From the NCBI GenBank assembly GCA_964036045.1, contig OZ038383.1:69027888-69091887 (forward strand): a stretch of DNA of 64,000 nucleotides, written 5' to 3'. Positions 1 to 64,000 of this stretch are shown here, in pieces. Below the pieces are notes generated by a model, which saw only the letters and a list, made by a program, of their open reading frames with translations, did not search any database and was not told the DNA's origin. Made by a program: the position numbers and the translations under genes. Each line of letters begins with the position of its first letter. Positions within the stretch are counted from its first letter, which is position 1. The stretch comes from Eutreptiella sp. 'Long Island Sound 2002'. Lineage: Eukaryota; Euglenozoa; Euglenophyceae; Eutreptiales; Eutreptiaceae.

Positions 1-91
1 CAATTAAAAGATACCAATGTGCGAGGGGGGGGGGTTCTATGACACATAGACACATAGAAACCATCACATTTGGTGCATGTCTAGTCATATG

Positions 92-128
92 TGCACACAC
101 ACACACACACACACATGCACACACACAT
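92..128. repeat. CA microsatellite
   Basis: An almost pure CA dinucleotide run broken once by TG. The first kilobase around it is G-rich low-complexity DNA with several runs of eight or more G, and I see no gene in 1-360. Confidence 0.9.
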
Positions 129-359
129 TTTGACATAGGCAGGGGCACTGTGGGGTTGCCCTCCCTTCAACCGATCGTTGGGGGGTGGGGGGGGGCGTCT
201 CTGCTTTTGTCACACATTTTTCAGCGGGGGCTTGAGAACTACCGTGGGGGGGGGGACTCACGGGTTAGGGAGGGTGCTCTTTTCTTTGTTTCACAAGTGG
301 TTTTTTATTGGATTTGTATCATATTTGACTGACGAAATGCAATTTAAATTTGCACGTAT

Positions 360-640
360 GCCATGCAATGTTGTGCAGTGTCGTGGTGTGTTTTGGTCTC
401 ATAAGGTGTAAAGTGGTGTCATGTAGTGTGGTGTGCTATGGTGTGCTGCAATTTGCTGCACTGTGTGATCTGCTGTGGTGTGTTGTACTGTGCGCGGGAG
501 TAGTGTGTTGTGGTCACATGACGTGCCCTGTGGTGTGCTATGTTGCCATGTGGTGTGGTCGGGTGTCATGTGGTGTGGTTTGGTGTCATGTGGTGTGGTG
601 TGGTGTGGTGTGGTGTGGTGGGGTATCGTGCGATAGGGTT
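360..640. repeat. Degenerate GTGGT pentanucleotide array
   Basis: The plus strand is dominated by TGTGG/GTGGTGTG words, which give long open frames on both strands with strongly biased composition (Cys/Val on plus, His/Thr/Pro on minus). These frames are artefacts of the repeat. From 640 to 1,010 the sequence becomes non-repetitive but carries no recognisable coding exon. Confidence 0.85.
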
Positions 641-1010
641 GCCTGTCTGGTTGGTTGAATGGTGTGTTGGTTGCTTGGCAGGTTGGGTTGTTTGGCACCT
701 TGGGGTATTTGTTGGGTGTTTGGCGGGTTGGGGCATGCTATATGGTGTCTGCACCCTGTGGTATTTGGTGCCGTATGCCGCTGTATGCTGTGTGATGTCA
801 TGTCTTTGGCTACACATGGATTTGCTGCGATTCCACGGGAGGGGGGGGTTGAGAAGCATTTCATATTTTTGTTCTAGTGGCATTCTAGGAAACCCAAACC
901 AAAAACATACCATGTCTTGGGATACGTGGCTCAAAACGCGATGTCGAGTGCACCGAATCCACTGCCAACCACCCTATTTTGATGGTTTCCACCTCTCAAA
1001 ATTGCCCTAA

Positions 1011-1735
1011 CCGACGCCTAGACCCCCGTACCTAGGCCGAGTGGGCTGCAGGAGCCGCAAGAGGTAGGCCAAAGAGGTGGGTGCCAAAATGCGAACAAGG
1101 TCCACCGAGTGCAAAAAAAATGACTTTTTTCAAAAATGATCTTGGACCACGTGGAAAACGAAAACAAGTGTTTTTGGTGCATTCTAAGTTCGTGGTGGCC
1201 CGTTTTGGCCCTCCTAGAATACCAAAATGCCTTCCAAATGGGCGGTTTGGGGACCAAAAAAGGGTTAAAAATGGGTCAAAAATGTGTTTTTGCTAAGATC
1301 ATCAGAGACCATTTGGGGCACTCAAGCAAGTGAAATGACCCCTTTTTGAGCCCAATGCAAGCCATTTTGGCCACTCCAAAGTCCCAAAAATGCCTTGAAA
1401 ATGGGCCATCTTGGGAGGAAACCTTAGTCAAAAAGGAATTAAAAATGTGTTTTTGAAAATAATTCTGGACTACGCAGGTGCACAAACAAATGGAATGAGC
1501 CCATTTGGAGCCGATGTTGAGCAATTTTGGCCTCTCTCAAGGCCCAAAAGGGCCTTGAAAATGAACTAATTAGGGACCACATATGGCTGAAAAGCAGGTC
1601 AAAACCATGGATTTCCAACACTCGTCCTTGTCGGGTTGTGGTGCCAAAAAGGTTTAATGGAGCTCATTTTGAGCCCCTTTTTAGCCGCTCTCATGCATTA
1701 TCAGCGGTACCGCATTTGTCCTTGAATTGACCTAG
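1011..1735 (+). repeat. Repeat family A, tandem units of about 160 bp, block 1
   Basis: The block starts with a segment beginning near 'CCGACGCCTAGACCCC' and 'AAGAGGTAGCC' that recurs at about 4,993 and, inverted, at about 52,700-52,800. Degenerate units follow, built on words such as 'CCAAAAATGGGTC', 'AAAATGTGTTTTT' and 'GCCATTTTGGCC'. Units share order and spacing with the blocks at 4.0-5.86 kb and 52.26-52.8 kb. Short open frames in it are repeat translations. Confidence 0.85.
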
Positions 1736-1849
1736 ACAATGTTCCTTCCTCCACCAACTCGGTGCCACCAGTCAATGGTGGTTAGGGTTGCGCCTACGGC
1801 TAGCATCGCTGAGCTGGCCAAACCAGTCTTGGCTTTTTAACCCTTTGTA

Positions 1850-2760
1850 GTGTCGGGTGTGGACCTTCGAAGTTTAGGAGGAGCAAGCAGCAAGGAAGCA
1901 ACAACAAGCACACGCCAAATGGGCAAGAATTGCAACTTTGTCGCGGTGCTTCCCATTGAGCTCAACTTTTGGTGGATGATACCAATGAATGTGAAGGAAA
2001 ATCACACCAAGCTTCAGCAACAAACAAAACGGTGGCGGCCATGAGGGGGTGTCGAAAGTGGCACACCTTGTGTTCAAAATCTGTCAAAAAATACCCAAAA
2101 AATGCCCTTTTTTTGGGCAACTTGGGTGCCTAGGATGTCCTTGGAGGGGCCCATTTGCATTAGAACCAACCTATAGGATGAACAAACACCTTTGTTGAGC
2201 GTCTAGTGCGTTTTGCACCCCTTTGACCATGGTCTACTACGCCTTGCACGCGGTTGGTGGCCTCAACGAATTCTTTTCGGGCGCAAAATACCCCAGAAGC
2301 AACCTTGAAAACCTTCCTTTTTGCATGCCATTTGCATGCGTTGCTGTTTCTGTGTTGTCCCAACTACGTGAGGGTTGGTGTTAGTTAGTGTCGAAGTCAT
2401 CGAGTTGGTGGAAACAGTCTTCCATTTAGGACCTTCTTTAGGTTCAAGGGTGGACCTAGTAGGTTTAAGAAGCAAGTGGCAAGCAACAGCAAGCACGCAC
2501 CAAACGGGCAAAAATTGCAAGTCTTTTTGTTGTTCCAGATTCAGCGAAATTTTGGTGGACGATATGTATGAGTGTGAAGAACAATCACAAAAAATGTGAG
2601 GCAGAAAGTCCACGGTGGCGGCCGGGACCATGTGTTGCAAGTGGTGGAACCCTCGTTGAAAAATGTGTGGAAAACGGCCAAATATTGCCATTTTTTTGGG
2701 TAGTGTGGGTGCCTAGGATGTCCATGGAGTGGTCCACTTTCTTTGGAACAAACATAGTTG
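1850..2760. repeat. Repeat family B, two degenerate copies in minus orientation
   Basis: Copies at about 1,850-2,165 and 2,400-2,760 share, in order, CCAAAYGGGCAA, a TTTTGGTGGA block, a GTGTGAAG/AATCACA block and CGGTGGCGGCC. The same order appears in reverse complement at 6.1-6.4 kb and 53.1-53.4 kb. That fixes family B as dispersed and present in both orientations. I see no protein in it. Confidence 0.75.
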
Positions 2761-2764
2761 ATGA

Positions 2765-3830
2765 AGAAACACTTTTCATCACCTCATTGGTTGCCCAAAT
2801 GACCCCTTTTTGGGCTAAAGAAAAACACCAAGCGAGTTTTGAAGAGCACCCTTGTTGCATACCCTTTCAAGTTCCAGCTTTACGTGTTGTGTTTCATAGC
2901 CATACATTGCGTTGGGCACCCTTCTGGTGATAAGCAATGGTGATTGGGATCATTTGCAAGCTATTTCCATGTTGTCATCGCCCTCTCATGCCCCATTTGG
3001 GCACCACGCAGTGGTGAAGCGTAGGGCTTTACAAGGGGCCGTGGCTACACACGCCCGGCAGCCACTATGTGGGGCCCAATCCGTACTCCGTCACCCATAT
3101 GGTCATCAAACGACCACCCTCATGGTAGGGGCTATGGAAGGGTTTGGGAAATAGGCTAAATTGCAAAAAAATTTAAGTGCCGGTTGACAGCTTAAAAAAC
3201 AAAACAGCAAACTCAAATAGTTCTACAATTAACCTTTTTAGGCCTATGTATAGAGGTTGGCGGGCAGGAAGGTGGGCTGCTTGAATGCGGCGCCTTGCCA
3301 CCTGGTGATGCCACTCGCCTACCCTGCACAGTGGCCAAGAGGGATGAGCTAGTTGGAAGTAAGCCTCCTTCCTGCTCGCCTTCGTATGTTGTTGCCGAGA
3401 GGTGGTTGTTGCGTGGGCGGGGGCACTGCTTGCGCACCCACGTAGTGCGAACATGAGGTGGCCCGATGTGAGTCAACTAGGGAGAGCGTCGCTGATGATG
3501 ACTCTACTTGGTGAGCATCGCCCCTTGGGGGTGGGTTGTCAGCCCGGAGGGAAGGGGGCGGGGGTGGCCCTTGCTCCGTGTGCTTGTCCTACATGGCGCT
3601 CAAAATGCGCTCAACAAAATTGGCTTGTGTGGGGGCCGCCAGAATTGTTAGCCGTAGTGTGGCTGCTCCAGCGGGGGGGTGGGGGCGGAGGGGGGGGGTG
3701 GGTAGGGCTGGGCATCATTTTTTTATCGCCCATTCCGTCGCATTTTTTGTCGCAAAAGGGGATGGGAGTGAGGGTGGGGGGGTCCAAGCCAGACGTACCC
3801 CTGCAGTCATATCCATCCCTGCCAGACATG
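2765..3830. other. No supported gene
   Basis: This stretch has mixed composition, with a G-rich tract at about 3,665-3,710. Open frames here overlap on both strands, start without context and match nothing I recognise. I see no repeat unit and no RNA gene. Confidence 0.6.
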
Positions 3831-3834
3831 TATG

Positions 3835-3985
3835 TTGTAATTCGTGTAATTTTTTTGCAGCAAATGTGTGTAACAAAAAAATTGTTAAGTTATGTAATTT
3901 TTATTTTTGCGGTAAGTCCTGTAAGCCCGTCACACGCATTACCGCAAAGAAAGTTACACAATTTGACAATTTTTTTGTACACGTG
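3835..3985. repeat. Repeat family C (TTACCGCAAA-type), inverted-repeat copy
   Basis: This A/T-rich patch has TTTTTGCGGTAA near 3,904 and, 40 bases later, ATTACCGCAAAGAAA near 3,943. The two arms, with flanking TTATGTAATT/GTTACACAATT, could fold as a hairpin. The same TTACCGCAAA-A-tract-TTACA words cluster at 18,885-19,075 and 27,150-27,260. Confidence 0.75.
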
Positions 3986-4009
3986 TTGAGGGTCAACTAG
4001 GTGCCCTTA

Positions 4010-5862
4010 GAATCGCATTTTGAGCCACATAGCCCAAGCTATGGTCAAATCTTGGTTTGAAGTTGTCAACGGCCAATTTGGGCAAAGTTCGTGGCTGTTG
4101 GGGGCCACTTGGGGGTGGTTCTGGCACGTGTTGCGGAGTTAGAGGACCCCAAAGGGCTCTTTGATAGGAAGACGACAAGCCACATGTGGAGTGTAGCCAC
4201 AGTCTTATTTTTGCGTGCTTGGTGCCGCTCGCTACTTGCTTGCTGCCAATCGTAGTAGGTCCGCCCTAGACACTTAAGACGCCTACAAAACCAAGACTTG
4301 TTCCACTAGCTTGGTGACGCTAACCAGGTTCAAATATTGGGACCGAGCTAGTGGAGGAAGAAACATGGTCTAGGAGAGTGCTGCGACACCACAAATGAGG
4401 TGCGCAATGGAAAGTGGATGAGAGCGGCTCAAAAAAGGGCTCAACATCAATTGTATTCATCCGTTCGGGCAACACAAATGGACTAGGATCATTTGTGGAA
4501 AACCATGGGTTTGACCTGTTTTTGAGCCATTTGTGGTCCCTAATTGGCCCATATTCAAGGCCCTTTGGGCCTTGAGAGGGGCCCAAATTGCTCAACATGG
4601 GCTCAAAATGAGCTCATTCCATTTGTTTGTGCACTTCCAATAGTCCAAAAGTATCTTTGGAAAAACACATTTTTGATCCATTTTTGACTAAGTTTTGCAC
4701 CCAAATCAGCCCATTTTCAAGGCATTTTGGGACTTTGGAGGGCCCAAAATGGCTTTCAATGGGCTCAAAAAGTGGTGATTTCACTTTTTTGTGCACCCGA
4801 AATGGTCTAGGATCATTTCCCGAAAACACATGTTTTGACCCATTTTTGACTCATTTTTCAGGCCCAAAACAACCCATTTTCAAGGCATTCGTGACTTTGG
4901 AGGGGCCAAAATGGCTTGAAAATGGGCTCAAAACGGACTCGTTTCACTTGTTTAGGCACCCAAATTGGTCTCAAATCATTTTTGATAACGCACACCGACG
5001 CCTAGACCCCAGTACCTTGGCTGCGGCAAACTGCAAGAGGTAGCCCAAAGAGGTGGGTGCCAAAATGTGCCAACAACGTCCACCGCGTGAAAAAAATGAC
5101 TTTTTTCAAAAATGATCTTGGACCACATCCAATGCCAAAACAAGCGTTTTTGGCGCATTTTAGGCTTGTGGTGGCCCGTGTTGACCCTCCTAAATCCCCA
5201 AATGCCTTCAAAATGGGCTGTTTTTGGACCAAAAATGGGTCAACAATGGGTCAAAAATGTGTTTTTCCAAAAATGACTCTAGACTGTTTGGGGTGCCTAA
5301 ACAAGTGAACCCCTTTTTGAGCCCATTTTCAAGCCATTTTGGCCCCTCCAAAGTCACCAAATGCCTTGAAAATGGGGTGTTTTGGGGCCAAAAATGGGTC
5401 AAAAATGGGCCAAAAGGGTGTTTTTCCAAAAGTGATCCTACACCATTTGGGGTGCACAAACAAGTGAAACGAACTCTTTCTTAGCCTATTTTTAGGCCGT
5501 TTTGGCCGCTCCAAAGCCCCAAAATGCCTTGAAAATGGGCCGTTTTGGGACCAAAACTCAGAAATGTATCAAAAATGTGTTTTCCAAAGATATTTTTGGA
5601 CTATTTGGGGTGCACAAACAAATGGAATGAGCCCATGTTGAACCCATGTTGAGCAATTTGGGCCCCTCCAAAGGCCTAAAGGGCCTTGAACATGGGCCAA
5701 TTAGGGACCACAAATGGCCCAAAAACGGGTCAAAACCATGGTTTTCCAAAAATGATGCTAGTCCAGTTGTGTTGCCCGAACGGATGAATACAATTAATTT
5801 TGAGCCCTTTTTGAGCCGCTCTCATCCATTATCAAGTGCGTACCTCATTTGTTGCTGAAGTC
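4010..5862. repeat. Repeat family A, large tandem block with an internal orientation switch
   Basis: About ten degenerate units of roughly 160 bp are built from the family A words. Up to about 4,980 they read in one orientation ('TGACCCATTTTTGA', 'CAAGGCATTTTGG'). From 4,993 they read in the other ('CCAAAAATGGGTCAA', 'AATGCCTTGAAAATG'). The switch coincides with the same lead segment seen at 1,011. The block is flanked by 'ACCAAGACTTGTTCCACTAG'-type sequence near 4,290-4,320, related to that at 6,390 and 53,370. Confidence 0.85.
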
Positions 5863-5869
5863 TCCTAGA

Positions 5870-6420
5870 CCATGTTCCTTCCCCCACCAGCTCGGTCCCA
5901 ATATTCAATCCTCTTTTGGTTTGGGGCTGTGGGCGGCCAATGTGCACAATTGGTGGGGCTTTTGGGGTCCTTTTTGGGGGCGGTTAGCGGACATATTGTG
6001 GAGTTAGATGGTCCTAGAGGGACCTTCGGCAGGGGGAAGTCTAGCTGCACGTGTAAGCCACTATTTCCCTTCTTTTGGCCGTTTTCAGCAGGTTCTACGG
6101 GGTTTTTGGGCAAAAAAAGGCTGACTTTATCCCTAATCTACAGATTTGAAATCGAGGTCCGGCACTTGCGATGCCCATTCCCGGCCACCACCGTTGAATT
6201 TGTGTCTCATTCTTTGTGTGGTGGTCCCTCACACCCATAGGCAGCATCCACCAAATTTTTGGCCAAATCCGAAGCACCACGACGGAGCTGTGATTTTCCC
6301 CCGTTTCGCGTGTGCTTGCTTGCTTGTTGCTTGCTGCTTACCAAACCTGTTAGGTCCACCCTAGACACTAAAGAGGGTTATAAAACGAAGAGTGGTTCCA
6401 CTAGCTTCGTGACCGTAGCC
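5870..6420. repeat. Repeat family B, plus-orientation copy
   Basis: The segment aligns by eye with 52,830-53,420 over most of its length. Shared words include GGGACCTTCGGCA, TTTTGGGCAAAAAAGGCTGA, GGTCCGGCA, TTCCCGGCC and GACACTAAAGAGGGTTATAAA. Both copies end just after a GGTTATAAAACNAAGA motif, which could be a promoter-like TATA or simply part of the repeat. No coding capacity is apparent. Confidence 0.8.
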
Positions 6421-6681
6421 CGAACCAGGCATCTCCCAATCACCCGGCATGCCACCCGTCAATTGCGAAACAACACTGTTGTTTTTGTGATATTTGTTAT
6501 GTTGCCGTTTTTTCTCCTCCTCTGTGTTTTTTGTGATATTTTGTGTTGTTTTGGTAATTTTTCCTAGAGTGCATCCCTTTCCCACTTTTTCTGAAACTTT
6601 ATCTTTGAAAATTTTCTCATAATTTCAATGATTTTTTTGTTTTTTGTTAGCGGTAGTGTCCAGTGTTAGCATCCAGAAAGC

Positions 6682-6905
6682 AACCAAATGTAGTAAAGGG
6701 ATGCGTATGAAAAGGTATCAAAAGGTCCGGGGCAATACAATGGGATATGGTTTGGGGTGTGAATAGTGGAGAGGGATCGATAGGGCAACCAACCATAGCA
6801 AAGGGATGCGGGTGTATAAAATTTGTGGGGTGGTATCATGGGAGATGGTTTGGGGAATGAATAGTGCAAAGGGATATGCAGGGGGTCCAAACATAGCAAA
6901 GGGAC
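6682..6905 (+). repeat. Tandem repeat, about 110 bp, roughly two copies
   Basis: The words 'CATAGCAAAGGGATGCGGG', 'GGGATATGGTTTGGGG' and 'GAATAGTG' recur in the same order with a spacing of about 110 bases. The array ends just before the NUMOD1-like ORF. Confidence 0.7.
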
Positions 6906-6984
6906 GTGGGTGTTCAAAGGGGCCTTTGGAAGGAACGGAAGGATCCTTTTTTCTCCACTACTTTCAGTTTTGTTTGCCATGTGG

Positions 6985-7290
6985 CCCATATTGTTGTGCC
7001 CAGAATTGGGTGGTTTACGCCCAAAATTGGGTGGTGACGGGGTGCGGTTTTATACAGTGGCAGAGGCCATCAAACACCTCAAGACCAAGGGGATACATGT
7101 GTGGCCCGCCCGAGTGAGCCGTGCTGTCGAAAAGGGTGCCTCCCGCTCCGGTTGGTCTTTCCGATTCACATCACATGAGGATGCGGCGCAACCTCCGGCC
7201 ACACCCGGGAGCCGACCCGCAGAGCCAGCAGAGGCACGGAAAATGTACAAGCATCATCATCATCACAATCACGAGGAAACGAACCTCTAG
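6985..7290 (+). CDS. NUMOD1-like DNA-binding segment (partial gene)
   Basis: The frame spanning this region contains FYTVAEAIKHLKTKG followed by HVWPARVSRAVEKG and then SGWSFRF. This follows the layout of the NUMOD1 helix-turn-helix repeat: a conserved 'S/T-V-x-E-A' helix, a second helix with '(I/V)SRAV', then 'GWxFRF'. NUMOD1 is known as a DNA-binding module, often attached to homing endonucleases. No GIY-YIG or HNH nuclease residues are visible nearby. After it comes a low-complexity Ala/Pro and His-rich tail that stops at 7,290. The start is uncertain: no ATG is well placed, and a 3' splice site (TTTTATACAG) lies at about 7,062. It may be joined to the downstream exon at 7,461, but I could not find a phase-matched donor. 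The NUMOD1 assignment rests on eye matching of one repeat. Confidence 0.45.
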   Translation, partial: PILLCPELGGLRPKLGGDGVRFYTVAEAIKHLKTKGIHVWPARVSRAVEKGASRSGWSFRFTSHEDAAQPPATPGSRPAEPAEARKMYKHHHHHNHEETNL

Positions 7291-7460
7291 AGGGAAACCC
7301 ACAAGGGTGCCATCCCTGGAGCTAGCCAAATTTAGGTTGCCCCCTCATGTACCATGACTCTCTATACCATGACATGTGCATGGCCGGTGGGTTACCTTTC
7401 GTCGTGACACTTCGCTTGTCTTCGCTAGTGCCCACTTCCACTGATTTTCATTTCTTGTAG

Positions 7461-7648
7461 GCCCATCCAAGGAACCAATTGTCCAGGAGAAGAACCCCAG
7501 TTTGCAACTGTCATTGCGATGGGCAGCCCACCATTGGGCCACATTTGAAACGTGGCAAGACCAGCGGGCAGAGCGTTTTATCCCGGAGGAAACAACCTTC
7601 CAAAAATGGGTGGACACACAACGGGAAGAACTAGGGAACATTTTTTAA
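7461..7648 (+). CDS. Terminal coding exon of unknown protein
   Basis: A good 3' splice site (TTTTCATTTCTTGTAG) ends at 7,460. It opens a 61-codon frame, entered after two bases, that ends at TAA 7,646-7,648. The peptide is rich in Trp, Gln and Glu (for example HHWATFETWQDQRAERF and FQKWVDTQREELGNIF) and looks like an alpha-helical C-terminus rather than chance translation. It is probably the last exon of the gene that contains the NUMOD1-like segment 170 bp upstream; that link is inference from proximity and strand. Confidence 0.45.
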
Positions 7649-7739
7649 AGATCTCCATTCTAATCGCTTTGTGTATGCTCTTTGTGTCCTTGGGAATGAG
7701 AAGGGGCTTGGACCTTTGAAAGGAGGGAAAATGGGACAA

Positions 7740-8135
7740 TGGGACCCATGACAAGCATCACACTAGAAATTAAAAATTATTGTTATGGCAGTAGGGACCA
7801 CAAGGGGGAAAAACTTGGACACTGGGACCCATGACAAGCATTAGACTAAAGATTAAAAATTCCTCGTATGCAAGTAGCGGCAACAAGAGACAAAAATTGG
7901 GACACTGGGACACATGACAAGTATCACACTAAAAATCAAAAATTATTGTTAGGGCAGCAAGGACCACAAGGGGAAAAAATTGGGACATTGGGACCCATGA
8001 CAAGCATCAGACTAAAGATTAAAAATTCTTGGTATGCCAGTAGGGGCAACAAGTGACAAAAATTTGGACATCAGGAACCATGACAAGCATCAGACTAAAT
8101 ATTGAAATTACTAGTGTGCCCGCAGGGGCCACAAA
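7740..8135 (+). repeat. Tandem repeat, about 83 bp, five copies
   Basis: The phrase 'GGGACCCATGACAAGCATCA' or a close variant recurs at about 7,745, 7,827, 7,912, 7,992 and 8,075, each followed by A-rich 'GACTAAAGATTAAAAATT'. Units diverge by a few substitutions. Confidence 0.85.
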
Positions 8136-8530
8136 CACCAAAAATGCAAAAATAACGGGCCAACATAACGGAAAAAAACACCGACCCTCGGCAACTAGTG
8201 ACCCTCCCCCCCCTCCCCCCCAAACCTGTTTAAACCCCCCAAAATGAGTTTTTGGCAACTTTTTGTGCAACAATTAATTATAATTAATTAATAGTATGAA
8301 AAAACACAAAACAACAGCAAAAAAACAGCAAAACTGGAAAAATAACATGAAAGCCACATAATAACACCAAAGAAAACACCAAAAATGGAAAAATAGCGGG
8401 CCAAAAAAAGACAGAAAAAAACACCTACCCTCGGCAACTATTGACCCTTGCCCCCCCCCCCCCCCAAATCCCCTTAAACCCCCAGAACTGAGTTTTTTGG
8501 CACCTTTTTTGTGCAAAAATAACATAGAGA
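8126..8530 (+). repeat. Direct repeat, about 245 bp, two copies, A-rich with C tracts
   Basis: Two copies share 'AACGGGCCAA', 'CACCGACCCTCGGCAACTA' (second copy 'CACCTACCCTCGGCAACTA'), a poly-C run and 'CCAAAATGAGTTTTTGGCA'. An A/T-rich spacer with many AACACAAAA words lies between them. No gene is visible. Confidence 0.75.
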
Positions 8531-8769
8531 AAACACAAAGTAACACCAAAAAAACACAAAAAGTAGGAAAATAACAGGCTTTTACAGTATCAACCTGTCA
8601 ACAGCCTTGGTGACGGGCGTTAGGGAGATGCTTGGCTCTAACCCTAGCCCTAGCTCAGAACGTAGCTTCAGGTCAGAATTAGTGTTCCGGTCCACAATGG
8701 AGAGCAATATTGTGGCAATAAGCAGCCATGATCTTGTTCGGCCTAATCAGCATGGCTTGCATGGCCGAG

Positions 8770-9000
8770 CTAGGTCGCTGCAAAGGTTAGGGTTAGGTTT
8801 AGGGTGATGGTATGGTTAGAGAGCGGGCAAGGGAAGGTGAGGGGAGCCTGTGATAAATGGCCCCACCTGGAGCCCCCCCCCTCCGACCCTCCAAGCCCCC
8901 CCCCCCCCCCGGCCCCTCCTAGACCCCCATCACCCCTCCCAGAACCCCCCCTCCCAAGCCCCCCCTCCCCCCTGCGCCCCAGGGGGCCTGCGGCCAACAG
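8770..9000. repeat. Degenerate TTAGGG-like tract followed by C-rich low complexity
   Basis: 'TTAGGGTTAGGTTTAGGG' at about 8,787 resembles both TTAGGG and TTTAGGG telomere repeats but covers only about three units, so it is at best an interstitial remnant. The following 130 bp are more than 70% C, including a run of at least 15. Confidence 0.6.
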
Positions 9001-9116
9001 TTAGTGGGAGGGGGGGAGGGTAGTTGGCGTCCAAACCCGAGGAGCCGCACCCCCCGTGATGAGATACAACTTCCATAGCCCCACATCTACTGGATCCTGA
9101 CTACTGAGACTGGGAC

Positions 9117-9460
9117 ATGGGGCCTGGAGGCAACCCTATTTGCTACAGGCATTCCGCAGGCCCAAGAAGACCCTTTTCTTCGGGTTACGTTCGCACTGTT
9201 GGCCCAGTTGCACCGCCCCCGCCTTGGTCTAGTGGTTTAGCTTCTCAACGAGAGCGACGTGAAGCTGAGGGCTTCAAGCCAACTGCTGAGGTATGCGCCC
9301 TCACTCTTGCACTGTGCGACCAGCCTCAACAACCCTTACAACTCCGTTACTACTTCACAGCCCTGAACAGCCCGAAATTTTCCGGCACAACCATTAGCAA
9401 CGATCTAAAGCCCTTCACAACCCCTGGCCTGCGCTTTTGGGGATTGGGATTGATTTTCTG
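9117..9460 (+). other. Possible tRNA-derived (SINE-like) segment
   Basis: 'TGGTCTAGTGG' near 9,223 fits an RNA polymerase III A box, and 'GGCTTCAAGCC' near 9,268 approximates a B box at tRNA-like spacing. A tRNA cloverleaf does not form: the D stem and acceptor stem fail to pair. It is either a decayed tRNA-derived repeat or coincidence. Confidence 0.25.
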
Positions 9461-9509
9461 AGCGGCACATGAAAGCCTGTGGGGGCTTGGCATTGGCGGG
9501 GGTGTATCC

Positions 9510-9650
9510 TCAGTGGGTGAGGCATTTACACAGTTTGGCGATGAATACACGCAGTTTGACAATGTGCATACTCAGTGTGACAGGGGGTGCAGGCAGTTTG
9601 ACACGGGGTGTACTCAGTGTCACAAGGGGGTCATGCAGGTTGGCAAGATT
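9510..9650 (+). repeat. Short tandem repeat, about 30 bp, four to five units
   Basis: Units built on 'GCAGTTTGACA' and 'ACTCAGTGTGACA' recur roughly every 30 bases. Open frames through it are repeat translations. Confidence 0.8.
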
Positions 9651-9659
9651 TTTGTACAC

Positions 9660-10885
9660 TGCTCGTTGAGATAATGGCACCCTCACCCTTACCATCGTTC
9701 TCACCCTCGCCCCCGTCAGCGTCCTCTCATCCAGTTGCCGTCCAACTTTCGCATCCTCATGCTTCTGCAGCGCGCTGCTGGTCTGAAGACAGCCATCCCC
9801 GCATTGCTCTCCTTCTTCCCCACCCTCTTGTTGTTCCCATGGGCATACAGCCGCAGACACAAGGTGTTCGCAGCCACTGCTGGTCTCGCTGACGCAGATC
9901 CACCGAAGAGCAGTCTCAGAATCAGGTCGGTCACCAGGAAAAGTTATAGTTTCGACGTCGTAGTGTGGAGATGCGAGTGGACGTGTCCCCCAGCCCCCCT
10001 CCCACATCAAAACTACGTGCTGTCTTGCTTTTTTGCAGCAAGATGGGCAGTGGAAACCACGTTGAGTCTTCATGGAGAATAACAAACCTCATTGGAGAAT
10101 ATATCTGCCTGGAGGGTAACTGCCTTTTTCCCATACGCTTAGAATGGAGATGTATAGACCTGCGCTTCTTCCTGATTACGGTCAGCAGCGTCTCGATTGA
10201 ATCTGCGCTATGGAGCGGAAATGACCTCCATGATATACCTCTGGGAAGAATTTAAGATTGATGGCCTCCTGACCACCATTTTGTCCATGCGATTGTGTAG
10301 ATGTCTAGGTTTGGGTTCCACTAACATGATTTTTCTCCATGGAGATTTATTCATCTCCAATGAGACTGTTCGGCACGTTGTTAGGGTGAACAGGTGTGTT
10401 TAGTTGCAGAGGTGGTTGATAGATCATGCTCAGGCCACACACTGCACTTCTTGGGTGGTGTTTGTGTACTATACCTCAAGGGGTTAAACACAAAATGTGT
10501 CTTAACGCAAACTCATTTATTGTTATTTATTGTTGAATGAATGTGGGATCAAACGTGCTGAGGGTGAACATTCACGCGACATATCCCAAATGGATGTTGA
10601 GGCATGTAGTAGGGCTGGTTGGATGCGTTGCACTGTATTGAATTTCATGCCTCCCCTTCCAGCACTCTGTCTGGGCTCCAAGCAGGGTCCACCTCAATCT
10701 AGTGGAACCCTCTTTGCGTCAAGCGCCTGTAACCGTACGACATACGCACTGTAGATGTGGCAAGAAATCACCTCCAAGAGAGGTTGTCAGATAAAGCGCA
10801 GGCACCGGCACCATATCCCCCCTTTCGGGGGGTCATTCGTGTAGCATATTGCAATGGGTGACATCAGATGTCTAACCACTTCCAA
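9660..10885. other. No supported gene
   Basis: The sequence is mostly unique, with open frames of up to 190 codons on the minus strand and 115 on the plus strand. None shows a domain, a splice-consistent continuation or a biased peptide I would call coding. A candidate 3' splice site (CTTTTTTGCAG, ending 10,040) precedes a frame that is not clearly coding. Confidence 0.5.
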
Positions 10886-10889
10886 AATC

Positions 10890-11200
10890 ATCATTTTGGG
10901 AGACAAAATGATCTCCCAATGAATTCTTCAATGGTGACCCTTCTACCCCCCGTTCCTAGGTACCACTTTTTAGGGCGGGGTGGGTGGCGGGGCGGGGTAG
11001 GGGTCAAAACTTGATTGGCCTGTAGCCACCACTGTACACCAACTCGGACCCAGTCCCAGTCCATTTTTTCCTTGTACATGGACCCCCTCAGCAATGGCGG
11101 GGTTCCGGGTGCTATCTCTGACCTTCCAAGATTGGCCCCACTGCTGAGGACTTGGCTGTTTTCAGCCTAGCACGGGTTGGCTGAAAAATCACGGTTTGGG
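10890..11200 (+). repeat. Repeat family D, copy 1
   Basis: It shares ordered words with 12,200-12,500 and 16,690-16,880: 'TTGGCCTGTAGC', 'GGACCCAGTCCCA', a 'TTTTTTCCTTGTACATGGAC' block and 'TCCGGGTGCTAT'. The GGTGACCTCC/GGGGACCTG and AATGGGAGTACATCTAAAGCC portions of the family follow at 11,205-11,530. The repeat is dispersed, with no coding capacity recognised. Confidence 0.7.
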
Positions 11201-11239
11201 GGTGACCTCCAACAACCCCTGGGGACCTGTGAACCATCC

Positions 11240-11492
11240 TTTGGTCATCAAGTTGCATAGCGAAGTACCCCCGCCTACGATCCGTCGGCGACATGCGCAG
11301 TTGCGCGCCACGCTGATGAAGCGATTGCAAAAGCGCGCCGCACTTGGGATCCAAGCGGCAACGGTGGCAAGTTTGAACACTCCTGAGTCCCAAGCGGCCA
11401 AGGGTTCGTCTGGAGGCAAGAAGAACACCGCGGAGTCTCAAGCCAACAAGGGCATAAAGAACACCGCGGAGTCACAATGGGAGTACATCTAA
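11240..11492 (+). CDS. Lys/Ala-rich candidate exon, unknown function
   Basis: An open frame has a basic segment (PTIRRRHAQLRATLMKRLQKRA) followed by a Lys/Ser/Asn tail containing a short internal duplication of KNTAESQ. The stop is at 11,490-11,492. The composition suggests a nuclear basic protein tail, but the frame sits inside repeat family D and may be chance. Confidence 0.25.
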
Positions 11493-11760
11493 AGCCATGG
11501 GGAGCCGTGTAGCATCAGCTAGGCCCGTCTATTGGTGTTTCTTGGCCCCAAAAGTGTCATTTTGGGCCCGTTAGCACCATGGTGGGCAAAAATTGGCCGA
11601 GGAAGCCTACAGGAGCCACTAAACAGAACATCATCAGAACAAACCTAAGACCCGGGTGGCCTCCTCCCGAAACGGGGGACCAAGTGTAGGTGGTGGTTAT
11701 GGGGGGCTGGCCTCCCCAAACCGGATTGTGCGTGCAGCGGAAGGGCACGCTCATCATACT

Positions 11761-12045
11761 AATGTGGTGTGTTGTGGTGTGTTGTGACTTGTTGTGATGT
11801 GGTGTGTTCTAATGTGATGTCATGTGATGTGATTTGATGTGATGTCATGTCATGTCATGTAATATGATGTCATGCCATGTCATGTCATGTCATGTTGCGT
11901 CCTATCATGCGATTGCCAAGTAATGTTTGTTGTGTGCATTTGGTTTTTCGGGGTATGCTTTTTTTTTGAGGTTGTTGGTGATGCCGGTCTTCGTGGTGGA
12001 CAATATAGGCTTCGAAGTCATGTCATGTCATGTCATGTTAGGGTT
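11761..12045 (+). repeat. TGATG/TCATG pentanucleotide array
   Basis: A degenerate array shifts from GTGTG/GTGATG words into TCATG words (about 11,761-11,905). A second short cluster of TCATG lies at 12,018-12,040, separated by about 110 bp of unique sequence. Confidence 0.85.
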
Positions 12046-12199
12046 GTGTGCATTACCACGTCATGCAGGACAGGTGAGGAAATGGGCGGTGGAGAATTTT
12101 GCACAATTTCCATGTCACTCATCTTTTCCATTTTTCCTTTTTTTTGTTCCAGCGCCACATGAGTTCAAAGTTCATTAGAAGAGCTATGAACAAAGAAGA

Positions 12200-12500
12200 T
12201 GCACTTAGATGTGTGCCTGGTGTGGCCTACAGCTGCCACTGCGCATCGATTTGGACCCCGGTCCTATTCAATTTTTTCTTCTGTACGGACCATAACCAAT
12301 GACAGGGGTCCCAGGTACTATCACCAACAACCCACTATTGGCCCCCCTATGGGGCCCCACCGGTGATGAGTTGGCCATTTTGGGGCTAGCATGGGTTGGC
12401 TGAAAAATCACAATTTCGGGGTGACCCTCGGCGACCCTGGGGCCATTGTTGGTGACAATGGGGGTATGTATAAAGCCATGGGGAGCCGTGCAGCAAAGGG
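12200..12500 (+). repeat. Repeat family D, copy 2
   Basis: It contains the family order GTGGCCTACAGCTGCCA, GGACCCCGGTCC, CCAATGACAGGGGTCC, then GGTGACAATGGGGGTATGTA and AAAGCCATGGGGAGCCGTG. A run of about 12 G follows at 12,500. Confidence 0.75.
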
Positions 12501-12644
12501 GGGGGGGGGGTTAGGAGAGCGAATAAATCACAAGTGTCTCTGTTTGAGGTGCCTTGCTGAAGGCAATGCAATTTTAGATGGCGCCGTTGCAAATGTCTCA
12601 GCAGGCCTGTGTTTCTTGCCATCGTTGTCTAACCTCCCCTCAAG

Positions 12645-12673
12645 ACACACACACACACACACACACACACACA
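12645..12673. repeat. CA microsatellite
   Basis: An uninterrupted AC dinucleotide run of about 14 units. Confidence 0.95.
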
Positions 12674-13057
12674 ACGCATTGAATGAATCAACTGCAATCC
12701 TCAGGCTCAATGCAATTGCATTTTCCAATTTTGACCAATGATTGCTGTGATAGCAGGTACATGCGACACTGCAAGCCCTCCAGATGATTGGAATTTTCGG
12801 TGCGCACTTCCAAGCTGGTGGGAAAGCCCCCACAAGGGCTGAGCAAAAAAAGAACAAAGATCGAAAAAATCTAGAGCGGAACTTGTGATTTTGGGCAAAA
12901 ACAACCGGAGGTAAATTTTTGTTCACACCCAAATACCCCTCTATGGCAGGCTAATTGGCAGGGCCTCTTGTACTCTCCACCACCTTTGTTGCAGAGTATC
13001 AGCTGTGTGGGCCTGCTGAGGTGTTAGAAAAGAAACATAAAAGGCAGGCACTTACTA

Positions 13058-13851
13058 CCCCCCCCCCCCCCCCTCCCCTTTGTCCTAGCTACGCCCTTGT
13101 CAAAGCTACAGTAGGCGTAGGGACCATATTAATTTGGGACCTAATTTAATTCGGTACCAAATGCAGTGTAGCCACATAAGACATGGGTTTGGTGACAAAT
13201 TCGCCAGCTGCATAGAGTCATGGACACATTTGTTCTGAGTGTTTGCCCACTTGAACCCGCATAGCTCTGATTTTGGGGGGTATTTGTGCACCATATTCCC
13301 CTTTCTTGCACCAGCTCATCATGCAATCTTCTCTTTTTCGAACTGGGCGTTCAGTTATTTCACACGTTCCACCGGGGAGTGTGTGGATGCCACACTGAAG
13401 GGACCATCGGAGTTGTACTTTACAAGAGACCGCATGCAAGGCAATTTCATTCCCAACAATTTGAAGTTGCCCGAGCCCAAACCAGCCCCTAAGCCTCGGG
13501 CAAAGGCATCTTCAAAGGCAACTTCAAGTGGTGAGCATGTGCAGTTGTTCTTCATGGTGTATGATTGCAAGAAGGGTTTTCAAGCTGTATATTTGTGGGC
13601 TTCTAATGCCTCATTGCTTGTGGGAACATGGGTGTGAACCTGGAATTTCATGTTTCTAACACTTTCTTGTGTTTGCATGCCTTTGGGAAAGTGGGAGGAG
13701 GTTAAGGTGCACTCATACCATGCGCTCACTCACGTGTGTGTCGGTAGTTGTATGTGTCGTCACGCGCAAGCCATGCCCTGTCCAAGCTACAGTAGGCGTA
13801 GGGACTGTATTAATTTGGGACTTTTGCGTAGCTAGGACAAAGGGGGGGGGG
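13058..13851. mobile_element. Segment bounded by inverted hAT-like termini with C/G tracts
   Basis: The left boundary is a C run followed by TTTGTCCTAGCTACGC (13,079-13,094). The right boundary is its reverse complement GCGTAGCTAGGACAAA (13,826-13,841) followed by a G run. TAC abuts both outer edges and could be a short target duplication. A direct repeat of 'AAGCTACAGTAGGCGTAGG' lies just inside each end. Ends of the form GGGCGTAGCTAGG are common outermost sequence of hAT-type and other DNA transposons. By that rule the termini point inward, so an alternative reading is two element ends facing each other rather than one 0.8-kb element. Confidence 0.5.
13239..13637 (+). CDS. Hypothetical ORF with Pro/Lys/Ser-rich linker, inside the inverted-repeat segment
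   Basis: A 132-codon open frame whose middle reads ATLKGPSELYFTRDRMQGN, followed by a PEPKPAPKPRAKASSKATSS linker and then a hydrophobic stretch (VQLFFMVYDCKKGFQAVYLW). The order of folded part, Pro-rich linker, then another segment resembles the ORFs at 30.7-31.6 kb and 38.9-39.3 kb, though I see no sequence match between them. No known domain recognised. If the surrounding segment is a transposon, this could be its cargo or a remnant of its protein. Confidence 0.35.
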   Translation: MFAHLNPHSSDFGGYLCTIFPFLAPAHHAIFSFSNWAFSYFTRSTGECVDATLKGPSELYFTRDRMQGNFIPNNLKLPEPKPAPKPRAKASSKATSSGEHVQLFFMVYDCKKGFQAVYLWASNASLLVGTWV

Positions 13852-14212
13852 TACATCAGCGGCATTCCAGGATCATTCTTTACGATTGCTCCCTCTGACA
13901 TACTGAGAAAGAACAAGAAACAATGGAACACAAAGCCAGGATCCTGCTCCTGCTGCGGTAATGCCTTTCTTGATTGCTTGAACTGTTTAATCTCCCTGAC
14001 CCGAAGCCAAATCTTGCCTTCCCCTTTTAAAGCACCCACATAACTCAATTTACAGAGCAGTACACTGCATGGTATGAGACCACATTCTCGCGTGATGTCT
14101 GATTCTTTGGGTTCAAAACAATGGGCTTCGTAAGGGCGCCATGGTGGGCAGCAGCTATTGCATCCCTTGATCGATGTTCATGTGATGTTCTGTGGCGGTT
14201 TAATTGGTCTGG

Positions 14213-14530
14213 ATGACGATGAGCCGCCCAATTGTAATTTGCAAGCATGTGTGCACTCCACCCAACCAAGTGGTGCGATTGATGTCAGGGGAAGCAATTT
14301 GTTATTTGTGTTGCTGTTTCGGAGTCTGCGGTAACAGTCCCTATGGTCTTCAAACACACAGCCTTCGCCGTGCCCTATCTCCGAATTGTAGTTCCTCTGA
14401 AGTAGCTGTGCGGCCAGCCAAGGCACAAGATGTTCCTAAAATGGTTTTGGTCATCAACGAGGCGTTCATGGTGGACACCTTCTTTAAAAAAAAGGAGTGG
14501 TACAACCGGACCAGTGTGGAGGCAGCCCAA
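14213..14530 (+). CDS. GNAT-family N-acetyltransferase, N-terminal exon
   Basis: The coding signal is AVRPAKAQDVPKMVLVINEAF, then DTFFKKKEWYNRTSVEAAQ. This is the usual first strand and helix of the GNAT (Gcn5-related acetyltransferase) fold, with its '(I/V)RPA..xDVP.(I/M)..(L/I)IN.A(F/Y)' pattern. A candidate 3' splice site (CCGAATTGTAG) ends at 14,391, so the exon may be only 14,392-14,530; the in-frame ATG at 14,213 is the alternative start. A donor (CAA/GTATCTG) follows at 14,531 in phase 0. The next part of the fold is found at 17,237 in the same phase. The product would transfer an acetyl group from acetyl-CoA to an unknown acceptor. Confidence 0.6.
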
Positions 14531-14759
14531 GTATCTGCTGTTGATAGCCGTCTGCCTTGGCTTCCACCTTCTTCCCCAAACATGTATCCTGTGGGAGTGC
14601 CACAGCACTGGGACAGGGATCAGACCCCATCAGACGCAAACATGCGGTTCAGTGAAGCCCGGCATTTTCAATGACCGGCCACGACTCCTGGAGGGGACAG
14701 GGAGGGGATCCTTTGGCATTTTGTGGATTTGAGAGTCTCGGATTCATGCCCCAAACCCC

Positions 14760-15540
14760 TGCTTCTCCATTTGTCCAGGAGATGTGTGGTGCCATGATCC
14801 ACAGATCCTTCTTCAGAGAGTCATACTGCAAGGCCAGCTCACGGGAACTTTATCGGGCATATTATGGCTTAGCTCGGTGGAAAAACGGTGAAAGTGGGGG
14901 GAACCAGGGCCCAATGGGCAATAAACAGGGGGCAGCGGGGAATGGAACCTGGTGGGAACTGAGGCCCTGCAACATCTTCAGGAACACCATTATATTTGCG
15001 CGGTCGGGTACATCGCAACCCTGCGAAACACCTCAATGTGACTCGTCGCTTTGTGGGTACCTGCCCCCCCCCCCCCCAACTGAACCAGCGCTCATGACTT
15101 GTTGATCCCCTCCCCGAGGAATCCCGAGGTGGTGAACATGATCATTCCCTGCTGACCCCCGCCACGCCCTCCCCCCTGCTCCATCTGTATCCCCTTCTCC
15201 ATCCAGACCGCCACTGCCCTCCTTGTTCCACCCTCGCTCCTTGCCGCTGGCATCCACTGCCCCGTCCATTCCCCTTTTTCCTGCCTATTCTGGGGCCTCC
15301 CTGCCACTCTGTGACCACCATGACAACCACGTTTCCCTTCTGCACCTGAACTTCTGTTTCTCCTTTTGATCATTTCTCGATCACCAAAGTGTCCTTGCGC
15401 TCGTCCCTCTATCACAAACGCGTCCCTTCAATGATTCCTCCACCGCAAAAGTGTCCTGCAGTGCACACCCAACACCATGCGCCCAGCGTCGCAGGAGCGC
15501 CACGCGTGCATTTGTGCTAGGCACACAAATCACCCAGAGA
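14760..15540. other. No supported gene (presumed intron of the GNAT gene)
   Basis: Several plausible splice signals exist, for example TTGTCCAG/GAGATG at 14,778, but the frames after them show no domain. A long run of C sits at 15,064-15,077, and the following 400 bp are C-rich with minus-strand frames of biased Gly/Arg composition. Confidence 0.5.
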
Positions 15541-15735
15541 TTGTTAGATCAAAACCACACAGGCCCGCATCTATGAGGAAACGCCACATACCCCCCCCCC
15601 TTTTTGGGGCCCATTCATGTACCCTGCCCCAAGAGGTTGGATTATTGGTTTAACCCCCTGTAAAATCATTATTTTCTCCAATGAACGCATCCCCCAATCA
15701 GTTTTTGGTCAGGATACCCCTGGACCCCCCGCCCC
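15540..15735 (+). repeat. Repeat family E, copy 1
   Basis: It aligns with 16,885-17,085 through TTGTTAGATCA, a C-tract with TTTTGGGGCCCATT, GTAAAATCATTA and GAGTTTTTGGTC-type words, all in the same order. Confidence 0.75.
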
Positions 15736-16049
15736 CCTGCTTGAAACCCATTTTTTTAGGGGGGGTGAGGGGGGTCCAAAAATGCCCCCCCTTTTGGGTT
15801 GAACATCACGAATCTTTTGGCTTTTCCATTTTGAGGTAAAAAAGTGTTTTGCTGGTCCCGGCTCCACAGGGTTCATGTGGGCGGAGTGGGGCGAGCACTT
15901 TTGCAGTTTATGCAGGTTTGGGCCATTTTTGCGATGTCGGTGTTTTAGGCGACTTTAGTGACTCTGTGGTAGCCACTCTGAGGGGTGCAACTGGGGATGT
16001 TGTGACAGAAATTGCATACTAAGATACAAGAGGCCTGAAGCTTTTCCTG

Positions 16050-16520
16050 AGGCTGGTCCATGGGGGGGGGGGGGGCGGCCGGGCCCGGTCCTTCTATGTG
16101 ACAACCCCCCCCCCCCCACCCGCCCCCCCCCCGCGGGTTTTGAGAGATAGTGGTGTTGGGGCCATGGCGCCAACAGCGCCGAAGTTTTTTGTGCATGCTT
16201 CCCTTTCATCATCGACCCTTAAGACTTTCTTCCCGGCAAAGACGAGAAAGCGCTATTACAACATACATACCTCCGTACCCCCAAACCCCCAGACACATCC
16301 CCCCTGGAGGTATGCATGTGGTAGTACCAGGTCGCGCGCAGGCCCCCCCCACCTTGGGAACCCCCCCCCCCCACAGCCGAACCCCCCCCCACACACCCTC
16401 CAGCCGACCTCCCCCAAACTGCCCCCCCAGCCCCCCCCCCCCCAAGTTTTGATAGATAGCAGGGGGGGGGCGCATCAGGACTGGTTGTCGTCCCCCCCCC
16501 CCCCCCCGTGGGCCGTTCAT
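16050..16520. mobile_element. C/G-tract element with GGGCCCGGTCC hairpin core
   Basis: Repeated alternations of long C and G runs surround GGCCGGGCCCGGTCCTT at 16,077 and AGTTTTGATAGATAGC near 16,443. The same two landmarks, in the same order, occur at 53,615-53,700. This suggests a short non-coding mobile element copied to both places. The proline-rich frames across it are C-run translations. Confidence 0.5.
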
Positions 16521-16639
16521 GGCCCGTGTGAAAGACGCAAAATGACCATTTCACTAAAAATGGCCTACACATGTGGGGTGAAAAATGCCTTTTCTCCGGC
16601 AACCCTTGATGGTCTTCGGGGACACCTAGTTGATTGTTG

Positions 16640-17085
16640 GGTGATCATTTGGTGACAATGGGAGTATGTATAAAGCCACGGGGAGCCATGTAGCCCCTCT
16701 GAGTGGGGCATATTGGCCCCTAAAAGCATTGTTTTGGGCTTGTTTGCACTATTGTGGGCAAAAGCTGGTTGGCCTATAGCTGCCATGGTGCATCAATCCG
16801 GACCCTGGTCCCATTCCACTTTTGTTTTCTACATGGACCCTAACCAATGACAGGGGTCCCGGGTGCTATGTCCAAATCACCTCGCAGAGGTTGTTAGATC
16901 ATAACCACGCAAGCCTGCGGGTATGGGAAAACGCAACACACATACCCCTTTTGGGGCCCATTTGCTTACCCTACCGACAGGGTATGAATTGTTGGTTTGA
17001 TACCTTGTAAAATCATTAATTTGTCCATTGTCTAATAAACACACCCCCCAGTGAGTTTTTGGTCGGGACCCCCCTCGACAGACAG
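16640..17085 (+). repeat. Family D copy 3 fused to family E copy 2
   Basis: 16,640-16,880 carries the family D words in a permuted order: the TGGTGACAATGGGAGTATGTA part comes first, then CCTATAGCTGCCATGG and CCAATGACAGGGGTCC. From 16,885 it becomes the family E segment duplicated from 15,540. The abutting of two families suggests nested insertion. Confidence 0.7.
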
Positions 17086-17236
17086 CAGCAATGCCTGCGT
17101 CAGTAATGCAGAAGGGATGGGGCCCTCCATTACTAAACTGACAGTAGAATGAGTCCGAGATGGAAAGCAAACGTCCTGCCCCAACCGAAGGGCCCCCTTG
17201 AACACTCACTGCCTCACGTGCGCCCTTCACCAACAG

Positions 17237-17333
17237 CAAGCCTTGCAAGATCCTGACACAGAGTACCTCGTGGCTGTGGATGGAAGCGATGACATCATGG
17301 GGGCAGTGCAGGTGCAATGGAACCATAAAGAAG
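17237..17333 (+). CDS. GNAT-family N-acetyltransferase, central exon
   Basis: After a 3' splice site (TTCACCAACAG) the frame reads QALQDPDTEYLVAVDGSDD then IMGAVQVQWNHKE. This is the second and third beta-strand hairpin of a GNAT fold ('FLVAxDxxGxIVGxVxV'). It enters in phase 0, matching the donor at 14,531, so the joined peptide runs ...SVEAAQ-QALQDPD without a break. A donor GGTGTGC gives a phase-1 exit at 17,333. Both exons are on the plus strand and carry consecutive, non-overlapping parts of one domain. This is the strongest argument that they belong to one gene. Confidence 0.6.
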
Positions 17334-17404
17334 GTGTGCTTCAGCACGTAGTGTGTGGTTACGTGGAGTGATGTTAGCGTGTTGCTGTGTGGATGAAATT
17401 GCAC

Positions 17405-17888
17405 GTGCCCCCTGCGGTTTCAAGCTGGTGGAGAGCACACCGTTTGGATAGGCAAGAGGCTTCTCCTTCAGGCGACTTATGAGAAAGGTTGGGACGCTGA
17501 CAGTGCAAAGCTGCAACTTGCTTCTGGGGGCATCCCATCCCCCTTCCTGGACCTCCTCTGACACTCTCCTGCGCCTCCAAAGGGCGGCTAGGCACTGGAG
17601 CCCAATGCGAATCCAACAGATCAGAGAGAAATGTGCGAGGCCAGAAAGGCCTTCCCACCCTTCAAACCCCTTTGAGCCTTCCTCCTTTTTCAGTGCCATC
17701 CCATGCAATGCAACATGGAAATTCATGGACACCTGAATTTTGACCTGGACACCTCGCAGGGGGATGTCGTTGGGGGAAAACTGGGCCTCATCAGCCTCTG
17801 TTTTGACCCCTCCTTGGAAAATTGTGGCGACACATTCCAGCAACTCCAGCAACCGGAACATGGAGGAGTGGGCCATAAAGGCGGGCAC
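17405..17888 (-). CDS. Candidate minus-strand ORF, unknown
   Basis: The minus-strand frame gives a peptide of mixed, protein-like composition: AHSSMFRLLELLECVATIF, a Glu/Ala segment, then a Trp-containing stretch with WRRRR and SRLKEKPLAYPNGVLS. No domain is recognised. An overlapping plus-strand frame (17,703-18,026) also looks plausible, so strand choice is uncertain. Confidence 0.25.
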
Positions 17889-17899
17889 ACAGGGCCAAG

Positions 17900-18880
17900 A
17901 ATCAATTCAAATGCTGCTCAAACAGGAGTGCAGCAAACTGCGTGTTCGTGCTTGAGCTCTGTTGCTGCCCATCGAACAAGAGGCCCCGTTGCCATGTGCA
18001 TGGATCTCTCCACAACTACCCCTTAACCCTGCAGTGGTCACATCTCACCAACTCCGGCAGTCAGCCAGCATCTGTTTCAATGCTGTTGGTCATGTTTTGA
18101 CAGCGCGGCACACAGGGGGACCCACCGCCAGGCGCAGGTGCATTAAGCGGAAATACCCATTTTCTGACAGCGCACTGCCTAAGCAACTGACCCTAGCTGG
18201 TATTGCAATCAGGTTTGTGTGTTTTTTCAGCACAGCACGTGATTCTGGCATGATTGGTTGTGCAAACTGTGGGGGCGACAAAAAATGGAGAAGGTATACA
18301 CCCACACAACTGCACCGGCCCACAAATGCCCAGAAGTCCGTTTACGCATGTCTTCCTCATGTGTTTTTTAGGGAAAGGGGAGTTTGGCCAACTGGCAGTG
18401 GCAGAAAGACACCAGAAGAAAGGTGTGCGCTGCTGATTGGATCGGGAGAGCGTCATGTCCCTGAGTGGGGTTTCGCCGTCCTGATCCTGATCCTCCCGCT
18501 CCACACTCATGCTCCTGCTCCATGTGATTACTACGTATGTACCTTTCGTGGTCCGACCCAGGGATGGCTCTAATTTTTGCACCACTTGGGGGATGGGGCT
18601 GCGGGGGAGCAGTCTGGGGGTTCGTGAACTGTTGCATGCCAAATTGTACTCAATAGATCCAGTCGGAAATTCACAAGCCCCGAAGTATCGTCGCACTACA
18701 TAGGTCTCACGGTTCCTCCCCACCTACCGGGACCCCGGTATTGCATGATACTGGTTGTTCCCTATATGCAGCTTATCGCCATGGGCCGAAAAAAAAGTTG
18801 AATGCCAACATTCTGCCAAATGTGTCCGTGGTTCTGCATGCTGTTCATGTCGGTCTCTTGAGGTCGCATCGGTTTGCTTA
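17900..18880. other. No supported gene
   Basis: Open frames exist on both strands (plus 17,962-18,573, minus 18,193-18,723) but neither shows a domain or a convincing splice structure. No repeat unit seen. Confidence 0.45.
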
Positions 18881-18884
18881 TTAA

Positions 18885-19075
18885 CGTCAAAAAACAAATT
18901 ACATGATTTCACATTTTTTTTGTTCACACGTTTACCGCAAAAAAAAAGTACATGATGTGATTTTGTTTTTGTATGGCTTACCGCAAAAAAAAAATTACAA
19001 CGGTGTGACCAACCTGCGTTTGCCGCAAAATAAGATTTTCATGACTTTACCGCAAAGAAAAAATTACCAATTTTA
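18885..19075 (+). repeat. Repeat family C, four clustered motifs
   Basis: TTTACCGCAAAAAAAAAGTACA, CTTACCGCAAAA..TTACAA, TTTGCCGCAAAATAAG and TTTACCGCAAAG..TTACC lie about 25-45 bases apart, separated by T-rich spacers. The cluster sits on the left of the 19.3-26 kb coding block, and a matching cluster in the same orientation is on its right at 27.15 kb. Confidence 0.8.
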
Positions 19076-19084
19076 ATGAAAATG

Positions 19085-19290
19085 CATGCCAGTAGGTGGT
19101 GTGCCCACCTGTGAGCCACTTCTGATTTTGTCCCCGCGCTTGGCATTGGGGACCCCCCGAGAATGCAGGGGTTACGTAGCACTTCCGCCCTCTTTTGGGC
19201 CCCCGAGAAGGCAGGGGTGAGGTAGCCTGCTCTGATTTCCCCCCGCGCTTGGCGTTGGGGACCCTCGAGAATGCACGAGTTACGTGTTGG
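19085..19290 (+). repeat. Repeat family F, about 100 bp, two tandem units
   Basis: Words 'CCGCGCTTGGCRTTGGGGAC', 'CGAGAATGCA' and 'GGGTTACGTAGC/GAGTTACGT' recur twice. A related pair is at 37,585-37,760 ('GGCAGGGGTTATGTAGCCACC', 'GTGGGCCATTTCTGATT'). Confidence 0.7.
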
Positions 19291-19309
19291 TTGGACCAAA
19301 AGCTCTGCC

Positions 19310-20237
19310 ACATGGAGATCGATGAACCACGTGCGTGGACTCTGGCGGTTCTATATATCAAGAGACTGACCAAGTGCATGCGGAAGGTTGAATCTGGCAC
19401 AACACGAGACAATATGGCTTGGTGCCGTCGTCACATTTTTGTGCTTAATGCCGATGATAAGGAGGGGTGCAGTGATTTGTGTGTGCCTTCTATTGTTGTG
19501 TCCGGTTGGAGCTCTTCATTATTTGGGTTTGGGAACCCCTAAGCTCCATTGATTCGTCCTTTCTTGACGGCAATGATGAAGCTTTCACTAGCCACCAACT
19601 GACCAAGCACCGCGCCTTGGGATTCCAAAAGGACGATTGGTCTTGTAGTTTTCAAAGCTTGAACATCACGAAGGTCGCGGTGGAGCACCGAGATTCTTTT
19701 TCCGATGTGCCCCTCGTCCCAATTGGTCCCCGTGTTGTGGGCTATGTGCTCAGTATTGTTAATGCTGATCGCGCTGTGCGGGTCGTTCGAATTCCCGGTG
19801 ATGATGTGGAGGGTGTGAGCGAGCTTCTTTGCCCTCCCGAGCCGCCCCCCCCCCCCCAACCAAGCACCCAAGTTGAAGTTGCCGGCCCCACCCACTCGAA
19901 GGCAAGGAGGCCCCCGCCGAGCAAAGCGTGGAAAGCCTGGAGATCAGGACGCAACCTTCCATGGCCACTCCCACAAAGGAGGACACCTGTCCCAAGGTCC
20001 TCATCTGTGCAGTGTCGCGCAAGGTGCCGGATGGCTACCCGACAGATGCATCCAGCCAGATGGGGCGTTACCAGCTTTTCATCAATGACGTGGCCAAGCA
20101 ACTTGTAGCGGGGTTGCGCGCCGCTTGTCAGCGTAACCCGAATCCTGGTGCAAAACCCAAGTCTAGCGACACGAAGGCTCACTTGCTCTACAAGCATGCA
20201 TTCTTCCACTACCTTAGGCGGCCCTTTACGCACGTAG
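19310..20237 (+). CDS. Unrecognised protein, multi-frame coding segment upstream of the palindrome block
   Basis: Three consecutive frames look coding. 19,312-19,541 reads MEIDEPRAWTLAVLYIKRL and RRHIFVLNADDKEGC. 19,548-19,870 reads VPLVPIGPRVVGYVLSIVN then VVRIPGDDVEGVSELL, ending in a Pro run from a C tract. 19,877-20,237 reads TKEDTCPKVLICAVSRKVPDG, then YQLFINDVAKQLVAGLRAAC and KAHLLYKHAFFHYLRRP. They use different frames, so introns or a length error in the C run near 19,850 must intervene; I could not resolve the junctions. Leu/Val-rich, Lys/Arg-balanced composition argues for real protein. No domain recognised. It probably belongs with the following large ORF. Confidence 0.4.
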
Positions 20238-23200
20238 ACTTCGTTGCTAAAAGGCACGATTCATGGCGATTTCAACATCCGTTTTTTGCCCCCCAAAAAA
20301 GCATATCATTTTTTCGGCCAACCCCACGTGGATTTTCATCGTGGGATACAACAACCTCGCCTTTTGTTGCTTCCAGAGGTGTACGTATATACCCCCTATT
20401 TCGGGCTGAAAATTGTATCATTTAAAATTTTTGGGCACTGCAGTGCCCAAAAATTTGAAATGGCTTTTTTCAGTGGGTTCTCCAGTACACCTCTGTAGTC
20501 ATCTCCACAGGTGATGTCATACTGCAGCAGCATGCATCAAAACTTGGCATACCCGTTATCCATGGGTCATCGCACCGCGGTGTTATACTCGGAAGGCCAC
20601 GTACAATGTACCTTGCCCAATCACTTCCATTCCTGTCCAAATGTGCACTTGAAAATGGACTTCTAGTACTTTTGGGCACTGCAGTGTCCAAAAAATTTAA
20701 AACTCCGTATTTCACTCCTATTGGTTCCCATTGCGTAACACCTGACAAAGGACGTATGAATCATTGGACGTTGGTACTCATCCTCTGCTCATTGGAGATA
20801 TATTGCCGGTTGTCTGACTGCCACCTTGGAGTGTACGCAGGCTTTGGAACATTCCACGTCCATTGGGGGATACATTGTTTGGATCTTCGCTAGCTGCTTT
20901 TGGTCTATGCCGCATCAGGTTTGTTTTGTGATAGTGTCTCTGTTTTCTTTGTCCCCTTACCTTTGCTGCCTGCGAACAGGACTTTTGTCCATGGATGCGG
21001 CTCCCTTCCGGCAGTTCCTTAGTTCGAAGGTATATGCTTCAAAGGAGGATCTATCCGAGGCTGTGGGTGTGGATAAGGGTGCCGATGCGTTTTGTTCGTG
21101 GGTGTTAGATCTCCGGTTGGAGTGGAGAAGTAGGCGGTCTGTTGGTGAATACATCCAACAAAGGGACAGGCGGACCGTTAATTGTCTGCCGGACCAATGG
21201 TTCCGTGTTGCTGAGCAAGAGATTTTTAATATATGGTCTGTTCTACACAAGAGGTGTCGTCCACGTGCCAAGAGGGCTGTAGGTGTTCAACCCAAGAGTC
21301 GTGTGCAACGTAGGTGTTTGGCTCACATGGGTCAATGTTCTTACCATGTACCCTCCTTTGCAGTTCAAGGAGCAGCTGCGTGCACCAGTCTTTGGCAGAC
21401 CTTGGAAGGTAAACCCGCTGTTCTATGGTTTGATAATTTTTGTAGACATAACTTCCGGCCTGTGCCTGGTAATGAGAACCGGTCCCTTAATTGTACAGCT
21501 GGTGCTATCATACTCTTGAAACGACCTGTTGACGTTATGCCGTCTTTTCCTAGCCTCTCGGTCTTGCGGCAGAGGATTGGGTACACTGCAGACTTGTTGG
21601 TGCAGAGCCATAAAAACTTCATTGATGGCTTGCAAGGGTTGATGGACGACCCCATCCGCCTTCAACATGTTCGTTGTCCCTTGGACATACGACGGGCTAA
21701 TGTTACCAGCCCAGCTTGGACCCCCTTTTTTCTCACAGACCTAACTGTGTCCGCTACCCCCGACCTTGTCTCTATTATTCACGGGCTCCAGGAGGTGCAG
21801 CAGCACACACAGCACCGTCTTCCATTGTTGGTCAACGAAAATATTCACTACCGTGTCCTTAAGCTAGTTTACAGCATCAGCTATGCTCGGTACAACGTGC
21901 CCCTGTTCATTACACGTACCCCGGTAGTGTATGGCACATGGCACCCATATAAATATTGTGTAACCCTGTGCTACAGAAGATTCTTCCCTTTATTTACCTA
22001 TTTTTCCTATGGTTCACTCAATTTGGGCACTGCAGTGCCCAACTTTCCGAAACTCATCTATATGGAGCGTATGATTCTGGTTCTCTTGCACTTGGCCCAC
22101 AAGTGGCGCCAACCTTTGGAACAGAAGTTACAGACTCTAAGGGGTTTGCACCGACCGGGTAACGCTAATCACATCACACTTCTTACACAGGTGCAAGGGT
22201 TGGTAACACTGCTGTATGGTTACATTCCAGCCTTGTTTATTATTGGGTCGCAAGTGAGGGATTGTCATTGGTCTGCACAGGGAGAGCAGCACGCTGCAGG
22301 GCCATTGTTGAGCCGTTGCGTCCTTCTGAGGCTCACCCTAGGTTATGAGGACAAGGTTGAATATGTGTGCACCATTGTTGTTGCTAGGCTGTTGTGGTCC
22401 CAGTGGTTTGCCCGCTTACCTGGGGTGGCACACAGTGAGGAACCGTGTGAGGCCCTGTTAAGCCGTGTTGTGCACTTAATGGCACAACACCCTGGGAACT
22501 ATACGTTGCAACAGGTGCATGACCTGTTTATACTCACTCCCGTTGCAGACCAGACCCCAAAGGACCTGCAGTACGTTAATGTTCCCAAGGGACTGCCACA
22601 ACTGGTTGATTGTCGTTTCACCAGATTGATGGCGCGATTTGATGTTGGTGTTATACCCCCCCTGGTCTGGTCCAGTCAGAAGTCGAGTATCGTGCAAGAC
22701 AGGTGGGATCCTGCCAAGATGGATTTTCCTTGCGCACTAGATACGGTGCTCACTGCAGAGCATTACCGAGATCTATGTGCCAAGACATTGCAGACACTTG
22801 TTAAACCTGTTAAAGTTGATGCTGACGTGATGACAGAGCTGGGTAGACACGTGCCACAACGTCCTCCAGGTGATATGGACACAACAGTAGCACAGGCACA
22901 GGACATGTTACGCGCATGTAATACACCAGACCGGTACAAGCGACGCCGGCCAGCACGCGCTTTTGCGCAAAGGGACCCCGCCCGGATACCCGCCCCCCCC
23001 AATGCTGATGGCGACAGTGACAGTGATGAGGACCCCCCCCCCCCCGCTGGTGGGGCAGCCGGAGATCCAGACCTGAGGGCTGATGATTTTGTGGGTGATG
23101 ATGGATGGGACCCGGACCCCCCCCCTCCAGAAGCAGTGTCTGTTCACAGTGATGATTCCGACGCCCCCGTGGCTGTCCTTTCGGAGCTGAATGAGTTTGA

Positions 23201-23291
23201 CCCTCGATTTTTACCAGGTGCATCCGACTGTGATGCTATTTCTGCCATCTGTGTTCAATCGTCGAGCGCTGCCAGTAGTCATCAACATTAG
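20238..23291 (+). CDS. Large multi-exon protein of unknown family with acidic C-terminal tail
   Basis: The core is one open frame, about 20,984-23,291. Exons that extend it N-terminally are proposed at 20,238-20,378 (...GIQQPRLLLLPE) and from 20,477 (WVLQYTSVVISTGDVILQQHA; GIPVIHGSSHRGVILGRP). Further introns are likely at 20,833-20,893 and 20,920-20,982; both preserve frame. Visible landmarks are KPAVLWFDNFCRHNF followed by NENRSLNCTAGAIILLK, then VPLFITRTPVVYGTWHPYKY. The C-terminal tail (from about nt 23,000) is Asp/Ser/Pro-rich with C-tract-encoded Pro runs and looks disordered. 'W-x-DN' followed by 'xTA' and a later 'HPYK' faintly recalls transposase-like proteins such as DUF6589, but I would not assign it. 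A palindrome at 22,025 is either translated (LGTAVP) or the 3' end of a 78-bp in-frame intron. Some identities are ambiguous because in-frame introns are not visible as stops. Confidence 0.6.
20433..20448. repeat. Palindrome copy 1 (core of a 32-bp perfect palindrome)
   Basis: GGGCACTGCAGTGCCC, with perfect self-complementarity extending to 20,425-20,456 through flanking A/T. It lies inside a predicted intron (GAG/GTGTACG at 20,379 to TTTTTTCAG at 20,476). Confidence 0.95.
20674..20689. repeat. Palindrome copy 2, one mismatch
   Basis: GGGCACTGCAGTGTCC in a TTTT...AAAA context. If CTGCAG is used as acceptor, a donor GTACAATG about 80 bp upstream keeps the frame. Confidence 0.9.
22025..22040. 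repeat. Palindrome copy 3, perfect
   Basis: GGGCACTGCAGTGCCC within the open frame of the large protein. A donor at 21,955 (GTGTAACC) and acceptor at the central CTGCAG would remove 78 bp without a frame change, so its coding status is undecided. Confidence 0.95.
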
Positions 23292-23372
23292 AAGCCTGTA
23301 AATCAACAATTTGCAGCCCTGTGGCCTTTTGTAGTGCGTCGTGTGACCCTTTGTTAGCCCCTTTGCTAAGCT

Positions 23373-25071
23373 ATGCCTTCGGATACCGAACTGCCGGAAG
23401 GGGATGAGCAGCAGACCGCATCGCAAGCCGTTCACACAGCAGAGAAGACACGGGCGCAGTCGGGGCAGGCTCCAGTGAAGCGGACGGGGACAGACCGGGC
23501 AACGGAAACATTCCGGACAACGTGGATCAAAAAGGAGCTGGTCAAGATACAGCTGACCAAGATAAATTTTGACACCGACCTCACGCGTGGGCAGACCAAA
23601 GAGAGGGACGAGGACTCAGTATTATCGCGGATCGCAAGCCTGAGGACAAATCCACCCTGCCGGCCTATCTCAAACATTCTGATATGGCGAAACGAAGGTA
23701 CACTACCATCCTGTCACACGCCCGTCGTTATTTTCACACAGTCCGGTCGTTTGGGCACTGCAGTGCCCATCTCGCTGATATCTCCCATCTCCCATCTCCC
23801 TGTGGTGCATTTTTCTATCAGCTGAAATTCCCTACTGCTTGGGCGGGGCTCATATCCTGACGGCACTCCAAAGACTTCAACGAGAATACTGTGCGAACTC
23901 ACGGGCACTGCCGGACTTGTTACAACACGTCTACTGCGAGGAGATCAGACACGACTGTCCTGCTGACATCAGAGAGATTATTGGAGGCCATCACAATGCG
24001 GTACAACACTCAGTGAGCAAGCTGAGTATGGGACAAGTGGCCGCTCGAATTGGGACTGAAGTGCAGAAGGGCAAAGCGAAAGAGTTGCTGCTGGTGGCTC
24101 TTCGGAAATGTGGCCGGCTGGGTGAGAAAACACCTGTGGTATGAGAGATGCACGATGCGACCACCGTTGTCAGTCCTTTGCGTACCTGTGGCCTGTCCAA
24201 CACTGTATCCCTGCCAGGACTCAATCTGGAAAAATTGGAGACCGCCGGTTTCATTACTGCAGATATCTGGTGGCCGCGTGGCTGAGTTTATTGACACCTT
24301 TGAGAAGACTGCCGGTGAAGGTATTATGTCCTCTGAGCACCTGTTTTCGTCGTCTTTTGGTGATCATGGGAACTGCAGTGCCCAAATTCGATGCGACCCT
24401 AATTTTTGCACTGCAGTGCTCAACCCCTACACTCTGCGGCCGTTGACGGGACTGCATGGCGACCAGATGGATGAAATACCGTTGTACATGGCTGGAGATG
24501 GGGCCAAGATCGCAGGACTACATGCCAAGGCCAGACTGTTGAAGCGGGACCGCCTGTGGGAGATGCTGTACCTTCACCCGGACAACACACTCATCCATCC
24601 TTCTCGACGATGTTTATGGGGCGGCAGGGTCTGGCGCGATCGCTGTTGACCCCCCCCCCCCGGACCCACGACGTAAGGCTGTTTCGATCCCAGTGGTACC
24701 AGTGGTCTCCTGTTCTAACAGTGAACGTGCATGAAATGCAAAGAGTCCGCAAACTGCTTGCAAAGTCGCCGAGGGCCGCCAAATTGTCACTGGGGAAACG
24801 GACCTGGAGTGCCGAAAATCCCTTACCAAGCTGGGACACCATCCAGAAAGCACCGCTGTGGCAGGATGAGGAATGGGCTGACCTGAGGATTGCGCCGGCG
24901 AGGCCTGTCAAGGAAACTGCAGTGACAACGACTGATGGGGAGAAATTAACAACTATCTGGCTCAACAAGCCGCAGGATGGGACTGAAGCAACCGGAGCTC
25001 GGGCAGAGGCAATTGCGTTGGTTCCCGGCAAGGCTATCCCGTATACGATTGCATTGAGGGAGTACAAAGCG
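23373..25071 (+). CDS. Multi-exon protein of unknown function within the palindrome block
   Basis: It starts at ATG 23,373 (hydrophilic Gln/Thr/Lys-rich N-terminus) and runs to 23,697 in phase 1. Intron 23,698-23,821 (GTACACTA...TTTCTATCAG) joins it to EIPYCLGGAHILTALQRLQREY and QVAARIGTEVQKGKAKELL. A second intron (GTATGAGA...CCCTGCCAG, about 24,139-24,217) leads to RVAEFIDTFEKTAGE. A third (24,319-24,416) leads to LNPYTLRPLTGLHGDQMDE and GDGAKIAGLHAKARLLKRD. A frame change follows near a run of 12 C at 24,650, then VHEMQRVRKLLAKSPRAAKL and KLTTIWLNKPQDGTEATGA up to about 25,071. Each of the first three joins keeps the frame. No domain recognised. It may continue into the next ORF through an intron ending at 25,171. 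Confidence 0.5.
23753..23768. repeat. Palindrome copy 4, perfect
   Basis: GGGCACTGCAGTGCCC in the middle of the well-supported intron 23,698-23,821. Confidence 0.95.
24368..24383. repeat. Palindrome copy 5, one mismatch
   Basis: GGGAACTGCAGTGCCC inside the predicted intron 24,319-24,416. Confidence 0.9.
24408..24419. repeat. Palindrome copy 6, 12-bp core
   Basis: GCACTGCAGTGC. The CTGCAG centre is itself the best 3' splice site for the intron from 24,319, because using it restores the frame into LNPYTLRPLTGLHGD. Confidence 0.85.
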
Positions 25072-25126
25072 GTATGCAACCATTAGGCATAAGAATGGGA
25101 TCGATTTCGCATTGTTGGTCACTTTA

Positions 25127-25141
25127 GGCACTGCAGTGCCC
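25127..25141. repeat. Palindrome copy 7, 14-bp perfect core
   Basis: GGCACTGCAGTGCC followed by C (15 bp annotated). It lies between the stop at 25,086 and the ATG at 25,200, or in an intron GTACAAAG...GACAACAG that would join the two frames. Confidence 0.9.
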
Positions 25142-25148
25142 ATCTGTA

Positions 25149-26045
25149 ATGAAATGTGCTTTTGACAACAGGTTTTCATTGAGTGTACGAAGAAACAAAA
25201 TGGACGACATCCATCCGCTGGTGCTGAAGGTTGCTGCGAAGTTGGTACCTGTGGCTATTGGTGGAATGGCGGCCGACGTTAAGTTCCTGGTTAATCAATC
25301 GCGCGACTCTGAGGAGTGGGGAGGCTGGCAGTATATTATGACCTCTTTTTTTGATCAGGCAGTCGGTCACCCGACCTATCGGTTCGAGGAGAGGACTATT
25401 TGCTTCTGTGTGCCTGACAAGTTTAGGGTGAAGGTCCCGAATATTTTCATTTGCGCTCAGGGTGCATACGGCAGCACCATTGGTCTGGCAGCGGCTGGTT
25501 GGCTCCTGCGTGTGCTTGGTATTGTTCCCCGACGGGACAGAGAGTCTGAGGATGAAGTGTGGCTCCTGCTTCTGACAGCATCGGCTGTATTGCCAGCACA
25601 GCTCCTGTCCTGCCTTCCTGAGTCCCCCTGTCTAGCAGCTTGCTTCACTGGGCGCCAGGGTTTGTTTAACGAGTTCTGTGAACAGCTAGCGGCGTATGTG
25701 CAGGAGATGGACTGTGTCTACGTGGTTAACTGGGACGCTTGGATGCCAAGGATTAGGGACTGTATGCCAGTTGTGGTGCAGCGGCCTGGGGAAGGGGAAG
25801 ATGAGGAGGGGGGGGACGATGTGGAGGAAGAGGAGGATGACGAGATCGTGCTGGTCGGAAGTGGTGACAGCAAGAAGAGGAGCACCCCCAGCAAGAAGAA
25901 GCGGTCCTCCGACGACAGTGGGGATGAGGTTGATGATCCCCCCAAAAGGCCAGCCAAAAAGGCCAAGGACAGTACCCCCCTCAATATGTTTCACGCCAAA
26001 GTAGGTCAGGCCAAGGGTAAGAAGGCTCCCCCAAAGAAGAAGTAG
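25149..26045 (+). CDS. Unknown protein with acidic stretch and Lys-rich nuclear-type tail
   Basis: An open frame whose first well-placed ATG is at 25,200 (MDDIHPLVLKVAAKLVPVAIG). The N-terminal two-thirds looks globular and partly hydrophobic (IFICAQGAYGSTIGLAAAGWLL; LLLLTASAVLPAQLLSCLP). From about nt 25,790 it turns into a Glu/Asp run, then EIVLVGSGDSKKR, and ends in KKKRSSDD, RPAKKAKD and KGKKAPPKKK, which resemble nuclear localisation signals. Stop at 26,043-26,045. The layout of folded part, acidic patch, then basic tail is typical of chromatin-associated or DNA-binding eukaryotic proteins, but I know no family match. Palindrome copies 7 and 8 flank the ORF. Confidence 0.6.
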   Translation: MKCAFDNRFSLSVRRNKMDDIHPLVLKVAAKLVPVAIGGMAADVKFLVNQSRDSEEWGGWQYIMTSFFDQAVGHPTYRFEERTICFCVPDKFRVKVPNIFICAQGAYGSTIGLAAAGWLLRVLGIVPRRDRESEDEVWLLLLTASAVLPAQLLSCLPESPCLAACFTGRQGLFNEFCEQLAAYVQEMDCVYVVNWDAWMPRIRDCMPVVVQRPGEGEDEEGGDDVEEEEDDEIVLVGSGDSKKRSTPSKKKRSSDDSGDEVDDPPKRPAKKAKDSTPLNMFHAKVGQAKGKKAPPKKK

Positions 26046-26173
26046 ACTGCGTTGTGCGGTTGGCACTGCCTGTGTCCATGTCAGTAGTTTTTTCGCCTCG
26101 ATTTGCACACTGTCGCGCGTCCTGTTCTATGCACGTGTGAGACTGGTGCCCTTTTTCATGTTTTGGTAATTTT

Positions 26174-26189
26174 GGGCGCTGCAGTGCCC
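26174..26189. repeat. Palindrome copy 8, one mismatch
   Basis: GGGCGCTGCAGTGCCC, 130 bp past the stop of the Lys-rich-tail protein, in non-coding sequence. Confidence 0.9.
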
Positions 26190-26503
26190 AAATTCAGCGA
26201 CTCGCCATTTTTTTACCCCTGCTGCGCCACTTCTTTTGCAGGCATTGTTGCCGTCATTTATTATTGCATTGGCTGCACTGGCGGCGCCTCCGTTGTTTGT
26301 CGGCACCACTGGTGGTGCATTATTTGTCATGCTTCGCATACAATCACAGTGACTGGGTCAGCAGACGCGGTAACAAAAAGCAAACCACAGTTTTGCATGT
26401 GTTTGCCTGTCGTCCTCCTTGCTTCATTTTTCAGGGTTCATTTTATGGTATGGTTTGAAATGCAGCAGCGGATTATTTAGAAGAATTGGATTTTTCTTTG
26501 GAT

Positions 26504-26519
26504 GGACACTGCAGTGCCC
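26504..26519. repeat. Palindrome copy 9, one mismatch
   Basis: GGACACTGCAGTGCCC, the last copy of the cluster, in non-coding sequence. Confidence 0.9.
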
Positions 26520-26529
26520 AAATTTGAAG

Positions 26530-27110
26530 GGGATACATGAGTTTTGACTGGCTCATGTTGTACCCCCTACACACAGTCATTTTGGATAATTCACAGGTTT
26601 TTGGGGGTGTTCCCTGCAAAGCACAATTGTGCAATTTTTCAAAGTGGTTTTTCAGCCCCCGTTTTGGGGGGGGTACCCATTTGGGAACTGTGGCAATTTT
26701 GCTACGTGCGTATAGGGCCGCCTAAGACTACTTTTAGCGGGTGCATGTTTTGTGGGCTGTATTTTCCTCCACCCATTTGGTGTACCAATGGTGGAGCGTA
26801 TAAGAATGTTATTATGTTGGCCCCATACCAGTGCCTTGGTGGCCTACAATGGCGGCACTAGCGTTGGCCATGGTCTTTTTAGGACTCCTTTTCTTGAGCG
26901 TGATTTTCTTCTCAGTGCTGGTACATGGGATGTTCGCCATGGCCCTGTTAGGTTTTTTTTCTTGGGGCTGATTTTGTGTCAAGTGCCAATGACACCATGT
27001 GAAACTATGTTACATCGGCCGAGTCTTAACTAATCGGTGGCCACACAGAGTACTAGGTGCACTGTGGCCGCGGCGTCCCATCGTTGAGGTCGCTATGGGG
27101 TGCGTACGGA
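26530..27110 (+). other. No firm gene; two competing small ORFs
   Basis: A 40-residue ORF at 26,849-26,971 reads MAALALAMVFLGLLFLSVIFF and continues hydrophobic to the end, like a single membrane helix. An overlapping frame reads ALVAYNGGTSVGHGLFRTPF then LLSAGTWDVRHGPVRF and also looks protein-like. Only one can be real, and I cannot choose. Confidence 0.3.
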
Positions 27111-27149
27111 ACCGGTAGTTGTGCATATTGCGTATGTTTTGCAAAAGTT

Positions 27150-27260
27150 GCATTTCTTTCATATTTTCAATTTTTTTTTATAATTTACACAACATACCGC
27201 AAGAAAAAATTACACACATTTACCACAAAAAAATAACACCACTAGACGAATTTTTGTACA
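27150..27260 (+). repeat. Repeat family C, right-hand cluster
   Basis: TTTACACAACATACCGCAAGAA...TTACACACATTTACCACAAAAAAAT repeats the 18.9-kb cluster in the same orientation and ends in TTTTTGTACACG, as does the 3.98-kb copy. Confidence 0.75.
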
Positions 27261-27364
27261 CGACTAACATTTTTCAGTGCCTAGACCCATTCGCTTATGC
27301 CCCTCCAGCCAATTGGACCACAAAGTCACCGACCACGGTGGGTGTGTCTCCTCAGTTCGGGTAT

Positions 27365-27628
27365 GCGACCCCCCCCCCCCCTCCCCACCCTCCCGGCCCA
27401 CTTAGTTACCAATGGTCAATAGCTATTGGCCATACATATGGTGCCGCCGAAGGTGCGCTACAGTTTTTTTCATTCCCCTTGCACACGTAGCACCCCTCCC
27501 TGTCCCGGTGGAGCACCCCAACACTATACTTCAACCCAACCTTGACTCTAACGCCCACCCCAACCCTCAGCCTGCTCCTAACCCTACACCTAACCCTACC
27601 CCTGACCCTAACCCTAATCAAGACTGAA
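27365..27628. repeat. C-rich tract and degenerate CCCTAA-like repeat
   Basis: A C run at 27,370-27,381 precedes a Thr/Pro-type stretch. About 27,540-27,628 is a degraded array of CCCTAA/CCCTGA/CCCCAA words, an interstitial telomere-like tract. Confidence 0.65.
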
Positions 27629-27709
27629 TATTGGGACTGAGCTAGTGGGGAGCGCACTTTGCTTTGTCAATTTGCTTTGCCTTGAGACCATCATTCAAAT
27701 CGTCTTCAA

Positions 27710-28069
27710 ATGTGGTGGAATGTTACTACACGGGTTACCTATCCCACAATACCCTACCCCTTCCATACCCTTATTGCAGAGTGGACATGCAAGAAAGAAA
27801 AGGTATCTAATGTACAACGAAGCCTTGTGGTTACAAACAAAAACTGGGATGTTTTTTATGGGATTTGCTGCACAAACCACCCTTCATGGCTTGCGCAGGT
27901 TTGGTCGGATGCACTAGATACTAGGGGCAGGCTTGGAAGCGAGCCATGCATGCAAAGGTTTGCAGTGGATGAACAATGGTACAGGGGTTACGTGCAGGAG
28001 TGTCGCGAATATGGCGGGATAGAGCTGATGTTGATAGCAGCAGTAAAGACTAAGGATACTATGGATTAG
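27710..28069 (+). CDS. Hypothetical protein, faint Tudor-like C-terminus
   Basis: A 119-codon frame with protein-like composition: AEWTCKKEKVSNVQRSLVV, NKNWDVFYGICCTNHPSWLA, then MQRFAVDEQWYRGYVQECREY followed by GGIELMLI. The 'DxxWYRGxV...YGG(I)' pattern is reminiscent of a Tudor strand pair, which binds methylated residues, but too little is present to assign it. Stop at 28,067-28,069. No good start or splice context seen. Confidence 0.35.
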   Translation: MWWNVTTRVTYPTIPYPFHTLIAEWTCKKEKVSNVQRSLVVTNKNWDVFYGICCTNHPSWLAQVWSDALDTRGRLGSEPCMQRFAVDEQWYRGYVQECREYGGIELMLIAAVKTKDTMD

Positions 28070-28224
28070 GAATGTGAAAAAACCACGTGAAACATTCATT
28101 GGGGAGAGAAGGGGCGGAATCAGCAAAACACTTGATTGTGTTTTTGTGCTGCGGCTTATTGATGAAGTGGAAAGGCACAGTGAATATTAAGGAGTCCAAA
28201 GATTGTAAGAGCAACAAAAATAGG

Positions 28225-28275
28225 TGATGATTAATGGGATTGTGGTGAAGCGAAAGCCAAGTGCCAAATATCGAA
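28225..28275 (+). repeat. Repeat family G, isolated copy
   Basis: It contains AATGGGATTGTGGTGAAGCG then AAAGCCAAGTGCC, a single diverged unit of the family that forms arrays at 41.96-42.64 and 50.92-52.26 kb. Another isolated copy is at about 28,838-28,880 (GGAATTACAGCGAAGCAAAAGCC). Confidence 0.75.
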
Positions 28276-29364
28276 ATCGAAGCTACTCACCCTCTAGCCG
28301 GTCTTTCGCTTCACCAGCCACATCAACACTTGCAGTTGATGCGGCCGGCCGGACAAGATTTTGATGCCCACCTTGGCAAATTGAAGTGCGACTTAACCGT
28401 ATTCCATTGAATATGGCTACGTGTCGCGAACGTACTCGAACCACACAGGAGGCACACATATATCTCGTCCGATTTTTTTTTTACCTGTGTACCTCTCGCA
28501 TGGTGGGGCCCGGGAACCGCGAAATGGTTTTGAACGTAATCTCCTTGTTGTAGAAAGTTGCACTAGAAATAGTTGTCTACCTCCCTTCCCGTACCACAGG
28601 ACTCTTGGAGTATAATAGTCTCGCGTTGTAGCTTCATATCACCGATGTGAGTGTTGTGATGCACAATGAGAATTCAAGTGCAGCGTCGGTATGCAAAGGG
28701 TCCCAAACGGCACCAATTTGATGGTATTGGATTGGATTGTCATGGAAGGTGAAGCGTAAACATGCGTATCTTGGAATCAACAAAATTTGATTATATTGCA
28801 TATTCAGGCAAGTAACAATGAGGTACGAATTTTTGAATGGAATTACAGCGAAGCAAAAGCCAGTACATACCAATATAAGTACAGTGACTTGCGATGGCAG
28901 TAGTTCTGGATGCGCTAGCGCATTGATAATAATCACAAGCATTTGAGATGGTGGTGTGTGAAGCCAAACAATAATAATTGCAACAATGTGAGGCCAACAC
29001 ATAACTGCACGGACAAGCGCCATAACGAACCACGAACCGAGGCATTCACTCCAAAGTTACCAGATCAAAGGCGTCCCCATCTCTATATGGCACTGTGTAC
29101 GTCTTGGGTCTGGGACAAGGTGTGCACTTGGTGATCTTTTCCGCATCCACTTGGTGCCAAAAGTGACCTCTCATTGAGCCGGATTGGACAAGAAGAAGTC
29201 ATCGTGGATTGCGTTTCTAGGTTGGCACAATGTTTGTGACATGTGATCAACAAAGTGATCCGGGACAAGTTGTTGGAGCGTAGCTTTGCGACCATCCTTC
29301 GTGACGGATACCTTGCAGTTGTGCAACAACACCATTCAATAAGAGGATGTTTGCTCTACCAAGG

Positions 29365-29985
29365 TCATCGGGACACTTGGAGAAGGAACGTGAAGAGGGT
29401 CCATACCGGACATTGAAGCAATGCTATAGGGGAATTGTTGATGTGATTGCGCTGGATCCTCGTACACAAGGCCACATTTAGCATAGTCTTGATGCCCGGT
29501 GATTGGGGCATAATTAACTTGGCGTTCTTCTCCGCATCGCCCAAATCCTTTCGCCGGTAAAAGAACATTTGCTTCTCTTCTTGAAACCAGTACTTCATCG
29601 GCCCAGTTCGGCAAGATTCCCTTTCATGCAGCACACACTCCATACACATGAGCCACAAAAATCTGCCTTTGGTTGCACCGCACTGTGTACACATAGCGTA
29701 GAGGCGACCCAGATTTTCATCGTGCCGAGTATTTCTTGCCACGGTCATCTTTGCTCCGCAAGAACAAGCCAATAGCTCCAGTCTCTCGTGAATGGCCGGT
29801 GCACTCTCGTCTTCTGTAGCAATGACGGCTGCCTTGGCCATTGTCATCCATGCTTGTCCTTCTTTTTTTTGTACGTTTTCTTGGGAGTTGAAGGCGAGAA
29901 TGTAAGCGCACGACTTGCGGCTGGGGAGGGCATTACAAATAAAGAAGGGCACTACACAAGGAATTATGATTATTGAGCGTCGCAA
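29365..29985 (-). CDS. GRF-type zinc-finger protein
   Basis: On the minus strand the frame contains LLACSCGAKMTVARNTRHD, then ENLGRLYAMCTQCGATKGRF and LWLMCMECV. This is the layout of a GRF zinc finger: C-x-C-G, a basic 'R(T/N)', 'N.GR.(F/Y)..C..C', then a '(G)(R)F.W' motif. GRF fingers bind single-stranded nucleic acid and occur in DNA repair and RNA enzymes and in plant and algal orphan proteins. The first about 60 residues (a hydrophobic IIIIPCVVPFFIC start) may include unspliced sequence. The C-terminus after about residue 150 is Lys/Asn-rich without a domain. The gene stands alone in repeats, so it might be a transposon passenger. Confidence 0.55.
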   Translation of the reverse strand: MRRSIIIIPCVVPFFICNALPSRKSCAYILAFNSQENVQKKEGQAWMTMAKAAVIATEDESAPAIHERLELLACSCGAKMTVARNTRHDENLGRLYAMCTQCGATKGRFLWLMCMECVLHERESCRTGPMKYWFQEEKQMFFYRRKDLGDAEKNAKLIMPQSPGIKTMLNVALCTRIQRNHINNSPIALLQCPVWTLFTFLLQVSR

Positions 29986-29999
29986 TTTGCATTTGAGTC

Positions 30000-30670
30000 G
30001 ACATTATTGTGTGGGTACGTGACAGAGTGCATTATGAAGGGGAGCGGGGTAGGGAGTGTGTAGCTGCTTCCACACGCTTTGTGCCAGATATTGCGAGTCT
30101 ACTCTAGTAGGCCATGTGAAACCCTCATTGCTGGCTTTCCCCCCTTAAGCGACCCTCTCTTCCCACCCCCTAGAACATAGACATGGAAAATGTTGACATA
30201 AAAACACGCAAAATGAATATGCAACACACACATGTAGCCTGGAGGCTAGCACAATTTATGGTCGCACCATGCAGTGCACTAATGGTATTTACTCCCCATT
30301 TTTCCCTGTGAGGTATGTTTGGGTGCCACGTAGCATGGCCCAACATGGGTAGAAAATTTTTTGTATGGTTCCTAGGAGCCCGGAATTTTTTCGGAGAATT
30401 TTCTCCTCCACATGTGTCTCCGACGTCGGGCCCACCTTCCGGGCCAATCAGGCTGCCACATGGAGCCCCGAAAAGGCTGCTTGGTGGACCGGGTTTAAAT
30501 TTTTTTTTGCTCTTTATGACTAGTTGCCGAGACAAACAAATAGATGTTGTTGCTATCCGGCATGCCCCATTTTCAGAACCGCTTGCGTCACCACTGCCCA
30601 AACATGTTTCCCTACCTAGACATTGAAACAAACCCGCCAACCCCCCCCCCCCCCCGCCCCGTCGGACCCC
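30000..30670. other. No supported gene
   Basis: The sequence contains TTTTTT-rich and C-tract patches. A 339-codon minus-strand frame (30,170-31,189) covers it, but its composition (Gly runs from C tracts, many Cys/Thr/Ser) looks like chance. Confidence 0.5.
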
Positions 30671-30674
30671 AAAT

Positions 30675-31638
30675 TTGGTGGCACACAAAGCAAAAATCTT
30701 TTCATCATCTTTTCCTACTTTTGGTCGGTCACCGCCCCACCCCTGCCCCCCTTTGAAAAGGAATCCATGGAGTCCCGGCGGTGCAACTAACCCCTCGGAT
30801 GCCAGTGCGGATGTCGACAATCGCTTTTCCTCAAAACAAACTATTTTTCTTTTTGTTCCGTGCTTTTCCATTATCTTTGTTGCTGCCGTTGCTGACTTTG
30901 CTCGTTGTGAATCCTGGTTGGGGATGAGGTTTGTGACGGAAGTCAATTCTCTTTCTAGCACACCATTCCTGAGGCGGGGCCTGATGGTTGCACGCCCCTC
31001 GGAGCTCCAGTACGAACACCGGCGTCCCGCACCAGCGGAGCCTGTGCAATGGCAGGGCACCGGGGCAGTCGCGGTTGTCCCATCTGGCAGCCGGAGGAGC
31101 CCCCCCCCCCCCCCCCAACCACTCGTCCGTCTCATCATGCCGCCGCATGCAGGGCCCAACAACGGGTAGGTAAGCAAGCCATCCCCCATGCAGACAGCTT
31201 CTTTGCCTCTCTACTCCTCCTGTCTATGAATATGTTTGCCCGGCACTATTATCAGGGGAACAATGGTGGATTATGTTTTCGATCTATCACGAGCATTGCC
31301 TTCTCTGCCCTCATCCCTGGTGTCTTCCCCCTAGGAAGGATCACGGGATCCGCCAGAGCTACTACTGTGTGGCGATCAGGGTGGCCAGTCACCCTAAGAT
31401 TGTGACGCCGCCAGGAGCCTTGCATAGCTGGCTTCGCCTCAACCACCAATGCTCACCCCCCGTGCCCACACTGCCCACACCAGCAACCCCCCCCCCCCCC
31501 GCACCATCCTACGCACCATCCTCACACCAAAATGCCCCATCACCACCCTTCCTCAGCCCCTCGCCAAAGATTGTCCCACCCCAACAGGAAACCCCGCCCC
31601 CTCGCCAAGGCAATCGGCCCCATCGCACCAAGGTGTGA
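30675..31638 (+). CDS. Proline-rich multi-exon hypothetical protein
   Basis: Exon 1, up to about 31,168, includes WLGMRFVTEVNSLSSTPFLR and ARPSELQYEHRRPAPAEPVQ, then a Pro run from a C tract. It ends near a strong donor (GGGTAGGTAAGC). Exon 2 starts after CTTCCCCCTAG at 31,335. It reads IRQSYYCVAIRVASHPKIVTP and GALHSWLRLNHQC, followed by a long Pro-rich tail to the stop at 31,636-31,638. The junction phase was not proven. No domain recognised. A similar order of short folded part then Pro-rich tail is seen at 38.9-39.3 kb and 13.2-13.6 kb. Confidence 0.4.
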
Positions 31639-31639
31639 G

Positions 31640-32790
31640 CAGTGGTTGGCCCGCCCCTAGCAACCCTAGATGGACTATGACCCAGAGGGACGCGGTACCA
31701 ATTTGACTTGGAGAGGCGGGGCCAAGTAGCTCTGTGGCAAGGTGGACAGCGTGTGTCTAGGTCGCACTTCCTCGGCAGAAGCCTAGAGAGAGCGAGGCTC
31801 ATCCCGGTGCACACCGTACCCCGTCCACAACGCTATGCTCTTCCCGAACCCTCTGTTCGAAGGCCACCCTTGCCGTCGGGCCAGACAACATTGGCAGGGG
31901 TGGTGGCACACCAATGATTCTCGTTACTGCCCCCCCCCCCCCCCCACCCCACCCCACCCGCCCACGGACGTTGCTGTTGCCAGGGCACCCACAACCACCA
32001 TCAGCAACCCCAACTATCCAGCCACTAGTTAGGAACCGCCCTCCTCTTAGCCTAGATACACACACCCTCCCGCAGATGGCCTGTGGCGACCCGCCCAAAC
32101 CTGAACCCAAGCCTGGCCCCACATCCCGGCCACGGTATCATTTGTATCGTCGGGGTCACCACCAGCCTACAGCCATGCCACATTGCGGTTGCCCCGTCCG
32201 TACCTATATCCGCAGCCCCTAGGTTTGCTCTTGTTCCCCCCGTCCTGTGCAGTCCGGCCGTGTGCCAATTGCTGTCTGTGTAATGCTTTTTTGCTGCAAT
32301 TCTTCACTTTACAGGAACCTATGCACCTTTGCACAGCCCCACTTCATGGCCCTGACCCTTTGCTAGTGGTGGCTGGAGAAAGTTGATGATTGATGGGTAT
32401 GATACATTTGGTGCCTCCTCCCATCGGTTTCTTGCTAGGCCGCCCCACGTGATGGGTTGAGCACCCGCATGTCTAGACAGTGGGCTTGAGGTGGGGGAGG
32501 TTTTTAATCTAGGCTGTGTGGATGCCCATGCACCACCGAAGGAGTCACCCTCTGCTGGCCACCTTCTAGCCACAGTTTAGCATGCCTTAGCGGCTCTCCC
32601 TCTCAGCCACCGTCCCATGTGCTACTTAAACCCTAAGATGACCGGAGTCTTCGTGGATAGGGTTTTGCCCCCCCCATCTTAAGCGCAATGTGGGAGACAC
32701 CACCGTGGCCAGACAAATGGGTCATCGCGTAGATTTAAAAGATAAGACCACCCGCGAATCGCCCGGCAACACCAATCCCTCCAAACACCA
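31640..32790. other. No supported gene; C-tract repeats
   Basis: Mixed unique and C-rich sequence (C run at 31,930-31,944). Frames of about 100 codons on both strands show no domain. The last 100 bp lead into the polymerase-like element. Confidence 0.5.
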
Positions 32791-32796
32791 CTTTTC

Positions 32797-34287
32797 GTGC
32801 GGGATTCGGTACCGGCAAATTGGTGGGACCTACCCCGGGATGAACCAATTTTTCAGGACGTCCATGGGGGACAACATATGCAGGAGCCTGATACTCAGTA
32901 TCGGACCATAGCCTTCAACTGTTTGGGTGACCAACAGGAAGGCGTGAATCGTACCGACTGGAAGCGCCGTCCCAGGTATAATCTGGACTCTGAGGGAGGG
33001 TTCGACGAGGTTATTGGGACCCCGACGTCCCACAAAGGGCAAAATGTTCATTCTCCTCGGCAAAGTTCTAACCTGTTTGGGAAAAGGCTGAAGGGTACGG
33101 ACCGCAAACGGTGGAGGCTCAAGTGCCACAAGTTGGCACTCCTCGGACAGGGCCCTGCGGATACGCCAGACCCTGAGTTGTCCGAGGAGAGTCGCCCCCT
33201 AATGCCCGAACCCTTGGTCCAGCTCCAAGTTGAGGAGATGAATGCCCGCTATAAAATCAGTGAGTTGCAGCTAGCCGAGACCAAGGCCCTGGACCAGTTT
33301 CAGGAGGCCTTAGCGAAAATAACCCAGGTCTGCTCCACTTATGATCAGAGTGTGGTTCCCGACAAGGGTACACCCACAGGACTAGACATCAAGGCGAAAA
33401 CTGACCCAACTGGTTGGATGGTTCGCTCCTTCGCCGAGGTGACCAAGCATGGACCGTCGCTTGATAAGCACGAACGGTGATGCGAAAAGGTTTCTCAGTG
33501 GCGCACCAAGGTGGATCCCATACTCAGAGAGCCCAAACCGCTCATGGGATCCGACTTGGCGCCCCCTACCGCTTTGTTTCAGGACAGAGAACGTATTGTT
33601 AGGTCAGTGATTGAAGCTGATGGTGAGCTCCTTGGTGAGTTGGCCATCGAGCTTCGCAAGCGCATCTATGAGGACTTCGCAGATTCGGTATTCGACCCTA
33701 CGGGGAACGAATACGCGAAAATCGAGGCCAATGCCTTGAAGCGAGGTCCAAAGGACATGAGTTTCTGCAAATTGGAGTTGAAGCCTGGCTCTCAACCCCG
33801 AGCATGCAACCCCATACGGGCTGTGGGAATCAAGGAAGAGGAGATGAACAAAAAAATCAAAGGATTCCTTGATAAAGGATGGATAGTCCGATCCCACAGT
33901 GCCCGGGTTCGCGAGAGGGTTCCTGGTTCCAAAACGAGGAACCAACAAATGGAGATTGGTCATCGATTACCGGTACCTGAACTGGTGTCTTGAGGGACAT
34001 GAGTTCCCACTACCCGTGATCGAAGACCTTCTCCAAGGGCAGGCCGGAAACCATCTCTGGACCCTTGTGGATCTGGAAGATGGCTTCCACCAGGTGCCCC
34101 TTTTGGAGGAGTGCAGGCATTTAACCGCCTTTTGCACCCCCGCAGGGACATTTGAGTGGAGGGCCCTGCCCATGGGGGTTAAGGTTGGGCCACAGGCTTT
34201 TCATCGCCTTGTGAGCTGGTGTGTTGGCCGCCTTAAACCCCATATCAGAGCCTATATAGATGACATTCTAGTAGGCACGCGACCCAC
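32797..34287 (+). mobile_element. pol: Decayed Ty3/gypsy retrotransposon, reverse-transcriptase region
   Basis: The first frame (to 33,480) is hydrophilic with a helical Glu/Gln stretch and then a TGA. It continues in the same frame from 33,481, with SFCKLELKPGS..PRACNPIR, EEEMNKKIKGFLDKGWIVRS. A one-base frame change near 33,900 leads into FLVPKRGTNKWRLVIDYRYL, LVDLEDGFHQVPL, HLTAFCTPAGTFEWRALPMG and AYIDDILVG. These are standard blocks of Ty3/gypsy reverse transcriptase. The catalytic pair is YIDD (34,253-34,264). Homology stops right after it: the thumb, RNase H and integrase are absent, and Gln/Asn/Asp repeats follow. No long terminal repeat or protease seen. With one stop, one frameshift and a truncation, it cannot be autonomous. 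Confidence 0.85.
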
Positions 34288-34292
34288 TTGCA

Positions 34293-35680
34293 GTGGCAAA
34301 GAAAAACTTCTCGATTCAGCACAAACACAACAAGCAGGGGTACGGCAGCAGCAGCCACAAGCAAAGCAAGTACCCACGGGCAAACCTGCGCCGCAGCAGC
34401 AGAAGCCAGCCCAACAAGTTACGCATCATGCGGCGGGAGGAGCACAAGCAGACGATGGACAACACGTTCAAGGTGCAGACGACAACGGCCACGGTGGCAA
34501 CAACAACGGCAATGGCAACGGCAATGGCAACGATGACAACGGCAATGGCGAGGGCGTCAGGGATGGGGATGATGATGATGGGGACTTTGGGGACCGGCGA
34601 CCACAAGATCGGCACGGACGGGCCTCGTGGAAGACGACGGACAACGGAGCGTATTGGGGCCCAGTGAAGGAGCTATGCGAGTCCAATCCAATTGTTGTCG
34701 AATTCCTTGACCACCCTTGAGAAAGGCTGGCTGACCAGGTTTGGTGAGTGGATAGAAGAAAGGGAAGACGATGACTAGACGAGGAAACCTCCGTGAGAAA
34801 TGTGGCAGGTCATTGTCCGGACCAAAAAGCCCTCGAGGGCATGGAAGGACAAGGTCAATCCGTGGATTGAGGATGCAGTGCAGTGCAGAGAAGAGGCCTT
34901 GGACGAACGGGACGAAGCGATGGAGAACTTCCGCAAAGCAGAGAAAGCTATCCGGGACGAGTTCAAAAAGCGAAAGGGTCCGGCTGGGAAGCAAGAGGAG
35001 CAGCTCCGCCAAAAAAGCTAGGCGGCCCTCCACTAGGCGCAAGAGAAACGGATTTCGCAAATGCCGTAAGGTATTTGGTCCCGGTGCTAGGTAGGCTCCG
35101 CCGGATGCTGCTAAAGCTCAAGGCCGTGGAGGAGACGATTCCGCCGACGGCACGCATGGCATCCACCGGAGTATTGGGGGACCTATGCTTGCACTGTTTT
35201 GCGGTCGACGTTACGGAAGACGAGGAAGAGGAACAGGGGAAGCCGAAGCAAAAGAAAATGGGCACCAAACACAATGACACAGTGGGAAAGAAGATGGATA
35301 TGGCCAAAAAGAAAGGAAAGAAAGGAAAGAAGATGGGGAAAGTGAAGGAGGAGAAGCAAAAGCAGGACAAGCAAGATAAGGAGCAGCGCAACGGATCTGG
35401 TCCAAAGGCCTGACGCATGAGGGTGAGGATCGTGGACGTGGAGGGCACGCGAGCCTGCAAGACCCTCCACGACAATGTTGTAAAGCGGGGTGCCGACGTT
35501 AACCTTTTGAGAGGGAAGCGCGTGGTCAAGGGGAGGGATCACTGTGTTTACATGGCCCTGAAGACGGCGTTTTGGTTCGCTGGTGTCGGCCCGGCAAGTT
35601 GGGAGGATATGCCTCCCGTCAGGCATTTTTTGTGCGCTGCCCCTAAAGCGAGTAATATGGTTGAAGGCAAGCTACAGTGA
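34293..35680 (+). CDS. Lys/Glu-rich coiled-coil and low-complexity ORFs downstream of the RT fragment
   Basis: Four successive frames are open. 34,293-34,720 is Gln/Asn/Gly/Asp low complexity. 34,800-35,021 (MWQVIVRTKKPSRAWKDKV...) is a charged helical stretch (EEALDERDEAMENFRKAEK). 34,990-35,413 reads NAVRYLVPVLGRLRRMLLKLK then a Lys/Glu/Gly/Met tail. 35,417-35,680 reads MRVRIVDVEGTRACKTLHDN, then RDHCVYMALKTAFWFAGVGP and stops. They may be a gag-like part of a neighbouring element or a decayed host gene; there is no CCHC knuckle to support gag. A change of frame roughly every 300 bp suggests introns or decay. Confidence 0.35.
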
Positions 35681-35699
35681 ATGAAAGAAAGTCTACCAC

Positions 35700-36280
35700 T
35701 GATGCGTTCGCGCCGAAGCCCCAATAGAGGGCACCGCACCTAGTGGCGACGAGCCCTTGACTCGCTTGGCGATGGTTTCTTTGCCGAGAGAAAAAGAAGC
35801 CGGCCGTCGTACGTCTTCCACTCACCAACCTTGAGTTGCCTGCTGTCACTGCCTTCCACATGCAAAATAAACGGCCTGGGGTGTGCAGGCGAAGGAGTGC
35901 TTTCGGGCCCAGTCTTAGGTAGGCCACTATGACGGAGAAATGGTGGCCGGGCCTGTGGGACTGAGGGATGCGCGTGATTATATCCCCAGAAGCGGCAAAA
36001 GGCCCAAGGGATGGATGGGCAAATGGACAAGCAGGGTAGGCACTAGGGGTGGGGAAAATTTTTTTTTGACTCAGACACCGGCAGCGGGTGTTGTGCACGA
36101 GTAAAGCAGCACTGATGCGATGAGTATATGCATGTACATGCATTTTTCGACGCAATGCGGCCTGTATTGCATGCTTCCAGAACCCGTGACCGTGTGCAGA
36201 GGAGACATGGGAGCATGGCACAACACCAGAGTTATTCTTTTGACACGGCGCTGTGCTGCATTGCTGCTGATGGCATGTCA
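35700..36280. other. No supported gene
   Basis: Unique sequence with a minus-strand frame (35,643-36,320) of unremarkable composition. It ends where the 42-bp minisatellite begins. Confidence 0.5.
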
Positions 36281-36289
36281 TGGGTCTTT

Positions 36290-37295
36290 TACCAAAATGG
36301 TGGGACACGTGAAGATACACACAAAAAGCCTACTGCGGATGATTCCACACATCCAGACAAATGACGCAACCCCACTGCTGATGGTTGCACATGTGAAGAG
36401 ACAGGAAAAACGCCTACTGCGGATGGTGGCACACATGAAGAGGCAGCGGAGAAGCCTACTGCTGATGGTGGCACACCTCAATAGATAGGCCAAAAGCCTA
36501 CTGCAGATGGTGGCACACATGAAGAGACGTCCCAAAACCCTACTGCGGACGGTGGCACACATAAATAGATAGATAAAAGGCTAATGCGGATGGTGGCACA
36601 CATGAAGACACTTGGAAAAACCCAAGTGCGGATGGTGGCACACATGTGCAGATAGGAAAGAAGTCTACTGCGATTTGTGGCACACATGAAGAGACACGAA
36701 AAACACCTCGTGCAGATGGTTGCACGCATCAAAAGACAAGAGGGAAGTCTGCTGCGAATGGTGGCACACATGAAGAGACAGGAGAGAAGCCTACTGTGGA
36801 TGGTGGCACACATGAATAGATAGGATAAAAGCCTACTACGGATGGTGGCACACATGAAAAGACGTGAAAACCCCCTATTGCGGAAGGGTGCACACATGAA
36901 TAGATGGGAAAACAGCTTACTGCAGATGTTGGCACACATGAAAACACGTGAAAAAACCCAGCTGCGGATGCTGGTGCGCATGTACAGATAGGAAAGAGGC
37001 CTATTGCAATTGGTGGCACAGGTGAAGAGACAGCAGAAAAACCTACCGGGGATGATGGCACACATGAAAAGAAAGGAGGGAAGCGTACTACGGATGGTGG
37101 CACACATCTAGAGACAGGAGAGAAGCCTACTGCGGATGGTGGTAGGCATGAAGTGACGTGAAAGAACCCCATTGAGGTCGGTGGCATACATGAATAGATA
37201 GGGAAAAAGCCTGCTGCGGATGGTGGGACACATGTGCACATAGGCAAGGAGCCTTATGCAATTAGTGGCACACATGAAGAGACAAGAAAAAAGCA
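36290..37295 (+). repeat. 42-bp minisatellite, left part
   Basis: About 24 units of roughly 42 bp built on 'CTACTGCGGATGGTGGCACA' and 'CATGAAGAGACAGGA'. The spacing between GGTGGCACACA words is 42 (for example 36,760 and 36,802). Because 42 is a multiple of three, minus-strand frames stay open (36,478-37,107) and give a 14-residue repeat of the type CATIRSRLLSYLFM. I read these as repeat translations, though a repeat protein cannot be fully excluded. Confidence 0.9.
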
Positions 37296-37860
37296 CGGGG
37301 GGCGCTCCTAGTCGGGACCAGACCCCAAAGGGGGGGGGGGGCTCCACGGACCCCAAAATTGCTTTTTGGAACAATGTCCTTTGTGAGCGCCGGAGTTTTC
37401 GTTTTAGGCATAGGGCAGGGGGAAATTTTTTTGTTCGATCCTATTTGTTTGTACTCAAAATACTCAGAATTTCGTGGAGAATTCAAAAATGGCTAAAAAG
37501 CACAAAAAAGGAGTTTGACCCTAACCCGGCCTCTGGGTCGGACCTTGGTTGATGGGAGCCTGTTTGAGCATTGGCTAGGGCGGTCGTTATGGGGTTATGT
37601 AACCACCCTGCCCAATTAGGGGCCACCTGTGATTCTGCCCCCGCTGTGAAGCGGTGGGGATCCCCCAGGCGGCAGGGGTTATGTAGCCACCTTGCCCACT
37701 TGTGGGCCATTTCTGATTCGGTCCCCTGCTATGCTAGGTTTCGGTCAACGAAGGCGAGGGGTGGGGTCCCCCCCCCTATTGGAGGGGTTGCCCCCCCCCC
37801 CCCCCCGCTACAGCCCCCAAAATTGTAAAACACGCCGGGGTCACACATTGGCCGGCGGCG
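37296..37860. mobile_element. Insertion splitting the 42-bp minisatellite
   Basis: The array breaks at AAAAAAGCACGGGGGGCGC and resumes at GGAAAAAAGCCTATTGCAGATG. The 565-bp interruption has G runs near its left end and C runs near its right end. It holds a family F segment (37,585-37,760) and a T-rich core. C/G runs at both ends are what several other short elements in this window have. No coding region. Confidence 0.55.
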
Positions 37861-37861
37861 G

Positions 37862-38465
37862 CCCCCCGTGGAAAAAAGCCTATTGCAGATGCTGGCACAC
37901 ATCAATAGATAGTGCAAAACCCTGCTGCGGATGGTGGCAGGCATGAAGAGCGCCAAAAAACTTTATGGAGGATGGTGGCACACATGAACAGATAGGAAAA
38001 GAGCGTATTGCGGATGGTGGCACACGTGAAGAGATCAGACACAAGCCTACCGCAGTTGGTGGCGCACGTGCAGAGATAGGAAAGAAGCCGACTGCGCGCT
38101 GGCACATATGAAGAGATAGGATAAAAGCCTACTACGGATGGTGGCAAACATGAATAGATAGGGAAAAAGCCTATTGCGGATGGTGGCACACAGGAAGGAT
38201 AGGAGATACAGCTACTGCACATGGTGGCACACATGAATAGAGCGGAAAAACTCCTATTGCGCATGGTGGCACACATGAATAGATAGGATAAAAGCCTACT
38301 GCGGGTGGTTGGTCGCATGAACAGATAGGAAAAAACCCTACTGCGGATGATGGCACACATAAGGGGATAGAAGAGAAGCCGACTGCGAATGGTGGCACAC
38401 GTGAAGAGACAGGAAAATGAAGCCTATGCGCATGGTGGCACACATGAAGAGACACGGAGGGTCCT
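37862..38465 (+). repeat. 42-bp minisatellite, right part
   Basis: About 14 further units of the same repeat, ending at GAAGAGACACGGAGGGTCC. The minus-strand frame 37,902-38,360 is open through it. Units are as diverged here as on the left, so the split came after amplification. Confidence 0.9.
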
Positions 38466-38880
38466 ACACATGAGGGAATGCCGTGCACGCCCACGTAGTG
38501 TGCCCGCAGTGCGCATCCAATGTGCCGGCAGTGACCGTGTAGTGCGCATGCCGTGCAAACTCTTGTATGTTGGCAACTACTTGAACCGTGGTTGTGGCTT
38601 TTTTTCGCAAGTTGGTTGCAACGGAATTGCCACTCATGTTCACCCATTTTTAGTCGCCTTCAAAACCCCACTGTGGGTGCTGGCACACGTGAGAAACAAT
38701 TGGGGGGACGGGGGGGGGGGGGTACCCGGCGCTCCGTGAGTTGGTTCTAGGATCGGGGGCCTTTGATTGGCCACACCTGGCCATGGGAGCCGGGGCAATC
38801 TCCACAGGGGTTCCGTGAACTACTGTGGAGGTGGCGAGGCAAGGGACAATTTCACATGGGGGCACATATGAAGAGACGTA

Positions 38881-39258
38881 TTGCGGATGGTGGCACAAAT
38901 AAAAAGCTACAATGGTGCATTTGTTTCAGACCTCCTCAGCGGCATGACATGTGCTAGCTGGTCCCACGAGTTTGTGGTGGATGGCACGGCGTTCTACGTC
39001 CCCGGCTCGTTAACCCGTATGCACACGTTCCTCCTCGTCATGGCCATACCGCCCACGGAGTCACGGTGAATGCTTTCATCATTCACTTACCCTCAAAGCG
39101 GGCCCTCTCCGCCAAAGACCTTGATGCATCCGTTTGGACGAAGGCGAAGGTGAACACTGTTCGCCGGCACTTGGCCCCAGTCGCGGCGTCCAGGACGCCT
39201 CTGTACACGACACCCGCCCCTAAGCCCCCCCCCCCCCCCCGCACCCATTTTTTTACGC
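38881..39258 (+). CDS. Hypothetical two-frame coding segment with Pro-rich end
   Basis: The first frame reads SGMTCASWSHEFVVDGTAFYV and PGSLTRMHTFLLVMAIPPTE, with a stop at 39,067-39,069. The next frame, starting within it, reads AFIIHLPSKRALSAKDLDAS and VWTKAKVNTVRRHLAPVAAS, then a Pro run encoded by a C tract, with a stop at 39,261. An intron or frameshift joins them. Composition is protein-like. No domain recognised. Confidence 0.35.
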
Positions 39259-39264
39259 CATGAG

Positions 39265-41400
39265 GCAATAGGGCCACAGGCCCCGTTCCGGAAGATATGG
39301 CGGGCCGCCCGAGAACGCGGATGGTCGTGGACGGAGCTGCGGGCAGTAAAGGCCGACATGTTTCCGAAGATGAATGGAGTTGTCGAACGTCAGATTGCTA
39401 GCCCAGCTCTCTGGCCATCTTCTACATAACTGCAAGGGGCTTGTAGCCGGGCACAGACCCCCCCCCCCCCTCGCTTTACGGAGATAACTCTTGCAGTAGG
39501 TGTGTATGGTGACGGCTACACAACGCGTGCTTGCCTTACCGTAAACATAAGTTTGCGTTGATCGACCGAACAGGAGGGGTGTTCCCACACCAACCAAAAG
39601 GTGGGGATTTGCCATGCAGCACACCAATGCTGACCTGGCAGGACCTTCCGGAAAGGGATTTTGAAACTCGACTCCCTTAGCGGCGAGAAGAGTTGACTGT
39701 GGCCGAGCGGGCTAAATTCCAAATGCCCATCTCTTTTCGGGGTGTTACTACCACCACCACCATTAACCTCACGTTTCATTTCATAAACGCTCACAGCCAC
39801 CACCTGGGGGGGGGGATTTGGTTGTAAAGGGTGCGTGAGTTGTGGGTGCCCGCTTAGGAAGGCGATTGCACGGTTGTTCCTGCACGTGCCCCGCATTGTT
39901 GGTAGTGTTCACAAAAATGTCGTTTTTTCGGTGTTAGCGGGGATAATGATATTGTTGTGCACCAACCCCTCTTGCATAGCTGAAAAGGAGCGTTTAGCCG
40001 TTCTGTAGGTGTTGTCGGCCGGTGTTTGGTTCCGGAGGACCGCTTCTTGTTTCTTGAGGCCATTAGCACCATTGCAGGGCGATGTGCCCCGCCGCAACTC
40101 CCACGTGATAGCCATGCAGTCATGATGTCTGTGTCGTAGCTCCTCCGCGGCGGCACTAGTTTCACACCATAGCTAGCATCGTTGCTAGCCGAATGTTGCT
40201 ACCCTGCCATTCCACACCTGCCTTCTCTCTTTATGTCATATACTTTTGCTGCTGTATGCCGTTGATCTTCCCATCAGCCACTCTTTGTGACGTGCTTTGG
40301 GTGTGACAAACACCTTTTTGGTGCACCTCATCGCCGAGTTTAGTGAGCAAGGGGCTCCACAAACACCCTCTACTGCCATAGCTTTAGCCAGGTGTGGTTC
40401 GGAGACCACCTCCCCATGTAGCTTGGCGATGAGGCCGGTGAGGCGGATCTCCGTATGGCCAAAAGGTTTGCCCCTGTGGCCAACACATGGATGTTGAGGA
40501 CGGTTGGAGGCATGAGCTTTACACCACGTTTTGCAAGGCCAAGACCAAGGGGCGGGGTGCTGCGTTTTGCCGCTCGTATGGCGGCTCATAAAATTTAAGC
40601 AATGTGTAGTTGAAGGTCATGCCGTGTGGCAAAGAATTTTTTTTCCGGCCGGTGGACCATTTGGTGTAGGCACTTGATTGCACTTTCCTCATGCATTCTT
40701 GGACACCAACAGGCCCAAGGGTGCTAAGGCTAGGTTGGACGACGACTAACCGCAAACTTCTGTTTTTGTGCCACCGCGAGTTGAGATAGTTGCAGATCCC
40801 AACCGTATAGACTCCGATGCTTCTTTCCAAGCGGAGGTGGTTGATGCAGCTTCGTCGTGTTCGCCCTCCACGGCCAACCAAGCTCAGGCGCGTGGCGATT
40901 GTTGAGGCATCGGACGCTGGGCAGGCGTCGAGCAGCAGTCGGTGAGACTGGGTTTCAGTGGCGCTGCATAGGATGCCACCGAATTGTACTGCATTTGTGG
41001 GCAGTGTGGAACCATGCGTAGCAGACCACGCGAATGGGTGCGGACTCGTCAGTTTTGTTATCGTGGCCCACCCTTGGCCTGCAGAGTTTGCGCGTTTACA
41101 GACCGCGGGCGGTAGCTGCAGCAGCAGTGGCAGCAGTAGCACCCACGAAAGTTATAGTGGTGGTGCCAGTGACGGCAATGTGGCATCGAGGGACATCATT
41201 GCTTCCATGAGCAGTGCTGTCAAGGTAAGTAGTGTTGACAGCTCCAACGGTACCGAAGTGGAGGTAGCCCAGAGCCTGCCGTCTGTGCAGCCACTGATGT
41301 GGGTGCAATTTTGCCCCATCACCCCACTTATTGAGGTAGGGTGATTTCTTTCCCAGAGACATAGAGGTGGCCCAGCAAATAAAGAACGAATCGTGAACCA
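39265..41400. other. No supported gene; several minus-strand ORFs of unclear status
   Basis: Minus-strand frames at 41,142-40,519 (starting MLLLPLLLQLPPAVC, a Leu run that comes from CAG/CTG-type codon repeats at 41,110-41,140), 40,589-40,236, 40,165-39,854 and 39,896-39,516 follow each other. They could be exons of one minus-strand gene, but no domain or convincing junction supports that. On plus, 40,958-41,344 has a Ser/Gly-rich patch from the same triplets. Confidence 0.3.
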
Positions 41401-41404
41401 AGCG

Positions 41405-41770
41405 TCATTGTGCCATTGACCTTGACCTTAACCCTAATTAGGCTAACCAAAAGGCGTGAACGTGACCGACATTCGCCATGGAGGGCGAACCTGCGATTAT
41501 TCACCGGGCAAACGGAGGGGTGGGTGGGGGGAACCCATCGCTCCATGAGTATGTCCCACGATCGCGGACATGTGATTGGCCACACGTGGCCCTGGCGGCC
41601 GGCACAGCTTCCTCTTGGGGAGTGGCGGAGCATTTTACATATTTCTCAAGAGGCTCCAAAATATCAAAGTTTTTCGTGTTTTGTTTTTTGTGAAATTTCG
41701 CGTCGAAAATTTCTTGCTCCGACTTAAGCAGCCGGGGCCCCAGCTTGAGCGTGGAAGAAATAGCCTAATT
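41405..41770. repeat. Short telomere-like tract and a dispersed repeat shared with 38.7 kb
   Basis: 'CTTGACCTTAACCCTAATT' at 41,418 is telomere-like over two to three units. From about 41,512, a G run then CGCTCCATGAG, GATTGGCCACACGTGGCC and GCCGGCACAG match 38,710-38,850 in order (CGCTCCGTGAG, GATTGGCCACACCTGGCC). Confidence 0.6.
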
Positions 41771-41959
41771 TTTGCGTCCCAAAGGAACCCCCGATGCCGG
41801 GTCCCATGTGTGGGGCGGCTTTCGACCGCAGACTGAAAAGCGGGCAGTCCATGTAGGTCCCGGAATTGGTGTAGGAAACACAGCCACCAGAAAAGAATTC
41901 GGGGCGGGGTGCGTTCCGGAGGATAGTGATATTCCATGCTAGGCGTCTCGGCTACATGT

Positions 41960-42640
41960 GTTGTACACAATGAAGCGAAAACCGTTGGTCAATAGGTGAA
42001 AGGAGATTTGCAACACATGTACACAACCACTGGTGGACATGCAACACTTTGACAAAAAAATATGCACAATGAACATGTAACACATGCATACGAAGCATGA
42101 CACAAACATAGTTTTGCCAACACAGAAAGAGGGAGCCAAAAAGGCGAGAGGACCCAGGGGGGGGGGGGCAGAAAAAACCACAAAATATTGAGCAAACATT
42201 GATGGGATCGCGGTGAAGTGAAAGCCACTTGCAGACGCAAAAAGAGATAGACAAAAATGGGCGCGGGCATGAAAAATGGTATTATTACAAATTAGTCTAC
42301 AAACATCAATGGGATCGCGGTGCAGCGAAAGCCACTTGCCAACACAAAAACCGACGGTCAAGAAGGGAGGAAGGGCGAGGGCCGGGGGGGGGGGTCAAAA
42401 ATAGTATTGGTGCAAACTAATCAATAATCATTGATCGGATTGCGTTGACAGAAAGAGGGAGCCAAAAAGGGTAGAGGAGGAGGGGAGGCACGAAAAATTA
42501 CAAACTATACAGCAAACGTTGATGGGATTGCGGTGAAGCAAAAGCCACTTGCCAGCACAAAAAGAGACACGTGCTGAGGTTACAAATAGTGAAGTAGATA
42601 GCAAACACGCAGTGGAAAAACTTATTTGGTGTTTATGGTG
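41960..42640 (+). repeat. Repeat family G array, left
   Basis: Units containing GATGGGATCGCGGTGAAGYG, AAAGCCACTTGC and CACAAAAA recur at about 42,200, 42,310 and 42,520, with G runs and ATTACAAAC spacers. Single copies follow at 42,957 and 43,032. Minus-strand frames through them read '(K/G)WLSLHRDPINVC', an artefact of the repeat. Confidence 0.85.
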
Positions 42641-43105
42641 TACACCCCTGTTACAATTGACGTTTTGCACGACACAAGAAAAGGCAAAATAGAAAAGGCA
42701 AAGTTTGAATATCACAGCAACTTAGGTGAAGAATTGTCAAATATCTCCAAACATTAACAACGTCGAGTGACCCCCGGAGCACAACAAGGCACAAGATGCA
42801 AGCGGATGTGGCCATGGTTCATGACGATTGATGCAATCCGAGTGCGCTGTTCCGGACAATGTTGTTGACCAAGTGGTAACAAACAAAATTCCCGATAGGA
42901 CGGCGTATATTACTGTATTAGTCAATTTGCAGTGTCACGACCAGGGTTAGTTTTGAATGGGATCGCACTGAAGTGAAAGCCAACACCAACTTGTGACAGG
43001 CTCCATGAAATGAGCAAAAAATAGTTGTACTGAATTGGATTGAAGTGAAGCGAAAGCTGGTTACCAATGTGTAATGCAGGCCCAATTGCCAACAATGTAC
43101 TCCAT

Positions 43106-44164
43106 CTACGACAATTTGAATTTCTCCTTCACAATCTTCCAAACCTTCAATAGCAACTGAAATCGCAAGGTTGCCTGTTCGCAAGAGTCACCCAATGCAT
43201 TCTTATCTGGGTGAACGTAAACGCTACAATGCATAAAACGTTTGCGAGCATCTGGTTTTCCACTATCACCGAACACCTGTAAAGCCAATTGTAGATTTTT
43301 GTCGGATAGCTTATCGTTGGTGGAGGCTACAAGGAAGGACGGAATGTCCGTGATGCATTGTGCCCTTCCAAACGACAAGACACTGGTAGCAAAGGAGAAA
43401 AGCGCGCGCAGTAGAAGCTTCATTGAGTCCATCACGCACCAAGAACGGTAGAACGAAGGAACCTCCACGCCCATATAGAATGAAATCCTCGCACCCGGAG
43501 CCTATCACCGCTAAAACTTCAATTCAGTGGACTCCTCGGCATTGTGTGATCGCTTTGTGTTGTTTCTACAAGAAGCCGCCTCAGGTGCCTTGGAGTTTGG
43601 ACTCAGAGGGTTGTGCACTTGTTGCTTCCCCTTCTTTTCCAGATGGGCACTGCCTGCATCATCTAGCATCTCCTTTGCAACGTTTGCAGCTGCATTGAAG
43701 GCGTTGCCATCCTGTTGCTTTGCACTCAACACATTTTCGATCACCAACGTTGCAAGCAGTGAGCTGTGAGTAATCGAATATTGATTGGTTGTGGTGTGAG
43801 GTGGTGCAGTTGTTGAGCAACCTTGGGTGCATGCATCATGGGGGATGCTACGGTGTTTGCATTTGAGCTGATATGTTCTGAAATCACCTTGCACGGTAAA
43901 TTAACGGGCACATCCTTGTTGGATAGGAAATGTCTTTGTAGCCTTGTCATGCTTCTCCTTGCGTGGTGGCTGGATAGCGTTGTAATCAATGCCATGTTTT
44001 GCATAGAGAACCAAGTGAGTATGTGCCTTGTTGTAGCCATTCAAATGCATCATGTATTTGACCACCATGACTTTTGGAACCAAACACAATAAGCGATGCC
44101 TCCAGTCATCCCCCCATGGCCCTTCTTGAAGGCGCAACACGCGAAAATTCTTCAGCTCATGCAC
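43106..44164 (-). CDS. J-domain-like (DnaJ) protein, decayed or multi-exon
   Basis: On the minus strand, 43,474-43,106 ends with RKRFMHCSVYVHPDKNALGD followed by CEQATLRFQLLLKVWKIVKE. This fits helices II and III of a J domain, including the diagnostic HPDK at 43,203-43,214, the loop contacting Hsp70. Upstream frames (43,894-43,511, Ala/Glu/Lys-rich helix; 44,164-43,901, starting MHELKNFRVLRLQEG) look like preceding exons but their joins are unproven. The J domain lies at the C-terminus, unusual for DnaJ but common in plant J-like proteins. It is surrounded by family G repeats. Confidence 0.5.
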
Positions 44165-44329
44165 TCGCCTACTTCCGGCGGAAGTGTTGGGCTAAAGTTG
44201 CACGCCTCGTTACCGGGGGCGCTCATCGGGCTCAGTGCGCGCCTCGTTGCCCCCCCCCCCCCCCGCGCCCCCCCGCTCTTCCCCACTCGTGCGCCTCCTT
44301 AGCGGCAACCCCCACAGGCGTTGACGAGG

Positions 44330-45065
44330 TGCGCAATCCACATACAGGACCGTGCCTCCACAAGGCGGTGCATAGACAAGGCGGTGCGCACGCAAGGCGG
44401 TGCACACAAAAGTCGGTCTGTAGCCACCGCAGGAGCTTTCTTATTTAAGGGGGGGGTGTGGAGGTGTCCGCCACATCGCGCGAAGCGAGCCCCAGTCCCC
44501 ATACAAGCTGGTGCTTAAACCAGGCATTGCACATACAAGGCGGTGCGCACAAAAGGCGGTTTGTAGCTACTGCACGAGTCCTGTTATTGAAGCGGGGTGC
44601 GAGGGTGTCCCCCGCATCGAGCGAAGCGAGCCGTAGTGAACATACAAGGCGGTGCATATACAAGGCGGTGCATGTACAAGGCGGAGCACACACAAGTTGG
44701 TGCACACGAAAGGCGATCTATAGCCACCGCACGAGTCTTGTCATTTAAGGGGGGTGCGAGGGTGCCCCCCGGATCGAGCGAAGCGAGCCGTAGTCAACAT
44801 ACAAGGCGTTGCACACACAAGGCGGTGCATACAAAAAGCGCTTTGTAGCCACTGTCACCATTGTCTTGTTTTTTAAGGGGAGTGCGGGGGTGTGCCCCGC
44901 ATTGAGCGAAGCGAGAGTTAGTCCCCATATAAGGCTGTGCATACACAAGGCAGTACCCACAAAAGGCGGCATGTAGCCATCGTAGGAGACTCGTTATTTG
45001 AAGGTGGTGCGGGGGGTGTCGCCCGCATCGAGTGAACCGAGCCGCAACCCGGGGAGGTCAACATA
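44330..45065 (+). repeat. Tandem repeat, 125-155 bp, five units
   Basis: Each unit runs from ACAAGGCGGTGC words through GTAGCCACYGCA and TTATTTAAGGGGGGTGCG to CCCGCATCGAGCGAAGCGAG. The TTTAAGG landmark is at about 44,444, 44,585, 44,741, 44,871 and 44,997. Short frames on both strands are repeat translations. Confidence 0.9.
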
Positions 45066-45620
45066 CAAGGCGGTGCATACGGGGGGGTGGGTGGCTTTGG
45101 CGCGCTAACGAGGCGCACAGGGGGGGGGGGGGATTGGCGCACTAATAAGGCGCATGGGGGGGGGGGCGGGTTGCGCTAAGGAGGCGCACGGGGGGGGATT
45201 CGCCACTAACGAGACGCGCACAGTTGGGGTTTGGCGCTAATAAGGGGCACCGGGGGGGGGTGCTAACAAGTCGCACGGCTGGAGGGGGGTTTGGCGCTAA
45301 CGAGGCGCACGGGTGCCCCCCCCCTCCCCCGTGCATGAGCCTCGTCAGCGTGCTTAACCCCCCTCGCGCGCCAACCGCCCCCCCCCCCTGTGCCCCGATA
45401 GCGCCACCCCCCCCCCCCCCCGCGCCTCGTTTACAAACCCCCCCCTTGCGCACCTTGTTGGCGCCAACCCCCCCCCCCCCCTCCTGTGCACCTCGTTAGT
45501 GCCGAACCCCCCCCCCCCGCCCGTGCGCCTTGTGAGCACCAAATCCCACACCCACCCCCCGTGCGGGTTAGTTAGCGCCAGCCCCCCCCCCCCCCCGCGC
45601 CTCGTTAAACGAGGCGCGCG
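45066..45620. repeat. G/C homopolymer minisatellite with central inversion
   Basis: Units of GCGCTAACGAGGCGCACGGG followed by runs of G repeat every 30-60 bp up to about 45,310. Beyond that the reverse complement (CGCCTCGTTAGCGCC with C runs) repeats to 45,620. The whole is a large imperfect inverted repeat that could extrude as a hairpin. It is likely to be length-unstable and error-prone in assembly. Confidence 0.85.
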
Positions 45621-45627
45621 GTCTCGG

Positions 45628-47502
45628 TCAAACTGTGTCCGGCGTATAGGGCATTGTACATAAGAGTTGGTCGGCGCTTCTGATCCACACAAAGGACAAT
45701 TTTATCCATTGATCTGCATTGAATTCCTGGTAGGTACATCCAAATGTAAGTCGGAAAGGGTGAGCGGAAGTCATGATGATTGCCTTTCCTTTCTTGTTGC
45801 GAACACCAATGTAGCGATGAACATCAATCCTGTGGTTCATGGGCATCAGTGGAATAAGAACATGGTCATCATGTCTTCCTTCCATACCAGCTGCGGTCGT
45901 ATTGTTGCGTGGCACTAGAACGGTTGCCCGAAATCTTGGATGCTCAAGAAAGACAATTTGACCCGGTGTTGCATCACGAATCACGAATCATTGCCACGAT
46001 AGGAGGGCTAGTTTGGGCTGAAGAGAATGGATTGCAAACGAGCTTGAGTACCATTCGAAAGCCCCATTTCGGGACGCAAATTTGCTGTCAATGAGCAAGG
46101 CGCCCCTTCGGCAAAAAAAAAGCCGTCATATCCTTGTCGGTACCAGACAAGAACTCCGCCGGCTCTCCAAAGCCACGTACATACTGTTTTGCCATTGGTA
46201 AGCACCAAGCCACCACTGGGACGCCTATGCGCTTTGCGCATTGTTGCACGATAACTTGGTTGACAACATGCACCGTTTGTTGATTGGTATTGACAATGGC
46301 CGCACCAACCCAACCCTGGTACTTGTTCGCGAAGTGCTGAGGAGTTATCTCCTTCAACCTAGCAAAAACTTCTTGCAGATACCCATGCTATCCTTCGTCC
46401 ATTGGCGAAAGGCGATGTTTACTTGAGCATGTTCGGGATCCGTTGCACGATGCTGCTTTGTCAAACACACTTCGTGAAACAAACCGAAAAGCTCAAGCCC
46501 TTTTTCTTGGTGTGCAAGGTTTTGTCCTTCTGGCTGACACTTGATACTCGCATGTAGAGGAATATTGGCCACAAGTTCAAGTTGAATGAAATGGCCCAAG
46601 AGCAAGCTACACAACGCTCGAAATGGTACATCATAACGTTGGCATATTTCGCGAAGATGTGCATCAATTTCTCTCAACATCCCACAACCTACCATTGAAA
46701 CCTCGTCCACCACAAGCACCTTGCATCCGGCAAAAGAACGACGTAAGCGGTCAAACGTTGCTCGTTTGTTTTCCACATCGGCATCCACTTCATCGGTGTC
46801 ATACACCTTCAAACCCATGCCATGGTGGCAAGTGGAACCATTGTTAAGATTTTTTACAGCAATGGCACATGGAGCCACGTACTTCACGACATTGTTTCCG
46901 TATTGTCCGCACAGCCACTTTAGGATTGCACATGCCATCCAACTTTTACCGGGTCCTCCACGAGTCTGCACAAGAAGCAAGGGAGCAGTTGGGTTGCATG
47001 ACACGTCCGAGCGGGCATCCAAATGTACATACTCAATGATGGTCCGTAGGATCGCCTCTTGGGATTGGTCACCTTTGTCAATTGTAGTGCTTGATGGAGT
47101 AGACATGGAAGGATCCCCAAGAAACTCATCTTCAGGTTTGATCCCATCAGCAATGTGTTGTGCATGTGCATAAATGTCATCACCGCCCGCGTATTGCTTA
47201 TCGTCTTCAAGGTCATGCACAAAACTACCATGACATGGTGCTGCATGGTTGCCTACATGATGGTCTAAAAGAAACCCTTGCAGAGCGGCGCAAATGCCAT
47301 CAAACTCCTTTGCCGTATCTTCTTGTTGGTCTTCTGCTTGTGCACGATTGATGTCATCTTGAAGCTCCTCAACTGCTTCCAAAAGCAAATGATGCCTGTC
47401 ATCCACACCAAGACCGCAGCAGCTTTGAATGCCTATCCCAAACATGAAAAGGGTTGGAAAGGACCGATAAAGCAAGCGATCATTGGCTGTGAACTCATTC
47501 AC
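45628..47502 (-). pseudogene. PIF1-family helicase of a Helitron-like element, frameshifted
   Basis: The minus-strand frame starts MNEFTANDRLLYRSFPTLFM, a block that in Helitron proteins precedes the Rep part. It then jumps to a linker and the helicase: QTRGGPGKSWMACAILKWL (P-loop), KVLVVDEVSMVG (Walker B) and EVCLTKQHRATDPE. A frameshift near 46,385 continues as EITPQHFANKYQGWVGAAIV. Another at an A run near 46,115 continues as LTANLRPEMGLSNGTQ. The last frame (45,984-45,628) has HPFRLTFGCTYQEFNADQ, the C-terminal motor motif. The P-loop is two residues shorter than GxxxxGKS. No HUH nuclease (Rep) is present between the N-terminal block and the helicase. At least two frameshifts make it a pseudogene unless the A-run lengths are wrong. 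Confidence 0.8.
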
Positions 47503-47519
47503 GGCGCGTGCCTCCCTAC

Positions 47520-48410
47520 CTACAGTAGTATTTCACCTATCAGCCAATAGCTCCTTGATGGACTGCAAAACTTGTATACGCTCATCTCCATCGCGCCCCA
47601 CCAAGCTTCAATCCGACAACATCACGGCATCCAAAATAGCTGGCGGTTGCTTCATCGCGATCCCATCTTTGTTTGACGCATAGTTTTCAATGACAGCAAT
47701 CCTTTTTTGTGCTATGGGTGGGTAGAAATACGTCAAATGCTGGTTGCACCAACGTTGATGATCTGATGTGCCTTTTTGGATTCAGGTAAGAAGAGGATGC
47801 TTATGGGGCAGTGTGTTTGTTACTTTGTATACAATAGGTTCGTGATGGCACATATTTGCTCGATAGTACAATTCTATGGAGGGTGCCATGGTGGTCGTTG
47901 CGTGTTTTGCCTGGGTTGCATTGATTGTCTTCCACCATTGCGTTGCACGCCCGTTGTTCTACACGAGATTTTGTTATTGCATTGACAATTGGCTTCCGCT
48001 TCACCGCGGTCCCATTGGTATTTGGCCTATGATTTGCAATGCCAATGTGCTGCTCTTGCACTTACGTGGTCTTATGTGACTTTTACTAGTTGTACAAGTT
48101 GTCTTTCTTTGGCCACTAGATGTTATGGGTGGCCAAGGTAGTGCCAAAGTCTGTATTTATGGAGGGAGCTATCCTGTTTGCACTCCATCATGTGGTTGTG
48201 GCGCACGTTGATGGCGGAGAAGAGATTCCCACAAACGTCACTGGCGTTGCCTTGTGCCAAAAAAAATGATAGAATGGGTGCAAAGTGATGGCTCTTTGTT
48301 GTTCTGTGATTGTCGACGCTGCCATGTGCAAAAACGCGTTCTTCATCATGTTTGGCTTGCCCGGTGGTGATGTAGACGGAGAACAAGGAGGAAAGCATTA
48401 ACGCCACACC
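47520..48410. other. No supported gene; one inverted family G copy
   Basis: Family G appears in reverse orientation at about 47,985-48,040 (GGCTTCCGCTTCACCGCGGT, CCCATTGG), and a partial copy is near 47,655. Otherwise unique sequence. A minus-strand frame at 48,407-48,123 has no domain. Confidence 0.5.
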
Positions 48411-48414
48411 CTAG

Positions 48415-49573
48415 GTGGAGGGCCGTTCTACTTTCCCGCCTGCTTCTTGCGGTGGCTTTGGCGACCACCATGCTTGGCTGGGCGGCAATTATGGCTTCTT
48501 CGTAAACCATGTGATGCATGCTTTGAATGGAAATGGCCGTGGGAGAGGAAGGCCAAGCAAAATTGGAAAGTCGGAGTGTTTGGTGGCCACGCAAAAATAT
48601 AGCCGTGAGTGGCTTGGCGTTCTAAGTGCTGGCGATGTGGTGAAAGATGACGACAAAATACACTCGGCAGGCATGGAAATGCGTTGGATGTGTGGAAGTT
48701 GTGGACATGTGTTTGACCGCCATTATCGTCATTTTTGTGAACGTGGTCCAAAGGCACATTCATGTGGGTCACACAATGAAGAGTTCATATGTAGCTCCTA
48801 TGGGCATTCCTACAAGGATGGACGTAGTCTTGCGCGCCATCAACGTGAAAGTCAACGTGGTGGACGTGCGGCCATTGACCTTACCACAGCAAGGCGCCGT
48901 GCCAGTAGTGTGGGTGGAAAATCCGGTTCCGCGGAAAACAAGCGTCGTGCAAGAGAGGCCGGTGGCAACAGTGGTAGCAAGAAAGACAAGCGTCATGCAG
49001 GAGAGGACGGAAGTAAGGAAGACAAGCGGTGTGCAGGAGAGGTTGGTGGCAGAGGTGGTAGCAAGCAAGACAAGCAGCATGCAGGTGAGGTTGGTGGCAA
49101 AACTGGTAGCAAGGAGGACAACCACCGTGCAAGAGAGTTTGGTTGCAAAGGTGGTAGCAACAAAGACAAGAGTAGTGGACAAGAGGTTGGTGGCAAAGGT
49201 GGCAGTAGTGAATAAAAGCGGCGTGCGGGAGAAGCTGGTGGTTTGTCGTGTGTGCTTAATTATGCAAGCCAAAAGATTGTGGACACCGCTTTCGCGGCTG
49301 TTAGGTATCTGTGGACGAAGGACAAGGAGTCTGAGGGTGGAGCGTATCATGTGGATGATGACGAGGATGCGATGTTGTGCAGCAAAGACACCGGTGCACC
49401 CACGAGTTCAAGCGACACTTGGTGAGAACGTCTTTAGCATCTACGATGAGAAGCATTGGGAGCAAGGTGGTCATGATGATTTCACGCCGTTGGAGGAGGA
49501 GGACCTTGTTGATGCTGATTTGGTGGTGGCAAAACTTGTAAAGGAGATTAGGAATGAAAAGGTGTCACCTTAG
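48415..49573 (+). CDS. Zinc-finger protein with Gly/Ser/Lys repeat tail, 5' part of the Helitron-like element
   Basis: The frame reads KIGKSECLVATQKYSREWLG, MRWMCGSCGHVFDRHYRHFC, AHSCGSHNEEFICSSYGHSY then KDGRSLARHQRES. That gives two Cys pairs with paired His, like degenerate C2H2 fingers. A tandem 13-14-residue repeat of the type AGEVGGKGGSKEDKR follows (about 48,930-49,215), with a stop at 49,213-49,215. Neighbouring frames continue to 49,573 (ENVFSIYDEKHWEQGGHDDF, then an acidic stretch), four bases before the DUF6570-like frame begins. Zn-finger N-termini occur in Helitron-type and PIF1-associated proteins, so this is probably the same decayed gene. Confidence 0.55.
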
Positions 49574-49576
49574 GAA

Positions 49577-50939
49577 ATGGTGGCGGTGGCACGAGAATGG
49601 TTTGCAAAGGTCGGCCGTTGTGAGGATGTAAAAAGTTGTGGTTGTTGTGATATGCGCGACTTTCATCAAGTAAAAAAAGTTGACTTGGAGGAATTGAAGC
49701 TTTTGGAGCTGAGTATGCACGATGCAACGCGGTGTTGGAACACACGGGCGCAAATTCGCAACTACTTTTGTGCACATGAAGATGGTGGACAACTGCTTTG
49801 GCTCATTCCAAAGTTGGTGGATGAAGAATTCGTGCCTATTTGCACAACGTGTCACAGACAGCTTTGTAGCAAGAAGAAGCAGCTGTGCATGCCTCCGCAT
49901 TCTATTGCAGTTGGCAAGCATTTTGGGCGCTTGGGTGGTTTACCCGCATTGAAAGACATGGAGGAACGCATGCTTGCTCGAGTTCAAACAACCGTGAATA
50001 CTATGAGAATTGTGCCCACCAGGGATGGATATAACGGGGGGGGGGTCCGGCCCGGACCCCCCCCCCCTTAGCCACAAAAAAATGTCACAATATTTTGTCA
50101 CAAACAACGTGACCCACAACCGGCCGTTTTGGGTAGCCCTCTGCCCGTACATGTGCATGGGAGGGGGGGGGGATGATGCAACATGGGATACACAACACAT
50201 TTGACACGCACAGTGTGTTGAGTATGGACCATCACGAATGTCATTCAGCGTCATTCAATGTCATATACCGTCATCACTTCCAGTGACAAAAGTGTCTTGC
50301 CCGCTGCAGCTACGACTACTTGACGGCTCATTATCACTGTCACACGACATTCCACCGTAGACACCTTATTTGGTCACCATATTTTTCGGGTTTGCAATTT
50401 CCCACTATGGCCCTTTATTTTTTTGACTAGTCACAAAAAATGCCCCCCTCCCCCCCGACCCGGACCCCCCGAGTGGCGCCAAAATTATTTCCATCCTTGG
50501 TTCTCACCCCCACTGGTGTGGCTTCCCAATGGGGTATTCCAGGATACACCATATTAATCCCACATCAGGGACCGGAGGTTCCTGCGTCTCGATAATTGAT
50601 CTGAAGGGGTTGACGGGTAGAAAGGTGATATTAGTTGGCAAGAAAACAGAGTTGGATGCTATTCTTCGCAACCCTAAGACAAGGCACCAAGTGGAATGCG
50701 TCTTTCAACCGCGGTGGGATGCCTTGGTGCAGTGGTTACGCGTGTTGAAGCCAGTAAGCCCGTTGTATGCAAATATTATCATTGATCAGACCGAGCCCGT
50801 AGAAGTTTTTGTGTACATGAACGATTTGTTCGATTTCATCTCTGTGGGGGAGCACCCGGATGTGGTTGCTAGCGAAAGAATGTTGGGTGCGGACATTGCC
50901 AATCCGGAGACTTGCCAACACAAAAAAACATGGCCATGA
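49577..50939 (+). pseudogene. DUF6570-like region of a Helitron/PIF1 protein, interrupted by an insertion
   Basis: The first half reads CGCCDMRDFHQVKKVDLEEL, LLWLIPKLVDEEFVPICTTC and PPHSIAVGKHFGRLGGLPAL, then ERMLARVQTTVNTMRIVPT. This fits the DUF6570 domain found upstream of Helitron Rep/PIF1 proteins (two Cys pairs, the '(N/H)SIA.G..(F/Y)G' motif, 'LP.L...EE..LARV'). It is cut at about 50,025 by a C/G-rich insertion. Past 50,510 it resumes in another frame as GIPGYTILIPHQGPEVPAS. A shift near 50,595 leads to KVILVGKKTELDAILRNP, WDALVQWLRVLKPVSPLYAN and ends at 50,939, where family G begins. It is divergently oriented to the helicase part. Confidence 0.75.
50025..50510. mobile_element. MITE-like insertion with terminal inverted repeats
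   Basis: The left end CCAGGGATGGATATAA and the right end TTATTTCCATCCTTGG are imperfect inverted repeats. Just inside are GGGGTCCGGCCCGGACCCC (left) and GACCCGGACCCCC (right). It contains no coding frame of note. It sits inside the DUF6570-like coding sequence, whose homology resumes directly after the right end, so its borders are defined independently. A clear target duplication is not visible. Confidence 0.75.
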
Positions 50940-52255
50940 GTGAAGTGGGAGGGGGGGACACAAAAAATAGGATCATTACAATCTATTCAGCAAACATGGA
51001 TGGGATTGCTGTGAAGCGAATGACACTTGCTAACACAAAAAGAGGTAGCCAAAAAGTGGGGAGGAGGGGGGGGGATAACAAATAGTATCATTACAAACCA
51101 TTCAGCAAACATAGATGGGGTCCCGGTGAAGCGAAATCCAATTCCCAACACAAAAAGAGAAAGTCAAAAAGGGGCAAGGGGCATAAAAATAGCAAACTAG
51201 TCAACAAACATTGATGGGATCGCAGTGAAGCAAAAGTCACTTGCCAACACAAAAAGAGGTAGCAAGAAAGGGGGGAGGAGAGGGGGGGGGGGTATACAAA
51301 ATAGTATCATTACAAAATATTCAGCAAACATTGATGGGATTGCGGTGAAGCGAAAGCCAGTTGCCAACACAAAAAGAGCAGCCAAAAAGGGGCGAGGAGG
51401 AAGAGGGCGGGCACAAAAAATTGGTGGGGCACAAAAAAGTACAAACTATTCAGGAAACATTGATGGGATCGCTGTGAAGCGAAAGCCACTTGCCAACACA
51501 ATAAGAGGTAGTCAAGGGGGGGGGGGCATAAAAAATAGTATAAGTACGAACTATTAAGCCAACATTAATGGGATCGCGGTGAAGCGAAAGCCACTTGCCA
51601 ACACAAAGTGAGGTAGCCCAAAGGGGGGGGGGGGGGGCACAAAACAGTACCATTACAAACTAGTCAACATGCAAAAAGGGTGGTTTTCAAGTCTCATTGT
51701 GCGTTCTTTAGGGCCCAAAAGGGGGGTCATTAGGGCAACCAGTCACCTGCATAACCCCCTAAACGGGAATCAAAAGTGTTTCTTCATCATCCATGACGAG
51801 GGGGGGAGGGGGCATATCAAATAATGTCATTACAAACTATGCAGCAAACATTGATGGGATCCCAGCAAAGCGAAAGCCAATTGCGAACACGAAAAGAGAT
51901 AGTCAAAAAGGACGCAGGGCATAAAAAATAGTAGCATTACAAACTAGTCAACAAACATTGATGGGATCGCAGTGAAGCAAAAGCCCCTTTGCCAACACAA
52001 AGAGAGGTAGCCAAAAAGGGAGGAGGAGGAGTGGGGGGGGGGGGGGCATCAAAAATAGTATCATTACAAACTACTCAGCAAACATTGATGGGATTGCGGT
52101 GAAGCGAAAGCCAGTTGCCAACACAACAAGAGGAGCCAAAAAGGCACGAGGAGGAAGATGGCGGGCACAAAAAATTGGTGGGGCACAAAAAATTACAAAC
52201 TATGTAGCAAGCATTTATGGGATCGCGGTGGTCCGAAAGGCCTTTGCAAACACAA
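50920..52255 (+). repeat. Repeat family G array, right (about ten units)
   Basis: Units of 100-150 bp: ACAAACTATTCAGCAAACAT, GATGGGATCGCGGTGAAGCG, AAAGCCACTTGCCAACACAA, AGAGGTAGCCAAAAAGGGG, then a variable G run. The first unit begins in the last codons of the DUF6570 fragment (CTTGCCAACACAAAAA at 50,914). The array passes directly into family A at about 52,260. Confidence 0.9.
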
Positions 52256-52259
52256 AAGG

Positions 52260-52810
52260 CATTTTGTGACTTTGCAGTGGCCAAAATGCCTTGCATTGGG
52301 CTCAAAAAGGGCTCATTTCACTTGTTTGTGCACCCCAAATGGTCTAGGTTCATTTTTGGAAAAACACATTTTTGACCCATTTTTGACCCATCTTTGGTCG
52401 CAAAACAGCCCATTTTCAAGACATTTTGTGACTTTGGAGGGGCCAAAATGGCTTGCAATGGGCCTGCGAACGGGCTCATTGCACTTGTTTAGGCACCCCA
52501 AATGGTCTAGAATCTTTTTTGGAGAAACACAATTTTGACCCATTTTTGACCCATTTTTGGTCCGAAAACAACCCATTTTAAAGGCATTTTGGGATTCTAG
52601 GAGGGCCAAAACGGGCCACCACGAGCTCAAAATGCTCCAAAAACGCTTGTTTTGGCATTCCATGTGGTCCAGGATCATTTTTGAACAAAGTCATTTTTTT
52701 GCACCCGGTGGACCTTGTTGGCCCATTTTGGCACCCACCTCTTTGGGCTGCCTCTTGCGACTTGCCGCAGCCCACTAGGCCTAGGTATGGGGGTCTAGAC
52801 GTCGGTTAGA
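52260..52810 (-). repeat. Repeat family A, block 3
   Basis: Three units of the family A repeat are followed by the inverted lead segment (GTGGACCTTGTTGGCCCATT, CTTTGGGCTGCCTCTTGCGA, TAGGTATGGGGGTCTAGACG), that is, the mirror image of 1,011-1,400. Confidence 0.85.
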
Positions 52811-52829
52811 GCAATTTTGAGGGGTGGAA

Positions 52830-53420
52830 ACCATCAACAGTGGTAGGTGCGCTCGAAATCGCGTTTTGAGCCACGCATCCCAAGATATGGTGTGATTTTG
52901 GTTTGGGGCTGTCGGCAGCTAATGTGCACAAATTCTGGGGCTTTTGGGGGCTTTTTGGGGGCGGTTAGCGGACATATTGTGTAGTTAGAGGGTCCTAGAG
53001 GGACCTTCGGCACGGGGAAGTCCAGCTGCATGTGTAGAGTAGCCACTATTTCCCTTCATTTGGCTGTAGTTAGCAGGTTCTAGGGCAATTTTGGGCAAAA
53101 AAGGCTGATTTTGGCCCTAAACAGATTTTGAAATGCAGGTCCGGCATTTGCAACGCCCGTTCCCGGCCGCCGCCATTGAGTTTCTAGCTCATTCTGTGTC
53201 TAGTTGTCCCTCACACCCAAAAATAGCATGCACCAAAATTTTGGCCGAATCCAAAGCACCATGACGAAGCTGTGATTTTCCCCCATTTCGCGCGTGCTTG
53301 CTTGCTGTTTGCCTACTTGCTGCTTGCAAAATTTCTTAGGTCCACCCTAGACACTAAAGAGGGTTATAAAACCAAGACTGGTTCCACCAGCTCGGTGACC
53401 CTAGCCCTAACCCTTGTCCT
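52830..53420 (+). repeat. Repeat family B, copy 4
   Basis: Co-linear with 5,870-6,420 (see words listed there), ending in GGTTATAAAACCAAGACTGG and a short run of CCCTAA-like words at 53,402-53,435. Confidence 0.8.
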
Positions 53421-53449
53421 AGCTCTCACCCTAGAGGGAGGGCAAGGGG

Positions 53450-53830
53450 AGGTAACTGGAGCCTGTGCCCCCCCCCCCCAATACCACCCCAAATCGCCCC
53501 ACCTGGAACTCCCCCCCCCCCCCCCCCAACTGACCGTCCCGACGCCCCCCCCCCCAATTCGCCCCTCCCTGAACCCCCCCTCCAATGCCCCCCCCCCCCC
53601 CCCCCAGGGGGGGGGGCGGCCGGGCCCGGTCCTTGTATGTGAATCCCCCCAGCTCCCCCGCAAGTTTTGACAGATAGCTGGGGGCTGGGTCGCATCAGGA
53701 CCGGTTGTAGTTGCCCCCCCCCCCCCCGTGCCCCTCAGGGGCCTTCGGCCCATTTCTACTGGGGGGGGGAGTCGCGTACAAATGCGAGGAGACGCCCCCC
53801 CCCCCCCCCCCCTTGTCACAGACATTCCTG
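53450..53830. mobile_element. C/G-tract element, second copy
   Basis: Long C runs, GGCCGGGCCCGGTCCTTGTA at 53,618 and AGTTTTGACAGATAGCTG near 53,663 reproduce the landmarks at 16,077 and 16,443 in the same order. GCGTACAAATGCGAGGAGAC resembles 9,030 (GTCCAAACCCGAGGAGCC). Proline- and glycine-rich frames on either strand are composition artefacts. Confidence 0.5.
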
Positions 53831-53937
53831 ATACCCCCATCCCGTTCATGGGCATGGGGCCTCTCATGTCGCGCTGGGTCCCAACAGAGATAGAAAGGAA
53901 GGGCATGCAGACCTGCGGCAGGCACTTCGTATCCCAG

Positions 53938-53984
53938 GCCTGTCACAGCTTTTGAGTGTGGAGACCTCCGTGCCGCGCTGCTCT
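53938..53984 (+). CDS. GNAT acetyltransferase, candidate exon 3 (beta-4 strand)
   Basis: After ATCCCAG the frame enters in phase 1 and reads LSQLLSVETSVPRCS, matching the '(F/L)..LSV.P...R' strand that precedes the acetyl-CoA loop. Joined to the exon ending 17,333 (phase 1) it gives KEG-LSQLLSVETS, and joined to 54,193 it gives RCS-G-IGRALV, the expected spacing. The donor after 53,984 would be TC, not GT, so the 3' end of this exon is unresolved or the assignment is wrong. Confidence 0.35.
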
Positions 53985-54192
53985 GTCGTATTCCACACAG
54001 ACATGGTGCTTAATGTGCCCACCGTCGTCTGTGGCAGCACTATGTCTCTGTGCCAATCACAGTCAGCAGCGACTAGAATTCCTGACACAGTTCAGCATCG
54101 AACCCACCACGTTTGCTTTCCCTGCTTTTGCTGTATCGATGTACTCATGTTGGAGGCCTCAGCAGTTATGCCTTCTTCGCCCTGTATTCTAG

Positions 54193-54434
54193 GCATTGGC
54201 CGGGCGTTGGTGAGAGCAGCGGAGGACTGGTGTGCGGAGCGCAAGGGGTTCGGGACATTCACAATGCAGATGCCTCTCGTAAGCGCACGGGAAGACCTGT
54301 TCCCATACTACGAGAGTCAGGGGTACGTGAGAGGCGAGACCGTGCCATTTGGGTACCCGGAGATGCTGAGCGGCGAGGTCCCTATTCACTTTGTTATCTA
54401 TCAGAAAGAGGTCTTGCATACCTCCCTGCTGACG
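54193..54434 (+). CDS. GNAT-family N-acetyltransferase, C-terminal exon
   Basis: A 3' splice site (CCTGTATTCTAG) ends at 54,192 and opens in phase 1. It reads (G)IGRALVRAAEDWCAERK, the acetyl-CoA pyrophosphate-binding loop (motif A, G-I-G-R-A-L) and helix. It goes on with FTMQMPLVSAREDLFPYYES and QGYVRGETVPFGYPE, the beta-5/helix-4 'R..L..(F/W)Y...GY' block, then PIHFVIYQKE, the last strand. A strong donor (ACG/GTGAGC) is at 54,435. If unspliced, the frame stops at 54,533. These residues bind acetyl-CoA and complete the half-domain at 14.39-17.33 kb without overlap, so either they are one gene or this is the 3' part of a paralogue. Confidence 0.7.
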
Positions 54435-54539
54435 GTGAGCCTCTTATATTGGTGCTACTCATTAATGGGGTACTGTAGTAGTGGGTATGTATTTGGTGAG
54501 ATCTTTGACTTACCATGGGCCTTGGCCTGGTGATAGGTC

Positions 54540-55170
54540 ATGTATTGCCCGTGGTTCCACATGGCGAATCTTGTGTTGAAATCGACGCAATAGTGCTTGT
54601 TTCTGCAAACACCCAAAAATGGAGTGGGGAGGTGGGTACACCGCACAGCTTTCTCAGGGGAGTGCATCATTTGCCCCAGTGCTACATCCTCCCCCTCCCT
54701 GTACTTTCCACAAGCGTGTGTATCAAGATACATGAGGCTGGACAACAACTCGCTCATTGATAGCCCCCTCCTCCCCCTTCCTTTATCCAGGATGACTTGC
54801 CCATACACCAGGGGGATCACAGGACACAGGGCAACCTGCAGTGTCGGACCGGACGCCTATCCACCAAAGGTAGAATGCCACGTGGCATCAGGCTGGCCCC
54901 CCTCCCTCCCCTACATCCACAGGCCCTGCCTGGTCTGGAGATGCAAGCTGACATGCAGTGCCAGCAGCACATTTTAACGTGTGCCCGCAGGAGTCAGCCC
55001 GGGAACAACTTGAGACTTGACAAACGGCGAGTGGTGGAAACATTGCACTGCCAAACGTCCGCCGCCTACAGCTCGGCGGCATGCCTCCAGAAAACACACA
55101 GCAACATAAAACACACCCAAGTGCGTTAAGCCGGAAGTAACACTCGCAAAACCAACTCCACCTTCGATGA
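54540..55170. other. No supported gene
   Basis: Unique sequence. Frames of 80-126 codons on plus have no domain. Presumably intergenic or intronic between the GNAT exon and the minus-strand ORF. Confidence 0.5.
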
Positions 55171-55171
55171 T

Positions 55172-55486
55172 TCACGCCCCCCGTCCAACCACCACCGCAC
55201 TCAACCCCAGACATCCTTCATGGCATCCCCACCCCGCCGCTTGCATCGTCTTTCCTTCCCACTCCTCTTTGAAGTTGTGTGCTTTTGAGTACTTATAATC
55301 CAGTAGCTCTTGGTAGGTGGCTGTGTTAAACAGGGTAAGTCTACCAAAGGTTCCACCTGCACCTTCAGGAAGCTCTTTGCAGCCATGCTGGTAATGCACA
55401 GTGTCAATTACCCCATCAAGGGCGTTGAGCGGCTTGGTCACCCGCAACACTCTCTTGATGCTGTGCTGTGTGCATGCAGACAACAT
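55172..55486 (-). CDS. Unrecognised protein exon with a partly duplicated copy nearby
   Basis: The minus-strand frame reads KRVLRVTKPLNALDGVIDTV, HYQHGCKELPEGAGGTFGR, LTLFNTATYQELLDYKYSK then AHNFKEEWEGK. Composition is strongly protein-like. No family recognised. A related stretch (PHNFKNEWEGKTRQ) occurs on the same strand near 55,560-55,600, and an AVKQRKSTKSS-like sequence lies near 55,850. The latter matches, inverted, the GTGTTAAACAGGGTAAGTC at 55,322, so the locus has undergone a local duplication with inversion. Confidence 0.5.
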   Translation of the reverse strand: MLSACTQHSIKRVLRVTKPLNALDGVIDTVHYQHGCKELPEGAGGTFGRLTLFNTATYQELLDYKYSKAHNFKEEWEGKTMQAAGWGCHEGCLGLSAVVVGRGA

Positions 55487-55872
55487 GCCGAAAAGCTGAT
55501 ATGCAGTAGGTTCTTGCTCTCACAGTGCGTCTTTTCAGTGCATATTCCATAAACCAATCTGCCTCGTCTTTCCTTCCCACTCGTTTTTGAAGTTATGGGG
55601 CTGGGGAATGGGGAGGGGGTGTTGTGGTGGGGTGGATGCTGGTATGAGGGTGCGTGGCTGCGAATATGAAGGTCGGAATTGTCGGTTGGGGCACAATACC
55701 TGTATGCACGGCATGGGACTGCTCGTTTTAAGGCTTCGATCCGTTTGTCTGTCACCTCTTTGCATCGCGTAAAAGTGTTTCTCGCAGGTGGGGGGGGGGG
55801 CTAACCAAGGTGAGCGAAGCGAAGATGTCGGTGAACTTTTGGTAGACTTACGCTGTTTTACACAGCCACCCA

Positions 55873-56094
55873 TCAAGAGCTACTGGATTGGAACCACTCA
55901 AAGGCACACCCCCAGACAGCATACAAAACAAAGAAACCGATAGCCGCCACAGCGCCCCCTCCAAGTGCCGTCCCTCGAGACAATAGCAGCCCCTCCACGA
56001 CTGGTGCCGAAACTCCCTCAACAGTTCCCTCCACAAGTTCACATTCGTAAGTACGTATTTGAGGCCTGACAACACTTGGGGCATGAATTCCCAC
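55873..56094 (-). CDS. Candidate C-terminal exon with single membrane helix
   Basis: The minus-strand frame ends with GVSAPVVEGLLLSRGTALGG and GAVAAIGFFVLYAVWGCAFE, then WFQSSSS and a stop. The roughly 20-residue hydrophobic run directly before a short polar tail looks like a tail-anchor or last transmembrane helix. No family recognised. The competing minus frame (56,099-55,848) is less convincing. Confidence 0.35.
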   Translation of the reverse strand: MGIHAPSVVRPQIRTYECELVEGTVEGVSAPVVEGLLLSRGTALGGGAVAAIGFFVLYAVWGCAFEWFQSSSS

Positions 56095-56115
56095 AACATT
56101 CCATAGACATGATTC

Positions 56116-56733
56116 GTGTATCTACTGCCCCACTGGGATTCATCCGGCCAAGGGTCAAGAAACAGGCGTAGGGGAGCCCCGCTAGTGCATGGACTGGCGC
56201 TGTCAGGTCAGCACAACCCCCACGAAGACTCAGCACCCCTGAACAGTTCCCCAGGGTGCAGACGAAGACTCAGCACCCCTGAGCAGTTCCCCAGGGTGCA
56301 GACGCAGACAGTAGACACGGACGATGTTGGTCTCACCTGGGGGCATTCAGGTGTTCCCGCCACTGACAAAGAAAGCCTGAGACTCGAAATGAAACCACCA
56401 GACATAAGGTTGCAAGCTCGTATGCTTATGCTCAACCACAGGCCCTTGTCAGGAGACAAGGCTGTTGTGTTGTATAGCACATGTCTGCCGGTGAGTCCTG
56501 TCAGCACAGAAAAGACCCATGTACAGCGAGCAGCCAAGATGCTGCGTTGCAAGGCATCCATCTGCAAAGCGGAGGGTTTTCCCACAACTGAAAATTCCAA
56601 GGGTGTGTCACACAGGTACTCTCAACCGGATTATTTTGATGCCCTCGAGCATTGCAATGCACACAATCAGGGTAAAGCCCCTTCAGCTGCTGTGGCACAC
56701 TTGAAACTTCGTTACTTGAGCTGTACAGGGTGA
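56116..56733 (+). CDS. Hypothetical ORF containing a 40-bp tandem duplication
   Basis: A 205-codon frame ending at 56,733. At about 56,222-56,303 a 40-bp unit (CGAAGACTCAGCACCCCTGA and continuing) is present twice, giving RRLSTPEQFP-type repeats in shifted frame. The C-terminal half (CLPVSPVSTEKTHVQRAAKM; YFDALEHCNAHNQGKAPSAA) is plausible but has no known domain. Confidence 0.3.
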   Translation: MYLLPHWDSSGQGSRNRRRGAPLVHGLALSGQHNPHEDSAPLNSSPGCRRRLSTPEQFPRVQTQTVDTDDVGLTWGHSGVPATDKESLRLEMKPPDIRLQARMLMLNHRPLSGDKAVVLYSTCLPVSPVSTEKTHVQRAAKMLRCKASICKAEGFPTTENSKGVSHRYSQPDYFDALEHCNAHNQGKAPSAAVAHLKLRYLSCTG

Positions 56734-56991
56734 AGAACTGCGTAAGCAGCTTGTGTACCAATCCCTTGGGAGCCCCCCCAAGGTTGTGTACCGGTCAACG
56801 TACAGTGAGAGAAACATCCAAATTACAAACCCTTCCTCCAGTTCTTAGCAAGACCTCCTGCCATGCAGAACGTTGAGGTTCCCACGGATCTTCACACCTG
56901 ATAGTCATTCCCGTCCTGACAGTAGTCGGCAATTGATACGGAGGCTGGCAATTGATTGCCAGCAGCCCTCATCCTCTCGCTGGCTGTCCAG

Positions 56992-57179
56992 GTTGGTGTG
57001 CCACATGTTGTGGAGGCTACGGAAGCAGAGGACAAGAGCCCAACCCCTGTGCCATGGAACAGGGTGCTGTCCATTGGACTGGTGCTTTTTGTCAACCATT
57101 TCAGCCTCATGCTTGTCATCCCCTTTACGCCGTTCATGGTGTCGGATTTCTTTCCCACCCTCGAGAAGGCTAAGCTGGG
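56992..57179 (+). CDS. MFS transporter, exon with first membrane helix
   Basis: A 3' splice site (TGGCTGTCCAG) ends at 56,991. The frame reads ...SPTPVPWNRVLSIGLVLFVN then HFSLMLVIPFTPFMVSDFFP and TLEKAKLG. This is a cytoplasmic lead, transmembrane helix 1 and the loop after it. In the major facilitator superfamily (zinc-induced-facilitator-like/TetA-type members) a 'PWK..(L/I)...L.....S......PF...M..D' pattern is usual here. A donor GTATGAAT at 57,180 leaves phase 2, matching the next exon. Upstream exons encoding the start were not found. Confidence 0.6.
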
Positions 57180-57219
57180 GTATGAATGGGCCAGGGATGA
57201 GGCATTGGTAGGCGTTTAA

Positions 57220-58785
57220 GCAGGGTCTAGTCAGAGCTACATGCCCATTCCTGGTGCAGAGAAACAGAGATGACCACAAATAATCACAAGCAATCACAAA
57301 CGAGGAGGTATCAGGCTGATTGACAATTTCGCGTCATCCGTGATTCGTTACCATCATAAATGTTTACAAAGCTGCAAGTTTCGCTCAACTGCAAGTTTGA
57401 TCAATGTCACGTTCTGATGCCATTCACCTCATGCCAATCACCACACCCAGGTGGTGTTGGGTATTTGATGCTCAGTGCTGTTTTACTAGGATGGAGACAA
57501 ACAAATCAGACTGCATGCTGAGTTTGGATTTTTTCGCCATTTTGTGTGTTGTCAGGGTTGAGTTGTGTTTTCTTTTTGAGGTTGATTTACCCCATCACCA
57601 AAATGTGCAACTTGGGACTCATTGAGCCACGAATAATCATGAACAGTCATGAATCAAAGCATGAATAAGAAATGAATAGTCATGGTTACAAGTTGCACTC
57701 CAGCACCACAGCTTGGGTATGATGAACAGAGACACGCCTGCTGCGTCTCACCTGCAAAAGATGTCGTAAACTGAGGACCAGGGTCAAGTGTGTATTATGA
57801 TGTTTCATGACTCAATTTTTGTTGTGTGTGGTGATTTGCCCTCCGCTTCGGAGATGACATGCATTTCCCCTGTTTTCTGTCGGCTGCTCATGTGTGCAGG
57901 CAGCGGAAACAGATTTGGGAGGTTTCAGTGAAAAGAAGATTTGTTGTGACTCAGAGCAGGCCCCTAGGTGGGTCCTGTGGGTCCCGTGAGGGGTTACTTC
58001 CTGAAATGTGATTTCCTGAGCCAATTTTTTTCCGGCCAGGCTCAGGTTTGGGTGGGCACCAACAGTGTGGTTCTGTTGTGTGCTGCACCAAGGACCACAT
58101 ACTACAGCGCACCACTGGGTCCATCAGTTTGCGGCATTTGAGTTGGAAAATCTTGGGAGCAATCAACTTTGGCCCGCTCTGACCAAGTCTTACTTGAATT
58201 TTGACCAGTTCTAAATGCATTTTATTTGCGGCAGCGGTGTACACAAACAGCACACTCAACGCATAGCAGCTTCCTTACAGAATCCCGGCTCGTCATAACC
58301 CTGGTGGCACGCACCGCAGGCCTTAATTCCGGGTGCTTTTTGCACATTCGGTCAGTGAGGGTCACTAAGGGTAACGGTGTCTTTCAGGGCCTGGTGGATT
58401 TGGGGTCCACTGGGCGCACAAGCAGGCCCAATGGCACCACAAACGTGGCAAAAGCGTTGCATGATTCCTGGGCTGACGTACTCCTCAAGCTGTGTCTGTT
58501 CACATCGTCTCTATCTTGGCAGTGACGGACAGGGCCTTGGGGTACAGCACGTTTTGAGGACAGAATGGTTGTAGATGATAGTGAAGGGGGCAGGCCACCC
58601 CTCAAATAGGTCGTCGGGAGCATGGAGTGGGAGTGGGCAGAAGCTGATTTCCACAATGGGGTCCAACGACTCTGAGCGGAGGGACCGTCAGTTGCTTGGT
58701 TTTCCGAGACAGGGTTTGCAGCGGGATTGCCCTACAGACGCCAGCCACTGCTGCGCCACCTGCCACCAGAATCTTTTGATCTGTT
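57220..58785. other. Presumed intron of the MFS gene
   Basis: A 1.6-kb stretch with no repeat array. One sub-frame at 58,388-58,525 (LVDLGSTGRTSRPNGTTN) is open after a CAG acceptor but has no family similarity. Nothing else supported. Confidence 0.5.
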
Positions 58786-58791
58786 CTGCAG

Positions 58792-58915
58792 GATGGCGGT
58801 GGGGTACTTATCCAGTTCGTATTTCATGGGGCAATTTGCTGGGGCTTATCTCTGGGGTGCTGCTGCGGATCGATTTGGACGTCGTCCTGTCTTGATGCTA
58901 GGTTCAGCACGTGTT
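58792..58915 (+). CDS. MFS transporter, exon with helix 2 and motif A
   Basis: After TTCTGCAG the frame reads MAVGYLSSSYFMGQFAGAYL then WGAAADRFGRRPVLMLGS. This holds the helix-2 end and the MFS signature loop G-x-x-x-D-R-F-G-R-R-P between helices 2 and 3. Splicing to the exon ending 57,179 (phase 2) gives KLG-MAVGYLSS in frame with correct helix order. The 3' end is uncertain: the peptide loses resemblance after MLGS and stops at 58,996. Later exons (helices 3-12) are not seen in the next 5 kb, which is repetitive, so the gene is either truncated or continues past a large intron outside the window. Confidence 0.7.
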
Positions 58916-58999
58916 GCTCTGTGTGCATGTGCATGTGGAGGTGTGTGTCTCAGAGACTTCAAAAAGCCAATGCAGCACTTTGCTACGATTCTCTGAAGA

Positions 59000-60010
59000 A
59001 TACTGGTGGTGGCCCCGGGTCACCGATTGTTTTCACAGTTGGTGCATGATCCCAATCGCAGACCCCCTTTTTGAGGTTTAATTTAGCTTTGATTGGTCCG
59101 GTTTTGCCCATAGAGGCCTCCCAAACCCCTTCAAATGCACTACAATTGACATCTTGACTCCCATGAGGCAATCATTAAAGTGCAAGAACCCAACAACTCT
59201 AGTGTCTTGTCACAATCCTTGACTAGCTTCCATAATGTTCAATTTGTGCGTGTGGGTGGGTGGGTGGATGTGGGTGTGTGTGGTGTGTAGGTGGGTGAGT
59301 GGGTGTGCACATGAAGGTGTATGTGTGTGCGTGATGATATGGGGCATGATATCAAGTGTGTGTGTTGGAGGGGGCATACATGAAGTGTATGCGGCACTGT
59401 GTGTGGGGGGGGTACATGCATTTACGTGCATTGTGTGTCTGTTCGGTCTATTTGGTGTATTTTGACCCCCACGGCCGACCAGGGGCGCGTGACCTCACCG
59501 TGGTGTGGGGGTGAAACCAGGGGGGGGGACACCCCTGGGCTAACACGCAATCTGGGGGGCGACCCAGTCCAGCCACGGCGGCTGGGTCACGGGATCACGC
59601 GCCCCATCCCCCGCCGACCACCGTGGGGGAGCCACGATGGTACAGGGCGGGCTCCACCGGGGGGTGGCGGTTAGCAAGGGTTTCCGGGTCTCCCTGTGGC
59701 CCAGCCCACCCCAGGGCTTGAGTTTCCCCCCTTGCACCAGCCCATGCACTCCGCGTGGTCTGCACAGGTGCATCACGGGTTGGGGGATCGAGCTTTTGGA
59801 CATGGGGTCTACCGCAGCCTCCGCGGTGCCCGTTCGGGCCCACGGGAGCTGGGAGACGGTGGAGTGACGGGGAGACGACGCCGGGGCGGAGGAAAGGGCC
59901 GGCGCCTACCGTTACGGTGCTCACTGCGCCGGGGTAATGGCACCTGCCTGCAGCTCCGGCAGTCAGGCTCCCCGTGAATTGCCTTGAAATAAGGGGAGGC
60001 CCCCCGGTCA
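59000..60010. repeat. GT-rich low complexity and unique flanks
   Basis: 59,240-59,420 is dominated by GTGGGTG/GTGTGTG words. The remainder is C/G-rich unique sequence, with frames on both strands but no domain. Confidence 0.6.
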
Positions 60011-60015
60011 CAGGT

Positions 60016-60600
60016 CATGGGGCGATTTGCTGTGTGGCACAACTGATTGTCCACTTGCACCTGGCCTGGCTGTGCAACTGTGTCTGTTGCATCCAAGGCA
60101 ATACATTTCTCTATGTATTTCACAGAATGTTTCGTGTTTCGCAATTTCAGGTTGTTCCTGCACCGCTGTGAACCACATGTACGGCCATGGCTCCTTGACA
60201 TGCGACTGGCCACAGTGTGCAGGTCAATGTATGGGCCAGTTTACAGCATCTGCACCCAAAAACCACAGCCCATTTGGGCGTGAAATGCTGTGAATTGTGA
60301 GCCGGTGGTGGCGTGCGGTTCAGAATTGGGTACGCACTTTTATGCTGTTCGGCAATTTGCTGTGTGGCACGACTGATTGTCCACTTGCACCTGGCCTGGC
60401 TGTGCAACTGTGTCTGTTGCATCCAAGGCAATGCATTTCTCTATGTATTTCGCAGAATGCTTCGTGTTTCGGAATTTCAGGTTGTTCCTGCACCGCTGTG
60501 AACCGCATGTACGGCCATGGATCCTTGACATGCGACTGGCCACAGTGTGCATGTCAATGTATGGGCCAGTTTACAGCATCTGCACCCAGAAACCTGTGCC
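60016..60600 (+). repeat. 330-bp tandem duplication
   Basis: 'TGTGTGGCACAACTGATTGT' at 60,031 and 'TGTGTGGCACGACTGATTGT' at 60,361 start two copies that stay more than 90% alike by eye through 'TACAGCATCTGCACCCA'. Frames in it are duplicated with it; the cysteine-rich peptides are not recognisable. Confidence 0.9.
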
Positions 60601-60611
60601 GCGGAGGGACG

Positions 60612-61010
60612 CCCCCACACAGCGGCGGATACACCCGAGTCCCTCCGGTCCTGCCTGGGCCGGGGAGGGATAGGGACGCCCCGTGGGGGTTATGAGGGGA
60701 CACCACACCACCCACCCCCACACAGCGGCGGATACACCCGAGTCCCTCCGGTCCTGCCTGGGCCGGGGAGGGATAGGGACGCCCCGTGGGGGTTATGAGG
60801 GGTCATCACACCACCCACCCCCACACAGCGGCGGATACACCCGAGTCCCTCCGGTCCTGCCTGGGCCGGGGAGGGATAGGGACGCCCCGTGGGGGTTTTG
60901 GAGGGGACACCACACCACCCACCCCCACACAGCGGCGGATACACCCGAGTCCCTCCGGTCCTGCCTGGGCCGGGGAGGGATAGGGGCGCCCCGTGGGGGT
61001 TTAGGGGGGA
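60612..61010 (+). repeat. 103-bp tandem repeat, four units
   Basis: Near-identical units beginning CCCACACAGCGGCGGATACA at about 60,615, 60,718, 60,821 and 60,925. Differences are a few bases. Frames open through it translate a 34-residue repeat (GGYTRVPPVLPGPGR...). Confidence 0.95.
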
Positions 61011-61011
61011 C

Positions 61012-64000
61012 ACTGTATGAAGGCAGTGCTGCCACATTGTGAAGGCAATGCCGCTGCCATGTGAAGGCATTCCTGCCACCAACTGAAGGCAGTGCTGCCT
61101 CATTGGGAAGGCAGTGTCACTGTCCAACAGCAGTGCTGCTGCCGCATTGTGAAGGCACTGCCGCTGCCATGTGAAGGCAGTGCTGCCACCAACTGCAGGC
61201 AGTGCTGTCTCATTGGGAAGGCAGTGTCACTGTCCAACAACAGTGCTGCTGCCGTGCACAGGCAGTGTTGCTGCAGTCCACTGGCAGCGCTGCAGTGTTG
61301 GGATGCAGTGCTGCAGCATTCCAAAGGCATGCAGCATTCCAGAGGCAGTGGCACCAGTAGTGCCACACTGTGAAGGCAATGCCGCTGCCATGTGCAGGCA
61401 TTGCTGCCACCAACTGCAGGCAGTGCTGCCTCAACACAAAGGCAGTGTCACTGTCCAACAACAGTGCTGCTGCCGTCCACAGGCAGTGCTGCCACATTCT
61501 GAAGGCAGTGTTGCTGCAGTCCACGGGTAGTGCTGCAGTGTCGGGATGCAGTGCTGCAGCATTCCACAGGCATGCAGCATTGCAGAGGCAGTGGCACCAC
61601 CGTTCGAAGGCAGTGCTGCCACATAGTGAAGGCACTACTGCTCCCATGTGAAGGCAGGGCTACCACCAACTGCAGGCAGTGCTGCCTCAACAGAAAGGCA
61701 GTGTCACTGTCCAACAACAGTGCTGCTGCCGTCCACAGGCAGGGATGCTGCCGTCCACAGGCAGTGTTGCTGCAGGCCACTGGCAGTGCTGCAGTGTTGC
61801 TATGCAGTGCTGCAGCATTCCAAAGGCATGCAGCATTGCAGAGGCAGTGGCACCACTGTTTGAAGGCAGTGCTGCCGCATTGTGAAGGCACTGCCGCTGC
61901 CATGTGAAGGCAGTGCTGCCACCAACTGCAGGCAGTGCTGTCTCATTGGGAAGGCAGTGTCACTGCCCAACAACAGTGCTGCTGCCGTCCACAGGCAGTG
62001 TTGCTGCAGTCCACTGGCAGCGCTGCAGTGTTGGGATGCAGTGCTGCAGCATTCCAAAGGCATGCAGCATTGCAAAGGCAGTGGCACCGCTGTTTGAAGG
62101 CAGTGCTGCCACATTGTGAAGGCACTGCCGCTGCCATGTGAGGGCAATGCTGCCACCAACTGAAGGCAGTGCTGCCTCATTGTGAAGGCATTGCGGCTGC
62201 CATGTGAAGGCAGTGCTGCTACCAACTGCAGGCAGTGCTGCCTCAACGAAAAGGCAGTGTCACTGTCCAACAACAGTGCTGCTGCCGTCCACAGGCAGTG
62301 CTGCAGCATTCCAAAGGCATGCAGCATTGCAGAGGCAGTGGCACCACCGTTTGAAGGCAGTGCTGCCACATAGTGTAGGCACTGCCGCTGCCAAGTGAAG
62401 GCAGTGCTGCCACCAACTGCAGGCAGTGCTGCCTCATTGGAAAGGCAGTGTCACTGTCCAGCAACAGTGCTGCTGCCGTCCACAGGCAGTGCTGCCACAT
62501 ACTGAAGGCAGTGAGGCTGCAGTCCACGGGTAGTGCTGCAGTGCTGGGATGCAGTGCTGCAGCATTCCAAAGGCATGCAGCATTGCAGAGGCAGTGGCAC
62601 CACCGTTCGAAGGCAGTGCTGCCACATTGTGAAGGCAATGCCGCTGCCATGTGAAGGCAGTGCTGCCACCAACTGCAGGCAGTGCTGCCTCATTGGGAAG
62701 GCAGTGTCACTCTCCAACAACAGTGCTGCTGCCGTCCACAGGCAGTGTTGCTGCAGGCCACTGGCAGTGCTGCAGTGTTGCTATGCAGTGCTGCAGCATT
62801 CCAAAGGCATGCAGCATTGCAGAGGCAGTGGCACCACTGTTTGAAGGCAGTGCTGCCACATTGTGAAGGCGCTGCCGCTGCCATGTGAAGGCATTGCTGC
62901 CACCAACTGCAGGCAGTGCTGCCTCATTGGGAAGGCAGTGTCACTGTCCAACAACAGTGCTACTGCCGCATTGTGAAGGCACTGCCGCTGCCATGTGAAG
63001 GCAGCGCTGCCACCAACGGCAGGCAGTGCTGCCTCAACGAAAAGGCAGTGTCACTGTCCAACAACAGTGCTGCTGCCGCATTGTGAAGGCACTGCCGCTG
63101 CCATGTGAAGGCAGTGCTGCCACCAGCTGCAGGCAGTGCTGCCTCATTGGGAAGGCAGTGTCACTGCCCAACAACAGTGCTGCTGCCGCATTGTGAAGGC
63201 ACTGCCGCTGCCATGTGAAGGCGGAGCTGCCACCAACTGCAGGCAGTGCTGCCTCAACAGAAAGGCAGTGTCACTGTCCAACAACAGTGCTGCTGCCATC
63301 CACAGGCAAGTGCTGCCACATTCTGAAGGCAGTGAGGCTGCAGTCCACGGGTAGTTTTTTCAGTGCTGCGATGCAGTGCTGCCGCATTCCAAACGCATGC
63401 AGCATTGCAGAAGCAGTGGCACCACTGTTTGAAGGCAGTATTGCCACATTGTGAAGGCAATGCCGCTGTCATGTGAAGGCAGTGCTGCCACCAACTGCAG
63501 GCAGTGCTGCCTCATTGGGAAGGCAGTGTCACTGTCCAACAACAGTGCTGCTGCCGCATTGTGAAGGCACTGCCGCTGCCATGTGAAGGCAGTGCTGCCA
63601 CCAACTGCAGGCAGTGCTGTCTCATTGGGAAGGCAGTGTCACTGTCCAACAACAGTGCTGCTGCCGTCCACAGGCAGTGTTGCTGCAGTCCACTGGCAGC
63701 GCTGCAGTGTTGGGATGCAGTGCTGCAGCATTCCAAAGGCATGCAGAGGCAGAGGCAGTGGCACCACTGTTTGAAGGCAGTGCTGCCACATTGTGAAGGC
63801 ACTGCCGCTGTCTTGCAAAGGTATTGCTGCTACAAACTAAAGGCAGTGCTGCCTCATTCTGAAGGCACTGCCGCTGCCATGTGAAGGCAGTGCTGCCACC
63901 AACTGCAGGCAGTGCTGCCTCAGCGAAAAGGCAGTGTCACTGTCCAACAACAGTGCTGCTGCCGTCCACAGGCAGTGCTGCCACATTCTGAAGGCAGTGA
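61012..64000. repeat. CAGTGC-rich satellite with higher-order structure, running off the window
   Basis: Built from units of about 22 bp such as GAAGGCAGTGCTGCCACCAA, GCAGGCAGTGCTGCCTCATT, GGCAGTGTCACTGTCCAACA and AACAGTGCTGCTGCCGTCCA, plus a CATTCCAAAGGCATGCAGCA segment. These join in variable higher-order units (110-310 bp between TGCCACCAACTGCAGGCAGT landmarks). Frames of up to 190 codons open on both strands are Cys/Ala/Gln/Leu repeat translations, not genes. Confidence 0.95.

Follow-up and report, generated by a model that had tools for sequence, protein, structure and literature searches.

The window, i.e. the whole 64-kb stretch of DNA analysed, contains a 6,514-bp DNA transposon, referred to here as family 1, with three genes and nine copies of a short palindrome. 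A sequence-only reading had described these copies as confined to one coding block; this was confirmed, since no match to GGGCACTGCAGTGCCC at up to three mismatches occurs in the 64 kb outside the nine, and the transposon encloses all of them, the cluster stopping at its borders. The features are listed below.

20208..20212: target site duplication ACTAC, left copy
20213..26726, + strand: family 1 DNA transposon, 6,514 bp, with terminal inverted repeats, a 5-bp target duplication and copies elsewhere with the same ends
20213..20237, + strand: left terminal inverted repeat, CTTAGGCGGCCCTTTACGCACGTAG
20433..20448: site 1, exact match to GGGCACTGCAGTGCCC; 5' noncoding, 220 bp from the left end
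20674..20689: site 2, one mismatch; 5' noncoding, with a diverged counterpart kept in a non-autonomous derivative
20991..23291, + strand: candidate transposase gene; motifs WFDNFxR, GTWHPYKYC and SEEPCEALL
22025..22040: site 3, exact; within the transposase coding sequence, where it reads GTAVP
23373..25086, + strand: middle gene; has disrupted frames in the window copy and/or introns; related genes occur in families 2 and 3
23753..23768: site 4, exact; disrupted middle gene region, possibly intronic
24360..24416, + strand: probable intron of 57 nt, GTGATC...CTAAT...CTGCAG, suggested by direct reading and by a family 2 protein that lacks the insert
24368..24383: site 5, one mismatch; in the probable intron
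24406..24421: site 6, three mismatches; spans the end of the probable intron
25126..25141: site 7, one mismatch; between the middle and third genes
25149..26045, + strand: third gene; product of 298 aa with an acidic stretch and a tail rich in lysine
26174..26189: site 8, in 3' noncoding sequence; one mismatch
26504..26519: site 9, one mismatch; 3' noncoding, 207 bp from the right end
26702..26726, - strand: right terminal inverted repeat, 24/25 identical to the left
26727..26731: target site duplication ACTAC, right copy

Sites and genes of the element

The clustering of the sites is implausible by chance, as had been argued from the letters: at this threshold 0.70 matches are expected in the 64-kb window, and none of 100 shuffles reached nine. 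Scored with a weight matrix derived from the nine sites themselves, they reach 31–39 bits, whereas no other place in the window exceeds 9.6, and this gap indicates that the sites form a discrete class. Direct reading bears out that site 1 is a perfect 32-bp palindrome, with 95% of pairs matching over 44 bp. The outer sites lie 207–220 bp from both ends of the element, the next ones at 461 and 537 bp, and the spacings between sites reach 1.7 kb. A palindrome cluster alone proves nothing, because repeated palindromes also occur in satellites of the same genome. Three near-matches to CGCTGCAGTG at 61–64 kb proved to be one repeated stretch in tandem-repeat DNA, and the CTAG-centred palindromes around two other loci, L023 and L024, were rejected as a site family, as they belong to a 72-bp satellite hosting an inserted copy. 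Further repeated palindromes were seen in L022 and L027.

Most of the sites had also been placed in predicted introns or between reading frames, and this description stands in part: sites 5 and 6 probably share the 57-nt intron, whereas site 3 is coding. Site 3 is the one site of the nine in confirmed coding sequence, sites 4–6 being unsettled. It adds no residues and brings no change in length relative to the relatives P0009 and P0010, and arose by substitution in place. A site related to site 8 can be read from the protein, the codons not being seen, of the 51%-identical relative P0032.

Perfect inverted repeats, two of them in a probable intron, could be taken for RNA hairpins that serve element transcripts as 3'-end or splicing signals, the former, as known from some large DNA viruses, having been one of the candidates put forward from the sequence. 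Pairing within the dyad is found in 81.5% of cells against 13–44% when the dyad is slid, as for any palindrome. However, the dyad lacks a loop, none of its changes is compensatory, every one of 500 shuffles pairs as well or better, and the sites lie upstream of, between and downstream of the genes, and once inside coding sequence. On this evidence, hairpin signals are very improbable.

As candidates for the D, D and E of an RNase-H-fold DDE/D transposase, the transposase has conserved residues in WxDNF, LVD and SEExxEALL. The AlphaFold models of this protein (pLDDT 47) and of the third gene product (pLDDT 34), whose cluster comprises 169 sequences at 94% identity, are both too poor for use. 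Searches of seven element ORFs against Pfam returned two weak matches below their cut-offs (E 0.086 and 0.15), a Pfam scan of 10 transposase relatives at E up to 1 gave a match, which was unrelated, for one of them only, and a PDB profile search gave no match for the transposase. No DNA-binding domain was recognised by Pfam or PDB profiles in the element proteins tested. Among viruses, tblastn in phages gave no result, none of 93 pattern matches to viral contigs by protein was confirmed, and the three viral contigs matched by DNA, at one place each, were taken as chance.

Copies and non-autonomous derivatives

In the genome (2.28 Gb) the exact family 1 16-mer occurs at 866 places, against none for the reversed control. 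Rather than being scattered evenly, the copies found in the regions fetched around 20 of these places, which were picked, not at random, among the first-listed ones on contig C1, all belong to one element family: the element is present in 20/20 regions, though a search by exact 16-mer is biased toward copies with intact sites 1, 3 and 4. The terminal inverted repeats of family 1 are 25 bp long (CTTAGGCGGCCCTWTACGCACGTAG, with CTTAGG ends) and, like the target duplication of fixed length, place the element among the cut-and-paste DNA transposons (TIR order). The 5-bp target duplication is exact in 14 of the 17 two-ended copies, carries one mismatch in two and is missing in one, and duplications of 6 or 8 bp were found in none of the 17. 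Two of the loci scored, L023 and L024, represent one common duplicated insertion. The palindromes keep fixed places across element copies (spacings of 1592 and about 1736), and what repeats, complete with ends and target duplications, is the 6.5-kb element as a whole.

Short mobile palindromes include PstI-palindrome-like and introner-like elements, and introner elements are short repeats associated with the introns of some algae. The near-identity of the short palindromes could suggest that such an element was inserted repeatedly into the block, and introner-like hairpins had been proposed. To this explanation we attach next to no probability: site 3 lies in coding sequence of unchanged length, the sites reappear at constant positions from one element copy to the next, and the element is missing from none of the 20 regions. 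Introners with splice sites at their ends were likewise rejected, as no intron-sized insertion unit was found and the unit that repeats is the transposon.

The six imperfect sites of the window have the forms that predominate among the copies covering them (16 loci compared), and therefore do not reflect decay of the window copy alone. In young copies the conservation of the sites does not significantly exceed that of the remaining element, with 0.022 differences per base against 0.027, and 25% of random draws are as low. Across subfamilies the sites are conserved. A non-autonomous derivative differs from the full element in its interior and keeps the palindromes; in its copy at L022 the 199-bp stretch that separates site 1 from site 2 drops to 60% identity, and site 2 keeps 16/18 positions. 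Derivatives devoid of the element genes retain both end-proximal and interior sites, and thus reveal which sites persist once the genes are lost. Part of this sharing is due to duplication, because the derivative interior is an inverted repeat, in which the sites at 2034 and 2607 mirror those at 1039 and 460; about 44 bp around 1039 resemble site 2 of the full element.

Related families and their palindromes

Family 2, whose transposase is 30% identical to that of family 1, was read from one two-ended copy, in which the transposase frame has a stop, and from parts of others. Its element measures 10,960 bp, with CTTAGGAGG... ends and terminal inverted repeats identical at 25/25 positions. It carries 24 sites of the palindrome TGGGCTCTGCAGAGCCCA, a symmetrically switched form of the family 1 palindrome: dyad positions 6/13 are T/A in 22/24 family 2 sites versus A/T in 8/9 family 1 sites. 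All 24 sites of a 15.5-kb stretch fall inside the element, and the genome holds 1,837 exact places of this palindrome, the first of them, on contig C1, being listed, against none for its control. Site spacings reach 2.3 kb, and none of the 24 sites lies in the transposase block, which makes up 19% of the element (p 0.006). A weak site at 3823 falls in the third-gene frame. Nine pairs of sites are 69–70 bp apart, several of these pairs recur about 240–255 bp apart, and the likeness of the pair spacers stays at or below the 95th percentile of shuffles in 32/36 comparisons. The middle gene has a counterpart in family 2 (34.8%, E 1.7e-7) and the third gene a weakly matching one (E 4e-4).

Family 3, with a transposase 29% identical, was read from a single copy, as two flanks (2.6 and 3.0 kb) that do not reach the ends. 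Beside the gene, 5.6 kb contain 16 copies of an unrelated palindrome, ATCGAAATTTCGAT, which 200 shuffles produce at most once per stretch and which is absent from the window and from a further 245,760 bases of fetched sequence, a total that includes overlaps twice. That family 3 would have a separate palindrome had been set beforehand as a prediction, which came out positive. The tail of its fused protein, P0007, corresponds to the middle gene and matches family 2 at 43.5% (E 1.4e-8) and family 1 at 38.9% (E 2.2e-4). CTTAGG ends and 5-bp duplications are found in two families and the middle gene in all three. In the copies read, each palindrome is specific to its family, and the presence of different palindromes in related elements suggests that each element encodes a protein recognising only its own DNA.

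These comparisons bear on whether the sites are recombination or gene-conversion sites, with a likeness that stems from conversion and not from selection. Some site copies do have longer similar flanks (44–52 bp), and the derivative's left homology to the element stops at site 1; yet pairs with diverged spacers retain both dyads, and the symmetric switch between families leaves the dyad intact. We give conversion very little credence as the source of the array.

A putative reader of the palindromes

We propose that the palindromes constitute the operator array of a three-gene DNA transposon, read by a dimeric protein of its own and likely serving anti-silencing or activation; we put the probability at roughly 0.55. 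Of the three candidates offered from the sequence, sites bound by a protein that the block itself encodes fit best, given a transposon, family-specific palindromes and a dyad free of compensatory change. Against this reading weigh the failure to recognise a DNA-binding domain in the proteins tested, the lack of significant extra conservation of the sites in young copies, and the part of the site sharing that is due to duplication. An element-encoded dimeric protein would bind each 18-bp dyad, the candidates including the products of the middle and third genes and the transposase N-terminus, and binding along the element would mark the whole of it as 'self'. Because each family has its own dyad, the predicted protein would act within the family that encodes it, non-autonomous derivatives included. 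By analogy with VANC for VANDALs, the likeliest purpose would be opening the element's chromatin, or keeping it active, over its length; help in pairing the ends would be the main alternative purpose.

In that alternative, an element protein at the same sites would serve transposition, coating and pairing the ends like TnpA of En/Spm, with the interior sites as extra loading. The sites near both ends and the retention of end-proximal and interior sites in gene-less derivatives are consistent with such a role, as is, according to PMC2613891, the parallel divergence of motifs and DNA-binding proteins in CACTA elements, whose subterminal repeats are bound by a TnpA-type element protein. However, the sites span the whole element in families 1 and 2, unlike end-confined subterminal motifs, and we regard a transposition role as possible though rather unlikely. 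A host dimeric factor, such as an insulator, silencer or origin protein whose sites were picked up by the elements, would give dyads equally well; against it stand three palindromes in three families of one genome, two of them differing by one symmetric change, and the presence of the element in every fetched region, which make a host protein improbable.

An array read by the element's own protein touches on the long-standing question of how, in a large genome, a transposon distinguishes its copies from all other DNA, for which VANC in Arabidopsis is one worked example. More broadly, we suggest, as roughly an even call, that these elements represent a superfamily of eukaryotic DNA transposons that has not yet been named, in which every family bears a long palindromic 'self tag' of its own at some 9–24 places along the element and encodes the matching reader, the tag being rewritten at family splits by one symmetric change (family 1 versus 2) or wholly (family 3) and obeyed by non-autonomous derivatives. 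Since neither Pfam nor the PDB yields a match to the transposase, the superfamily itself may be undescribed. If this is true, the families would be a natural series of co-evolved protein-operator pairs. Three related families have three palindromes, two of them one symmetric base pair apart, with the genes adjoining, and such co-evolution can therefore be tested directly.

Like hAT5, KDZ (Kyakuja-Dileera-Zisupton) and Plavaka, these are eukaryotic DNA transposons, several of which have accessory genes according to PMC12730594. The same paper gives target duplications of 5 bp for hAT5 families, 8 bp for Zisupton and 2–3 bp for Plavaka, whose ends are TGT..ACA or CATCA..TGATG. On these values, membership of KDZ/Zisupton is rejected by the 5-bp duplications, and that of Plavaka by duplications and ends alike; hAT5 fits in duplication length, but the single Pfam match among the 10 transposase relatives is an unrelated one. 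With CACTA elements (En/Spm, Tam1, Tgmt), as described in PMC2613891, the elements share a transposase alongside a separate DNA-binding function, a repeated motif read by an element protein, and a motif and protein that diverge jointly, all putative here as regards the protein, as well as sites near both ends. They differ in CTTAGG ends, 5-bp instead of 3-bp duplications, interior sites and a palindromic motif, and CACTA/EnSpm membership is rejected on the ends and duplications.

A close likeness in the motif arrays is to VANC/VANDAL; no sequence link to VANC or the VANDAL (MULE) transposase was found, Pfam giving no family above cut-off for the tested ORFs. VANDAL motifs in Arabidopsis are element-borne, short, enriched in their family, rare elsewhere, mainly noncoding and distributed over the element's length, and related VANDAL families carry different motifs and show repeat formation (PMC5735166, PMC10398659). 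The palindromes share enrichment in their own family, with a different motif in related families among the copies read, and a mainly noncoding location, and the recurring site pairs of family 2 are a further parallel. In contrast to YAGTATTAY, the dyad extends over 18 bp and more, one site is coding, and the motif, being palindromic, has no orientation.

The transposon enclosing the palindromes

The block bearing the palindromes is a DNA transposon of 6,514 bp. A repeat search identified an inverted repeat of 25 nt (24/25 identical) at 20213-20237 and 26702-26726, with ACTAC immediately beyond both ends, and the palindrome cluster and the transposon share the same limits. The sequence-only reading had counted nine 16-bp palindromes in one 6-kb block, and we confirmed this count: nine matches to GGGCACTGCAGTGCCC (≤3 mismatches) lie at 20433-26519 and no others in the 64 kb. 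Shuffled sequence gives a mean of 0.70 matches at this threshold, and none of 100 shuffles reaches nine. With a weight matrix made from the same nine, the palindromes score 31-39 bits and the next best window position 9.6; they are a discrete class. The element carries three genes:

20991-23291, candidate transposase gene
23373-25086, middle gene, its frames disrupted and/or split by introns
25149-26045, third gene, 298 aa

In protein searches the transposase fell into a cluster of 288 sequences at 97% identity, and more remote transposase relatives were 28-47% identical; the cluster of the third gene comprised 169 sequences (94%). Pfam gave no match above a cut-off for the element's proteins or the transposase relatives, a PDB profile search found no relative, and the structure model of the transposase (pLDDT 47) was too poor for use. 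By its ends and duplications, the element is a TIR transposon. CACTA, Zisupton (KDZ) and Plavaka are ruled out by ends or duplication length, with the values for the latter two taken from PMC12730594, and the giant KDZ elements of Ectocarpus, as far as described in the available portion of PMC12477816, are no closer match. A placement in hAT5, whose duplications are likewise 5 bp long, is possible but gains no support from a Pfam match. The palindrome-bearing transposons possibly belong to a new superfamily.

Site 3 lies within the transposase coding sequence, where it is translated as LGTAVPNFPKL. Palindrome-free relatives of the transposase are equal in length at this point (APGKELPSFPKL in P0009, RSGDTVPCLPKL in P0010), which rules out both an insertion and, in coding sequence of unchanged length, an intron; site 3 was therefore formed by substitution within an existing loop. 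The suggestion of an intron-associated, introner-like hairpin is consequently not supported at this site. Sites 5 and 6 are probably located in one 57-nt intron, since the protein of a related family (family 2, below) runs on there without extra residues.

Repeats resembling TTTACCGCAAAAAAAA flank the transposon on both sides (18888-19062 and 27190-27235) and are perhaps remnants of an older repeat that received the insertion. Elsewhere in the window are short, chromosome-internal telomere-like CCTAAC repeats (27577-27617), a reverse transcriptase ORF of a retroelement (33899-34717, forward strand; RVT_1 E 5e-19), a PIF1-like helicase ORF of possible Helitron origin (46354-47532, reverse strand; Pfam E 4e-13), and long tandem arrays at 36297-38452 and 60612-63999, with units of 42 bp and 22/110/256 bp among others.

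Copies and a non-autonomous derivative

Across the host genome (2.28 Gb, 2,205 contigs) the exact 16-mer GGGCACTGCAGTGCCC occurs at 866 places and its reversed control at none; among the places listed, triplets with the window's spacings of 1592 and about 1736 recur. We examined 20 regions, picked from the listed 16-mer places and all on contig C1, and the element is present in every one, whole, deleted, rearranged or fragmentary. The genome search proposed earlier thus traced the 16-mer to one element in 20/20 C1 regions. Among 17 two-ended copies (window copy counted), the 5-bp target duplication is exact in 14, has one mismatch in two and is absent in one; regions L023 and L024 represent a single insertion inside a duplicated region. 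Among young copies, conservation of the sites was not significantly higher than that of the remainder of the element.

Some of the sequence examined contains other dyads. At C1:109.19-109.24 Mb (L023, L024, L029, L030), a satellite built of roughly 72-bp units and bearing TTGCAAGGTCTAGACCTTGCAA dyads is split by a transposon copy, an insertion found twice in inverted orientation, and lies beside an array with about 41-bp spacing. Repeated palindromes in L022 (560-1109; GGGGGTGTAGACCCCC, spacing 72 in part) and L027 (9131-9325; AAATTCGTACGAAATT, spacing 11 in part) are probably satellites.

Four of the 20 regions (L008, L016, L018, L022) hold a 3.4-kb derivative that serves as a natural control. 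It matches the element over 239 bp at the left end (80-90%) and over 620-640 bp at the right end (91-93%). The interior, foreign to the element and containing microsatellite-like stretches, forms a large inverted repeat (about 2.5 kb), imperfect at 80% identity. Palindromes lie at about 460, 1039, 2034 and 2607, the latter two mirroring the former because the interior is an inverted repeat, and about 44 bp around the 1039 palindrome are similar to the element's site 2; the sites have therefore spread also by duplication. The 199-bp interval between sites 1 and 2 is 60% identical between derivative and element (score 22 vs a shuffle maximum of -27). In the L022 derivative, site 2 matches at 16/18 positions and site 1 is identical, the latter of little weight alone as the end's 239 bp are already 88% identical. 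The drifted interval and the match at site 2 indicate that sites were retained despite drifted surroundings and the loss of the element's genes.

Related families with palindromes of their own

Next to one copy of the window's element (family 1) we found palindromes with the middle A..T switched to T..A. This form, TGGGCTCTGCAGAGCCCA, occurs at 1,837 places genome-wide (control 0). A family-2 element with both ends read, C1:46506121-46517080 (L036 and L037; 10,960 bp), has ends CTTAGGAGGCCCATAGTGCCCCCTA matching at 25/25 positions and CTTTT flanks on each side. The order transposase, middle gene, third gene is the same in both families. The family-2 transposase, whose frame contains a stop, is 30% identical to P0001 (family 1) over 610 residues (E 4e-76); the middle genes are 34.8% identical (E 1.7e-7), and the third gene gives a weak match only (E 4e-4). 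Another copy, beside L021, is 76.9% identical to L036 over 3,974 columns and matches the middle gene at E 2.5e-6, against 6.5e-4 for the best-scoring of 200 shuffled queries.

All 24 family-2 sites in the 15.5-kb stretch C1:46505000-46520500 (≥14/18 positions) fall within the element, and none in the transposase block, 19% of its length (p 0.006). Positions 6/13 are T/A in 22/24 family-2 sites vs A/T in 8/9 family-1 sites. Nine of the 23 intervals between sites measure 69 or 70 bp. The spacers of paired sites were no more similar than the shuffles' 95th percentile in 32/36 comparisons; most pairs retain both sites and the distance between them, but not the spacer sequence.

An element-encoded reader would give a third family its own dyad, and this was therefore set as a prediction. 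The family chosen was that of P0004, which is 29% identical to the window's transposase; at least 67 stretches of the genome match it, and in 60 of these the identity is 67-100%. Read at one copy, its flanks of 2.6 and 3.0 kb contain no family-1 or family-2 palindrome (≥14/18 positions) and 16 copies of ATCGAAATTTCGAT (≤2 mismatches; shuffles at most one per stretch), a motif absent from the window and from 245,760 other bases examined (overlaps counted twice). In P0007, a transposase of the P0004 type is fused to downstream sequence, and the tail of this protein matches the middle genes of family 2 (43.5%, 46 residues, E 1.4e-8) and family 1 (38.9%, 36 residues, E 2.2e-4). All three families therefore share the middle gene. 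In L013, GCCGAAATTTCGGC occurs three times exactly at 7352-7573 (inside TGGCCGAAATTTCGGCCA), two copies 70 bp apart, with a weaker copy at 8218. The motif resembles the palindrome of family 3 and the distance that of family 2, so these are perhaps a fourth family's site array.

A candidate reader of the dyads

The dyads are perfect, have a fixed centre and tolerate single half-site changes without compensatory change, a pattern that a homodimeric DNA-binding protein would leave. That each family has its own specificity suggests that the element itself encodes the protein, in keeping with the earlier suggestion of sites for a protein encoded by the block. The middle-gene protein is the best candidate for this reader, because the gene is present in all three families. 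Bound to sites along the element, such a reader would, by analogy, more likely act in anti-silencing or activation than in transposition, since the sites occupy the interior of the element as well as its ends. Alternatively, a TnpA-like protein could act on repeated motifs in excision, as in CACTA elements, where TnpA binds repeated subterminal motifs (PMC2613891); however, the sites of family-1 and family-2 elements are not restricted to the ends.

Anti-silencing or activation recalls VANC, whose targets in VANDAL elements are found in introns, between genes and in terminal noncoding parts, and make up repeats that differ between related elements (PMC5735166 and PMC10398659); the arrays here are likewise element-wide and mostly outside genes. 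The likeness to VANC and TnpA systems lies in the site arrays, and the comparison with either is an analogy. Among open-access papers on internal or dispersed palindromic transposon sites and transposon-encoded binding motifs, surveyed by title and the opening of the abstract, none describes family-specific palindromes like these. Element-encoded recognition of repeated motifs is itself an already known principle.
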